Shown here: positions 1 to 64,000 of the stretch, in pieces
How positions within the stretch are numbered: the first letter of the stretch is position 1
Layout of the letters: each line of letters starts with the position of its first letter
Assembly (NCBI GenBank): GCA_032622095.1
Contig: CP136066.1
Location: 110,753,319-110,817,318, forward strand
DNA length: 64,000 bases
Origin: Siphonodentalium dalli
Lineage: Eukaryota > Mollusca > Scaphopoda > Gadilida > Siphonodentaliidae
Direction: 5' to 3'
Made by a program: the position numbers and the translations under genes
Notes under the pieces: model-generated
The model's database searches: none
The model's input: the letters and a program-made list of their open reading frames with translations, nothing else
Told to the model about the DNA's origin: nothing

Positions 1-595
1 ATGACTGCTATACTCAGACAGATTGGACCCAAAAAATCAGAATTTTCATATAAACAAAGATGAATAACTATAGAACAAAAAACAAAACAAAACAGTTGAA
101 TGTGCCATTAAATGGCCTCATACTGGTGAACATCCATACAAAATTTCATTGAGATCCGAGCATTACTGTTCAAGTTATGACCTGAACAGACATCGGATGG
201 ACCAAACAGCCAACATTTCCAGATAAACAAAGATGAATAACTCTAGTATGGAAAAGCGAAACAGAACAATGGAACCCTCTATTGAATGTCATCATACTAG
301 TGAACATCCATACCAAATTTCATTGAGATCCCAGCACAACTGTTGAAGTTACGACATGAACAGACACCAGACGGACCAAAAATCCAAAATTTCCAGATAA
401 ACAATGATGAATAACTCTAGAATGGAAAATCCGAACAAAACGATGGAAACCTCTATTTAATGTCCTCACAGTAGTGAACATCCATACCTAATTTCATTGA
501 GATCTGAGCACTACTGTTAAAGTTATGACATGAACAGACATCGGACGGACGTACTGACGGACGCACAGACGCACGGCCGGACGGAAAAATGGGGT
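1..595. repeat. Degenerate ~174-bp tandem repeat, about 3.3 copies
   Basis: The phrase 'tgaacatccatac' recurs near 127, 301 and 475, and 'gatgaataactctag' recurs with the same spacing, so the period is about 174 bp. Copies differ by scattered substitutions. The array ends in a 'gacggacg'-type run (about 541-585), a style common in dispersed molluscan repeats. No open frame is conserved between copies. Related 'ataactcta' segments occur near 8373 and, inverted, near 38070, so this is part of a dispersed family. Confidence 0.7.
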
Positions 596-908
596 ATAAC
601 AATATCATCTACAGAATACAAGCCCATTGCGTACTTTATTGTAACTTTTTGACTTTCCTTCTTCTATAGGAGTCCTTTATCATTCTTTTGACAGCTCAGC
701 ATGAAATTAACACCTACCAACGTTGAGCTACAGTGTCATTGACACTTTCATTTGAACTTATTATCTAATCATTTCCGAAGGGAACTACTCGTCAATGATT
801 ATTTAGTATAGAAAGGGTTAATAATGGACTGGTCATCGCTCAGTGGATGGTTCGGTTCTTGCTAACACTTCCGTGACTGGGGCTCCTTGAAATTTTGCAA
901 AAACCTGT
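596..908. other. No gene recognised
   Basis: AT-rich sequence between two repeats. I see no splice-flanked open frame and no RNA gene. A weak open frame across the next hairpin on the minus strand (840-1055) reads through repeat sequence and is not taken as a gene. Confidence 0.5.
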
Positions 909-979
909 GCCAATGAACTCTTTTATATATGCGAGTCTCCTACTGGTAGCCTCGCATATATAAGAGCATATACATTGGC
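909..979. repeat. Imperfect palindromic hairpin element
   Basis: The outer arms are 'gccaatg' (909-915) and 'cattggc' (973-979). The inner arms are 'ctcttttatatatgcgag' and 'ctcgcatatataagag', around a short 'tctcctactggtagc' loop. A second full copy lies at 39671-39738 and a left half at 40180-40235, all preceded by a variant of 'aaaacctgtgtcaatg'. The repeated context shows a small dispersed foldback or MITE family, not a chance hairpin. No target duplication could be fixed. Confidence 0.7.
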
Positions 980-1055
980 CTAACAATATTGACCAAGAAT
1001 CCAACCAACCACAAGCCTCCGCCAACGAGACGACACTCTGGATTGGTCGAGACAT

Positions 1056-1463
1056 AACCTGATATATCGGGATAATAACCTGATATATCAGGATACGTAA
1101 CCTGATATATCAGGATAATAACCTGATATATCAGGATACATAACCTGATATATCAGAATAATAACCTGATATATCAGGATACGTAACCTGATATATCAGG
1201 ATACGTAACCTGATATATCAGGATAATAACCTGATATATCAGGATACGTAACCTGATATATCAAGATAATAACCTGATATATCAGGATACGTAACCTGAT
1301 ATATCAGGATACGTAACCTGATATATCAGGATAATAACCTGATATATGAGGATACTAACCTGATATATCAGGATAATAACCTGATATATCAGGATACGTA
1401 ACCTGATATATGAGGATACTAACCTGATATATCAGGATAGGTAACCTGATATATCAGGAAACT
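1056..1463. repeat. 19-copy tandem array of a 14-bp palindrome
   Basis: Units alternate between 21 and 22 bp, each built on 'aacctgatatatcagg'. Its core 'cctgatatatcagg' is a perfect palindrome. I count ten 21-mers and nine 22-mers, which sum exactly to this interval. A few cores are mutated (cggg, caag, gagg). The spacers are 'ataat' or 'atacgt'. The array ends about 10 bp before a LINE fragment. Confidence 0.92.
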
Positions 1464-1473
1464 AACTGAAGAG

Positions 1474-1713
1474 GAGGTGGCGGTTCCAGGCCGCCGTAGA
1501 TTTCGACGAAGCGGACCGAATTTGCGAAACATGCAATGAAATCGACAATTATTTACTGTACTCCTTCTGTCAGACGAGCGCGCCCTATTCTACGAGAACA
1601 TATCACCCAATCTGTTAAACATCCCCAACGAGAAACTATTTAAACAAATAATGATCAGCAGCGACTCAAAAACTATGCGGGCTTTGGGGCACACTTTGTC
1701 CACTATGGATTGA
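1474..1713 (+). pseudogene. LINE ORF2 C-terminal domain, frameshifted remnant
   Basis: One frame from about 1474 gives a cysteine-containing stretch (ICETCNEIDNYLLYS). After a frameshift near 1565 the next frame reads LLSDERALFYENISP and continues to KTMRALGHTLSTMD and a stop at 1711-1713. A CxxC...LLxxC-like region followed by about 50 residues and a stop is typical of the end of non-LTR retrotransposon reverse transcriptase ORFs; the clade cannot be assigned. It is a 5'-truncated, decayed insertion. The identification rests on motif style, not on a database match. Confidence 0.55.
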
Positions 1714-2040
1714 AAAAGAAAGGGGTTTGGCAACAGAGTAACGACTCTTAAATCGAGTACAACAAAAAAGGAACAAAGATTCTTCGACTTGAGACCATGT
1801 CAGTGTTGCCAGTATCAACTCTGAATGGTATGTTTGCCAATCATCTACATATATTATCTGAACGTATGATAGGCATATACCGGTATAACATATGTATATT
1901 GTCATATATAAGCATATACCGCCATATATCATTGTTGTTACATTGTACTTAACTTTGTTTCATGTAATCCGTCCATTTTGTCTTGTTATTCTGTGTTCAT
2001 GTACATTTGACCATATATGGTGTAACGTACAAATAAACGT

Positions 2041-2066
2041 GATTGATTGATTGATTGATTGATTGG
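2041..2066 (+). repeat. (GATT)n microsatellite tail
   Basis: Six and a half perfect GATT units directly after an AATAAA-containing 3' end; best read as the LINE's own tail. Confidence 0.85.
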
Positions 2067-2660
2067 TAAGTCATGTGTTTATTCGTGTTGTTTTCCAGCC
2101 TGTGTTCGAGAAAATAATCCCATAACGGGCTTATTTTAATGAGCGAAATAAGCTCATATTGGAATTATTAAGACTCATTATATATGTATGCTATATTTGA
2201 ACCTAAAACAAGGATGTTAAAACAGTCCAATGTGGGATTATTTCCATAAGAAATAAGCCCATATTGGTATTATTTAATCCACCTTTATTCATCGCAACAT
2301 ATATTCTCGTAAACATAGGTTCATATTGGACCTAAAGGTTCACATAGGTTCATATTGGACTTATTCGATTCTGAAATAAACCCACAGTGAACTACTACCC
2401 GCTATTCAGCTAAATGGCATGGGCCACAGTTAAAACACATTTTAAAGAGCGTGAATCTGGTATGTCGTGTCGATGAAAACATTGAGGTTAAATAATGCCA
2501 GTATGAGCTTAATTCGTTCATTAAAATAAGCCCGTTATGTGCTTATTTTTATGAGAACAGGATGAAACATGTCCTCGTGCAAATAGGTTCATATTGGACC
2601 TACATGTAACTATTCACAGGTTTATGTTGGAACTATCTGATTCTGAAATAAGTACATACT

Positions 2661-4518
2661 GGCCGGATTCGTCATCTCCGGTTTAAACCTGGTCTACGTA
2701 AACCTCTAGGTTTAAACCGCCGTGAGTCAGCAAAATCCGAGGTTTAAACCCGAGACCGCAGGTCTAAGTGACGCATTCGTCATCTCTGGTTTAAAGCTGG
2801 TCTAGCCAGACCAGTGGTTTAGCAGTAGTGTCTCTGTATCGTCGAGATAAATAATCCCACGTTCCCAATGCGAACCGCCTCGTTTTATTGATTGCGAAAA
2901 TCAATAATTACGTCAGCGAGCATATTTTGTTTGGAAATGTATAAGCGAGAAGCACTCACACCTATGCAGCGTGTGGGGATAAGTTTTTGTCAATTTCGTT
3001 AATTTTTGTTGCGTTTTATAAGCTTAAACCGGTAACTAAACCATCTAATTCGATGGTCCAGCTAAACCAGCTTTACCGAGGCTAAACTTGAGATGACGAA
3101 TCCGTCTTTTCTTCGTCGCGGTTTAGAATTGTCAAACAATCAGTCAAAGGGTGGAGCTGTAAATAATCTCGAGTGAGGGCGTCTCTAAGTGACGACTGCT
3201 GACTGGACCAGGTGTTATCATGTCGCAGTTGATTCATTCGCACGCGAGCTTTGCTCAGATATGGACATCTTCCTTCAATATGATTTTTCCAACTATCTTT
3301 TGTTTTTATTGGCTTGTGGCAATCACAATCTACGAATTCATTTGAAAGGTTCAACGTTTTAATTTTGACACCGAGACGATGCTACTGCATGACCAGATAT
3401 GCTACACACATAGTTTGCGATCCTAAACTTATATTGCTATATGTGTCAAATTTGATAACTTATTTTGATGTAGATCATGCCACAAAGCTCTACTCTGGCT
3501 ACGCCCATAACTGTCCATAATATTCCACAGTTCAAAATCTTGGAACTTTTTGATTTTCTGCATGACGGGAAATTTATGACATTGAAAAAAAGCAACGCAT
3601 GTAATATATTTCTTTATTAAAAGCTGTCCTTCTTGGTGCTTGCCCACTTCCAACAGTTCAGATGCCGCTTCTGGTGTGCAATCATAAGCAAATTGCCTTT
3701 ACTTGACTGACTTTTGGTCCAGGGTTGATTCGATTTTGGAGCCTTTATTCTGCGTCAGAGGGCAGGCCCATTTGTGCGACAGGGGCCTGCGACACCTTTG
3801 CGCACATTATGATCATTTGAACATTTTAATTTAAAACAAAAATTTATTTATATTTAAAACAAACAAATATTAATTTAAATTCAAAATTTTATTTCTTGTT
3901 AGATTCAGCTCCTTACTCAATTTAAAAACACAATTTGTTCATTTTGTTTTCTTATTTTTAAATCAAAGTTTTTTAAACCTAACGCCGTTATACCATCCGA
4001 GTCACCACACCTAATTTGGTTGAATTCGGTCCAGGGGTATGGGAGAACAGTTGCGAACGGACATAGGGATAGACAGGTGCTATACCCTTTAATATATACA
4101 TATATACATGTAAATACACCAAATTTAGTTTTTGCGGGTAAAGCATCTTGCAAAAAATTCAATCACAAACAAAGTGATGAACAGCGCGTGAAACTCGTGT
4201 TGAGAGATATGGCCTTTGTCAGATTGATTTAAACCCAGAATATGATCAGATTAATGGCCCATGAGCGATACTTGGATGAATAAATCCATTGAGCGTGCAC
4301 GCGTTCGTGATAATTTATGACGTGTCAATAACCTGTCTTTTGGTCCGATTGGTAAGAGTGTAGTTTGACTGCATGCTCATATCACCGAATCGAGTTGTGT
4401 GTTAGCTGGCAACTGAACGTCAAAAACGCCTACTTAGACCAGGTTTGGCTGGACCGCCAATGTAGGTTTAAACCAGGTTTAAACTCGGAGGTTTAAACCG
4501 GAGATGACGAATCCGGCC
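2661..4518. mobile_element. 1.86-kb element with perfect 29-bp terminal inverted repeats
   Basis: Positions 2661-2689 are the exact reverse complement of 4490-4518; the arm begins GGCCGGATTCGTCATCTCCG and ends in GGTTTAAACC. Both ends also carry further copies of the palindrome GGTTTAAACC or close variants (about 2709, 2744, 4466, 4476), as expected of subterminal transposase-binding repeats. Degenerate inner copies of the terminus lie at about 2770-2800 and 3058-3105. The flanks rejoin to the surrounding module ('ttctgaaataag...attccgttgaatgg'), which supports insertion. No target duplication is certain, since GGCC itself is palindromic. No transposase was recognised. A 90-residue open frame on the minus strand (3082-3354) is of unknown nature. 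Superfamily unassigned. Confidence 0.75.
3473..3640 (+). mobile_element. Half copy of a palindromic MITE
   Basis: Starts 'gatcatgccac..agctctactctggctacgccc' and continues through 'cttggaactttttga' to 'aatatatttctttatt'. This matches the left arm of the complete element at 34902-35344 with clear divergence. Only one arm is present, and it is nested inside the 2661-4518 element. Confidence 0.6.
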
Positions 4519-7500
4519 AATGAGTCCCTTATTCCGTTGAATGGCGCCAAACACCTTACAAAGAGCGTAGCTTTGGTAAGTTGTGTTTGTGAAAAAAGGC
4601 AGATTAAATCATTCCGATATGGGCTCATTTCGTATGTAAATAGTCCCATATTGTACTGTGATTTAAACAGACTGTTCCCCAAAATTCCGCACATTATCTG
4701 CTTATAAATAATTTATTTTAGGTAGATAATCTGATTAGAATGTCCTCATTTTCAGTCCATAATGTGCTGAAAATGAGAATATTTTAGTCATATTATCGAC
4801 TCATAATGGGGCAATTCACACAACTAAGCCAACCCATAACTTTTCAGATGTACGCTATTTAAAGACATAATATGGATTTGTTCGGGTATGTGAAACTGAT
4901 AAGTTAGCATTCAGGCGCTATGTCAACTGGAGGAATGTAGCATTTTAGTAACATATGGCAATAGTCCCATAGTGTACTGCTTTAAAAGCCGAGATTTAGG
5001 TCAATATAGAGCTTATATATATTGCGATTAAATAATGCCAAAATTATCGCTCGTTAAAATACGGCCGTTAAGTGCTTATTTTCACGAAAATAGCTTGACA
5101 TCTGCTTGGCAAGTGTTGAGTTGTTTAATCGTGTTTTTTTCCAGCCTGTTGACGTGAAAATAAGCACACCACGTGCCTATCTCATATTGTTATGTGCTTG
5201 TTTTCATGAGAACAGGGTGACGTCTGCATGGTAAGTCTTGAGTTGGTTTATTTGTGTTGTGCCACAACACGAATTGCTAAAATAAGCATGACGAGCTTAT
5301 CGCATATTGAAATATCTATATAGGGCTGTTATAATAACCAGCGTTTAGGCCCATATGAAGCTTATTTAGTTTTCAAATAATGGCAGTTTGCAGTCTGTTT
5401 TCGTGAAAATAAACACAAAACAGGACTTATTTTAATGAGCGAAATAAGCTCATACAGAGGTATAATTTAACTTAATATGTATACATGTACGCTATATATA
5501 TGGACCTATAAACGCGGCTTTTTAAACAGACAATATCAGACTGTTCTATCGAACTAGTCCCATATTGGTATTATTCAATCTAATTTGTTTTCATCGCAAC
5601 ATATCCTCATGTAAATAGGTTAATATTTGACCTTTAAGTATTCACATAGGTTCTTTTGATTCTGATATAAGTCCACAGTAAGCTTATAGCCATTATTCGG
5701 TTGAATGGCGAGGGCAGCATTGACTATAAAGAGCTTGAATCAGGTAGGTTGTGTCGATGAAAAAAGCTAGATTAATAATACTGATATGGGTTTATTTCAG
5801 TAAAAACAATACAATTAGGGTAGCTTTGGTAAGTAAGTGAAAAACTAAGGTAGATAAAATAATGCCAATATGGGCTTATTTCTTATGTAAATAGTCCCAT
5901 ATTGTACCGTTTTAAACAGCCTGTTCCCCAAATTCCCGCACATTATCTGTTTATATAAAAAAGTAAATATTCTAGGTAGATAATCTGCTTATGAACGCTC
6001 TCATTTTGAGTCGATAATGTGCTGAAAATTATACCAAATTAGTCACATTATCGCCTCATAATGGAACAATTCTAAGCAGATTATGAGCGGACAATGACAC
6101 AACTAAGCCAGCCCACAGCTTATCAGATGTACGCACTTTAAAGACATATTATGGACTTGTACGGGTATGTGAAACTGATAAGTTAGCATTCAGGCGCTAT
6201 GTCAAGTAAATCGACCGTACCTCTCCATAGAAATCATCGTCTGAACTACGCTCAATTGTAAATATTTACTTCTGGAATCGGGACTATTGGCGACAATACG
6301 GGCTTATATCATATTATTATGTGCCTATTTTCACGAGAACAGTCTTGAGTTGGTTTATTTGTGTTGTATTCCACAACACAAATTGCAAAAATAATCATAA
6401 GATGTTCTTATCGCATATTGAAATATCCCATATAGGGCTGTTATAATAATCAAATAATCAAATAATGACAATATGCAGCTTGTTCTCGTAAAAATAAGCT
6501 CATAACGGGCTTATTTTAATGAGCGAATTAAGCTCATACTGCCATTATTGAACCTAAACGCGATTTTTAAAGCAGTCAAATGTTGGACTATTTCTATGTA
6601 AGCCCATATTGGTATTATTTAATCTACTTTTTTTCATCTCAACATATCCTCAGGTTTATATTGGACCTAAATATTCACACAGTTCATATTGGACTTATTT
6701 TATTCTGAAATAAGCCCACGGTGAGCGTATACCAGTTATTCCGTAGAATGGCGCGGGCCACAGTGAAAATACCTTCTAAAGAGCGTGAATCTAGTAAGTT
6801 ATCTCGATGAGAATAGGTAGATAGATTAAATAGTGCCAATATGGGCATATTTCGTATGGAAATAGTCCCATGTTAGACTGTCTTAAAACCCGCATTTTCT
6901 GTCCATATCGTATACTGCGGTTAAATAATGGCAATATTTAGTTCATAATAACATGGCGTTTATGTGCTTATTTTCACGAGAACAGTCTGCATGTTGACAT
7001 TATTTGAAAACTGAAATACGCTCCATAAGGCCTAAACGCTAGTTATTAAAACAGCCTTACATGTACATGTATATGGGTTATTTCAATATGAGGAAAACCC
7101 GTATTGTGCTTATTTTCACGAGAACACGATTAAACAACTCAAGACTTGTCATGCTGTTCTCATGAAAATAAGTACAAAACGGACATATTTTAATGCGCGA
7201 TATAAGCTGATATTGGAATTATTTTGCCACAACATACGTTCAATATGGATCTAACACACTGTTTTTATAAATAAAACAGTACAATATGGGATTATTTCCA
7301 TACACATCAAGCCCAAATTGAAATGATTTAATCTGCCTCTTTTCTTTATAATGTTTTCACTGCGGCCATAACGGAATAACGATTTAAGCTCACTATGGAG
7401 TTATTTCATAATCAAATTATTTCAAATATCAACCTATGCGAATAGCTACATGTAGGTCCAATTTGAACCTATTTGCACGACGATGTGTTTCATCCTGTTC

Positions 7501-8120
7501 TCGTAAAAATAAGCACATAACGCTGCGAAACGGGCTTATTTTATAACAAACTAAACTTGTTTATCGACATGCAGCCTGTTCTCCCGAAAACCCGCAGATT
7601 ATCTGCTTATACATAAACATTTGTAGGTAGATAATATGCTTAGAATCTATAAATTTAAGTCGATAATGTGCTGAAAATGAGACAATTTTAGTCACATTAT
7701 CGACTGCCAATGAGTCGATTGTAATCAGATTGTGTGCAGAAAATGACACAAATAAGCCAAATCACGGCTTTCATGTGTATGTTCTTTATAGCATGTGTTT
7801 TCAATGTGGCCGCGCCATAAAACGAAATGACGGATATGATCTATTATCTGCTTATTTCACAATAAAATGTACTTATTTCACATTATAGGCCGATTATGTG
7901 CCTATTTGAGGGAGGATATGTTGCGACACGACATACCAGATTCACGCTCTTTATAATGTGTTTTAACTGCGGCTCGCTTCATTCAACTAAATAACGGGTA
8001 TAAACTCACTAATGGCTTATTTCCGAATCAATTAAGTCCATTGAAACATATGTTAATATGTATGCCCAATATGAACCTATTTTCGCGAGGATAAGTTGCG
8101 ATGAAAAACGGTAGATTTAA

Positions 8121-8599
8121 AGGTACTCAATCCGTAAAGAGGGTCCACATCTCAACAGATTCCAACAACAACAATCCGATCAGAGGGTCCTATATTACTA
8201 TTTATTTGGCTTTGGGGGTAAAACATATTTGATTCGAGTCGAGGAACCCATCAAACAAAGCTCAGAGTTATTAGATATTGATTTTTGAAATTTGTTAATT
8301 GCTCGAGATGAGTACTAATAACTGCCGTCAATTTGGTAACCTGCTCGAGATGTTACGCCAAAACTCTATTCAAACAGACAAGGATGGATAACTCTATAAT
8401 CAAGTGGTAATAATAACGAAATTTTGACTGTCTTCTGGGCCAGAAAGAATTCCCGATAATGAAAAATAATAGATTTCTAAAATCGATATCTAACAAATCT
8501 GAGCTTTGATGGGTGACTTCCTCGACTCGAATCAAATATTTTTGACCCCCGAAGCCATTGAAATAGTAATTGAGAGGAGTTTTATCGGATTGAGTACCT
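8121..8599. mobile_element. 479-bp MITE flanked by TTAA
   Basis: The terminal repeats are AGGTACTCAATCCG (8121-8134) and its exact reverse complement CGGATTGAGTACCT (8586-8599). TTAA lies directly outside both ends (8117-8120 and 8600-8603). A longer subterminal inverted similarity follows: 'tatttgattcgagtcgagga' pairs with 'tcctcgactcgaatcaaata'. Removing the element restores the host module 'gattaataatgacaatatggg'. A TTAA duplication with an AGG... terminus is consistent with the Kolobok/T2 MITE group; that assignment is inference. Confidence 0.85.
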
Positions 8600-8890
8600 T
8601 TAATAATGACAATATGGGAGATAGTCCCATATTGGACTGTTTTATAAACTGAGTTTTAGGTCCATATAGAGCGTATATTGTGATTAAATAATACCAATAG
8701 GGGCTTATATCGCTCATTAAAATAAGACCGTTACGTGCTTATTTTTATGAAAACCATACATGTACTCCCATGGTGTACGTTTATCTCCACACAGAGCCTA
8801 TATTGATATGAGCTTATTTCGCTCATTAAAATAAGCCGGGAGTGTGGCTATTTTCACGAGAACAGGCTGTGAAGTAGCATATGTATACAT

Positions 8891-9296
8891 GTACTATACA
8901 TTTCTTTTTCATATACATATGTTGTACTTCCGTATATATTCATATTAAAATATTCTTCATATTTCATATAGAATACTATATCATTATGTCCATGCAGTGT
9001 ATCACAACTACAATTTACCATATCTTATCCTAATTTAATTAAAGGTTTAAACCAAAACATAGTTCGTACTTTAATTGGGTCGGGTTGTTCCGGGTCGCTT
9101 GGTGTCGGTTGTGCTTGGGGCGGATGGTCCCGTTCCTGTATATACAAGTATATACTTCCTGCATATACAAGTATATACATGTGTATATAGTACATCTGAC
9201 TACAGACCGAATCGGGACCACAGGGACAACTCGCGCGGGCGTATGTTAGGGTGGGTTGTCCAGATTTTCCGGGGCTGGTTGTCTCACGTTTTTATT
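8891..9296. other. Low-complexity spacer with a 'gtatatac' inverted repeat
   Basis: No gene. Near 9135-9180, 'gtatatacaagtatatac' occurs twice around 'ttcctgca', giving a strong AT-rich palindromic tract. The flanking GC-rich 'cgggtcgggttgttccgg' is of unknown origin. Confidence 0.5.
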
Positions 9297-9700
9297 AGCT
9301 CACCTGAGACGAAGTCTCCGGTGGAGCTATTGTCATCACTCTTCGTCCGTCATCCGTCCATCGTCCGTCCGTCCGTCCATCCGTCCGTCTACAATTCTTT
9401 GAACATCTTCTCCTTTGGAACCATGAAACCGAATGGGTTCATATTTGGTGTGTATGTTTCCCAGGTGACTCTCATTCAGATTTGTTCAAATGAGGACACT
9501 GGGTCAAATAGTTGCGAAGCCAGGGCCATAACTCTTTGCCACCATAGTAATTCTTACAACGACTTCTCAAATTTCATTGAGCCGAATGGGTTCGTATTTG
9601 ATACAAAGGGTCCTTGGGGGACTGTTATTCAGATTTGTTCAAATGAGGTCACTGGATCGAATGTGGGCGGAGCCAGTGACGTAACTAAAAAAAAAATATT
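9297..9700. repeat. Dispersed 'cgtccgtccg / agggccataactctt' repeat, copy 1
   Basis: Contains a CGTC/CATC-rich run (about 9345-9390). It is followed by two internal tandem halves sharing 'gaaccgaatgggttc.tatttg' and 'attcagatttgttcaaatgagg'. Related copies lie at about 10560-10885 and 36790-37015. A 213-residue open frame crosses it but merely translates the repeat. Confidence 0.7.
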
Positions 9701-10102
9701 AATTAAGATTTTTTGAATTTTCACCTTGCTCAATTTAACAAACAAAAAAATTAGTTTTTAAACATTTTATAAAATTTGAAAAAAGTGACACCATTATAAC
9801 ATCTGCAGAGTTATGAAACTTTAATCTTTAATGAAATTACAGAAATATTCCATTACCCATCCCCCATCCCATATGGCCCAGACCCACCCCACCCTGCAGT
9901 GGCCTGCACCCAACCAACATCCCTTCCAACGGATACCATCTCCAGCTTCCAACTTCAATACCTGTTCTATTAAAGTTGCAGATATATATTTGTGGATAGA
10001 CAGAGAGAGACACGTGTCATTAATCTAGATTACATTAAAATGTCATCTGGCAGCTTGTGTAAACATTACTGCTAGCAATTTTAAACAAACTGCCTGAATT
10101 TA
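9701..10102. other. AT-rich dispersed repeat edge, no gene
   Basis: The 'ttcaccttgctcaatttaa ... gtgacaccattataac' stretch resembles segments at 3880-4010 and, inverted, 30800-30900, so it is a dispersed repeat. No splice-flanked coding sequence was seen. Confidence 0.45.
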
Positions 10103-10449
10103 GTGTCTGACATTTGCATAATGAGGTCCCCAGAGGGTGAATTTAGTGTTGCAACCCTGTACAGCAGGCTAGCATCACCAAATACACCCTCCATGGACCT
10201 AATTCTGCTTAGGCATCATCTATGCCCCCCCCCTAATTTGCAGAAGATAAAATGCATAATTGAGGTGCTCAATGGGTGTGCATTACAAACTTCAACTTTA
10301 GAACTTAAATCTGTTCCTATATAGGTTTCCCATGGCTGGTGAGGCCTAATCAGACTGAGGATGAATCTGGTGATGCTAGCACACCTTGCGGAATATTGTC
10401 ATTAAATTCACCATTTGGGGACCTCATTCTGCAAATGTCTGACACACTA
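10103..10449. mobile_element. 347-bp MITE with ~50-bp imperfect TIRs
   Basis: The left arm 'tagtgtctgacatttgcata' continues as 'atgaggtcccc..gggtgaattta'. The right arm is its near reverse complement and ends 'gcaaatgtctgacacacta'. No ORF of interest. The target duplication is unclear. A shorter relative lies at 10886-10994. Confidence 0.7.
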
Positions 10450-10559
10450 TATGCAGACATGGCTGGCATATTATTTTCTTAACCACCGCTTATCCAGATG
10501 AAATCATACCCTGATTTTTCAAAGAAACATTGGGGGGGGGGGTATATTGGATTGAATTT

Positions 10560-10885
10560 GTCTTATGTCTGTCAGGCGGTCCTTCCACTCGTCTGTCTGT
10601 TGGGATGTCTATCCATCCGTCTATAAACAATTGTTTTCTTCTCCATATTAAAGACCAAATATGTTTATATATTTCAGTGTGCATGTTCCCTAGGTGACTC
10701 ACAATCAGATTTGTTCAAATAAGTTCATCATATCAAATAGGTGCGAAGCTAGGGCCATAACTCTTTCCCTCCATAGTAAATCTTAAAATTTCTTCTCAAG
10801 AACCATTGAGCCTATAATAGCTTATATTTGGTATGGATGGGCCTTGGATGACCGGGTTCAGATTTGTTCAAATTGGGTCATTTTA
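10560..10885. repeat. Dispersed 'agggccataactctt' repeat, copy 2
   Basis: Shares the block order of the 9297-9700 copy: a gtc/catcc-rich start, 'ccctaggtgactca', 'cagatttgttcaaat', 'gctagggccataactcttt' and 'caagaaccattgagcc'. It is preceded by a poly-G run at about 10534-10543. Confidence 0.65.
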
Positions 10886-10994
10886 GGAAATGAGGTCCCC
10901 ATAGGGTGAATTCGTTGATGCTTTTCCACCTTGGGGAATAGTGTCATTAAATTCACCTTTTGTGGACCTCATTCTGCAAAGATCAGACATACTA
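10886..10994. mobile_element. Internally deleted relative of the 10103-10449 MITE
   Basis: Both termini are retained ('aaatgaggtccccatagggt' and 'acctcattctgcaaagatca') with only about 40 bp between arms. The downstream flanks of the two elements also match ('ttattttcttaaccac', 'cttatccag.tgaaatcatacc', then poly-G). The pair therefore arose by segmental duplication followed by internal deletion, not by two independent insertions. Confidence 0.65.
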
Positions 10995-11848
10995 AATACA
11001 GACTTGGCTGTTCCAATATTATTTTCTTAACCACGTACCACTTATCCAGGTGAAATCATACCCTATTGGATATTGGGGGGGGGGGGTATATTGATATTAC
11101 TAGATGAATGGATCTCATAGATGGGGATTCACATTTGTTCTAATCGGGGCAGAGATAAGAGATTTAACTCTCCTATATCCTTGTACTAGTTGTAAAATTC
11201 AACCTAAGAGGGGTGTGCAAAATGATTTATGTGAACTTAGTACTGTGGTATGGTTGTCTTCTGTAAAATGTAAGAGGTTGGAGATTTGTCAGTGGTGTGC
11301 AATTAGAAAATTCAAGTTGAAGAGCCCTGCTCATCGGAGAACCTCCATCTAAGTCCATGTTTAGAACTACTTGTCTTAAGTGATATTGTCACGTACTGAC
11401 TCTTGTAGTCTTCAGAGTCCCATTCTTCTCAGTCTGTACAGTCTGGTGAGCGACCCACAGTCATTGACTGTCTTGTTAAATATTTGTTGTCATCTTCACA
11501 TTTTTTGTTTATTTATTCTTGGAAATGTAATTTTCATATTTTAAGACACTACTATATTACACGATTTGATATCCCAATATATTATTATCTTAAATTATTT
11601 GCCATCGTTTTGTCGACGTAATCGGTAGTATACGGATGGCGACGAGGTCGGTATTTGAGATTGGACACCTGAGAACTATCTGAATATGAACACCAAGTAA
11701 CAGTCTGTTTATGTGAAACTGAGCTTATTTTAAAATTGCGCGAAATAAGCTCATGTTGGCAATATTTGAAAACTTAAATAAGCTCTATATGGGCCTAAAC
11801 GAATAGCGTACAGGAAGGTAACACCCTGATTGTATAGATTACCCAGGG
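10995..11848. other. No gene recognised
   Basis: Holds a poly-G run near 11073-11083, unassigned AT-rich sequence, and a stray piece of the 2-9 kb modular repeat near 11720-11800. An 82-residue open frame at 11104-11352 has no recognisable domain and no clear splice context. Confidence 0.45.
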
Positions 11849-13556
11849 TATCCCCCCTGAGTGTATATAATACCCCGGTTTACATGGCCCAATTCAAGTT
11901 AAATATACCGACATTAATATTAAAAAACATATTTTGTCCTTCACCTGAGCCCAAATATGATTTTAAAGACAAGGGTGCTGTATGATTTATCATGTGTGCT
12001 GTTGGTGTTGTGCCAGTCTCAGTAAACTTAGCATACATTTGCTCCCAGAGTTGCGCACGGTACGAGCGCGACTAGCAATTGTACTTCGAATTCATTACGA
12101 CTGGTGTTGTGCCACCATTAAATCACCCCCAGGTGCCCAAACTTTTGCAAACCTTCTTATACTGATGCACATCTTTCCAAAAACACTACTAGTAAGAGAC
12201 ATAGAAGTAGACACATATAATGGGTCACAGGGCTCAATTCAACTTGACCATTAAAAAACCCAAATATTCCCCTCCCCCTGACTAAAGCCCAAAATCTCAT
12301 TCAGATGCCCAAATAATTTTTTCCCATTGCCTCTATATATTCTAAAGTGAACTGTGGAATCCTTTTCAGAATGGGTATAGTCTGACAGATGGCTGACTCA
12401 GAAATGTGTTCATAGGCACGGGTGCTGTATGGTTTTATCATGGGTGCTGTGGGTGTTGGGCAGTCTCCATACCCTTAAAACCCACTGAGGAGCCCAAACT
12501 TTGTGCAAACTATTTGCATAGATGCATACCTATCCACAAACAACAAAAGTGTTGGAAGTAGATACATATAATGGGTCATATGGCCCAACTCAAGTTAAAT
12601 ATACCAATTTAACTTGAATTGTCATGGGTGCTGTGGGTGTTGGGCTGTCTCCATACCCTTAAAACCCACTAAGGAGCCCAAACTTTTGCAAATCTTCTTA
12701 TACTGATGCAGATATTTCCAAAAACACTAGGAGACCTAGAAGTATATACCTTTACAGGACCCAATTCCAGTTAAATATACCAATTTAACCATTAAAAAAA
12801 ACAAATATCCCCCCTGAATAGAGCCCAAAATGCCATTCAGGTGCCCAAATATTTTTGTCCCATTGCCTCTATATATTCTAGAGTGAAATGTGGAATCATT
12901 TACAGAATGGGTATAGTCTGAGAGATGGCTGACTCAGAAATATGTTTTCATAGGCACGGGTGCTGTATGGTTTTATCATGGGTGCTGTGGGTGTTGGGCT
13001 GTCTCAATACCCTTAAAACCCACTGAGGAGCCAATACCAATTTAACTTGAATTGTCATGGGTGCTGTGGGTGTTGGGCTGTCTCCATACCCTTAAAACCC
13101 ACTAAGGAGCCCAAACTTTTGCAAATTTTCTTATACTGATGCGGATATTTCCAAAAACACTAGGAGACCTAGAAGTATATACCTTTAGATGACCCAATTC
13201 CAGTTAAATATACCAATTTAACCATTAAAAAAACCAAATATCCCCCCTGAATAGAGCCCAAAATCCCATTCAGGTGCCCAAATATTTTTTTCCCATTGCC
13301 TCTATATATTCTAGAGTGAAATGTGGAATCATTTACAGAATGGGTATAGTCTGAGAGATGGCTGACTCAGAAATATGTTTTCATAGGCACGGGTGCTGTA
13401 TGGTTTTATCATGGGTGCTGTGGGTGTTGGGCTGTCTCAATACCCTTAAAACCCACTGAGGAGCCCAAACTTTGTGCAAACCATTTGCATAGATGCATAC
13501 CTATCCACAAACAACAAAAGTGTTGGAAGTAGATACATATAATGGGTCATATGGCC

Positions 13557-13592
13557 CAATTCAAGTTAAATATACCAATTTAACTTGAATTG
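13557..13592. repeat. 36-bp palindrome present once per satellite monomer (example copy)
   Basis: 'CAATTCAAGTTAAAT', a 6-bp spacer and 'ATTTAACTTGAATTG' make perfect 15-bp arms. The same palindrome is kept in essentially every 538-bp monomer. The paralogous half-monomer has 'caattccagttaaat' with the right arm lost. A repeated cruciform-capable site is a plausible structural or protein-binding feature of the satellite. Confidence 0.8.
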
Positions 13593-16500
13593 TCATGGGT
13601 GCTGTGGGTGTTGGGCTGTCTCCATACCCTTAAAACCCACTAAGGAGCCCAAACTTTTGCAAATTTTCTTATACTGATGCGGATATTTCCAAAAACACTA
13701 GGAGACCTAGAAGTATATACCTTTACATGACCCAATTCCAGTTAAATATACCAATTTAACCATTAAAAAAACCAAATATCCTCCCTGAATAGAGCCCAAA
13801 ATCCCATTCAGGTGCCCAAATATTTTTTCCCATTGCCTCTATATATTCTAGAGTGAAATGTGGAATCATTTACAGAATGGGTATAGTCTGAGAGATGGCT
13901 GACTCAGAAATATGTTTTCATAGGCACGGGTGCTGTATGGTTTTATCATGGGTGCTGTGGGTGTTGGGCTGTCTCAATACCCTTAAAACCCGCTGAGGAG
14001 CCCAAACTTTGTGCAAACCATTTGCATAGATGCATACCTATCCACAAACAACAAAAGTGTTGGAAGTAGATACATATAATGGGTCATATGGCCCAATTCA
14101 AGTTAAATATACCAATTTAACTTGAATTGTCATGGGTGCTGTGGGTGTTGGGCTGTCTCCATACCCTTAAAACCCACTAAGGAGCCCAAACTTTTGCAAA
14201 TTTTCTTATACTGATGCGGATATTTCCAAAAACACTAGGAGACCTAGAAGTATATACCTTTACATGACCCAATTCCAGTTAAATATACCAATTTAACCAT
14301 TAAAAAAACCAAATATCCCCCCTGAATAGAGCCCAAAATCCCATTCAGGTGCCCAAATATTTTTTTCCCATTGCCTCTATATATTCTAGAGTGAAATGTG
14401 GAATCATTTACAGAATGGGTATAGTCTGAGAGATGGCTGACTCAGAAATATGTTTTCATAGGCACGGGTGCTGTATGGTTTTATCATGGGTGCTGTGGGT
14501 GTTGGGCTGTCTCAATACCCTTAAAACCCATTGAGGAGCCCAAACTTTGTGCAAACCATTTGCATAGATGCATACCTATCCACAAACAACAAAAGTGTTG
14601 GAAGTAGATACATATAATGGGTCATATGGCCCAATTCAAGTTAAATATACCAATTTAACTTGAATTGTCATGGGTGCTGTGGGTGTTGGGCTGTCTCCAT
14701 ACCCTTAAAACCCACTAAGGAGCCCAAACTTTTGCAAATCTCCTTATACTGATGCAGATATTTCCAAAATCACTAGGAGACCTAGAAGTATATACCTTTA
14801 CAGGACCCAATTCCAGTTAAATATACCAATTTAACCATTAAAAAAACCAAATATCCCCCCTGAATAGAGCCCAAAATCCCATTCAGGTGCCCAAATATTT
14901 TTTCCCCATTGCCTCTATATATTCTAGAGTGAAATGTGGAATCATTTACAGAATGGGTATAGTCTGAGAGATGGCTGACTCAGAAATATGTTTTCATAGG
15001 CACGGGTGCTGTATGGTTTTATCATGGGTGCTGTGGGTGTTGGGCTGTCTCAATACCCTTAAAACCCACTGAGGAGCCCAAACTTTGGGCAAACCATTTG
15101 CATAGATGCATACCTATCCACAAACAACAAAAGTGTTGGAAGTAGATACATATAATGGGTCATATGGCCCAATTCAAGTTAAATATACCAATTTAACTTG
15201 AATTGTCATGGGTGCTGTGGGTGTTGGGCTGTCTCCATACCCTTAAAACCCACTAAGGAGCCCAAACTTTTGCAAATCTTCTTATACTGATGCAGATATT
15301 TCCAAAATCACTAGGAGACCTAGAAGTATATACCTTTACAGGACCCAATTCCAGTTAAATATACCAATTTAACCATTAAAAAAACCAAATATCCCCCCTG
15401 AATAGAGCCCAAAATCCCATTCAGGTGCCCAAATATTTTTTTCCCATTGCCTCTATATATTCTAGAGTGAAATGTGGAATCATTTACAGAATGGGTATAG
15501 TCTGAGAGATGACTGACTCAGAAATATGTTTTCATAGGCACGGGTGCTGTATGGTTTTATCATGGGTGCTGTGGGTGTTGGGCTGTCTCAATACCCTTAA
15601 AACCCACCGAGGAGCCCAAACTTTGTGCAAACCATTTGCATAGATGCATACCTATCCACAAACAACAAAAGTGTTGGAAGTAGATACATATAATGGGTCA
15701 TATGGCCCAATTCAAGTTAAATATACCAATTTAACTTGAATTGTCATGGGTGCTGTGGGTGTTGGGCTGTCTCCATACCCTTAATACCCACTAAGGAGCC
15801 CAAACTTTTGCAAATCTTCTTATACTGATGCAGATATTTCCAAAAACACTAGGAGACCTAGAAGTATATACCTTTACAGGACCCAATTCCAGTTAAATAT
15901 ACCAATTTAACCATTAAAAAAAACAAATATCCCCCCTGAATAGAGCCCAAAATGCCATTCAGGTGCCCAAATATTTTTTTCCCATTGCCTCTATATATTC
16001 TAGAGTGAAATGTGGAATCATTTACAGAATGGGTATAGTCTGAGAGATGGCTGACTCAGAAATATGTTTTCATAGGCACGGGTGCTGTATGGTTTTATCA
16101 TGGGTGCTGTGGGTGTTGGGCTGTCTCAATACCCTTAAAACCCACTGAGGAGCCCAAACTTTGGGCAAACCATTTGCATAGATGCATACCTATCCACAAA
16201 CAACAAAAGTGTTGGAAGTAGATACATATAATGGGTCATATGGCCCAATTCAAGTTAAATATACCAATTTAACTTGAATTGTCATGGGTGCTGTGGGTGT
16301 TGGGCTGTCTCCATACCCTTAAAACCCACTAAGGAGCCCAAACTTTTGCAAATCTTCTTATACTGATGCAGATATTTCCAAAATCACTAGGAGACCTAGA
16401 AGTATATACCTTTACAGGACCCAATTCCAGTTAAATATACAAATTTAACCATTAAAAAAACCAAATATCCCCCCTGAATAGAGCCCAAAATCCCATTCAG

Positions 16501-17152
16501 GTGCCCAAATATTTTTTTCCCATTGCCTCTATATATTCTAGAGTGAAATGTGGAATCATTTACAGAATGGGTATAGTCTGAGAGATGGCTGACTCAGAAA
16601 TATGTTTTCATAGGCACGGGTGCTGTATGGTTTTATCATGGGTGCTGTGGGTGTTGGGCTGTCTCAATACCCTTAAAACCCACTGAGGAGCCCAAACTTT
16701 GTGCAAACCATTTGCATAGATGCATACCTATCCACAAACAACAAAAGTGTTGGAAGTAGATACATATAATGGGTCATATGGCCCAATTCAAGTTAAATAT
16801 ACCAATTTAACTTGAATTGTCATGGGTGCTGTGGGTGTTGGGCTGTCTCCATACCCTTAATACCCACTAAGGAGCCCAAACTTTTGCAAATCTTCTTATA
16901 CTGATGCAGATATTTCCAAAAACACTAGGAGACCTAGAAGTATATACCTTTACAGGACCCAATTCCAGTTAAATATACCAATTTAACCATTAAAAAAAAC
17001 AAATATCCCCCCTGAATAGAGCCCAAAATGCTATTCAGGTGCCCAAATATTTTTTTCCCATTGCCTCTATATATTCTAGAGTGAAATGTGGAATCATTTA
17101 CAGAATGGGTATAGTCTGAGAGATGGCTGACTCAGAAATATGTTTTCATAGG

Positions 17153-20100
17153 CACGGGTGCTGTATGGTTTTATCATGGGTGCTGTGGGTGTTGGGCTGT
17201 CTCAATACCCTTATAACCCACTGAGGAGCCCAAACTTTGTGCAAACCATTTGCATAGATGCACACCTATCCACAAACAACAAAAGTGTTGGAAGTAGATA
17301 CATATAATGGGTCATATGGCCCAATTCAAGTTAAATATACCAATTTAACTTGAATTGTCATGGGTGCTGTGGGTGTTGGGCTGTCTCCATACCCTTAAAA
17401 CCCACTAAGGAGCCCAAACTTTTGCAAATTTTCTTATACTGATGCGGATATTTCCAAAAACACTAGGAGACCTAGAAGTATATACCTTTACATGACCAAA
17501 TTCCAGTTAAATATACCAATTTAACCATTAAAAAAACCAAATATCCCCCCTGAATAGAGCCCAAAATCCCATTCAGGTGCCCAAATATTTTTTTCCCATT
17601 GCCTCTATATATTCTAGAGTGAAATGTGGAATCATTTACAGAATGGGTATAGTCTGAGAGATGGCTGACTCAGAAATATGTTTGCATAGGCACGGGTGCT
17701 GTATGGTTTTATCATGGGTGCTGTGGGTGTTGGGCTGTCTCAATACCCTTAAAACCCACTGAGGAGCCCAAACTTTGTGCAAACCAATTGCATAGATGCA
17801 TACCCATCCACAAACAACAAAAGTGTTGGAAGTAGATACATATAATGGGTCATATGGCCCAATTCAAGTTAAATATACCAATTTAACTTGAATTGTCATG
17901 GGTGCTGTGGGTGTTGGGCTGTCTACATACCCTTAAAACCCACTAAGGAGCCCAAACTTTTGCAAATCTTCTTATACTGCTGCAGATTTTTCCAAAAACA
18001 CTAGGAGACCTAGAAGTATATACCTTTACAGGACCCAATTCCAGTTAAATATACCAATTTAACCATTAAAAAAACCAAATATCCCCCCTGAATAGAGCCC
18101 AAAATGCCATTCAGGTGCCCAAATATTTTTTCCCCATTGCCTCTATATATTCTAGAGTGAAATGTGGAATCATTTACAGAATGGGTATAGTCTGAGAGAT
18201 GGCTGACTCAGAAATATGTTTTCATAGGCACGGGTGCTGTATGGTTTTATCATGGGTGCTGTGGGTGTTGGGCTGTCTCAATACCCTTAAAACCCACTGA
18301 GGAGCCCAAACTTTGTGCAAACCATTTGCATAGATGCATACCTATCCACAAACAACAAAAGTGTTGGAAGTAGATACATATAATGGGTCATATGGCCCAA
18401 TTCAAGTTAAATATACCAATTTAACTTGAATTGTCATGGGTGCTGTGGGTGTTGGGCTGTCTCCATACTTTTAAAACCCACTAAGGAGCCCAAACTTTTG
18501 CAAATTTTCTTATACTGATGCGGATATTTCCAAAAACACTAGGAGACCTAGAAGTATATACCTTTACATGACCCAATTCCAGTTAAATATACCAATTTAA
18601 CCATTAAAAAAACCAAATATCCCCCCTGAATAGAGCCCAAAATCCCATTCAGGTGCCCAAATATTTTTTCCCATTGCCTCTATATATTCTAGAGTGAAAT
18701 GTGGAATCATTTACAGAATGGGTATAGTCTGAGAGATGGCTGACTCAGAAATATGTTTTCATAGGCACGGGTGCTGTATGGTTTTATCATGGGTGCTGTG
18801 GGTGTTGGGCTGTCTCAATACCCTTAAAACCCGCTGAGGAGCCCAAACTTTGTGCAAACCATTTGCATAGATGCATACCTATCCACAAACAACAAAAGTG
18901 TTGGAAGTAGATACATATAATGGGTCATATGGCCCAATTCAAGTTAAATATACCAATTTAACTTGAATTGTCATGGGTGCTGTGGGTGTTGGGCTGTCTC
19001 CATACCCTTAAAACCCACTAAGGAGCCCAAACTTTTGCAAATTTTCTTATACTGATGCGGATATTTCCAAAAACACTAGGAGACCTAGAAGTATATACCT
19101 TTACATGACCCAATTCCAGTTAAATATACCAATTTAACCATTAAAAAAACCAAATATCCCCCCTGAATAGAGCCCAAAATCCCATTCAGGTGCCCAAATA
19201 TTTTTTTCCCATTGCCTCTATATATTCTAGAGTGAAATGTGGAATCATTTACAGAATGGGTATAGTCTGAGAGATGGCTGACTCAGAAATATGTTTTCAT
19301 AGGCACGGGTGCTGTATGGTTTTATCATGGGTGCTGTGGGTGTTGGGCTGTCTCAATACCCTTAAAACCCATTGAGGAGCCCAAACTTTGTGCAAACCAT
19401 TTGCATAGATGCATACCTATCCACAAACAACAAAAGTGTTGGAAGTAGATACATATAATGGGTCATATGGCCCAATTCAAGTTAAATATACCAATTTAAC
19501 TTGAATTGTCATGGGTGCTGTGGGTGTTGGGCTGTCTCCATACCCTTAAAACCCACTAAGGAGCCCAAACTTTTGCAAATCTTCTTATACTGATGCAGAT
19601 ATTTCCAAAATCACTAGGAGACCTAGAAGTATATACCTTTACAGGACCCAATTCCAGTTAAATATACCAATTTAACCATTAAAAAAACCAAATATCCCCC
19701 CTGAATAGAGCCCAAAATCCCATTCAGGTGCCCAAATATTTTTTCCCCATTGCCTCTATATATTCTAGAGTGAAATGTGGAATCATTTACAGAATGGGTA
19801 TAGTCTGAGAGATGGCTGACTCAGAAATATGTTTTCATAGGCCTGGGTGCTGTATGGTTTTATCATGGGTGCTGTGGGTGTTGGGCTGTCTCAATACCCT
19901 TAAAACCCACTGAGGAGCCCAAACTTTGGGCAAACCATTTGCATAGATGCATACCTATCCACAAACAACAAAAGTGTTGGAAGTAGATACATATAATGGG
20001 TCATATGGCCCAATTCAAGTTAAATATACCAATTTAACTTGAATTGTCATGGGTGCTGTGGGTGTTGGGCTGTCTCCATACCCTTAAAACCCACTAAGGA

Positions 20101-23100
20101 GCCCAAACTTTTGCAAATCTTCTTATACTGATGCAGATATTTCCAAAATCACTAGGAGACCTAGAAGTATATACCTTTACAGGACCCAATTCCAGTTAAA
20201 TATACCAATTTAACCATTAAAAAAACCAAATATCCCCCCTGAATAGAGCCCAAAATCCCATTCAGGTGCCCAAATATTTTTTTCCCATTGCCTCTATATA
20301 TTCTAGAGTGAAATGTGGAATCATTTACAGAATGGGTATAGTCTGAGAGATGGCTGACTCAGAAATATGTTTTCATAGGCACGGGTGCTGTATGGTTTTA
20401 TCATGGGTGCTGTGGGTGTTGGGCTGTCTCAATACCCTTAAAACCCACCGAGGAGCCCAAACTTTGTGCAAACCATTTGCATAGATGCATACCTATCCAC
20501 AAACAACAAAAGTGTTGGAAGTAGATACATATAATGGGTCATATGGCCCAATTCAAGTTAAATATACCAATTTAACTTGAATTGTCATGGGTGCTGTGGG
20601 TGTTGGGCTGTCTCCATACCCTTAATACCCACTAAGGAGCCCAAACTTTTGCAAATCTTCTTATACTGATGCAGATATTTCCAAAAACACTAGGAGACCT
20701 AGAAGTATATACCTTTACAGGACCCAATTCCAGTTAAATATACCAATTTAACCATTAAAAAAAACAAATATCCCCCCTGAATAGAGCCCAAAATGCTATT
20801 CAGGTGCCCAAATATTTTTTTCCCATTGCCTCTATATATTCTAGAGTGAAATGTGGAATCATTTACAGAATGGGTATAGTCTGAGAGATGGCTGACTCAG
20901 AAATATGTTTTCATAGGCACGGGTGCTGTATGGTTTTATCATGGGTGCTGTGGGTGTTGGGCTGTCTCAATACCCTTATAACCCACTGAGGAGCCCAAAC
21001 TTTGTGCAAACCATTTGCATAGATGCACACCTATCCACAAACAACAAAAGTGTTGGAAGTAGATACATATAATGGGTCATATGGCCCAATTCAAGTTAAA
21101 TATACCAATTTAACTTGAATTGTCATGGGTGCTGTGGGTGTTGGGCTGTCTCCATACCCTTAAAACCCACTAAGGAGCCCAAACTTTTGCAAATTTTCTT
21201 ATACTGATGCGGATATTTCCAAAAACACTAGGAGACCTAGAAGTATATACCTTTACATGACCAAATTCCAGTTAAATATACCAATTTAACCATTAAAAAA
21301 ACCAAATATCCCCCCTGAATAGAGCCCAAAATCCCATTCAGGTGCCCAAATATTTTTTTCCCATTGCCTCTATATATTCTAGAGTGAAATGTGGAATCAT
21401 TTACAGAATGGGTATAGTCTGAGAGATGGCTGACTCAGAAATATGTTTGCATAGGCACGGGTGCTGTATGGTTTTATCATGGGTGCTGTGGGTGTTGGGC
21501 TGTCTCAATACCCTTAAAACCCACTGAGGAGCCCAAACTTTGTGCAAACCAATTGCATAGATGCATACCCATCCACAAACAACAAAAGTGTTGGAAGTAG
21601 ATACATATAATGGGTCATATGGCCCAATTCAAGTTAAATATACCAATTTAACTTGAATTGTCATGGGTGCTGTGGGTGTTGGGCTGTCTACATACCCTTA
21701 AAACCCACTAAGGAGCCCAAACTTTTGCAAATCTTCTTATACTGCTGCAGATTTTTCCAAAAACACTAGGAGACCTAGAAGTATATACCTTTACAGGACC
21801 CAATTCCAGTTAAATATACCAATTTAACCATTAAAAAAACCAAATATCCCCCCTGAATAGAGCCCAAAATGCCATTCAGGTGCCCAAATATTTTTTCCCC
21901 ATTGCCTCTATATATTCTAGAGTGAAATGTGGAATCATTTACAGAATGGGTATAGTCTGAGAGATGGCTGACTCAGAAATATGTTTTCATAGGCACGGGT
22001 GCTGTATGGTTTTATCATGGGTGCTGTGGGTGTTGGGCTGTCTCAATACCCTTAAAACCCACTGAGGAGCCCAAACTTTGTGCAAACCATTTGCATAGAT
22101 GCATACCTATCCACAAACAACAAAAGTGTTGGAAGTAGATACATATAATGGGTCATATGGCCCAATTCAAGTTAAATATACCAATTTAACTTGAATTGTC
22201 ATGGGTGCTGTGGGTGTTGGGCTGTCTCCATACTTTTAAAACCCACTAAGGAGCCCAAACTTTTGCAAATTTTCTTATACTGATGCGGATATTTCCAAAA
22301 ACACTAGGAGACCTAGAAGTATATACCTTTACATGACCCAATTCCAGTTAAATATACCAATTTAACCATTAAAAAAACCAAATATCCCCCCTGAATAGAG
22401 CCCAAAATCCCATTCAGGTGCCCAAATATTTTTTCCCATTGCCTCTATATATTCTAGAGTGAAATGTGGAATCATTTACAGAATGGGTATAGTCTGAGAG
22501 ATGGCTGACTCAGAAATATGTTTTCATAGGCACGGGTGCTGTATGGTTTTATCATGGGTGCTGTGGGTGTTGGGCTGTCTCAATACCCTTAAAACCCGCT
22601 GAGGAGCCCAAACTTTGTGCAAACCATTTGCATAGATGCATACCTATCCACAAACAACAAAAGTGTTGGAAGTAGATACATATAATGGGTCATATGGCCC
22701 AATTCAAGTTAAATATACCAATTTAACTTGAATTGTCATGGGTGCTGTGGGTGTTGGGCTGTCTCCATACCCTTAAAACCCACTAAGGAGCCCAAACTTT
22801 TGCAAATTTTCTTATACTGATGCGGATATTTCCAAAAACACTAGGAGACCTAGAAGTATATACCTTTACATGACCCAATTCCAGTTAAATATACCAATTT
22901 AACCATTAAAAAAACCAAATATCCCCCCTGAATAGAGCCCAAAATCCCATTCAGGTGCCCAAATATTTTTTTCCCATTGCCTCTATATATTCTAGAGTGA
23001 AATGTGGAATCATTTACAGAATGGGTATAGTCTGAGAGATGGCTGACTCAGAAATATGTTTTCATAGGCACGGGTGCTGTATGGTTTTATCATGGGTGCT

Positions 23101-24682
23101 GTGGGTGTTGGGCTGTCTCAATACCCTTAAAACCCATTGAGGAGCCCAAACTTTGTGCAAACCATTTGCATAGATGCATACCTATCCACAAACAACAAAA
23201 GTGTTGGAAGTAGATACATATAATGGGTCATATGGCCCAATTCAAGTTAAATATACCAATTTAACTTGAATTGTCATGGGTGCTGTGGGTGTTGGGCTGT
23301 CTCCATACCCTTAAAACCCACTAAGGAGCCCAAACTTTTGCAAATCTTCTTATACTGATGCAGATATTTCCAAAATCACTAGGAGACCTAGAAGTATATA
23401 CCTTTACAGGACCCAATTCCAGTTAAATATACCAATTTAACCATTAAAAAAACCAAATATCCCCCCTGAATAGAGCCCAAAATCCCATTCAGGTGCCCAA
23501 ATATTTTTTCCCCATTGCCTCTATATATTCTAGAGTGAAATGTGGAATCATTTACAGAATGGGTATAGTCTGAGAGATGGCTGACTCAGAAATATGTTTT
23601 CATAGGCCTGGGTGCTGTATGGTTTTATCATGGGTGCTGTGGGTGTTGGGCTGTCTCAATACCCTTAAAACCCACTGAGGAGCCCAAACTTTGGGCAAAC
23701 CATTTGCATAGATGCATACCTATCCACAAACAACAAAAGTGTTGGAAGTAGATACATATAATGGGTCATATGGCCCAATTCAAGTTAAATATACCAATTT
23801 AACTTGAATTGTCATGGGTGCTGTGGGTGTTGGGCTGTCTCCATACCCTTAAAACCCACTAAGGAGCCCAAACTTTTGCAAATCTTCTTATACTGATGCA
23901 GATATTTCCAAAATCACTAGGAGACCTAGAAGTATATACCTTTACAGGACCCAATTCCAGTTAAATATACCAATTTAACCATTAAAAAAACCAAATATCC
24001 CCCCTGAATAGAGCCCAAAATCCCATTCAGGTGCCCAAATATTTTTTTCCCATTGCCTCTATATATTCTAGAGTGAAATGTGGAATCATTTACAGAATGG
24101 GTATAGTCTGAGAGATGGCTGACTCAGAAATATGTTTTCATAGGCACGGGTGCTGTATGGTTTTATCATGGGTGCTGTGGGTGTTGGGCTGTCTCAATAC
24201 CCTTAAAACCCACCGAGGAGCCCAAACTTTGTGCAAACCATTTGCATAGATGCATACCTATCCACAAACAACAAAAGTGTTGGAAGTAGATACATATAAT
24301 GGGTCATATGGCCCAATTCAAGTTAAATATACCAATTTAACTTGAATTGTCATGGGTGCTGTGGGTGTTGGGCTGTCTCCATACCCTTAATACCCACTAA
24401 GGAGCCCAAACTTTTGCAAATCTTCTTATACTGATGCAGATATTTCCAAAAACACTAGGAGACCTAGAAGTATATACCTTTACAGGACCCAATTCCAGTT
24501 AAATATACCAATTTAACCATTAAAAAAAACAAATATCCCCCCTGAATAGAGCCCAAAATGCCATTCAGGTGCCCAAATATTTTTTTCCCATTGCCTCTAT
24601 ATATTCTAGAGTGAAATGTGGAATCATTTACAGAATGGGTATAGTCTGAGAGATGGCTGACTCAGAAATATGTTTTCATAGG
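17153..24682. repeat. Two complete 7-monomer higher-order repeat units of 3,765 bp
   Basis: Diagnostic variants recur exactly 3,765 bp apart. 'tttgcataggcacggg' is at 17691, 21456 and 25221. 'ccatacttttaaaaccc' is near 18466 and 22231. 'cataggcctgggtg' is at 19842 and 23607. 'cccaccgagg' is at 20444 and 24209. 'cccttataaccc' and 'gcacacctatcc' follow 17153 and 20918. Seven times 538 minus one is 3,765. An earlier partial unit (13925-17152) matches, but with two extra monomers, and a partial unit follows 24682. Confidence 0.92.
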
Positions 24683-27157
24683 CACGGGTGCTGTATGGTT
24701 TTATCATGGGTGCTGTGGGTGTTGGGCTGTCTCAATACCCTTAAAACCCACTGAGGAGCCCAAACTTTGTGCAAACCATTTGCATAGATGCACACCTATC
24801 CACAAACAACAAAAGTGTTGGAAGTAGATACATATAATGGGTCATATGGCCCAATTCAAGTTAAATATACCAATTTAACTTGAATTGTCATGGGTGCTGT
24901 GGGTGTTGGGCTGTCTCCATACCCTTAAAACCCACTAAGGAGCCCAAACTTTTGCAAATTTTCTTATACTGATGCGGATATTTCCAAAAACACTAGGAGA
25001 CCTAGAAGTATATACCTTTACATGACCAAATTCCAGTTAAATATACCAATTTAACCATTAAAAAAACCAAATATCCCCCCTGAATAGAGCCCAAAATCCC
25101 ATTCAGGTGCCCAAATATTTTTTTCCCATTGCCTCTATATATTCTAGAGTGAAATGTGGAATCATTTACAGAATGGGTATAGTCTTAGAGATGGCTGACT
25201 CAGAAATATGTTTGCATAGGCACGGGTGCTGTATGGTTTTATCATGGGTGCTGTGGGTGTTGGGCTGTCTCAATACCCTTAAAACCCACTGAGGAGCCCA
25301 AACTTTGTGCAAACCATTTGCATAGATGCACACCTATCCACAAACAACAAAAGTGTTGGAAGTAGATACATATAATGGGTCATATGGCCCAATTCAAGTT
25401 AAATATACCAATTTAACTTGAATTGTCATGGGTGCTGTGGGTGTTGGGCTGTCTCCATACCCTTAAAACCCACTAAGGAGCCCAAACTTTTGCAAATTTT
25501 CTTATACTGATGCGGATATTTCCAAAAAAACTAGGAGACCTAGAAGTATATACCTTTACATGACCAAATTCCAGTTAAATATACCAATTTAACCATTAAA
25601 AAAACCAAATATCCCCCCTGAATAGAGCCCAAAATCCCATTCAGGTGCCCAAATATTTTTTTCCCATTGCCTCTATATATTCTAGAGTGAAATGTGGAAT
25701 CATTTACAGAATGGGTATAGTCTTAGAGATGGCTGACTCAGAAATATGTTTGCATAGGCACGGGTGCTGTATGGTTTTATCATGGGTGCTGTGGGTGTTG
25801 GGCTGTCTCAATACCCTTAAAACCCACTGAGGAGCCCAAACTTTGTGCAAACCATTTGCATAGATGCATACCTATCCACAAACAACAAAAGTGTTGGAAG
25901 TAGATACATATAATGGGTCATATGGCCCAATTCAAGTTAAATATACCAATTTAACTTGAATTGTCATGGGTGCTGTGGGTGTTGGGCTGTCTCCATACCC
26001 TTAAAACCCACTAAGGAGCCCAAACTTTTGCAAATCTTCTTATACTGATGCATATATTTCCAAAAACACTAGGAGACCTAGAAGTATATACCTTTACAGG
26101 ACCCAATTCCAGTTAAATATACCAATTTAACCATTAAAAAAACCAAATATCCCCCTGAATAGAGCCCAAAATCCCATTCAGGTGCCCAAATATTTTTTCC
26201 CCATTGCCTCTATATATTCTAGAGTGAAATGTGGAATCATTTACAGAATTGGTATAGTCTGAGAGATGGCTGACTCAGAAATATGTTTTCATAGGCATGG
26301 GTGCTGTATGGTTTTATCATGGGTGCTGTGGGTGTTGAGCTGTCTCAATACCCTTAAAACCCACTGAGGAGCCCAAACTTTGTGCAAACCATATGCATAG
26401 ATGCATACCCATCCACAAACAACAAAAGTGTTGGAAGTAGATACATATAATGGGTCATATGGCCCAATTCAAGTTAAATATACCAATTTAACTTGAATTG
26501 TCATGGGTGCTGTGGGTGTTGGGCTGTCTACATACCCTTAAAACCCACTAAGGAGCCCAAACTTTTGCAAATCTTCTTATACTGCTGCAGATATTTCCAA
26601 AAACACTAGGAGACCTAGAAGTATATACCTTTACAGGACCCAATTCCAGTTAAATATACCAATTTAACCATTAAAAAAACCAAATATCCCCCCTGAATAG
26701 AGCCCAAAATCCCATTCAGGTGCCCAAATATTATTTTCCCATTGCCTCTATATATTCTAGAGTGAGATGTGGAATCATTTACAGAATGGGTATAGTCTGA
26801 GAGATGGCTGACTCAGAAATATGTTTTCATAGGCACGGGTGCTGTATGGTTTTATCATGGGTGCTGTGGGTGTTGGGCTGTCTCAATACCCTTAAAACCC
26901 GCTGAGGAGCCCAAACTTTGTGCACACCATTTGCATAGATGCATACCTATCCACAAACAACAAAAGTGTTGGAAGTAGATACATATAATGGGTCATATGG
27001 CCCAATTCAAGTTAAATATACCAATTTAACTTGAATTGTCATGGGTGCTGTGGGTGTTGGGCTGTCTCCATACCCTTAAAACCCACTAAGGAGCCCAAAC
27101 TTTGTGCAAACTATTTGTATATAGATGCATACCTATCCACAAACAACAACAACAGTG

Positions 27158-28812
27158 TCTATAGTATAGTATTTGAGGAGCATTGCCATTATGGAATTTA
27201 TTCTGTCATTTGTCAACTATTTACAGCTTATTTTTTTATATAAATAACTAAACACCTTATGAGATGTCTGGAAAATAATGATATATTATTGTGACCCATT
27301 ATAGGTATATAACTGTAAGGAAACACAGATTTATAAAACTTTAGTCATGTTATCTGAGAGATAGATGTCTTTGTTAGCTATTCTGGTCATTACTGTATAC
27401 TGTTATTCTGAAATTACGATCTTGCGCCGTTGCGCATGCCCGCCCGGATGTTTACATTATTTGCGGTGTTTGTATACAATCGGTTTGTTATGGGTGGGTG
27501 GTTGGTCTCCGAGCTCGAGCTTTATGTCTCTCGAAAAGTAACTTTTCATGCTTTTGTTTACATAACAATGGTCAAAGATATGACAATAACATACTATTTA
27601 TGCGATATTTCTTATTTGTGTACGGACAAAGTCTGTCTACATTTTGTTGTTCTTTCTGTTTGTGGCGGTTTTTGACGGGTGGAAATATTTTCACAGGATA
27701 CCCACCGCCAAGGCATTGAAAGACCAAGATTGTGAAATTTGTATTAAAGATTTTCTAATTGGAGCATCCCATGTTGTTTCTAATACAAATTCAGCAATAT
27801 GTAATGCACTTCATATTTACTTTGAATCTACCGAGAGACTGTGATTACATATCAACTGCAGTATACTTTTTCTGCTTAAGTTTAACTTGCAGATTGATAC
27901 ATGTGGATGTGTCAAATTTATATGGTTATTATATCACAACTTTAATTGAATATTGAAACATTTTACACTCTAAACTCTTACTCATTGCCATCAACAGTAT
28001 TTTCAGGACAACCCTGTTTTATTTAATCTTATTTTGTGACTTCATACTTAATGATTATTAGGAATTTCCATGATACAAGATATGTACAGCATTAAATTGT
28101 CATGTGTCCTTGTTTGTCAACTTTTTGTATTTTTCTGTTTGGACCCAATAAAATAGGCTGTGCCTGAGTTTTGGGTCCAATTCATTCAAGAGTTAATGAA
28201 TAAATGTATTAAACAAAAATATGGATAGCACAAGTCTCATAATTTAATTTTCATTATTCACAGCTGAACAATGATCAAAATTACAATATATTATGGAGAG
28301 ACAGCATCCCTACATATCGCTGAGAATTAAGACACACAACCTCCAACATTGGAAGGACTGGCACAGGGCTGAGAAAGCGAGACTTGGTTCTTAAAAGGTT
28401 AAAATTTCTCAATATAATTATATTTAAGATGCAGCTGATAATCATTTATTAAGCATATGGATATATAGTTCGACTACATCCAAATCATAATTAATTCCCT
28501 GTTAATAACTGAACCTTGTTTATACGAAAAATGGATATAAATAAATCGAGATAACATACATGCATTATTTCTGAATGGACACTTGAAAGCACAAATAAAG
28601 GCCCTATATTTCTACTTCAGATATGATTCCCCCCCCCCTGGTGATCATATAACTCGTTATATAGAACTTAGAAATAAAGGTCATGGAAATAATAGAGGAG
28701 CTAGTAACCCTTTGGGAATGATGGAATTTGTGAAACTCAGTAAATGTATCATTTCTATTCAGTTGACAATTATTTTTGTTTCTTTGTTTATACGGAAAGA
28801 TGACCACAGCTT
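27158..28812. other. Low-copy AT-rich sequence, no gene recognised
   Basis: Apart from the MITE fragment at 27532-27715 I see no gene. Several 60-110 residue open frames lack splice signals or domain motifs. An AATAAA at about 28148 is isolated. Confidence 0.45.
27532..27715 (-). mobile_element. Partial, inverted relative of the 494-bp TTAA MITE
   Basis: From 'cgaaaagtaactttt.atgc' to 'acccaccgccaaggc' this is the reverse complement of about 190 bp at the left end of the elements at 31530 and 32787, with more divergence than those show to each other. The outermost bases of the terminus are missing, so it is a truncated or older member. Confidence 0.75.
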
Positions 28813-30317
28813 AAAAAAAATGAATCAAATAAAGAATTCAATCAAACTGTCCTGCACTACCACGATACATGTGAACGAAATCTTGATGTATCCACAGTTC
28901 AAGGTTAGTGTCATATAACAAAAGGTGAAATAATATCTTGCTGGAAAGAAATGACAAATTGGTTGGTCGTGGTTCAAAACTCCAGACTCAGTAGTTTAAT
29001 TAGAACCGAGTACATTACTACTACACTTGTGCACTTAATATTTCCCCATACTAGCTGGGGTACACCAAGTTGCTTGGATAAAGAATGAGTAAAGTATTAG
29101 TGCCCCTTCAAGTCATTTAAATTAATTATTAGTCACCTGAGGTAAACATCACCTATTGCATGACACTCTCCAGATAAAAAAAGCTCTGTATTGACAACTA
29201 TTAGTGCCTCTTTAAAACCTATATACTGTCTAAGCTGACAAAGAGCGCTCTTTATTACTCATAATAATGATAATATAATTAATTTTATCACAGATACAAG
29301 GAAACAACAAATATGACAGAAGGGCATCAAAGTTGCTGAGAAAAGGGTTTGAAGGTATAAACAAATTCCTAGTGGTTTTTCCTGAAGACTGACCACAATC
29401 CACATCTACTTGGAGAGGTGAATTATGACTTATGGATGATATGAATAGGTGTAGAAAGAAGAGGCCGATCATGGCGATAGTAGAGGCACAGGATCTGTAA
29501 TGCTGCACCAGCGCAGCAGATTAGATGTGAAAATGTGACCCGACATGTAATACTTGGGTTAATAGAAAAAAAATGAATCAAATAAAGAATTCAATCAAAC
29601 TGTCCTGCACTACCACGATACATGTGAACGAAATCTTGATGTATCCACAGTTCAAGGTTAGTGTCATATAACAAAAGGTGAAATAATATCTTGCTGGAAA
29701 GAAATGACACATTGGTTGGTCGTGGTTCAAAACTCCAGACTCAGTAGTTTAATTAGAACCGAGTACATTACTACTACACTTGCGCACTTAATATTACCCC
29801 ATACTAGCTGGGGTACACCAAGTTGCTTGGATAAAGAATGAGTAAAGTATTAGTGCCCCTTCAAGTCATTTAAATTAATTATTAGTCACTTGAGGTAAAC
29901 ATCACCTATTGCATGACACTCTCCAGATAAAAAAGCTCTTTATTGACAACTATTATTGCCTCTTTAAAACCTATATATTGTCTAAGCTGACAAAGAGCGT
30001 TTTTTATTACTCATAATAATGATAATATAATTAATTTTATCACAGATACAAGGAAACAACAAATCTGACAGAAGGGCATCAAAATTGCTGAGAAAAGGGT
30101 TTGAAAGTATAAACAAATTCCTAGTGGTTTTTCCTGAAGACTGACCACAATCCACATCTACTTGGAGAGGTGAATTATGACTTATGGATGATATGAATAG
30201 GTGTAGAAAGAAGAGGCCGATCATGGCGATAGTAGAGGCACAGGATCTGTAATGCTGCACCAGCGCAGCAGATTAGATGTGAAAATGTGACCCGACATGT
30301 AATACTTGGGTTAATAG
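28813..30317. repeat. 753-bp direct tandem duplication
   Basis: 28813-29565 and 29566-30317 match end to end, both starting 'aaaaaaaatgaatcaaat' and both ending 'tacttgggttaatag', with only scattered substitutions. Each copy carries a 92-residue open frame on the minus strand (29230-29508 and 29982-30260) with a hydrophobic start. The frames differ at three amino-acid positions (Pro/Leu, Tyr/Asp, Glu/Lys), which gives no sign of coding constraint. Part of the unit resembles a dispersed repeat near 34690-34860. Confidence 0.92.
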
Positions 30318-31320
30318 AGTCCAATTTAAGTTTACAATGATACTGTATTAAATTTTACCAACAACACAGCCATCAAGATAAGCCACATCACTGCTGATGC
30401 ATTAACATCAATTATATAGCAGAGCTGTCAACTAATCACTGGTATTGTTTATGTTGAACCTTAGCATCCATTTTAAACCTAAAACAGTTATAATGACCTC
30501 AGACCATCTGTAAAGTGATATACTCAGCTGTGCAATGCAGCAAAGATTTTCTAGTCTACTGTTAATAGCATGTAATGTGTATTGTTGATTTTTTTTTTAA
30601 TTAGATAACATAGCTTTCTTTATCTGTCATAAGAGACATAAGAAAATAATATAATATAATAAAAAAGCCATATCAATAGCTAAATACTATAAAGGCATGG
30701 GATGCAATTGGTGAAGATTGGGTTTAAATATTGCTCCAAACAAATTTACCAGTACATAACACAAGATTTAGGACCGATTTAAACCAAAAGTTGGTGTGGT
30801 GACTCGGAGTACCCTTGGTTGAGCTATAATGGTTAGTTTTACAAATTTTGTTAACTTAAAAAAAAAAATTAAATTGAGCAAGGAGCTCAATCTAAATTAA
30901 ATTAAATTTTAGCTTTTTTTTTTAATTATTGATTATTTTTCGAAAAAGGGCATAACTCAGTTAAAAATAGTAAGATCAAACCCATATTCAAAATCAATCT
31001 GTCTTTTGGGCTGAGAAATTCATATACAAAATTTGGTTCCGATCAGATAGAAAACATTTGAGTTATCACACCATGCGCAAAGTGTCTATGTACAGTCAGA
31101 CTAATATGGTATGGGTAAACATAAAAAATCAGTAAATTAAAGGCACACATTTTGACAAAGTGCTCCAATTCAACAATATGAAGTGTGCATCTAATTAGGA
31201 ACATTATATCGGCAAACCAGGTAACGCCTATTCTTTACTTCATGGAGTCCATGCTGGAAAATGTCCCAAACTATCAAACTATGTAGTTTTGTTATGTGTT
31301 GTGCTTTCGTCTATTTCAAG
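30318..31320. other. AT-rich flank with dispersed repeat
   Basis: No gene. About 30800-31080 holds a dispersed repeat ('gtgtggtgactcgg', 'gagcaaggagctcaat', 'gggcataactcag'), related in inverted order to sequence near 3880-4020. Confidence 0.45.
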
Positions 31321-31529
31321 CGACTGCAATCACACAGCGGTTGGATACAATTTTGATAAATAATATCAGAGATACAGTTATTGCTGGCATAACATATGTT
31401 GATGTTGTGGAGGAAATACTAAACCAAGTAGTCAGAAACATGTTTTCCCCAGACCAGATGCCATCAGAATACAACACCAGGTTTTTCCCAGATAGACCCA
31501 CATTCGATTTCATATTAATTCAACATTAA

Positions 31530-32023
31530 AGACACGGTTGGCCTTGGCGGTGGGTATCCTGTGAAAATATCTCCACCCGTCAAAAACCGCCACAAAAAGA
31601 AAGAACATCAAAATGTAGATAGACTTTGTCCGTATACAAATAAGAAATATCGCATAAACAGTATGTTATGGTCATATGTTTGACCATTGTTATGTAAACA
31701 AAAGCATAAAAAGTTACTTTTCTGGTGTTTGTTTATATTATGATGGTAAACATAAAGAGCGTTCTTTGTTGGTGAATACCTGATATGGAACTAATAAAGA
31801 GCGTTTATGCCATTTGTGTGTGATTAGCCAGTAGCATTGTGCTGTCTTCTGTAACACAATCAGGCTCTTGCTTAGGTAAAATATAGTAGGTCTTTGTGAT
31901 AACATGCTGTTTACGCGATGGTCATGGTATATATGAACGGAACTGTATGCGTTTTAATGTTTTTCTGTTTACGGTGTTTGGAACAAATATGAATATTTTC
32001 GACAATTAAGGCCGCACGTGCCT
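31530..32023. mobile_element. 494-bp TTAA-flanked MITE, copy 1
   Basis: Target duplications are TTAA at 31526-31529 and 32024-32027. The left terminus is AGACACGGTTGGCCTT; the right terminus reads inward AGGCACGTGCGGCCTT, an imperfect inverted pair. No transposase. Same length as copy 2, with roughly seven mismatches by eye, so both are recent. The TTAA target and AG(A/G)CACG end fit the Kolobok/T2 MITE group (inference). It interrupts coding sequence of the surrounding pseudogene. Confidence 0.92.
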
Positions 32024-32129
32024 TTAAGTAAACAAGACAACTCCAGAGATGACCAAGAAAACACAGTTGCATTTCTAAAAGACCTACAGTTGAAGAGTCC
32101 TGACCATAAATATATGTTCAGGTTTGACC

Positions 32130-32375
32130 ATAATAAATTATTATTTGCAACCTCCTACCGACCCAATATGAAAAAAGAGCATCGCTAGGGCAAAATATGC
32201 CAATGGTAATTCCAACAAAGGTCCATAACTCAGGTGAAAATTGGCGGGCAAAACCCACAATCGAACTTGACTTGTATTTTGGGCCGCGAAAGTCACATAC
32301 CAAATTTCATTCCAAACTTACAAAAGTTATCATCCGGAAACGAAAAAAAGCGAACGGACGGATGGACAGATAGAC
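32130..32375 (+). repeat. Dispersed 'gagcatcgctaggg' repeat in an intron
   Basis: Contains 'aagagcatcgctagggc', 'ggtccataactcaggtgaaa', 'aagttatcatccggaaacg' and a 'cggacggatggacag' end. Inverted relatives lie at 38460-38715, and a start-only copy at 37748-38000. It occupies the intron between 32122 and 32702. Confidence 0.7.
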
Positions 32376-32786
32376 GTATCAACCAATAACATTAATATTT
32401 CGCAGATCCAAATAAATGAATGGGAATAAATGGTGGTTGTGATGATACATGTGGGTGGAATTACATAGATGTGTCGATAATTTGTAATACCTCTTGGTCT
32501 AGATTTATATTGCCAAAAAAAACTGTTCACCTAAAATAAGTGAACGGTTCATATTGCATACAGGTCTCACATTAGGGCAAGAATGTTGTTGAATACTAGC
32601 CAAACTATCCACTTGACTATTTCTATTTCTGTGGTTTCAATAATGCATACATGTATCTAATTAATATACATATATATAATATATATATAACTATATCTAC
32701 AGGTCACTGGAAACAGATGAAGATAATAATCAGCAACAGTTTCTGTTGGTTCATCAAACAGGATGGCAAAGGGAGCTTCTGGTTAA

Positions 32787-33280
32787 AGACACGATTGGCC
32801 TTGGCGGTGGGTATCCTGTGAAAATATCTCCACCCGTCAAAAACCGCCATAAACAGAAAGAACATCAAAATGTAGATATACTTTGTCCGTATACAAATAA
32901 GAAATATCGCATAAACAGTATGTTATGGTCATATGTTTGACCATTGTTATGTAAACAAAAGCATAAAAAATTACTTTTCTGGTGTTTGTTTATATTATGA
33001 TGGTAAACATAAAGAGCGTTCTTTGTTGGTGAATACCTGATATGGAACTAATAAAGAGCGTTTATGCCATTTGTGTGTGATTAGCCAGTAGCATTGTGCT
33101 GTCTTCTGTAACACAATCAGGCTCTTGCTTAGGTAAAATATAGTAGGTCTTTGTCATAACATGCTGTTTACGCGATGGTCATGGTATATATGAACGGAAC
33201 TGTATGCGTTTTAATGTTTTTCTGTTTACGGTGTTTGGAACAAATATGAATATTTTCGACAATTAAGGCCACACGTGCCT
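32787..33280. mobile_element. 494-bp TTAA-flanked MITE, copy 2, inside a coding exon
   Basis: TTAA lies at 32783-32786 and 33281-33284. Removing the element plus one TTAA joins 'ctt ctg gtt aaa tgt aga aat' without a frame change, and the protein continues LLVK-CRNDCTFVDATY. This is direct evidence of insertion into an exon that was in frame at the time. Termini as in copy 1 (AGACACGATTGGCC... / ...GGCCACACGTGCCT). Confidence 0.95.
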
Positions 33281-33475
33281 TTAAATGTAGAAATGATTGC
33301 ACCTTCGTGGATGCAACTTATCAAACTACCAAATATAACCTGCCATTATTCTTCCTCGCTGTAAAGACAAATTCACAGTATGTTGTTGTTGCTACATTTA
33401 TGGTGGCAACCGAATCAACATGCTGATGAACATAACATCACAGACACTATACTAAAAGTCCTTGGACATCAGAGA

Positions 33476-34901
33476 TGAGCATTTTGCGTTGAGCATATTT
33501 GTCTACACGTTCTGAAAAAAAATCTCTTCAGTGGTACTTTTTTCCTTAGTTTACCCTAATGTTCCTGGACGATATACTTAAAAGCATCATTGACAAATAG
33601 TTATCCAGCCCTTGAAATTAGGAAAAATAATAAATATGAATTGAAGGCCCAGCCTGGAAACGCTTCTATTAATTAATATTGATTTTATTTCTATTTTCCC
33701 AGTATAATACAATAACTAGCAAGCGTTAGAACTCTTTCTCTATCTGAGATTTCCTGATAGTGTCATGATATGTTAGGTGTTTAAGGCAATGTGGGGTAGT
33801 AAGAAGCAAAATTTCCTTTAGATAGCAGTACTGCATCATAGCCACATTTTGTTTTTGTTTTATTAATTTATATTTTAATCTAACAGTACTAATATATGAT
33901 TTTATAACAACAATTTTTACAACATATTTACCATATACATGTGTCAAACAAATGAAGGTTGTAATTTGAATGCATACAAAATCTAAATTTTTCTATTAAT
34001 TATGTGATGGTGGATTGTCAAGTGGTACCCAAATCCAATAATGAAATAAAATCTGAGACATAATTAAATAAAATGTTCCTTTCTCTTTGGCTAGAATAAC
34101 CATTAATTCTGCCCTTAAATGGTTTCTTTTTAAGTTCAGGAAATGTTTTTCCTTTTCAACTTCACGATCGATTGTCTCCTTTACATTCAACATGGCTTCT
34201 GGGAGTTATATTGAGAGTACTGGTACTGAAAGAGATATAAATATGGATAAACAAATTAGTAAGACGTGAAAATTAACATAACAATTTCAGACTAAAAATT
34301 TAAGAAATGGAAGTTAATTTGATATTGTTTTGTTTCATTCAACAAGAAAGAACAAATCAAGTATTGACTTCAAATCATGGAGGGTCTTTCGATTGACTTT
34401 AGGGCAATTCATCAGACATAAATGACTGTTTGTACAGTTTGTATTATTTAATGAAGTTTGAAATTACTCTGTATCTAGCTGAGGTATATGTATATGTGAG
34501 ATACTGCATGACTCTTGATTAATACACATTCTATATACAAGGAAAAAAATATACATTCAGATGCTCGATCTGCTGGATGATCATCGTCTGCAGAAATGAG
34601 GTCAACAACACCCATCCCGTGACATTCCCCCGTGTCATTTTACTTTTATGCACCAATTTTCCACATATGTTCTGATAATAAAAGCTCTTTATTGATCATA
34701 TAATTTATCAGCCCCCTCCCTTTAAGTCATCTGAGGGCAATTGTGCTATCCCATGACATTCCCCTGGTCAGGTGACCCATCTGTACCAATATTCCTACAT
34801 ATCTTCTAATCTGACAAGGAACGCTCCTTATTGCTCACATTTGCCCCTTTAAATCATCAATGGCATCTGTCCCATGACTCTCCCTGGGTCAAGTTATCCT
34901 A
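33476..34901. other. AT-rich interval, one weak coding-like stretch
   Basis: Mostly non-coding. On the minus strand about 33996-34235, a 'ctctttcag' acceptor precedes an open stretch that includes KETIDREVEKEKHFLNLKRN, a charged, coiled-coil-like composition. There is no second exon and no domain I can name, so it is at best an exon fragment. At 34600-34870 there is a dispersed repeat with 'ccatgacattcccc..ggtca' and 'gctc.ttattg' modules, also seen in the 753-bp duplication. Confidence 0.4.
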
Positions 34902-35344
34902 GATAATGCCACGAATCTCTACTCTGCTAACGCCCGTAGAGTCATATTTCCACCAGTAAAAAACCTTGGAACTTTTTGATGTTTTGACAGGGAACCTTAT
35001 AATGTGGAAAAAAAATAATGTGGGGAATATATTTCTTTGTTGTTAATTGTTCCTTAGCCGATATCGCAATAAACATCACAATTAATTTCCCAGGAGAAAT
35101 GCCATAATTGTAAGCGACTCAACACAAAATCGCGCAGAAATTCAGATGAAGTGTAAAATTTTGATTCGGGACCTTCACCTGCAGTGAAGTACATTATTAA
35201 GGAACTGATTATAACTGAGAAATATATTTATTGTGCTATGGCTTCGACTTTATAAGGTTCCCTGTCAAAAAAGTTCCAAGGTTTTGTACTGGTGGAATAT
35301 GTTCTCCACAGGCATTAGCCAGAGTAGAGATTCGTGGCATGATC
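34902..35344. mobile_element. 443-bp palindromic MITE with ~95-bp TIRs
   Basis: The left arm begins 'gataatgccacgaatctcta', includes 'ccttggaactttttga' and 'gacagggaacctta'. The right arm mirrors it: 'aaggttccctgtc', 'aagttccaagg', 'agagattcgtggcatgatc'. A diverged half copy lies at 3473-3640. No ORF; target duplication not obvious. Confidence 0.8.
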
Positions 35345-35948
35345 TAAATTTATCCCTGTGATTCAATTTTCACTGACCATATAGTTTTATACCACCGCCA
35401 CAAAGTTGTGGGGGGATATACTGGAATCAGCTTGTCCGTCTGTCCGTCCGTGGACACAAATTTGTCCGGAGTTTTTCTCAGTCGTTTTTTAATCATTTTC
35501 CGTGAAACCTAGCACAGACTTCAACCACCATGGGAACCTATGCACCTGCGATTATGAGGTCTGTCCGACTTTTTTTGTTTCGATTCATAAATTCAGGGGT
35601 AGAATTTGTCAGAGCTTTTATTCCTACATTTTTATTTCAATTTTCTTTAAAATTCTTACATTTCTGATGGATTTATCGTATGCCCTTGTCCTTGTTTGGC
35701 ACTTTTAGTATGAGTCGAGTTTGGATGTGCCATTCAGTACTGAAAATTTACCAGTGGAATAAAGCCAAAAGAGGTGTCAAATTATTGTTGTATGTTGTTC
35801 CGTCCTTCCCACGAGATGGGAGAAATTGCTCTCGCACCGTACGCACTCATAATTTTCAATTTACTGGTGCTAAATTTCACACTCGTTCCTCTTTTCAAAA
35901 TACTGCAATCATTGATTCAACTATTTTAAGGTTTATTTAGATCCTTTA
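35345..35948. other. No gene recognised
   Basis: Contains a short dispersed repeat with a 'gtccgtctgtccgtccg' run at about 35430-35455 and AT-rich sequence. It lies 3' of the minus-strand pseudogene stop, so it may include its former 3' UTR. Confidence 0.4.
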
Positions 35949-36175
35949 TCAGTCTCGGTGTGTTTTCCTCGTGGGAAGGACTGGCTGTTGTTGAATCCAG
36001 AGGGCTGCAACCCTGAATATATCTTTAATAAGTTGAACTAACCTCGCTTCAATAGATTTAGAGGAGATCGGTATACCATCTTCATTTGGCACCTTGGCTA
36101 CTATATCTTCATTTATTTGAATTAGGGATGCCTCAAGCTCACAGAGCTGCATGGGATTGATTGTAATGGTAAGTA

Positions 36176-36375
36176 CAATAATGCTCTAATTAATCGACTC
36201 CTTCACCACAGCAGAATTATGGGTAACTTTTCAGGATTTAGTCGGAAATATGGCTTGTTGCCATTCATCGGAGAGCTTTCCGATAAAAGGCAACAAGCCA
36301 TATTTCCGACTAAATCCTGAAAAGTTACCCATAATTCTGCTGTGGTTAAGAAGTCGATTACTTAGGGCATTACTG
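36176..36375. mobile_element. 200-bp near-perfect hairpin MITE with TA duplication
   Basis: Arms 36205-36262 and 36289-36346 are 58-bp exact inverted repeats. Imperfect pairing extends to the ends CARTAATGC.../...GCATTACTG. TA flanks both sides (36174-36175, 36376-36377), as for Tc1/mariner-type MITEs (family by inference). Removing it joins the codons for the D-A-T-Y motif of the pseudogene in frame, so it landed in coding sequence. Confidence 0.9.
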
Positions 36376-36562
36376 TAGCATCCCTTATGCTCTGAAGCAG
36401 TTCCCTGCACTTTGAAGCTTTTGATGTTCTCGTTGCTGTTGTCAGTTGATTGATACCAGTTTGACAATCTGGTTGGCCGTCATCTGCATCTGATTCTTCA
36501 GGTTCTTTTTGAAGCTGTAAATTATATCACATTCATAATTCATGTATGTGCTTATGCCATAT

Positions 36563-36790
36563 GTCTGTCATTCAGTCTGCCTCTATGATCATTTATTATT
36601 ATAACTTGTGTGTTGGTTGTCTGTCATTCAGTCTGCCTGTATGAACATTTATTACCATAACTTGTTTGTTGGTTGTCTGTCGTTCAGTCTGCATGTATGA
36701 ACATTTGTTATTATAAATTGTGTGTTGGTTGTCTGTCATTCAGTCTGCATGTATGAACATTTATTATCATAACTTGTGTGTTGCTTATTG
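36563..36790. repeat. 56-bp tandem repeat, four copies
   Basis: 'gtctgtcattcagtctgc' recurs at 36563, 36619, 36675 and 36731, each followed by 'tgtatgaacattta..at.ataa.ttgtgtgttg'. It lies in an intron of the minus-strand pseudogene. Confidence 0.9.
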
Positions 36791-37015
36791 GATTATGTGT
36801 ATGTTCCCTGTGTGACTCACATCCAGATGTGTTAAAATGAGGTCACCCGGTCAAATAGTTGTGAAGCCAGGGCCGTTACTCTTTCCCTCCACAGTAATGT
36901 CTTAAAATGACTTCTTCTGAAGAACTATTGGGAATATTTAGCTTATATATGGTATGGAGGGTCCTCGGGTGACTGGGGTTCAGATTGGTTCAAATGGGAC
37001 CAAAGGGTCAAATAA
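36791..37015. repeat. Dispersed 'agggccataactctt' repeat, copy 3
   Basis: 'gttccctgtgtgactcacat', 'caaatagttgtgaagccagg', 'actctttccctccacagtaa', then a second half with 'gtgactggggttcagattgg'. Same module order as the copies at 9.4 and 10.6 kb. Confidence 0.65.
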
Positions 37016-38459
37016 TGACAATGCTTAAAAAATTTTATAAAGTTTATCTAATTTTTTATCTTAAACATCAATTTAAATTTGAGATGGAATCCCATGTGTT
37101 CTAGAAAGTCTGTCTGTCAACAAATTATTATTTCTCTTGAGAAGTGAGTGAGGTTTGAATATCTGGCTGGTCAAAAGTGGCAGAGGTAGGGATTTAACAC
37201 TTAAGGTTCCAATGAGTTAACTAAAATTAACTCCTACACAAATCCTCCGAAATCACTTGCCGTTGTTTACTGGAGTTCAGAACCCGATTTGTTGTGAGTT
37301 CTCAGTGTGTACAACCATTTTGCATTGTATTTATATTCCAACTTAGTACTTACATGATCTTGGGAAAGTATGGCATCCATGTCAATTGTGTAATTTGGGT
37401 GGTTAATATACTTTCTGGATAACTGTATGAATGGAAATTGCATATACTGCCATCATATGTTTGCATGGTAGTTTCTTCATCTCCCAATCAGAGTATATTT
37501 TGGCAGCTGTTCTACTCCATTATCCCCAAATGACACATAACTTTTCACATGAAATATTGCCACCCGTTGTTGTGATGCAACGTATATTTCGGAGCTGAAA
37601 GAGAAATATTTTTGTTGTTTCATACACTTGATTACCCGTAATTCATTATAATAAAACAGATAATTTAAGATAATTATAATGAATTAATGTCTGTCTGGGT
37701 TATATAGGATCTTAATGAAATTTCTTAATTATTCCCCCCTTTTTAAAACAAGAGCATCGCTAGGGTGTGGCAATATATGCCGTTCAGCCATTTCATATTG
37801 TACTACCACAAAATAAAAACATAATTTGAGCTTACAAAGAATATCTGAATATACCCCTATAGTTTTATCTTTGGTTCACGTCAAATAATCCAAACATGAG
37901 TTATCGATCGGACACCAAAATGTTATGAAATCGGTCAAATTCTAAGTCGAAAAAGAGCCATAACTCATGTAAAATAATTGGACGGAACCTAAATCTCAAA
38001 GAAATTAGGTAGGGATGTTCACTGCTAGGAGGACATTCAATTGTTTTTTTTTCTCGGATTTTCCATTCTAGAGTTATTCTAGGTAATTAGGTATGCCCAC
38101 ATACTAGACAGTATATGCCACATGGGGTTAAACACTGGACAACAGTCAATCTCTTGCTGTAACAAATTAATTTAGAGTTAAAACTATTGTTTTACCTTTG
38201 AGGTTTATCTTCTGCATACAGTGTTTTACGAACGTTTGAGGCTTCTCCGACAGTTGATGTGGCACCATTGCATACTGTATTTTGATCCCGTTACAGTACA
38301 TTAATGTGTTGTGTTTGCGATATCTAGAAATTAAAGGAAAAGTCCACTATAAATAATTATCTATAATATAATCATGATGTACCTCCACACGACCATATCA
38401 AAGATAATATATTCAGACATTTTGTATTTTTAAACATTTTTATACGCCCGTTTTGAAAA

Positions 38460-38715
38460 AAGGCATATTATGTTATTGGTGTGTCCGTCCATTCGTTTTT
38501 TTCATTTCCAGATCATATGATAACTTTAATAAATCTGAACTGAATGTACTGAAATTTGGTATATTGGTTTACTAGCAAAAAAATATAGGTCAAGTTTGAA
38601 CTTAGGTTCCGCCCGCAAATTTTCACCAGAGTTACGGCCCTTTATGTTGGAATTTGCACTTAATTTTCGTTTCCGGATGATAATTTTAGTACGTCTGAAT
38701 TTAATTGTTGTTTTG
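38460..38715 (-). repeat. Dispersed repeat, inverted relative of 32130-32375
   Basis: The reverse complement reads 'attatcatccggaaacgaaa', 'gggccgtaactctggtgaaa' and 'tgcgggcggaacctaagttc', matching the intronic repeat at 32.2 kb. The outer end carries 'gtgtgtccgtccattcg'. Confidence 0.65.
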
Positions 38716-39670
38716 TTGACCACATGGCAAGTTAAAACATGTTTGTGTTAATATTCAAATATTTTTTTTACATACATACTGAACATAAAAAATATAATAT
38801 GGCTGTCCGTAGACGTACATAATTGCCAACTAAGTTGAAGGAGCTCCCGGGAGTGTACACATATTTACTTCTTATGTGTCACTTTCATGTATTTATGAAC
38901 CAGCACAGTTAACATCCGCTTCAGGGTGAGTGACTTAGTTATCTTTATAAACTTTTTGGCAGCCTGATTCTGGCGCTCAAGTACATTATTTGTATTCACA
39001 ATGACCCACATATCCTTCCGGTAAGCCCAAATCCATTTCTACAATCTGAATGTATATCGATTATTATGCATGCAATTGTGTGATGATGCCACATTCAACA
39101 AAACACAAGTTAGTATCCAATTGGCCTCCATATCCACTGGGGTGAACCAAAATGCATACAACAAACAGACAATATCATCCATGGATTGATTAATTCTAGT
39201 TTGATTCAACAAATGGTAATTATGTGTTTACTTTTCAAAATTGTTCAATCTTTTCCCATTTCCTCAAAATAATGGGTGATATGCTCAAAAGCCTTATCAT
39301 TCAGTGCATTCAATCACAACCAAAGCTTAAATATAATACTCACTTCTTTGCAACTGAGCCAAGTGTTCGGGAACCAACCACTAAACTTCTTGGACTCCTT
39401 CCATACTTTGTGTGACTGTAGACGCTCCAACGAATTCTTCAGTTCATCTGCAGTTGAAGAGTCTGCAACTCTCCCCATTAGCTTCCTCAAATCAGATGCT
39501 TCCTTTGAGACACCATTGTTGTTAGAATTTGTCCACATCAACCATGCCTGTTCTCGGTGGAAATCACATAAAAGTATTTTGCATCCTGAAAAAGAAAAAA
39601 GCTGTCAGATTGTGGTGTAATTATCTCCACTTAAACCGTTCCATGGCTGCAGCTTCCCGAAAACCCTGTT

Positions 39671-39738
39671 TCAATGCATTCTCTTATATATTTAAGTCTC
39701 CCATAGGGAGCCTAGCATTTATAAGAGAATACATTGGC
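39671..39738. repeat. Second copy of the 909-979 hairpin family
   Basis: 'tcaatgcattctcttatata' is mirrored by 'ataagagaatacattgg' around 'gtctcccatagggagc'; the preceding 'gaaaaccctgtt' matches the flank of the first copy. A left-arm-only copy sits at 40180-40235. Confidence 0.7.
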
Positions 39739-40508
39739 CTAAAATATTTACATTGACATTGTATAAATAAGAATATGCATCAACCTGTGTATAATTGCCA
39801 CACATATACCATACACTTGCAATGTCAAGGAGTAGCACATTATAGTACTTACATGAGTGGACGTTATCTTAACTGCGAGGATCAAAATAAAAATGCTATT
39901 ACAGTGACAGTCAACACCCATACGCTTGCCACGTGTATTAACTTTCTCTTATCCTTTACCGGCATCAGCCCATTCGCTTGTCATGATATTGTGTTCTAAA
40001 TATAGTAACGAAAAAATGTCTCACTTGATTATCCCATTATATTAGAAAATATCATTTAAAATCAATAATAATTTATAGAAGAGTTTTCGGGCACGTGTCT
40101 TTGACTCGTTTTTATTATTAGGAAGAGATAGACAATCTTTAACCCTTTCATGATGGGAGCTGCACTGTTGTAGTTTTAAAGATCCTGTGTCAGTGCATTC
40201 CCTTATATATGCGAGTTTCGCCATTAGTCTGAACATTCGGTGGTGTTAATCTAAAACAACCATATGTTAGGCGAAAACAGCTTTTTATATACAGGTGCTA
40301 GCCTGTGGAATGATTACACCAAACTCATCCCTCATGCAATATTAAACACTGGAATTATTCAGTAAAAGTCAAGTTATTCAAGAGAATGAGAGACATGGTG
40401 GAGTCCGACTATATCTATTACTAACGTACATTGTGTTCTAAATTTTGTTGTGTATCTGTCCACCCTTTCAATTGAATGTCATCCTATCACTTTTCGCTGT
40501 TTATACAG
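39739..40508. other. AT-rich interval, no firm gene
   Basis: Holds a half hairpin (40180-40235) and, on the minus strand at 39995-39960, a possible tiny exon (acceptor TTTAG, donor GTAAAG) whose phase would join the 39585 exon. Too short to be sure. Confidence 0.4.
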
Positions 40509-41397
40509 GCAACATATGTGGTCAGCATGGGCTTTCCAAGCTAAATCACTTCTTGGACACAGTGGGGTGGTGGGATGGCATTCAGGACAGATATGCTTGG
40601 CACATCCTGGGATTGATTGCCCTTGGTGGTATATATGTTCCGATTTGGGCATGTCTTTTACCATGAATGCATGTATGGGGTTCCATTCAATCCGACACTG
40701 GTATCTTACCCTTGCCATTTCTATACAACACCTGTGGTCAGCATGGGGTTATCTATTAAACCTAAGGTGCCAGAAATTGTGGGGGTGGGGACTGTGTGGA
40801 AGCGGGTGAGGAATGTCATATGGAGGTTCCACAGTAAGTTTTATTCACACTGATTTATACAACATTTAGTGGAGTAGAAAGTTCTGAACCTGTTGTGTGG
40901 CCTCTCGTGTGACTGGGACTGATTTTCTATATTCCGCGCTCTTACTTTTACATATCACAGCTCTAAATGAGATCATGATATATATTATACAGAATAATAT
41001 ATAGAAAGGGATTTAACTTATGTTATAGACATAATTTATATACACATAATGTTATACTATTTTCATATCATTGCATTGTCAGCATGTAAAATGAACGTTA
41101 TCAAAATGAAATCTAATCTAATCTAAAAAGAAAACATTACCAAAAAGAACTATTAAATAGGATGGATTTGTCATTTCAGATTGTCCTAAAAAGATGAAAT
41201 TCAACACAACCAAGAACTTGACGAAGAATTCCATAGTGGACTATGTATAAAAGAATGTGTGAAAGGGTGTGTGATGTGTGATGGGTGTTCGAGGTGGTTT
41301 CATTTTGAGTGTGTTCGTTTGAAACGTGATGAGAGTTGTTTGTGTTAAGGAGTTAAATGGTTTTGTGCAGAGGGATGTTATATATATTACCATAAGA
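40509..41397 (+). pseudogene. PHD-finger gene remnant, two exons with stops
   Basis: The acceptor ...TATACAG precedes 40509. One frame reads VFYHECMYGVPFNPTLVSYP, then PKVPEIVGVGTVWKRVRNVI, ending ...WRFH at the donor CCACA|GTAAGT (40833). It contains two stops near its start and is not recognised. After the acceptor CATTTCAG at 41179 the frame continues NCPKKMKFNTTKN. After a frameshift the sequence reads CVMCDGCSRWFHFECVRL, then (after a stop) VKWFCAEGC. The Cys/His spacing CxxC...WFHxxC...WFCxxxC is that of a PHD zinc finger. PHD fingers bind histone tails, and also occur in some retrotransposon ORF1 proteins; which applies here is unknown. Frameshift and stops indicate a dead copy. Confidence 0.5.
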
Positions 41398-41412
41398 TTT
41401 AAATTTGTTGAT

Positions 41413-41876
41413 TGTGCACATCACATGCCTTCTAAACAGTGAGTGATAAATAATTAAAATATAATTTTTATTAATATTTACCTATAAGTAGATACAGGTA
41501 TGAATCAACCACCCATATTCTTCTCCCTGCTACTGGTAACTGGTCATTTTACAGTGTACAAGTCCTGTTTCCATTTTAACACTTCCCATGGTTGACAGGA
41601 AGCAGTGATTGGACACAATGTACTGGCCAGTTATAATAACAAAGAATTTAAAATTGTTGACAGTTGTCATCCCAGTGATCATTTCCTATGGCCAGTTAGC
41701 TATTTCCTGTGAGGAGTAGAAATGAACAGCACTTGTACACTGCAAAATGACCAGTTACCAGTAGCAGGGAGAATATGGCGGCTTGATTCATACCTATATT
41801 TACTTATAGGTAAATATTAATACAAAATATATTTTAATTATTTATCACTCACTGTTTAGAAGGCCTGTGGTGCACA
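41413..41876. mobile_element. 464-bp long-TIR (foldback-like) element
   Basis: Arms of about 150-170 bp mirror each other. Left landmarks are 'cttctaaacagtgagtgata', 'ttacctataagtagata' and 'ctgctactggtaactggtca'. The right arm carries their reverse complements, ending '..ctgtttagaagg..gtgcaca'. The centre (about 41580-41720) is unpaired. No ORF. Outer limits are approximate and no target duplication was resolved. Confidence 0.75.
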
Positions 41877-43555
41877 TGCCTTTGTTGAAAACCTACCATT
41901 ATTAATAATGTATATTGAAATGATACAATTGTGTTTCTCTTCTTATTTATTGAATTATTTAGTAACCACAAATTTGGAGGTAAAAATATCTATATAAACC
42001 TTAGTAAATCTAGCATAGTTACTGGAAATATGTATAGAATGGTGTCATAATATATTGAATATCACAGATGGTGAATATATCACAGGTATGGAACTTGATC
42101 AATAACTGCCCATAAACATTGTTGGACTGTATGTCAAGTACTCTTAGGATCCAAATAAACATACCAGGGGATGAATAATAGCACTGGGGGAAATTGCCTG
42201 CGAATTAAATAATACTACAGTCAATTTCCCAGTTCTGGATATTTCCTAGTTACTGATAACACATGCCGTTTATATAAAAATACGCAATATTGACACCGTT
42301 AGTTAACTTTCTTCAACCATATTCCGACAATTGATCTTCTTGAAGAACAAATAGAAGCAAAACCAGCACAATAAAACATTTTTGTTTTCAGCAAACCACG
42401 TTTTTATAAACCATTATTAAGCGGAAGTGCATTTAGGGGAGTTTTCAAAAGTCTGAATTTATTTTGGAACCAAATATCTCGATAATTAAATCTTCAATTC
42501 TGTAACTAACAATCGTAAGTTGTACACAAATGTTTAACCTATTAGGCTGTTATTGCACAAACAGTGTTAGTGGTCAAATCAACTCTTACAAATGAAAAAT
42601 ACATTTTGTTGAGTGAGAAGAGTGTTTTTCCCAGTTCTGGATAACGAAACAATATAGAATTCACATCTGATTCCGTTTCGTGTGACAAGTTTGGTAGTGT
42701 CAACATACATCAAATCGACGGTGTAATTGTTTCGTGATATAATCACCACTCGAAATTCATAATTTAATGCTAAAAATATCGCGAACAGGTATTGTGCGTA
42801 CGTTTACAACGAAAACTTTTGCCTTCTTAGTTTAAATTTCATGATCTGGTGAACTAATAATCCAATACAGTCCCAGATTGCATGTTATTTTCGTCATTTC
42901 TATATTCCAGAATAAAGAGTTATCACTCTTCCATTATAATATCCAAGGCAGAATACCAACACCTAGTCTGGTCCAGAATTCCCCACCCAAGTTGACACAA
43001 CATTATATTTATTGAGAAAATCAATACTAGGTCTAGATATATCAATGCTCAAATGAAATTACCTAAAATTTCAATGTTCATCACTCACATAAACTATAAT
43101 TGGTTGCACCCCTAACAACACCTGGGTTACATCCCCTCCCAAATTAACAACGAACATGGGCTACAATAAGGTAAATGTACCGGTACGACGTACAGGGACC
43201 AGTCAAGAGGGTGACTGGGGAGCCATCATTATGTGCCACTTCCTTATCTCCTATCCCAGGGAGAAGTGACATCTCTCATATACCATCTTGACAACACCAT
43301 GTTTAAAGTATATTTATAATTTGTATAGATTATAATGGTGTTCTTATTCACAATAATAGTTTTATAATATATCGGCTTAAGATAATGACAAAACTGTGTT
43401 GCCTGATACTTATTGGATCATAGAATGGTGATGATGGGGTGAGTAGTGTATGTATTGAGATACAGACTATAGGTAATTGTGTGTGCACCAATGTATGTGC
43501 TGATGAAATATAAAACTTCACTTATACTATATGCTATATGCGAGTAGAGTCATGA
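41877..43555. other. AT-rich intergenic sequence, nothing recognised
   Basis: No convincing exon, RNA gene or tandem repeat. I looked specifically for upstream exons of the P450 that ends at 47529 and found none. Confidence 0.45.
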
Positions 43556-46277
43556 TTATCTAGCGCCAGATACGAATTTTATCGGGTCGCCGAGCCCGTG
43601 CGACGCCAGCTTCGCGCATGCGCAGACCAGATCTCGGAAACGGGTGGAGCTATCGACTTGAAATTTGGTTTTTGAATAGCCCGGACAACGTCGGGCTCAT
43701 CGGCTAGTCTCATATATATTTTGAAGACCTCTCTTTGTCTGTCTGTCTGTATGTATGTCTGTCTGTCATTTATACAAATCTACGATTCTCGACCGATCGG
43801 GACGAAACTTGGTACGTGTGTGTAGTTTGACCAGGCGGTCGTCCTTGTCGTATTGGCGAGCCCGTGCGACGCCCGTGCAGCGCATGCGCAGACGAGATCT
43901 CGGAAACGGGTGGAGCTATCGACTTGAAATTTGCTATGTGAATGTATCTTGCCCCGGATACGAATTTTATCGGGTCGCCGAGCCCGTGCGACGCCAGCTT
44001 CTCGCATGTGCAGACCAGATCTCGGAAACGGGTGGAGCTATCGACTTGAAATTTTGTTTTTGAATAGCCCGCACAACGTCGGGCTCATCGGCTAGTCTCA
44101 TATATATTTTGAAGACCTCTGTTTGTCTGTCTGTATGTCATTTATACAAATCTACGATTCTCGACCGATCTGGACGAAACTTGGTACGTGTGTGTAGTTT
44201 GACCAGGCGATCGTCGTTGTCGTATTGACGAGCCCGTGCGGCGCCCGCTTCGCGCATGCGCAGACGAGATCTCGGAAACGGGTGGAGCTATCGACTTGAA
44301 ATTTGCTAAGTGAATGTATCTTGCCCCGGATACGAATTTATCGGGTCGCCGAGCCCGTGCGACGCCAGCTTCGCGCATACGCAGACGAGATCTCGGAAAC
44401 GGGTGGAGCTATTGACTTGAAATTTGGTATGTGAATGTACCTTGCCCCGGATACGAATTTTATCGGGTCGCCGAGCCCGTGCGACGCCAGCTTCGCGCAT
44501 TCGCAGACCAGATCTCGGAAACGGGAAACGGGTGGAGCTATCGACTTGAAATTTGGTTTTTGAATAGCCCGGACAGCGTCGGGCTGGGTAGAGCTATCGA
44601 CTTGAAATTTGGTTTTTGAATAGCCCGGACAACGTCGGGCTCATCGGCTAGTCTCATATATATTTTGAAGACCTCTGTCTGTTTGTCTGTCTGTTTGTCT
44701 GTTTGTTTGTTTGTCATTTATACAAATCTACGATTCTCGACCGATCGGGACGAAACTTGGTGCGTGTGTGTAGTTTGACCAGGCGGTGGACGTTGTCGTA
44801 TTGGCGAGCCCGTGCGGCGCCGCTTCGCGCATGCGCAGACGAGATCTCGGAAACGGGTGGAGCTATCGACTTGAAATTTGCTATGTGAATGTATCTTGCC
44901 CCGGATACGAATTTTTGAAATTTGCTATGTGAATGTATCTTGCCCCGGATACGAATTTTATCGGGTCGCCGAGCCCGTGCGACGCCAGCTTCTCGCATGT
45001 GCAGACCAGATCTCGGAAACGGGTGGAGCTATCGACTTGAAATTTTGTTTTTGAATAGCCAGCACAACGTCGGGCTCATCGGCTAGTCTCATATATATTT
45101 TGAAGACCTATGTTTGTCTGTCTGTCTGTCTGTCTGTATGTTTGTCTGTATGTCATTTATACAAATCTACGATTCTCGACCGATCTGGACGAAACTTGGT
45201 ACGTGTGTGTGGTTTGACCAGGCGATCGTCGATGTCGTATTGACGAGCCCGTGCGGCACCCGCTTCGCGCATGCGCAGACGAGATCTCGGAAACGGGTGG
45301 AGCTATCGACTTGAAATTTGCTAAGTGAATGTATCTTGCCCCGGATACGAATTTTTGAAATTTGCTATGTGAATGTATCTTGCCCCGGATACGAATTTTA
45401 TCGGGTCGCCGAGCCCGTGCGATGCCAGCTTCGCGCATGCGCAGACCAGATCTGGGAAACGGGTGGAGCTATCGACTTGAAATTTGGTTTTTGAATAGCC
45501 CGGACAACGTCGGGCTCATCGGCTACTTGAAATTTGGTTTTTGATTAGCTCGGATGAATAGCCCGGACAACGTCGGGCTCATCGGCTAGTCTCATATATA
45601 TTTTGAAGACCTCTGTCTGTATGTATGTATGTATGTATGTCTGTATGCCATTTATACAAATCTACGATTCTCGACCGATCGGGACGAAACTTGGTACGTG
45701 TGTGTAGTTTGACCAGGCGGTCGTCGTTGTCGCATTGGCGAGCCCGTGCGACGCCCAAGCAGCGCATGCGCAGACGAGATCTCGGAAACGGGAAGAGCTA
45801 TCGACTTGAAATTTGCTATGTGAATGTATCTTGCCCCGGATACGAATTTTATCGGGTAGCCGAGCCCGTGCGACGCCAGCTTCGCGCATGCGCGGACGAG
45901 ATCTCGGAAACGGGTGGAGCTATCGACTTGAAATTTGCTATGTGAATGTATCTTGCCCCGGATACGAATTTTATCGGGTCGCCGAGCCCGTGCGACGCCA
46001 GATTCGCGCATGCGCAGACGAGATCTCGGAAACGGGTGGAGCTATCGACTTGAAATTTGGTAAGTGAATGTATCTTGCCCCGGATACGAATTTTATCGGG
46101 TCGCCGAGCCCGTGTGATGCCAGCTTCGCGCATGCGCAGACGAGATCTCGGAAACGGGTGGAGCTATCGACTTGAAATTTTGTTTTTGAATAGCCCGGAC
46201 AACGTCGGGCTGGGTAGAGCTATCGACTTGAAATTTGGTTTTTGAATAGCCCGGACAACGTCGGGCTCATCGGCTAG
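43556..46277 (+). mobile_element. Head-to-tail array of Helitron-like non-autonomous elements
   Basis: Five full units start TCTCATATATATTTTGAAGA and end in CTAG: 43708-44095, 44096-44651, 44652-45086, 45087-45589 and 45590-46277. A 5'-truncated unit (43556-43707) precedes them. Each 3' end has the hairpin AGCCCG...CGGGCT six bases before CTAG. A TC start, a CTRR end preceded by a GC-rich hairpin, and no terminal inverted repeats or target duplication are Helitron hallmarks. The array is followed by T. Units differ mainly in the number of internal 122-bp repeats and in (TGTC/TGTA)n length. No Rep/helicase is present. Many 60-119 residue open frames here only translate the repeat. Confidence 0.8.
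45776..46200 (+). repeat. 122-bp GC-rich minisatellite inside the Helitron-like units
   Basis: 'gagatctcggaaacggg' recurs at 45776, 45898, 46020 and 46142 (period 122), linked by 'tgaatgtatcttgccccgga' and 'gccgagcccgtgcgacgcca'. Other units hold fewer copies, and one has a short duplicated 'gaaacgg' (44518-44530), showing expansion and contraction. Confidence 0.85.
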
Positions 46278-47344
46278 TTATAATATATAATAATAAATCG
46301 AACTTCTCCATGTTCCGTATAGATACAGATGAAGTGCTCAAGTTGATCTCAAAGTTATCCGACACACATCTACGGACTTCAATAATATTTTGGTATAAAT
46401 TAATGAAACAAACAATAATTGAAACCGTCGACTCACTAACCCATATTTTCAATCTGTCCTTCTGTATAGTATGGTTGACCACACATGAGCAATCAAACAA
46501 TTACTGACATACTGCCCAGTGCATTATGATGCCACATGGAGTGCATTGGCCAACAAACTTGAACGATGTATGTGCGCATGTACCATTATAATTGTGCGGT
46601 GAATGTTATAAGCCTAAGATGAAATCACTATAATGCATATCTTTATATATTCACTCAGACGTATTTCAATGTCGTCAAAAAGATGGGAATCAGATACCTA
46701 CGGGAACTATTTTGTTTATAATTTTGCTTCCGATCATGCTACTACCATTTCACTGGGTTTTTTTTTTTGCCATATCAATATGTTAGAATATGCTAAATAG
46801 TAATTGCTGGAAAGAATCAGACTCATATAATTTTGTTTCATGTTATTCTGATATATTTACACATTTTGGGGGGTGGTCCCAAAAAATAAATCGTTTGCAC
46901 AGAGGGTGGGGGTGGTCAAGTAACTGAAATATTGTTTTCGACCCTGTGCCTTCAAATTTTGTCACGACCCCACCCAAAATGTTTGTCATATAACATTTCG
47001 GTTAAAACTGCATATCTTTAATCGAAACAAGAGTAATTTTTGTAATATATAGAAACACGTTATATAATATGCATATTGTGTTATTTTACATGTTCCGTGT
47101 AAGTTTGACTGGGACAAACAATCCACAGAACTTGTAGTTATTTTTAAAACATTTCATTTTATCTAAAATATATCTTTTATAACACTTTTAAGCGGATTGT
47201 ATGGTGCTCGTCTCGTGTTTCATGTGTGTTATTTGGTAATCATAACTGAAATGTGTCTTCAGAGGGATTTTCAAAGAATTCTGTTATAAAATGTCACCAA
47301 TAGAATTCCACAAACTAACCGACCAATCACCTTGTCTGTTACAG
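46278..47344. other. Spacer and putative P450 intron
   Basis: No exon recognised. At about 46862-46986, 'acattttggggggtgg' faces 'ccccacccaaaatgt', a short inverted repeat of the same C/G-run style as sequences at 57.2 and 59.0 kb. The end (about 47330-47344) is the acceptor of the P450 exon. Confidence 0.45.
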
Positions 47345-47529
47345 GTCGTCGTATGTGTTTGGGAGATTCGATGGCGAAAACTGAGCTCTTCCTATACTTC
47401 TCAACATTGGTCCAGAAATTCGAATTCAAAAAGGAATCGCCAGATGTCCATCTTTGTTTTGACCCAGTGCTCGTGTTCACGTACCATCCAAAGAAGTACA
47501 GACTTGTTTGTATTCCACGGAATGAATAG
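47345..47529 (+). CDS. Cytochrome P450 (CYP2-like), terminal haem-binding exon
   Basis: The acceptor TCTGTTACAG is followed by GRRMCLGDSMAKTELFLYFS, the end of the FxxGxRxCxG haem-thiolate signature (invariant Cys and Gly present) and helix L. It then reads HPKKYRLVCIPRNE and a stop at 47527-47529. The exon starts in phase (needs one base to make the Gly codon), and its size, about 60 codons, matches the last exon of CYP2-clan genes. The protein would be an ER-bound haem monooxygenase; the substrate cannot be inferred. No other exon of this gene was found in the 47 kb upstream, so the intron is either very large and filled by repeats or the exon is orphaned. An AATAAA lies at 47722-47727. The same strand carries a second P450 at 56.8 kb, suggesting a tandem cluster. 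Confidence 0.9.
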
Positions 47530-47721
47530 TTATATGTGGGTGGAATGAACATTATCATCTGTATATCCATGTGTATTCATCAGATTATATAAAACATTCA
47601 CTCGTATTGTAAATGTCCCTCTATATGTACTGAGTATTTACACAGAGTTCTAAACACCACATACCAATTTTCGATTTGTTAAAATGTTCTAAAGTACTGA
47701 CTCGAATCTGAAAGATATATT

Positions 47722-47727
47722 AATAAA
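47722..47727 (+). promoter_or_regulatory. Candidate polyadenylation signal for the P450
   Basis: AATAAA 193 bp after the P450 stop codon. It abuts what may be an inverted LINE tail, so the assignment is tentative. Confidence 0.4.
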
Positions 47728-47900
47728 TCAATCAATCAGTTTATTGCAAAAGCTATGATTTAACACAGAACATGCAAAATATATATACATATATGTACAA
47801 TAGATGACAACTGACTTTCACATTGGCTTACTTTTATTTAATTCCCAGAAATAGTACTTATAGCTTTAACTTCTACCTGTCCCGCCCATTACCGAATTAA
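47726..47900 (-). mobile_element. Possible LINE 3' end in reverse orientation
   Basis: Read on the minus strand, 'gcttttgcaataaactgatt' is followed by further GATT units. This is the same AATAAA-plus-GATT tail as at 2032-2066, and 'ttctgtgtt' also precedes it in both. The upstream extent is unclear and no coding part was recognised. Confidence 0.4.
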
Positions 47901-48523
47901 TTATCAAATTAGAAATTATGAGATAACTTTTTTTAAAGCTATTTGGTTTGTTGTCAAATCATCTCTTCCCATCATTTCTATCCTTCAAACCCTCGTTTCA
48001 TCTCATATATTGCCTTTTTGTTAAAACTTACATATATATATTTTGGAAAAATAAATATTGTTTACACTAAACGGGATCATGTTCGCTCTAATTTACAAAC
48101 ATACTGTTTCGGGAGAATAACGTCATAGTCTGGTCGGAAAAGCTACATGTGTGGAATACTAAAACCCTAGAGGCATTTTTGGGGAAAAGCATGAAACTAA
48201 GTTTTCTAGCATAATTCAAGTATGCTGAATCCAATGAGGGTGCCTATCGCTGCCTGTGACCCATATTTCACCCATAAAATCAACTTAAAGTCACATACTG
48301 TTTTTATTGAAAATACAGTAAGTCAATATCGAGACATATTTCACACTCGTTATACATATAATCTCATGAACATGGGAATACTTTGTTATTTGAATCACCC
48401 CTCGTGATCTTTCTGTCAGAACTATATCATCATCTGCTATACATATATGGACAAGTATGTTATTTAATAAATAAACGCTCTTCATGAAATCACACCCGGT
48501 TGAAAGTTCTGTGAATCAGGATT

Positions 48524-51500
48524 AAGTTGAAAATATGACGTTTTTTTCATAAATATCTTCTAGATCAGTTCATGCTGTTTGGAACTGGTTGAGTAATGTG
48601 ACTTTATTTTGTGTTTTGTATATGAACTGATCATTGGAGCAATTAAATGTGCAATTATTGGGGTCCTAGCCCCTTCTCTCAAAAAATCGATTTTTTAGAA
48701 CACGGTATAAAATTTCACCAAAAAAATCACAATTGGGATTCTAGTCATATTTGAACAATAAATGAACAGAACTTTGTAAGCTAAGTGAGGCATATCATTA
48801 CCTATGAATATTCCAACTCATTGGAACAAAAATTCTTACTTTGGCTCAAAATGGCCGCCAAAATGTGGAAAATGGTAAATATTGCCCCAGCGTGTCCTGC
48901 AATCGCTTACAAGTTGTGGTTGATGTATAAAATTGGCTATTCTGCCTACTATACATTGAATACTAACATGTCTGATGCAGCATGGTTAATTGTCACTATT
49001 GTCTCCACTGACATCACCAAAAATTTTGGACTTTTCTCTCAAAAACTTGACATAAATATCGGCAAAAATTAACTTTTCAGGTATGGACCATTTTTTCAAG
49101 TAAAATGTAACTGTCTTTGGATTCAATTGTGTTTATTGTTTTGGTCTATCTTAAATGTGTCACACTACGGTATTTATAGACCAAATTGCTCAAGATGGCT
49201 TCCAAAATGCCAACCTAATTTGTAAAAAAAAAAATAATAATTACATAATATCCCGAACATTATTCTCTGTGTGATCCGAAAAGGTAGTAAATTGTGACTC
49301 ACTTGGTTATTATACGTGTTAGTTAATTAACTGACAACTATATGTTCTATCTGGTTGTCCCAGTTGTCCTCAATTTAAAGTATGGAATTTTGCCGAGAAC
49401 CTCTTTTGTGATTCTGGCCATATTATTGAAAGGAAATGGGCAGAACTTTGAGACGGAACCGAGATGAACCATAATCTGTGCCTATTCTGGTCCATTATGA
49501 TAAAAAATATATATCAACTGGATACAGGGTGGATGCAAGGATGGTAGTCAGTGAATTACTCTATGATCATAGGTGAGGTAAATAGGTATACAATGAGTGA
49601 CTATATGGTTATGTGTGGGTTGTCCATGGTAAGATGTATAGGTATACAGGGAGAGGTCATGGTCATGTGTGAGGTGAATCGGTATGAATGGAGTGACTGT
49701 ATGGTTGTGTCTGTCCAGTACGGGCGCACCCGATTTGCATGTATGAACATTGATGTGGTGTATGGATATAGCTACATGGTCATCTATGTGTTGATTATGT
49801 ATATATGGAGTGACTGTAAGGTCATGGTGGGATGTACATGTGTTGTCTGTATGATCATGGATGGGGTGTGTGGATAAATAGGGAGTTATTTTATGGTTAC
49901 GGGTAATGTGTATAGGTATACATGGAATGACTGTACGGTCATGATTGAAGTGTATATGCATACCTGGAGTAAGCTGGGTGGACATTATCGAGCGTGTTGG
50001 GTATATAGGGAGTGTCCTTGTGGTATATATTTATATATCTCGTGGATGTATTATCATTGGTGGGTGTATAGGGATTAGTTGTATGATCATGGATGGCGTG
50101 TATGATTATACAGTGAGTTGCTGAATTGTCATGTGTGAGGTGTATATGCAAGTATAGAAGGTAAGAGTGATCGTGTGTGCAGGTGTTGTGTATATCTGGA
50201 AGGGCTGAATGGCCGTTGGTGATGTGTATATGTATACCTGGAGTGGCTCTATGGTCTAGGGTGGGCTGCATATGTATATATCGAGTGGTTATATGACTGT
50301 GTGTGTCGAATAGGTATACATGTAGTGACTGTATGGTCAATGGTGAGATGAGTACATGTAGGTATACAAGGAGTAACTGTATGATCACAAATGTAATGAA
50401 TATCTATACAGGGAGTGACTAAATGGTCATGTGTCAGGTGTATGAGTATACCTGGTGTTCCTGCTTGGTGACTCGTGGCGGTATGGTCATGTGTAGGTTA
50501 TACGGGTATACACACGTGTTGCTATATGGTCATGGGCGAGGGTATGTGTATATAGCGAGTGGTTATATGGCCATGGATGAGGTGCATATGCATACATGGA
50601 GTGACTTTTCTGACATGGCTGGAGTGTATTAGTATATTTTGTGTCGCTATTCGGCTATGGTGTGACACATAGGGATACATGGAGTGACATGGCCAATGGT
50701 GAGGTGAATGTGTATACAAGGATTGATCAAGTGTGAATATTTTGAATAGGTACACACGGAGTGACTATATGGCTATAGGTCAGGTGAAGGAGTATGCCAG
50801 GTGGCATGGGTGAGGGTATGTGTATAAAGTGAGTGGCCATATGACCATTGGTGAGGTGCATATGTATACCTGGAGTGACTCTATGGTCATTGCTGTGGTG
50901 TTGATGTATGTATGTCTATTTGACCATGTTTGTGGATAATAGGTATACAGGGGGTTACCGTGTGGCCAATGATGAGGTGAATGCATGGGTATACACGGAG
51001 TGACTATATGGTTATTGGTCATGTTTAGGAGTATACCCGGTGTGCCTCCATTGTGACTCATGGATGTATGGTCATCCGTGGTCATGGGTCAGGTGTACGT
51101 GTATACATTGGGTCACTATATTGTTATGTCTGTGGTGTTTATGTATATATGGAATTACTGTGTGATAATGGGTGGCTATAGCTTTCCACGTTTAACGTTT
51201 CCCCCATGTACATAAACACCATCAAGATGGAGAACTCTCTGACATAACATCTCTATTCATTAACATATCTTTGAGTTATTGTGGAAAGCGATAGCCACCC
51301 AAGGTACACATGTATAACCCACCCATTACCTCAGTTACTCCATATGTACATAAACACCACACAAATAACAATATAGTCACCCACTTTATACACGTACACC
51401 TGACGATACAACCACGATTCACCATGCATGAACACCAGGTATACTCCTACTCCTGGCACATGACCATATAGTCTACATATTCACCACATTCACGATCATA

Positions 51501-51857
51501 CATTCACTCACTGTACACATATTCATCTCATTATGGACCATACAGCCACTACATGTATACCTATTCACCATACCCATGACCATAGGGTCAATCCAGGTAT
51601 ACATATACACCTCACCAATGGTGAGCCCTTCCAGATATACCAATACCCACACACACGACCACTTATACCTTCCATACTTGCATATACACCTCACACATGA
51701 CAATTCAGCAACTCACTGTATACCGTACTCATACACGCCGCTCCAATCATCAGTTAATATACAAAACACAAAATAAAGTCATATTACTCAACCAGTTCCA
51801 AACAACATGAACTTATCTAGAAGATATTTGTGAAAAAACGTCATATTTTCAACTTCC
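48524..51857. mobile_element. 3.3-kb foldback element with minisatellite arms
   Basis: The outer arms (about 48524-48641 and 51740-51857) are near-exact inverted copies, e.g. 'aagttgaaaatatgacgttt' on the left and its complement on the right, and both include 'tggaactggttgagtaat'. Inside, a degenerate minisatellite runs forward (about 49545-51180) and again inverted (about 51300-51740). The centre is marked by 'gggtggctatagctttccac' facing 'gtggaaagcgatagccaccc'. Long inverted arms made of tandem repeats recall Drosophila Foldback elements. No transposase was seen. The left arm also holds unpaired sequence (48642-49540), so it has been enlarged. Confidence 0.75.
49545..51180. repeat. Degenerate ~45-56-bp minisatellite, forward arm
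   Basis: Repeating theme 'gtgaggtgtataggtatacatggagtgactgtatggtcatg' with much variation. On the minus strand it leaves several open frames (up to 149 residues) of His/Thr/Pro-rich repeats such as HIHLTHDH. These follow from the repeat's composition and are not evidence of a gene. The inverted arm is 51300-51740. Confidence 0.8.
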
Positions 51858-53379
51858 GGCGGCCATTTTGGCGGCCATCTTGGATGGTGAGTTTCAATTT
51901 TGCGCCAAAAAAGTGTCATTATGTCTTAGCTTCACGAAAATATATACATTTGTATACATTTTACTAGATTTTCCCGCTATAATTTGCATAAAACTGACTT
52001 AGGGTTTGATCTGAAAAACGGCGGCCAGCATGGACGGCATCTTGTCTGGAGTCTACACGGCCACTTTTTTTTTCTTGTTAACATTGCTTAAAAGTTGAAG
52101 GACATAATAAGGAACAAAATGAGTTGGGTAAGTCCCGGGGGGTGCAAGGGTACCCCTATTGGCCCCCGGACTATAAGAGAATTCTTACGAGAATCGTCGA
52201 TAAATATACAAAACTGCAATGTCTTACCGCATATAGGTACCGGTACCTGATTAATATGATGTTAATGTTTCAGAATTATTACTGAGATGATAGTATCATG
52301 ATACAACGCGGCTTTGAACGTTCCGCGAGGAGTTATAAGTTTGAGTAAGTTCAAGGCCAGTTACGTGATTTCATACGAATTGTGGTTAAAAAGTTGGTTT
52401 GACACTTTTCCGCGGATATGCTTCTAGAAATTTCTTTTCTGAGAATTACGACTAGACTATCACCACCAATCTTGCAAATGTATCTTTATTAAAAGAGCTT
52501 CAAGCTGGAAGAACAACACACGAAATAATTGATTAATACAAGATCAACGTGCTGGTTAGTCTAAATTATTATGGTTTAGAAGCACAAGCGACCATATCAT
52601 ATACAAATGGACATACAATGTAGGTAGACCACATGCATGCGCACGACTCGCACAAAATACACCATATGCCAAACGCTTGTGCACGACATACCATATACAC
52701 ACAATAGGCTATTGATAAATCTTTCAAGCAAAACAGATACAAATAAATATACACAGCGCTTCAACAATCAACATGCATTCCGACCACACTCATGCGAGAT
52801 CATGCGCACACATGCATTCCGGCCACACATATGCGAGGTATGTTCAATAATGAGAACATGAAATCACAGACAATTGTAGTTTTATAAATAAATAAAAATA
52901 AATACATATACTGATTATTAATATTAAGTACAGGTGGATAAGTAACTGTAGCAGAAATCACGAAATTTTTAAATATGTTATTTATCTGTACACGCTTATG
53001 AAATGTACACGGTTATATAAAGTTCACGACAACAAGGTATATATTACTTCCTTCTTTGAACACCCCTCGTTCCTTGAAATGTGTATTTTGAATAAGTATA
53101 TTTGTTAAAACATTGCGTCTGTTACAGGTCACGGCATCATTAGGGTTGTACTCGAGTGCATAACTAGCTACACTCGGCCTTTTCGATTACCTAGGTCTAA
53201 AAGTTCTCACAATCCAAATTGCAGGTGGGGCTGTTTTCATTGACATTGAACTCTTTCGATCTGTGTCTATGTGAACGTATTACTGCTTATTAAAATATAT
53301 TTTGATGCACAACTCTCCACGAGCCGATATATTTCCGATCAAAATTATTTATTTTTTGTTCAACTTTTCTTTGTAAAGT
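51858..53379. other. Dispersed-repeat-rich spacer, no gene recognised
   Basis: Starts with 'ggcggccattttggcggcca', typical of dispersed invertebrate repeats. A short direct duplication at about 52771-52839 contains 'acatgcattccg.ccacac'. A few short open frames lack any domain. Confidence 0.45.
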
Positions 53380-53760
53380 TTGAGCTATTGTCCTGGGTTG
53401 GCGTCTGTCGTCCGGCCGTGCGTCCGTCCCTAAACAATTTCCTTTGGCTCATCCTACAGGCCACATCCCTCATTCGATTTTCACCACTTCATATGGATCT
53501 TCGGGGTGACCTCTAAATGGGAGCCGTCGATTTTTTCCGAAATTTGTTTAAAAACATGGCCGCCAGCAGCTCGCACCTCTAGACGGGAGCTATAAAATTT
53601 TAACAATTTTCGCTGAGAAATATGGCCGCCGGCAGCCCTCTTGAATTTTACTCTTTTAATGAATAAATCCTTTGGCACATCGTACAGACCATATCCCTCA
53701 TTTGATCGTCACCAAACTTCATATGGATCAAGAGTTATAAACGCATCAAAAAGCGTGACA
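53380..53760. repeat. Dispersed 'cgtccggccgtgcgtccgtcc' repeat
   Basis: Two internal halves share 'cctttggc.catc.tacag.cca', 'atccctcatt.gat' and 'caccaaacttcatatggatc' (about 53440 and 53670). Between them are two 'aa.atggccgcc.gcagc' modules. Similar in style to the 9.3-kb family but different in sequence. Confidence 0.6.
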
Positions 53761-53800
53761 GAGTTACACACTCACATATACACACACGCAAACGACAGGT

Positions 53801-53819
53801 TATATATATATATATATAT
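53801..53819. repeat. (TA)n microsatellite
   Basis: About nine and a half perfect TA units. Confidence 0.85.
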
Positions 53820-54349
53820 TTAATTTGCGATATTTCCACATCCCCAACAAACTGGAATGCAAAACGCTTGTCCGTTCCTGCTTGTATGTGATATATGGAT
53901 GAGAAATAACACCGATACGCTATACATTTATAAGGATTGGATCAAACTTTACTGTCGAAAGATGCGTGTCCGATTTTACACCATACAGTCACCATGTGTA
54001 CGTGTTCTATACCAGGCAATAATTAGACCAAACCCATGCATCGGTCCATTAGGTTTTGATGGACAGGTATAATCCACTTCAAAGATGAAGTTATAATACG
54101 TTTTCAATATTTGCTATGTAGTCTTGCAACAAAAATCCATTGATCGTCTCTTATGTATAGGTTTCAGTGGTGTAAATATTATCGGCAATTCCCCTACGGA
54201 TGGATCGCTTAGTTTAAGAATGTTTGTAGCAGACCGAGTTTGGTGAGCTCTCACAGAGTTTGGATGTTCGAGAATCTCCAGTGATGTAATACTCGTTATT
54301 TCTCGAAAATGTTTTACTACTCTGTTATCCACATAAGTTTGTCCCTTAA

Positions 54350-54677
54350 CCTCTTCGCTGCTATGACGTCCGTAACTATTACGGACGTAATTTAAGTGCC
54401 GTGTGCTATATGGTCCGTATGTACTACGGACCTACTTCAGCACACTAGCAGTAGGCCATTATTCATAACTGTAACTCAGCGATTGGTACATCGGAATAAC
54501 TGTATCTAAAAGTTTCAAACAGTGTATGATGTTCCACGATTGTGAACGATAAGAGCCTTTCAACTGAGTCAGTTTTATGGTTCTTGTGATATACCCGTTA
54601 TATTTTCCCACTGGAAAATGGCAATAACGTCAACAGCCCAGCACACTACGCCATAACGTCATTTAGCAGCGAAGAGG
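54350..54677. mobile_element. 328-bp piggyBac-like MITE
   Basis: TTAA lies on both sides (54346-54349, 54678-54681). The termini are CCTCTTCGCTGCTA.. and ..TAGCAGCGAAGAGG, an exact inverted pair of 14 bp extending imperfectly to 'tgacgt'. CCY ends with a TTAA target are the piggyBac pattern. Two tight subterminal palindromes follow: 'acgtccgtaactattacgga' and 'ggtccgtatgtactacggac'. No transposase. Confidence 0.88.
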
Positions 54678-54681
54678 TTAA

Positions 54682-55970
54682 CTGTATACAACTGTCTGTG
54701 CCCTGGTTTGAATGAGGGGGGATATTCACGTTCAAACTTCATAGTCTCACAGTTCTAACAAATTCCTATTTCCACTATGTTATATTATTAGAACTTTGGT
54801 CTATGATTTCTGCGATGTCCACCAAGATCTAATTGTGTTAATTTGGGGTCAACGTACTGAAGTGACATCGAGGTGTTTAAAATGATGAGATGTTTAATGA
54901 TATGAAGATATAGAATATGGTAACAATATCACCGTCAATGTCTGTTGGTGTCTCCATGATGGAACAGCGATGTAGAAATGCGCCACAGTTCATACACATC
55001 GCGAGTTGAGTAGAATTACAACATGCAGCTAGATTTGTCCACTCTAATCACGACACTGGGTCACGTATTATGTAACAGCGTCAATTTGTAAAATGTCTCC
55101 TCCTCTCACGAATAAACCACTTCCAGAAATTTTACATTGAGAAATGATATGTGTCTCGATAAATGACTACATTAACTGATCCACGACTTTGCTTTTAAGA
55201 TGTTTTGAAATTAATGATGCTTGAATATGGCTGCCAATCAGTCTATCTATTGCTGCTTTATTGGCTGAATAAAACATGTATGCATGTAGTCATTAGAACC
55301 CAATCATTGGCACGTCCTGTCAAAATATAGTTAACGGCCTTTGTTACTGTGAGACAATGGATAAGTAATTCCTTCTAATTGGCATTGCAGCAGACTTTAA
55401 TAAAAAATTGAGCATCATTTTCAATCAGGAAAATGTGCCTGCCCCTAGGCTAAAACGTCTTTGTCTGAGCTCAATATTAAAATATGCTTCTACTTTTTTT
55501 TCTGATTTTGAGACCAGTAGTAATTGTTTATTAAAATTATGCAAAGTTTATCGACTAAGGAACACTCAACTATTAATTTTTTTAAATTAAAGTAATTAAT
55601 CATGTGAAGCTGCGGCTGGTTTGCATGAAACCTACGCATATTCGTTCCTGTGTAGAAATCAGGTTCATGAGGCACAAAAGTTGAAAGTCAAGTGACAACC
55701 TAATCCGATGAATGTAGTATAACATCTCGTGCTTAATTGGGTGCATAATATTATTAAATTAAATCTCAATTCCAACTTGCAATTGAGCTCTTTATTCTGA
55801 ATTAGTGTATTTTCAAGGGACACCCAGTATAAAAGACACAAGTATTTATGTGCAAAAATATGAAGAAAGGCCATGTGTCGTTGTCCACCCCCCCCCCCCC
55901 CCCCCCCCAACGGATGAAACTTTTCGGCAGTACGGAATTTCATGCATGACACATCATCAGAGTCCCTAGA
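54682..55970. other. Intergenic sequence, no gene recognised
   Basis: No P450 N-terminal exon (hydrophobic anchor plus PPGP) could be found here, though it is the expected place for one. There is a 21-base poly-C run at 55888-55908. Confidence 0.4.
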
Positions 55971-56120
55971 TGGAATACTAAATCGCACGAAAATGCATTT
56001 ATTCTAGAAACCACCTCTCCGTGGAACTCATTGGCAGAAGAAACTAAAACCATATCTGATTTTGACGTATTTAAAAAAGAAATTCTATTGACTTTGAAAT
56101 ATTCAGGCCATTATACATAA
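55971..56120 (+). pseudogene. LINE reverse transcriptase C-terminal fragment
   Basis: An uninterrupted 49-codon frame from 55971 to a stop at 56118 contains KSHENAFILETTSPWNSLAE and ISDFDVFKKEIL. The pattern 'F....T..WNSLP.E......DF..FK..' is the usual C-terminal end of many non-LTR reverse transcriptases. There is no upstream RT core (YxDD), so this is a small 5'-truncated relic. Confidence 0.55.
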
Positions 56121-56761
56121 CGACGTGAGACCTCTGTCAGACAGAGTACTGCAACAGAGCACGTGACCCTCGTCGCCCATATATTACCGTGTATACCTTT
56201 AAAGAGCGAGCACATCACAGATCGATACGACCAGTCTCACATCTGAATAAATTGAACTATATGGGAAGGATGTCCACATTAAACCTCGTGTCTGCGAAAT
56301 GCAAACGCTTCATACGTGACCTGATCGAGAAATACAATGTGTTCAACAACCTCTACAACGCTGATCCTGGTGTGTTCGAAGTGGCTCTATGAAGGATGTG
56401 TCTGATTGTACTTCATATGGTTATCTCCAACACATGCAGTATGAAACTCCAGATTCCACGGGTGCATCAATATTATGTAAATTATCAAATAGAACCTTTC
56501 AGACTTCATTTGTCAATCGCCCACTTTTGGCGAATATCAAACTCTAATTGACTCACACTGTTTTCACCAAAACAATAGAATACACATGATTACACCAGCA
56601 TGTACACATTTTCAATCGGAACTAAAAGTCAAAAGACTTGTTTAAATAAAGAAATGATATGATATCTTCGTGTATTATCACCATCATCCAATAAATCTTA
56701 AGAAAACAGTAACTGACAGATATCCGGAGCCCTGATCGATTTCATGTGATATTTCATGCAG
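56121..56761. other. Spacer before the P450 exon
   Basis: One 67-residue open frame (56189-56392) has a plausible composition but no domain I know and no splice context. The rest is AT-rich. The end is the acceptor of the next exon. Confidence 0.4.
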
Positions 56762-56987
56762 GTGTTGTTACATCGAACGGGGATTTGTGGGCCGCAGAAC
56801 GCAGACTTGTCGTACATTCCATAAAACATATTGGAGGTGAGAGGAGGAGGTTAGAAGAAACCGTTCACGATGAGTTGAACTATCTCATACAAGATCTGGA
56901 TGGACAACATGAAAATCCGTTCGATCCAGACTATGTTCTACAGCTAGCAGTATCTAATATAATATCTACGATTATATTTGGATCAAG
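56762..56987 (+). CDS. P450 exon with helix C (WxxxR)
   Basis: The acceptor TTTCATGCAG leads into GVVTSNGDLWAAERRLVVHS; Trp and Arg of WxxxR contact the haem propionates in this family. It ends LAVSNIISTIIFGS with the donor AAG|GTAAAG, leaving two bases of an Arg codon that the next exon completes. Confidence 0.92.
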
Positions 56988-59900
56988 GTAAAGGGATAAT
57001 GTATACACATATAATGGTATATATTTGTTAAAACATAGCAGTATTCAGTTACTGGCTTATTTGTAACCCTGATACTACGGTGACTATACGCCGATTCGGT
57101 ACCACAATGACCGGTACCGGGCGGCTGCCATCGTCTCATTATAGTAGACAATTTAAGACTGGATTCAAAATGTCAAAATTCATTGTCTCATGAAGATGAA
57201 ACGCTTAAATCAGGGGGGGGGCAGGAAAAAATTTGCATACACAACGCTGAATTTTTTTTTTTGCAGCACTTTGGACCCCCCCCCCCCCACCCCCTCTTTG
57301 TGCAAAAAAAAAATTTTGTTCCACTCATGGTTTTGGGACCCCCCCCCCCCCTTTCCAGTCACATATGAATGAAATTTATCAAGCTGGAGAGCCATTATAG
57401 GCAAAAACATCAGGGTGTCGAATGTCCAGTGAAGGTGGTTGATGTTGAGATACAGAGAATGGTTAAATTAGAATAAACATATATAATAATTATCAGTCAT
57501 TCGTAATTTGACCATTCTGTTTTCTCAAGCATCATCCAACTTTGGTGTACTTTCGCCACCAGTTAAACTCAAATACTAATAAATTATAACTATGAGCACA
57601 AGCAATACACTCATGTGATTAAAAACATTTATCATGAAAAACTCAACACAACCAGCTGACACAACCAGTGAAACAACTTTAAAAAAATATTTTATCTAAT
57701 TATTTATTCCAGACATTGCACTGGACTTTGTGTAATGTGCATTTATCCATGAAATGCACTCGTGTTTACTTTATATATTTTTTTAAGTTGCTAGTTAAAT
57801 TGAAGTTGTAAACACACAACACACCGGAAAATTAAGCTGCCCAGGTTGAGATGGGGTTTTCTAGATAAATGTTTTAAATCTCATATGAGTGTATTGTTTG
57901 TGCTGAGACAGTTCAGCTCTTTTTGTTATGCAGTATTTCATAAAGTGTATGTCCTATATATTTCCATTGGAAGTGTGTCCTTATAAGTGTTTTGACTGGT
58001 GGTATTAATATAGTTTCCTATGAACGATCCACTCCGATCTTATTGGATTTAATGGAGGCAGACGTAGCAGTGACTTTCTATGCAAAATGTATCAGATATA
58101 TTGATTTTCATTTTATCATCGATGTCGTTCAACTAACATTTCTAAATTGAATTTTGAAAAACGTTGAAGCTGATTGAAGAATTATTTAAGTTACTTTAAA
58201 CTCAGGTGAAGTTTCAATTATCGTTGTGCAAAGTGACTTACAAAATCTGTATCTAATCTGGATTAAGAAATGAATGAGTTTAACAAGAAACTTTAGTTAC
58301 ATTTTCTGGTACAAAATTACCCAAGTATTTCAGACTAGACACTTATGAAACTGTTTCTTGCCTGTTTTACAATATGCAGTGTACGTGGTTAGATGGATCA
58401 TTTTAATATTAACAATAGCTAAATGGTTGTAGAATAGCGCATATAAATAAATAATATCTCATTATTTCACAAGTGAAAGACAGTCATGTTTTACTAAGAA
58501 AATGCTATTGAGACTGATAGAAATCCATGTGAATGTCTGTTCATTAATAATTGGGTATGTAACACTGTAGCACTTTTGTCTTTTATAGTATTAGTAACTT
58601 TGTGCCAGAAACATGTTTATAGATTAGAGAACAGGCATGTTCTACATTTATTTTACACATTATTTCAGTTTCATATCAGACTTAATTGGAGAGTTGAATT
58701 TCAGTTGGATACCACAGATAGTGGTAATGTGATATTTTATTTTACTTACTGAAGTATATGTGGTTTATTTGTCTTTAGAGTTGATTATAATATATTTACA
58801 TACCAAGTGGTTATCCAACCCAGATGGGCCAGCGCAGTTAAAAATTTCACGAATGTTTACTTAGTATTAGAAGGGACCAAATAATCAAAACATTCTGAGG
58901 CCAACCTGACCACAGATAACTGTACCTAGTATCTTGTGTGTACACTACAGGTGTTATTGAGATCGTAACACATCAAAACAATCATTATATAGGCTAAAAA
59001 GCTTGTAATTAGGTCAAAAAAGGGCAAAAGGAATTTTTTTGCACGACCCCCCCCCCCCCTGCTTAAATCATAATTAGTTCGATTAGATTGAATGGCCGAC
59101 ATCACCAGCCTTCGTCTTGCATATGATGCCACTGTGTTGTCTGTACTGGTCGAAGTTGACCGACTTCAGGCAAACATCGCCTGTTCGGGCGGCCCTTTAC
59201 ACTGAAATAACATTCATTGTTCGATTTTTGTGTCGACTTGCGATTTCTTGACTAATGCAGATATCGGCAACCTGTAAGATACATGCGTTTGCATTGCTTG
59301 CACTTTGCCATTTAATTATGTTGCCTCCACCGGCCAGCAAACCGGTGCCAACACTGCCGGTACGTACCAGAATGCGACCAACACTGGTATGATCAGAACA
59401 ACTGATCAGAAGCTACGCGTGAATAAAACATTAAACACAGTTCACAAAATGAACTACTATTGATAAGAATTACGAATGGGGTCCTACGTCACTAGTATTT
59501 TTGTTCTTGCTATCAATTGTCGTTTTGCAATATCCATAGTTATGATTACTGTATCGGGATTTCAACACCACTCTCAAATAGCTCATATACATTCGATATC
59601 GTTTCTTAGGTCCTCGGTGTGAGAGTTGACTCTGAGATTGTGTCCTTAACTTGTTTGTAGTCGCCACGTGGCCTTAGTTTCTATTTCTTATAGTGGCAGT
59701 AAATCGTTCGTTTCCGTGAAACGCGGAGTCTTGCGAAACAAAACGCGGTTTATATAGTGTGACGACAGAAGAACGTTCTGTCCACAATAAGTCAAGACCT
59801 GTCGTCGGCAATGAAGCCAAACAAATACAAATACACCGCCGAATTGGACATCGTGCGCCTAAAGAGATATAACACTCACATCGCCTTCTCTGAACGCGAA

Positions 59901-62900
59901 ACATAATTCAGAAGAAAATATTCACATGAAACAGAACCTTAAAACCTTTCTGCGAGTTGCAAGAAGTTTGAACGGCTCTATTTTCTCACAAACTGACTCG
60001 TAGTCGTCAGTACTATGTAAATGTTCTTGGACCATCCGAAAAATATACGACTACTATCAGCTATTCATAATTCTTATCATAGTTCTTATGTTGCACGCAC
60101 GACCTTAACAAATTATTTAATTGTCCCAATCATCGGTAATGTACCACAGATACAAAAATGGATTTTATCAATAAAACCTGTTCTTGTTGCTGTTGATAAT
60201 GGTAGTCAAAGCCATCATGATACCTTTACTTTATCTACGTACATGTATCCATTTTGCAATATAAAAGCGATACCCTGAGGCACACATATTCCCACATAAT
60301 ATTGAGGAACTTATGTGTGCATGCCAATGTGAGGCTCGTATATATTCCAATGTGTAACTTTTATTTATTCCAATGTGAGGCTCGTATTTACTCCAATGTG
60401 AGGCTCGTATTTACTCCAATGTGAGGCTCGTATTTACTCCAACGTGAGGCTCGTATTTACTCCAATGTGGGGCTCGTATTTACTCCAATGTGAGGCTCGT
60501 ATTTACTCCAATGTGGGGCTCGTATTTACTCCAATGTGAGGCTCGTATTTACTCCAATGTGGGGCTCGTATTTACTCCAATGTGAGGCTCGTATTTACTC
60601 CAATGTGGGGCTCGTATTTACTCCAATGTGAGGCTCGTATTTACTCCAATGTGAGGCTCGTATTTACTCCAATGTGGGGCTCGTATTTACTCCAATGTGG
60701 GGCTCGTATTTACTCCAATGTGGGGCTCGTATTTACTCCAATGGGGGGCTCGTATTTACTCCAATGTGAGGCTCGTATTTACTCCAGTGTGAGGCTCGTA
60801 TTTACTCCAATGTGTGACTCGTATTTACTCCAATGTTACATGCTTTCCACTCAACAGATTCGACTCTGATGATCCATTTATGCCAATGCTTCAGGAAATA
60901 TTGAACTTCGCAAGTAAAACAAAACTCCGGGTGGACTTACTTAGCCCATTGAACTTCTACCCGGTTTTGCTGGTGCCGTTCTACATCGCTATGATGGTAA
61001 GTACTCAGCTAGCGGTTCTGGTGTACCTTCGTGCCAAATCAGTGATCTTATTATTTAGGGTTTGATATTCATATTGATATCAAAATGGAGAAAATATAGT
61101 CCACCAGCTCGCGTGGCCGTATATATGCATGGTCGTTGCTTTTCAAATATCTGCACGATTCAAAACAGTAAGATGGTTCCAATATTAAATAAACGCGCAA
61201 TTTGGGAACAAAAAATAGCTTTATATTAGAATACGATGGATGTGCGTGATGACATTCACCCGAGAATAGTGTCCATTTATTATGTGAATGTTCTGCAATA
61301 GAACGATTTATAAACGAAGTAAGAACTGGCTGGAAAAATTCATTTGAAAATTGAGATACCACTTGGAGAAATATGCCGCACTAAAAGACAGATATCTGAA
61401 CAACTTCCATTAATATTAGATGATATACATGTAACGTTTTCAGGAAACCTGGGTGACAAGATAAGGGTAGCAGTACACGATGCGCTGTCAGGAAACGTGT
61501 GTGACATGATAAGGGTAGCTAGCAGTACACGATATGCTGTCAGGAAACCTGGGTGACAAGTTAAGGGTATCAGTACACGATACGCTGTCAGGAAAACCTG
61601 TGTGACAAGATAAGGGTGGGAGTAGACGATTTCACGGGTTGTAGAGGGTCTGAAAAATAGAAAAATAAGTATCTGAGCTGATATGAGGGGCATAACTGCC
61701 AGTGTAGCCTGTGTTAAATATGGCATTACTGGATTGGTGGTTTAAATATTTTATAGAACATTTATATGAGTGGGTAACATGGTTTTCAAATTCAGTGCAG
61801 GCCAACTCCGTGTGTTTGGTTACAGGGATTTCTTTCCCCTGAATTCTGTCAACTGCGCTTCCAAGACAATCTTTTCAAATTGCTACTGTAACTTTTTGTT
61901 CTAGTTCAAATAGTTCTTACCTCCAACGTAGCTCTATCGGGTAGAAGCTTATTTGCTGACATTCGGTCTGTCATGGTCTGATTTCTTGGGTTGAAAATGG
62001 TCAATTTTAGACAAAAACTGGGTGATAATGAGCGTTTTGTGTGTGTCAATAAAGACGCATACCAATTCTGTCGAATATATATAAAACATGTTTGATGGGG
62101 CCTATGCCAAAAATAATGGATAAGCATAGATCATAAGTGCAGTACCCCCTCCCAAGTTGGCCCTAATTGATGGAAATGTGTATTGCTACCAAAACGTATG
62201 CCACATGTATACTATTATGTGGCATGTATATCAATAGCATGTACATGATATGCGTGTGAGTTGTGAGCGAGAATGAACCCCCATCCCAAACTACAAAAGA
62301 TATTTTTGTTGTTTATTTTATTTACAAGAAATATTACATTGTTTATTATCCACATGTACATAGTGTTAATACATTATTAAAAACACATTTTTAGGTTTGA
62401 ACATTTGCAACTTTGTTGACCTAAAATGTTCTTGTCAAAATTGTAATTTATATGAATGAAAGTTACATTTATAGAGCGAATTCTAGTGAGTATTAATACA
62501 CACATTTTATGAAGCTTTTTATTATATATGTGTGAGAGTCTAATTAGGTGCTAACTGGTCATCGCCATGTCAAGGGCACGTTACGTTCAATTCCATTGTA
62601 ATTTCGTCTCATACTCCAGATGAGCACCGAGAGCAAGACTTTTGGCGAATATGTGAGAGATTTCACAGCCCGAGTAGCTGACAAAATAAAGGATCACAGA
62701 CATACATACTATCCTGGACATATGAGAGACCTCATCGACATGTACATACAGTCGACCGACGACTGTGCCCACAAAAATAAATTAAACGGTACGTCAGCAA
62801 GTTATCAATACTTGTACTTCTGTTTGAGGACAGAACAACCACGTTTTTCTCTTCTTTGTGGTGGTGGTGGTGTTGCGTGCGGATATAATACACCCTATAT

Positions 62901-63360
62901 ATACTGCATGGTCTTCGTCAGAATCCGAGTTGATAATTGAACCCTAGTTTTCTGCATTAAACATAGGACGGAGAAATTATTGTTCAATAATCAGCGGTAA
63001 TACTGCATACATGGGCAAAGACATAAATACAGTCCTGGTGGAAACCATATAGGCAGAATGATACTAAATATACATACTTATTCAGGATATTGCCATTTTC
63101 GTGTTGTTATCAATTTAAGGACAAATAATCTAATTGTTTGCACACATACATGAACTTGCACGTGTGTATATTGTCTTTGCTGAAACCATGGAGACTAATC
63201 GAACCACGATTTGTTTCAGATCATAGACGTATGATACCTTCCTTCCTATTTGTTTCTATAATTCCAATGTAGACAATAACTCGTCCGAGAAGAAAAGTAC
63301 AAAATATCTTGAAAGATCAAGTCAGCAGTGATGTGAAATTAGGTTTTACTTTTGAAAATG

Positions 63361-63391
<31 letters not shown>

Positions 63392-63595
63392 GCCGCTCTG
63401 CCTGGAAGTCCATAACCACTGAATATGTATATAATTCATGGGACTCTTTCATTTACAGACGAGCAGGTCATGAGGACCATATTTGACATGTACACCGCTG
63501 GAACAGAGACAACATCGCAGACACTGCGTTGGCTATTGCTCTATATGATAAGTTACCCACATGTACAAGAGAAATGTGCTCGTGAAATTGCAGAG
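56762..63595 (+). CDS. Cytochrome P450, CYP2-like, internal exons of a partial gene
   Basis: Four exons join in phase: 56762-56987, 60858-60996, 62620-62788 and 63459-63595, about 223 codons in total. In order they cover helix C with WxxxR (W-A-A-E-R), the D-F region, the G-H region, and helix I with the oxygen-activation motif AGTETT. The N-terminal membrane anchor, the ExxR/K-helix and the haem Cys are not in the window: upstream exons were not recognised and downstream ones lie past the right edge. All joins use GT/AG, with no stops or frameshifts, so the gene may be functional. Product: ER-anchored haem monooxygenase using NADPH-P450 reductase; substrate unknown. It lies head to tail with the P450 exon at 47.3 kb. 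Confidence 0.9.
57200..57365. repeat. Poly-C/poly-G tracts in inverted arrangement
   Basis: Runs of G (57214-57222) and C (57279-57291, 57340-57350) lie in 'tttggacccccc' and 'tttgggaccccc' contexts. Similar pieces lie near 46870-46975 and 59045-59060. A small dispersed element with homopolymer cores is likely. Confidence 0.5.
57373..60329. other. Large P450 intron, first part
   Basis: About 3 kb of AT-rich sequence with a poly-C element near 59045. No exon on either strand was recognised. The minus-strand frames at 59470-59667 and 59674-59904 have no domain. Confidence 0.5.
60375..60835. repeat. 23-bp minisatellite, about 20 copies, ending at a splice acceptor
   Basis: Unit 'ctcgtatttactccaatgtg' plus 'agg' or 'ggg'; less regular copies begin near 60335. 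The last unit is only 22 bp before the P450 exon at 60858. Because 23 is not a multiple of three, all three frames are cycled, which creates a spurious 95-residue open frame. Confidence 0.93.
60858..60996 (+). CDS. P450 exon, D/F-helix region
   Basis: After CACTCAACAG the first base completes Arg, then FDSDDPFMPMLQEILNFA, ending VLLVPFYIAMM with the donor GTAAGT. The FD...P....L......F spacing is typical of CYP2-clan exon 4/5. Confidence 0.9.
61438..61635. repeat. Tandem repeat of ~57 bp, four copies
   Basis: 'caggaaacctgggtgacaag' followed by 'ataagggtagcagtacacgat.cgctgt' recurs with small variation. Intronic. Confidence 0.85.
61636..62619. other. P450 intron, second part
   Basis: AT-rich and non-coding as far as I can see; ends with the acceptor ATACTCCAG. 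Confidence 0.5.
62620..62788 (+). CDS. P450 exon, G-H region
   Basis: Begins MSTESKTFGEYVRDFTARVA and continues HRHTYYPGHMRDLIDMYIQS. 'P...RDLID.Y' is the usual pre-helix-I motif of CYP2-clan proteins. The donor is AACG|GTACGT, phase 1, matching the next exon. The initial Met is internal, not a start. Confidence 0.92.
62789..63458. other. P450 intron, third part, with (TTG)n
   Basis: Non-coding. Carries a (TTG)n microsatellite at about 63361-63392, roughly 65 bp before the next acceptor. Confidence 0.6.
63459..63595 (+). CDS. P450 exon with helix I (AGTETT)
   Basis: The acceptor TTTACAG is followed by DEQVMRTIFDMYTAGTETTS; A-G-T-E-T-T is the oxygen-activation motif of helix I, intact. It continues LRWLLLYMISYPHVQEKCAR and ends EIAE with the donor GTATGC. 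Confidence 0.95.
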
Positions 63596-64000
63596 GTATG
63601 CTATGCCTATTTATCTCACCCAAATGAAATCTGGAGTAAAAGAAAGCAAAAGAGAGTTACTAATGACGTTGCGTGCTGCTAATTTTAAAAATAAAATTAT
63701 TAAGGAAATAATCTGCGTTGTGTGAGTTTATAAAATGTGTTTCAACATCCCAGTAGATTTGTTACCTTTAAGCCTCACATAGTAGTGCTACCTATTTTCA
63801 CGTTTGTGGAGCATCGTATATCGACATATACACGAAATAATTGTATACGAAATTGTTAATCGTTGGAGAGGCTTGTTCAAGTCATTGTAATTGTAATTTG
63901 GAAAAGGAAATCGGGGCCTATTCCCTCTACAACAAGTTCGTAGTGACTGCATAATGCTTCGTAGACAGACGTTTCCTTTTATCCCTTTTCCATTTTAACT
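63596..64000. other. P450 intron continuing past the window edge
   Basis: AT-rich, no further exon before 64000. The ExxR and haem exons of this gene should lie to the right. Confidence 0.5.

Follow-up and report, generated by a model that had tools for sequence, protein, structure and literature searches.

A 64,000-bp stretch of the Siphonodentalium dalli genome, referred to below as the window, carries gene pieces of the ALS2CR8(CaRF)-MULE-SWIM type on opposite strands, from 28.8 to 33.47 kb on the plus strand and from 39.59 down to 35.95 kb on the minus strand. The plus-strand (N) half holds pieces of ALS2CR8/CaRF together with the initial part of a MULE/ZSWIM RNase-H core (motif DATYQTTKY), and the minus-strand (C) half comprises CDFHREQAW, NTNN..E, the SWIM motif LPCKHM and a C-terminal exon. 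The halves are complementary and non-overlapping in content, the cut falling inside one catalytic core. We consider it rather probable that the locus is the relic of one intron-bearing gene of Mutator-like transposase descent that was split by a small inversion, because the content is complementary, the halves lie on opposite strands, tblastn finds no second copy of either in the window, the decay is similar and the geometry fits.

The first-pass annotation placed the start of the plus-strand half at 31.3 kb. The N-terminal and DATYQTTKY parts that it described are present, but the half begins earlier, with a decayed ALS2CR8 stretch at 28799-28909 (plus strand; profile positions 55-90) that scores 21.9 bits against Pfam PF15299 (E 1.8e-4), short of the cut-off of 28.9, and lies within a tandem duplication of roughly 0.75 kb. 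The end of the ALS2CR8 domain and the sequence up to an insertion, element A, occupy 31323-31529 (plus strand), where PF15299 positions 163-220 match at 31323-31493 with 29.0 bits against the cut-off of 28.9; on a different joined reading the profile gave 24.4 bits, under the same cut-off. Positions 91-162 were not located in frame scans. Further along the plus strand lie a coding piece without a Pfam match of its own (LSKQDNSRDDQEN...SPDHKY, 32024-32113) and a second piece (LLVHQTGWQRELLV, 32703-32786) that is preceded by a ctacag acceptor and falls inside the stretch that PF21056 matches when the pieces are joined. The half ends with the RNase-H core piece at 33281-33475 (plus strand), which contains the first Asp in DATYQTTKY and a frameshift near 33424. 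Two profiles match at ~33253-33417 below their curated cut-offs: PF21056 (ZSWIM1-3 RNaseH-like) with 23.9 bits (E 4e-5; cut-off 27.2), the first residues of the match falling within an insertion, and PF10551 (MULE) with 22.8 bits (E 1e-4; cut-off 27.6).

The minus-strand half opens with an exon at 39344-39586 (GCKILLCDFHREQAW...WLSCKE) that contains CDFHREQAW and has an acceptor and a gtgagt donor. The next exon, at 38869-39038 (KWIWAYRKDMWVIVNTNNVLERQN...), contains the motif NTNNVLE; it probably holds the catalytic Glu, by analogy with the transposases in PMC5225508. It is followed by an exon without a Pfam match at 38196-38323 (YRKHN...FVKHCMQKINLKG) and by the SWIM exon at 37412-37594, which has two frame breaks. 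PF04434 gives this exon 19.5 bits, just short of its cut-off of 19.6, if the frames are pieced together, and 13.8 bits on an unpieced frame. Among the metal ligands CxC...CxH of the SWIM finger, LPCKHM is kept, while the first CxC is unreadable in any frame at that exon. The C-terminal exon (~35952-36514, also minus strand) is split by a palindromic insertion and matches no Pfam family over its cut-off. Three successive exon junctions, read by hand, stay in frame. The distance from CDFH to NTNNVLE, both read by eye, is 95 residues. The first Asp (D1) plus 50 residues lie on one strand and 101 residues up to the Glu on the other. Taken by itself, the minus half was not matched by the MULE profile.

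Both halves are dead, since each is frameshifted, the SWIM CxC is lost and exons are interrupted by insertions. Hand counts gave two frameshifts and one stop in ~190 codons of the N half and three frameshifts in ~370 codons of the C half. Several exons retain open frames and plausible splice sites, as would be expected if the halves were separate working genes or were joined by trans-splicing; against the frameshifts in both, the missing CxC and the interrupted exons, this explanation is extremely improbable, and the two halves should not be called two genes in an annotation.

The first-pass annotation had also held that the gene parts lie on opposite strands and barely overlap, and this is borne out by the complementary domains and by a tblastn search of the entire 64 kb with the two halves as queries (E<=1), in which every one of the 13 rows corresponded to the gene pieces themselves and a second copy of either half was not found. 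Pfam revealed no leftover piece of the opposite half over the frames scanned, in wide scans that can miss matches of ~23 bits; a PHD-like frame at 41.2 kb that scores 22.9 bits when searched alone was absent from the wide-scan listing. The same frame was considered as the last exon of the gene and rejected, as its score lies under the cut-off of 24. A P450 piece lies further on, at 47.3 kb.

These observations bear on a doubtful though still credible alternative, namely that the locus consists of two independent relics, truncated members of one family that came to lie tail to tail and are complementary by chance. Some bivalves have many MULE transposase domains (one clam carries 193 and six others between 1 and 83; PMC7826175), the locus is rich in repeats and insertions, and neither the unrecovered second-Asp segment nor the diverged flanks would call for a special event if the relics were independent. 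On the other hand, of ~600 residues no more than a few tens separate the two ends, a fit that independent truncation would by our estimate produce ~1 time in 10, and leftovers of the opposite half were not found in the window by tblastn or, over the frames scanned, by Pfam scans that can miss matches near 23 bits.

In the single-gene model, an intron-bearing ALS2CR8(CaRF)-MULE-SWIM gene, itself descended from a Mutator-like transposase, would have been cut within the RNase-H core downstream of the first Asp. A small inversion would have flipped the rear portion of the gene, which starts at ~33.5 kb and extends at least as far as 39.6 kb, perhaps past 40.7 kb. We infer the inversion as the cause of the split, and likewise the fate of the second-Asp segment. 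A diverged inverted repeat lies near the predicted breakpoints, with its left arm at 33626-33715 (plus strand; weaker alignment to 33992) and its right arm at 40029-40119 (minus strand; weaker alignment down to 39742). The arms are 74% identical over 92 bp, and 92 of 130 positions are identical in the core. Such a repeat is not rare: inverted pairs that reach its score at equal spacing occurred in nine of 284 overlapping window pairs, at three places including 33.6/40.1 kb. The repeat is only suggestive as a trace of the inversion; judging by its divergence, it seems to predate the gene's decay. Two other roles for inverted repeats were rejected: a pair at 32.2/38.6 kb as the maker of the inversion, its arms misfitting the gene order, and the 33.63/40.12 kb repeat as a duplication made by the inversion, being by our estimate too diverged for so few frame breaks.

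The divergence of this repeat is also relevant to the idea that the inverted segment is an assembly artefact, a misjoin or a piece of the other haplotype. Tandem and inverted repeats are abundant in the window, but the pair near the junctions is ~71-74% identical where a foldback in a chimeric read would be near-identical, and each half has decayed independently; we regard an artefact as quite unlikely. For the inversion, the clues to the right breakpoint disagree and both are weak, the inverted repeat placing it near 40.1 kb and a possible second-Asp remnant beyond 40.7 kb. The earlier suggestion that an inversion broke the gene is partly supported, by complementary content, strands, geometry and similar decay, with conflicting signals from the breakpoints.

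Frame scans and a first motif search gave no clear trace of the second-Asp segment. An uncertain candidate on the minus strand at 40608-40700 (QCRIEWNPIHAFMVKD...), picked by eye from 13 motif rows, is possibly its remnant. Alone it has no Pfam match. Placed between the halves, this eye-picked remnant raised the MULE score from ~23 to 32.5 bits (cut-off 27.6), and the alignment then spanned both halves, covering profile positions 3-95 of 99 and reaching CDFH. The D1 piece alone scored 23.2 bits, and an X spacer joining the halves did not raise the scores. The remnant scored 28.4 bits without the CDFH exon behind it and 28.6 bits with its own continuation. Nine control inserts with the same flanks gave 21.7-28.4 bits, all under the 32.5 bits of the remnant: 30 residues scrambled by hand (exact permutation unverified) gave 22.8; four of the seven shuffles made gave 28.4, 22.2, 23.0 and 24.1; and four of 12 other motif contexts gave 24.8, 22.3, 23.2 and 21.7. 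One of the nine, the shuffle at 28.4 bits, also bridged both halves up to CDFH. The remnant motif was present in 8 of 100 shuffled windows, searched with a regular expression composed after the remnant had been seen. A more specific account, in which the small inversion perhaps took place between diverged inverted repeats and is perhaps still polymorphic, with D1 and the second-Asp remnant, CH and E all within ~8 kb, is unlikely.

Proteins that combine an ALS2CR8/CaRF-like part with a MULE core are a known architecture (PF15299, PF21056, PF10551). The locus resembles them in that, on the plus strand, ALS2CR8 pieces precede the DATYQTTKY of the RNase-H core, and differs in being decayed and divided between two strands, with PF21056 and PF10551 under their curated cut-offs in the plus half. 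According to PMC5225508, Muta1 of Aedes aegypti, an animal MULE transposase, has the order D1, CH motif, E, and a C-terminal SWIM finger is reported for Muta6. The candidate D1, CH motif and E here follow the same order; the gene differs in being intron-bearing and dead. Mutator transposons have terminal inverted repeats and target duplications, the latter of 8-11 bp in many groups (PMC6446971), and no long terminal inverted repeat encloses the gene among the eight pairs listed for 28-45 kb. In Drosophila, some genes are cut at inversion breakpoints, with inverted sequence near both (PMC5080602). Here too a gene is probably cut and inverted sequence lies near both predicted breakpoints; however, the Drosophila cases are based on comparing arrangements, whereas the present locus is seen in a single arrangement, and its inverted pair could be a repeat of older date.

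No relative, co-linear or otherwise, was found in viral contigs or prokaryote genomes. In viral contigs the C half had one pattern match and the N half five, none of them confirmed. DNA patterns for CDFHREQAW gave no match in viral contigs and none in prokaryote genomes, and those for DATY.TT.Y gave two and two stretches, at four loci, over which tblastn of both halves returned chance-level rows only (best E 1.4); the DATY.TT.Y frame at one of these loci was rejected as a relative because it belongs to an unrelated protein. The C half, the only one compared with phages and plasmids, had no match there, and against solved structures it gave three rows with E 1.4-2.1. Scans of the 64-kb window for tRNAs and Rfam families returned 0 and 0.

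The locus illustrates how an invertebrate transposase-derived gene is dismantled: elements were inserted, the frame was broken and, probably, a local segment was inverted; decay of this sort is of an ordinary, known kind and opens no new biology. The insertions lie inside exons. A 204-bp palindrome (92%) with TA at each end is inserted in the C-terminal exon at 36174-36377. Element A (31530-32023), a 494-bp insertion with TTAA on both sides, breaks the coding sequence, and element B (32787-33280) is a second copy of it, likewise with TTAA on both sides; the two are identical at 487 of 494 positions. The terminal 18 bases match in inverted orientation at 12 positions in A and 13 in B. Both resemble short TTAA-flanked piggyBac-type non-autonomous elements in their TTAA flanks and partly matching inverted ends. 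An intron reading of the two spacers (31.53-32.02 and 32.79-33.28 kb), or a plain tandem duplication, was rejected, since each copy sits between TTAA sites of its own and the flanking sequences differ. A partial third copy lies at 27533-27714.

Fragments of an ALS2CR8 (CaRF) domain, matched in Pfam, lie on the plus strand together with the opening portion of a MULE/ZSWIM RNase-H core. Positions 163-220 of the ALS2CR8 profile match 31323-31493 (29.0 bits, just above the curated cut-off), and positions 55-90 match 28799-28909 (21.9 bits), inside a tandem duplication. The first-pass annotation had placed this N half at 31.3-33.5 kb; the pieces it named are present, and the further ALS2CR8 piece makes the N half longer, its proposed start being too late. 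The DATYQTTKY stretch, which holds the first catalytic Asp (D1), scores 23.9 bits with PF21056 and 22.8 bits with PF10551, both under cut-off; together with the ALS2CR8 matches, these bear out the assignment of the N-terminal and DATYQTTKY parts to this strand. The CDFHREQAW, LPCKHM and C-terminal parts are read, as had been proposed, on the minus strand, in exons running from 39586 to 35952 in the order CDFHREQAW, NTNNVLERQN (containing the probable catalytic Glu), FVKHCM, LPCKHM and a C-terminal exon. Within this C half, the SWIM part is the only portion with a relevant Pfam match by itself (19.5 bits in a pieced reading and 13.8 bits on the unpieced frame; cut-off 19.6); the remaining exons we take to belong to the same family from their motifs, aided by joined MULE alignments. 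Read by eye, each of the first three junctions on the minus strand (39344 to 39038, 38869 to 38323 and 38196 to 37594) shows a plausible donor and acceptor with no loss of frame, and an acceptor, ctacag, precedes 32703 on the plus strand, indicating that the gene was intron-bearing.

The gene is dead in both halves. The N half has a frameshift near element A, another near 33424 and a stop shortly beyond, while in the SWIM exon the frame is broken twice and no first CxC can be read, and the C-terminal exon has one more frame shift across its insertion. Tallied by hand, these disruptions (3 per ~190 codons in the N half, 3 per ~370 in the C half) are too few for the ages of the halves to be separated. 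Elements A (31530-32023) and B (32787-33280), two 494-bp insertions identical at 487 of 494 bases, interrupt the N-half coding sequence, each with TTAA on both sides and with 12 and 13 of 18 terminal bases, respectively, matching in inverted orientation. A partial, inverted third copy lies at 27533-27714, its 182 bp sharing 95% identity with element A. The C-terminal exon is interrupted by a 204-bp palindrome (36174-36377) with TA at both ends. A 56-bp unit is repeated four times in tandem at 36562-36786, within the putatively inverted segment.

The halves were said to overlap hardly at all in content, and tblastn of both against the whole window (E<=1) agrees, all 13 rows being the pieces themselves. 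No second N or C half was seen around the junctions in Pfam scans of three frames (plus strand, 24.9-31.4, 33.4-34.5 and 40.4-44 kb; minus strand, 33.4-44 kb) or two of three frames (plus strand, 34.5-39 and 46-49.5 kb), the wide scans being of limited sensitivity, as a PHD-like frame scoring 22.9 bits alone went unlisted. The cut between the halves falls within the catalytic core: the plus strand continues for 50 residues past D1 and the minus strand has 101 ahead of the Glu, so that about 53 residues, including the second Asp, would be expected between them by the spacing used as a ruler, although families vary. This complementary content, the cut inside one domain, the lack of leftovers in these searches and the fitting geometry lead us to favour, with some reserve, the proposed breakage of one gene by an inversion; against it, the Pfam score did not rise when the halves were joined through an X spacer. 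That they are two independent relics is a real alternative, albeit a somewhat unlikely one, since MULE domains are numerous in some bivalves: one source gives 1-193 across seven genomes (PMC7826175), and another describes an expansion in one further bivalve (PMC9993606). Misassembly is improbable. No relative was found among viral contigs and prokaryote genomes (both halves) or phages and plasmids (C half).

The second-Asp segment was found neither by eye around the junctions nor by the frame scans, and a first motif gave 17 matches in the window, five within 28-50 kb and none suitable. A second motif list (13 rows, 31-46 kb) contained one better-fitting row, QCRIEWNPIHAFMVKD..., at ~40700-40608 on the minus strand, the strand of the C half, whose first exon lies ~1 kb downstream. 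Inserted after the D1 piece and ahead of the CDFH exon, it gave a single MULE alignment across both (profile 3-95 of 99; 32.5 bits, cut-off 27.6), versus 21.7-28.4 bits for nine control inserts, the highest of which, a shuffle, likewise took the alignment as far as CDFH. When the CDFH exon was left out, the score with this segment was 28.4 bits, versus 23.2 for the D1 piece alone; PF21056 changed little (24.0 bits versus 21.7-22.3 with controls), and the segment by itself had no Pfam match. Because it was chosen by eye, we rate it a possible remnant of the second-Asp segment; if real, the halves would fit more closely and the right breakpoint would lie beyond 40.7 kb. Opposite it, on the plus strand at 40390-40853, are open frames of 139 and 78 residues, the latter with no Pfam match at E<=1; possibly they form an exon of a different gene, in which case they would argue against the remnant.

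A diverged inverted repeat has its arms at 33626-33715 and 40119-40029 (92 bp, 74%), in rough agreement with the breakpoints of the first-pass annotation and in disagreement with one beyond 40.7 kb, and extends more weakly to 33992/39742 (236 of 396 identical). Its score of 47, against a maximum of 30 in dinucleotide shuffles (0 of 500 reaching it), was reached by 4 of 473 random window pairs and, at equal spacing, by 9 of 284 overlapping window pairs from three places including this one. As a candidate breakpoint mark the repeat is suggestive only, and it looks older than the gene's death. A short repeat with a palindromic core occurs at 899-993, 39660-39751 and 40136-40224, the first two copies being identical at 76 of 95 positions and the third weaker.

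Relic transposase-derived genes that insertions and rearrangements have broken are already known, and none of the papers listed in searches on gene-breaking inversions and on this protein family was seen to concern this locus. Nearby, a satellite-like tandem array of ~14-15 kb (12131-27145) has a spacing of ~538 bp and copies ~98% alike across many kilobases. Two large foldback elements lie at 34900-35346 and 41413-41876. The tandem repeats at 43557-46267 have unit lengths of 121-122, 440, 56 and 44 bp; G+C is 50% at 44-46 kb versus 36-38% in adjacent 2-kb bins. The plus strand also carries a short PHD finger-like frame at 41190-41348 (22.9 bits; cut-off 24) and a cytochrome P450 C-terminal piece at 47341-47505 (PF00067, 29.5 bits; cut-off 22.8).
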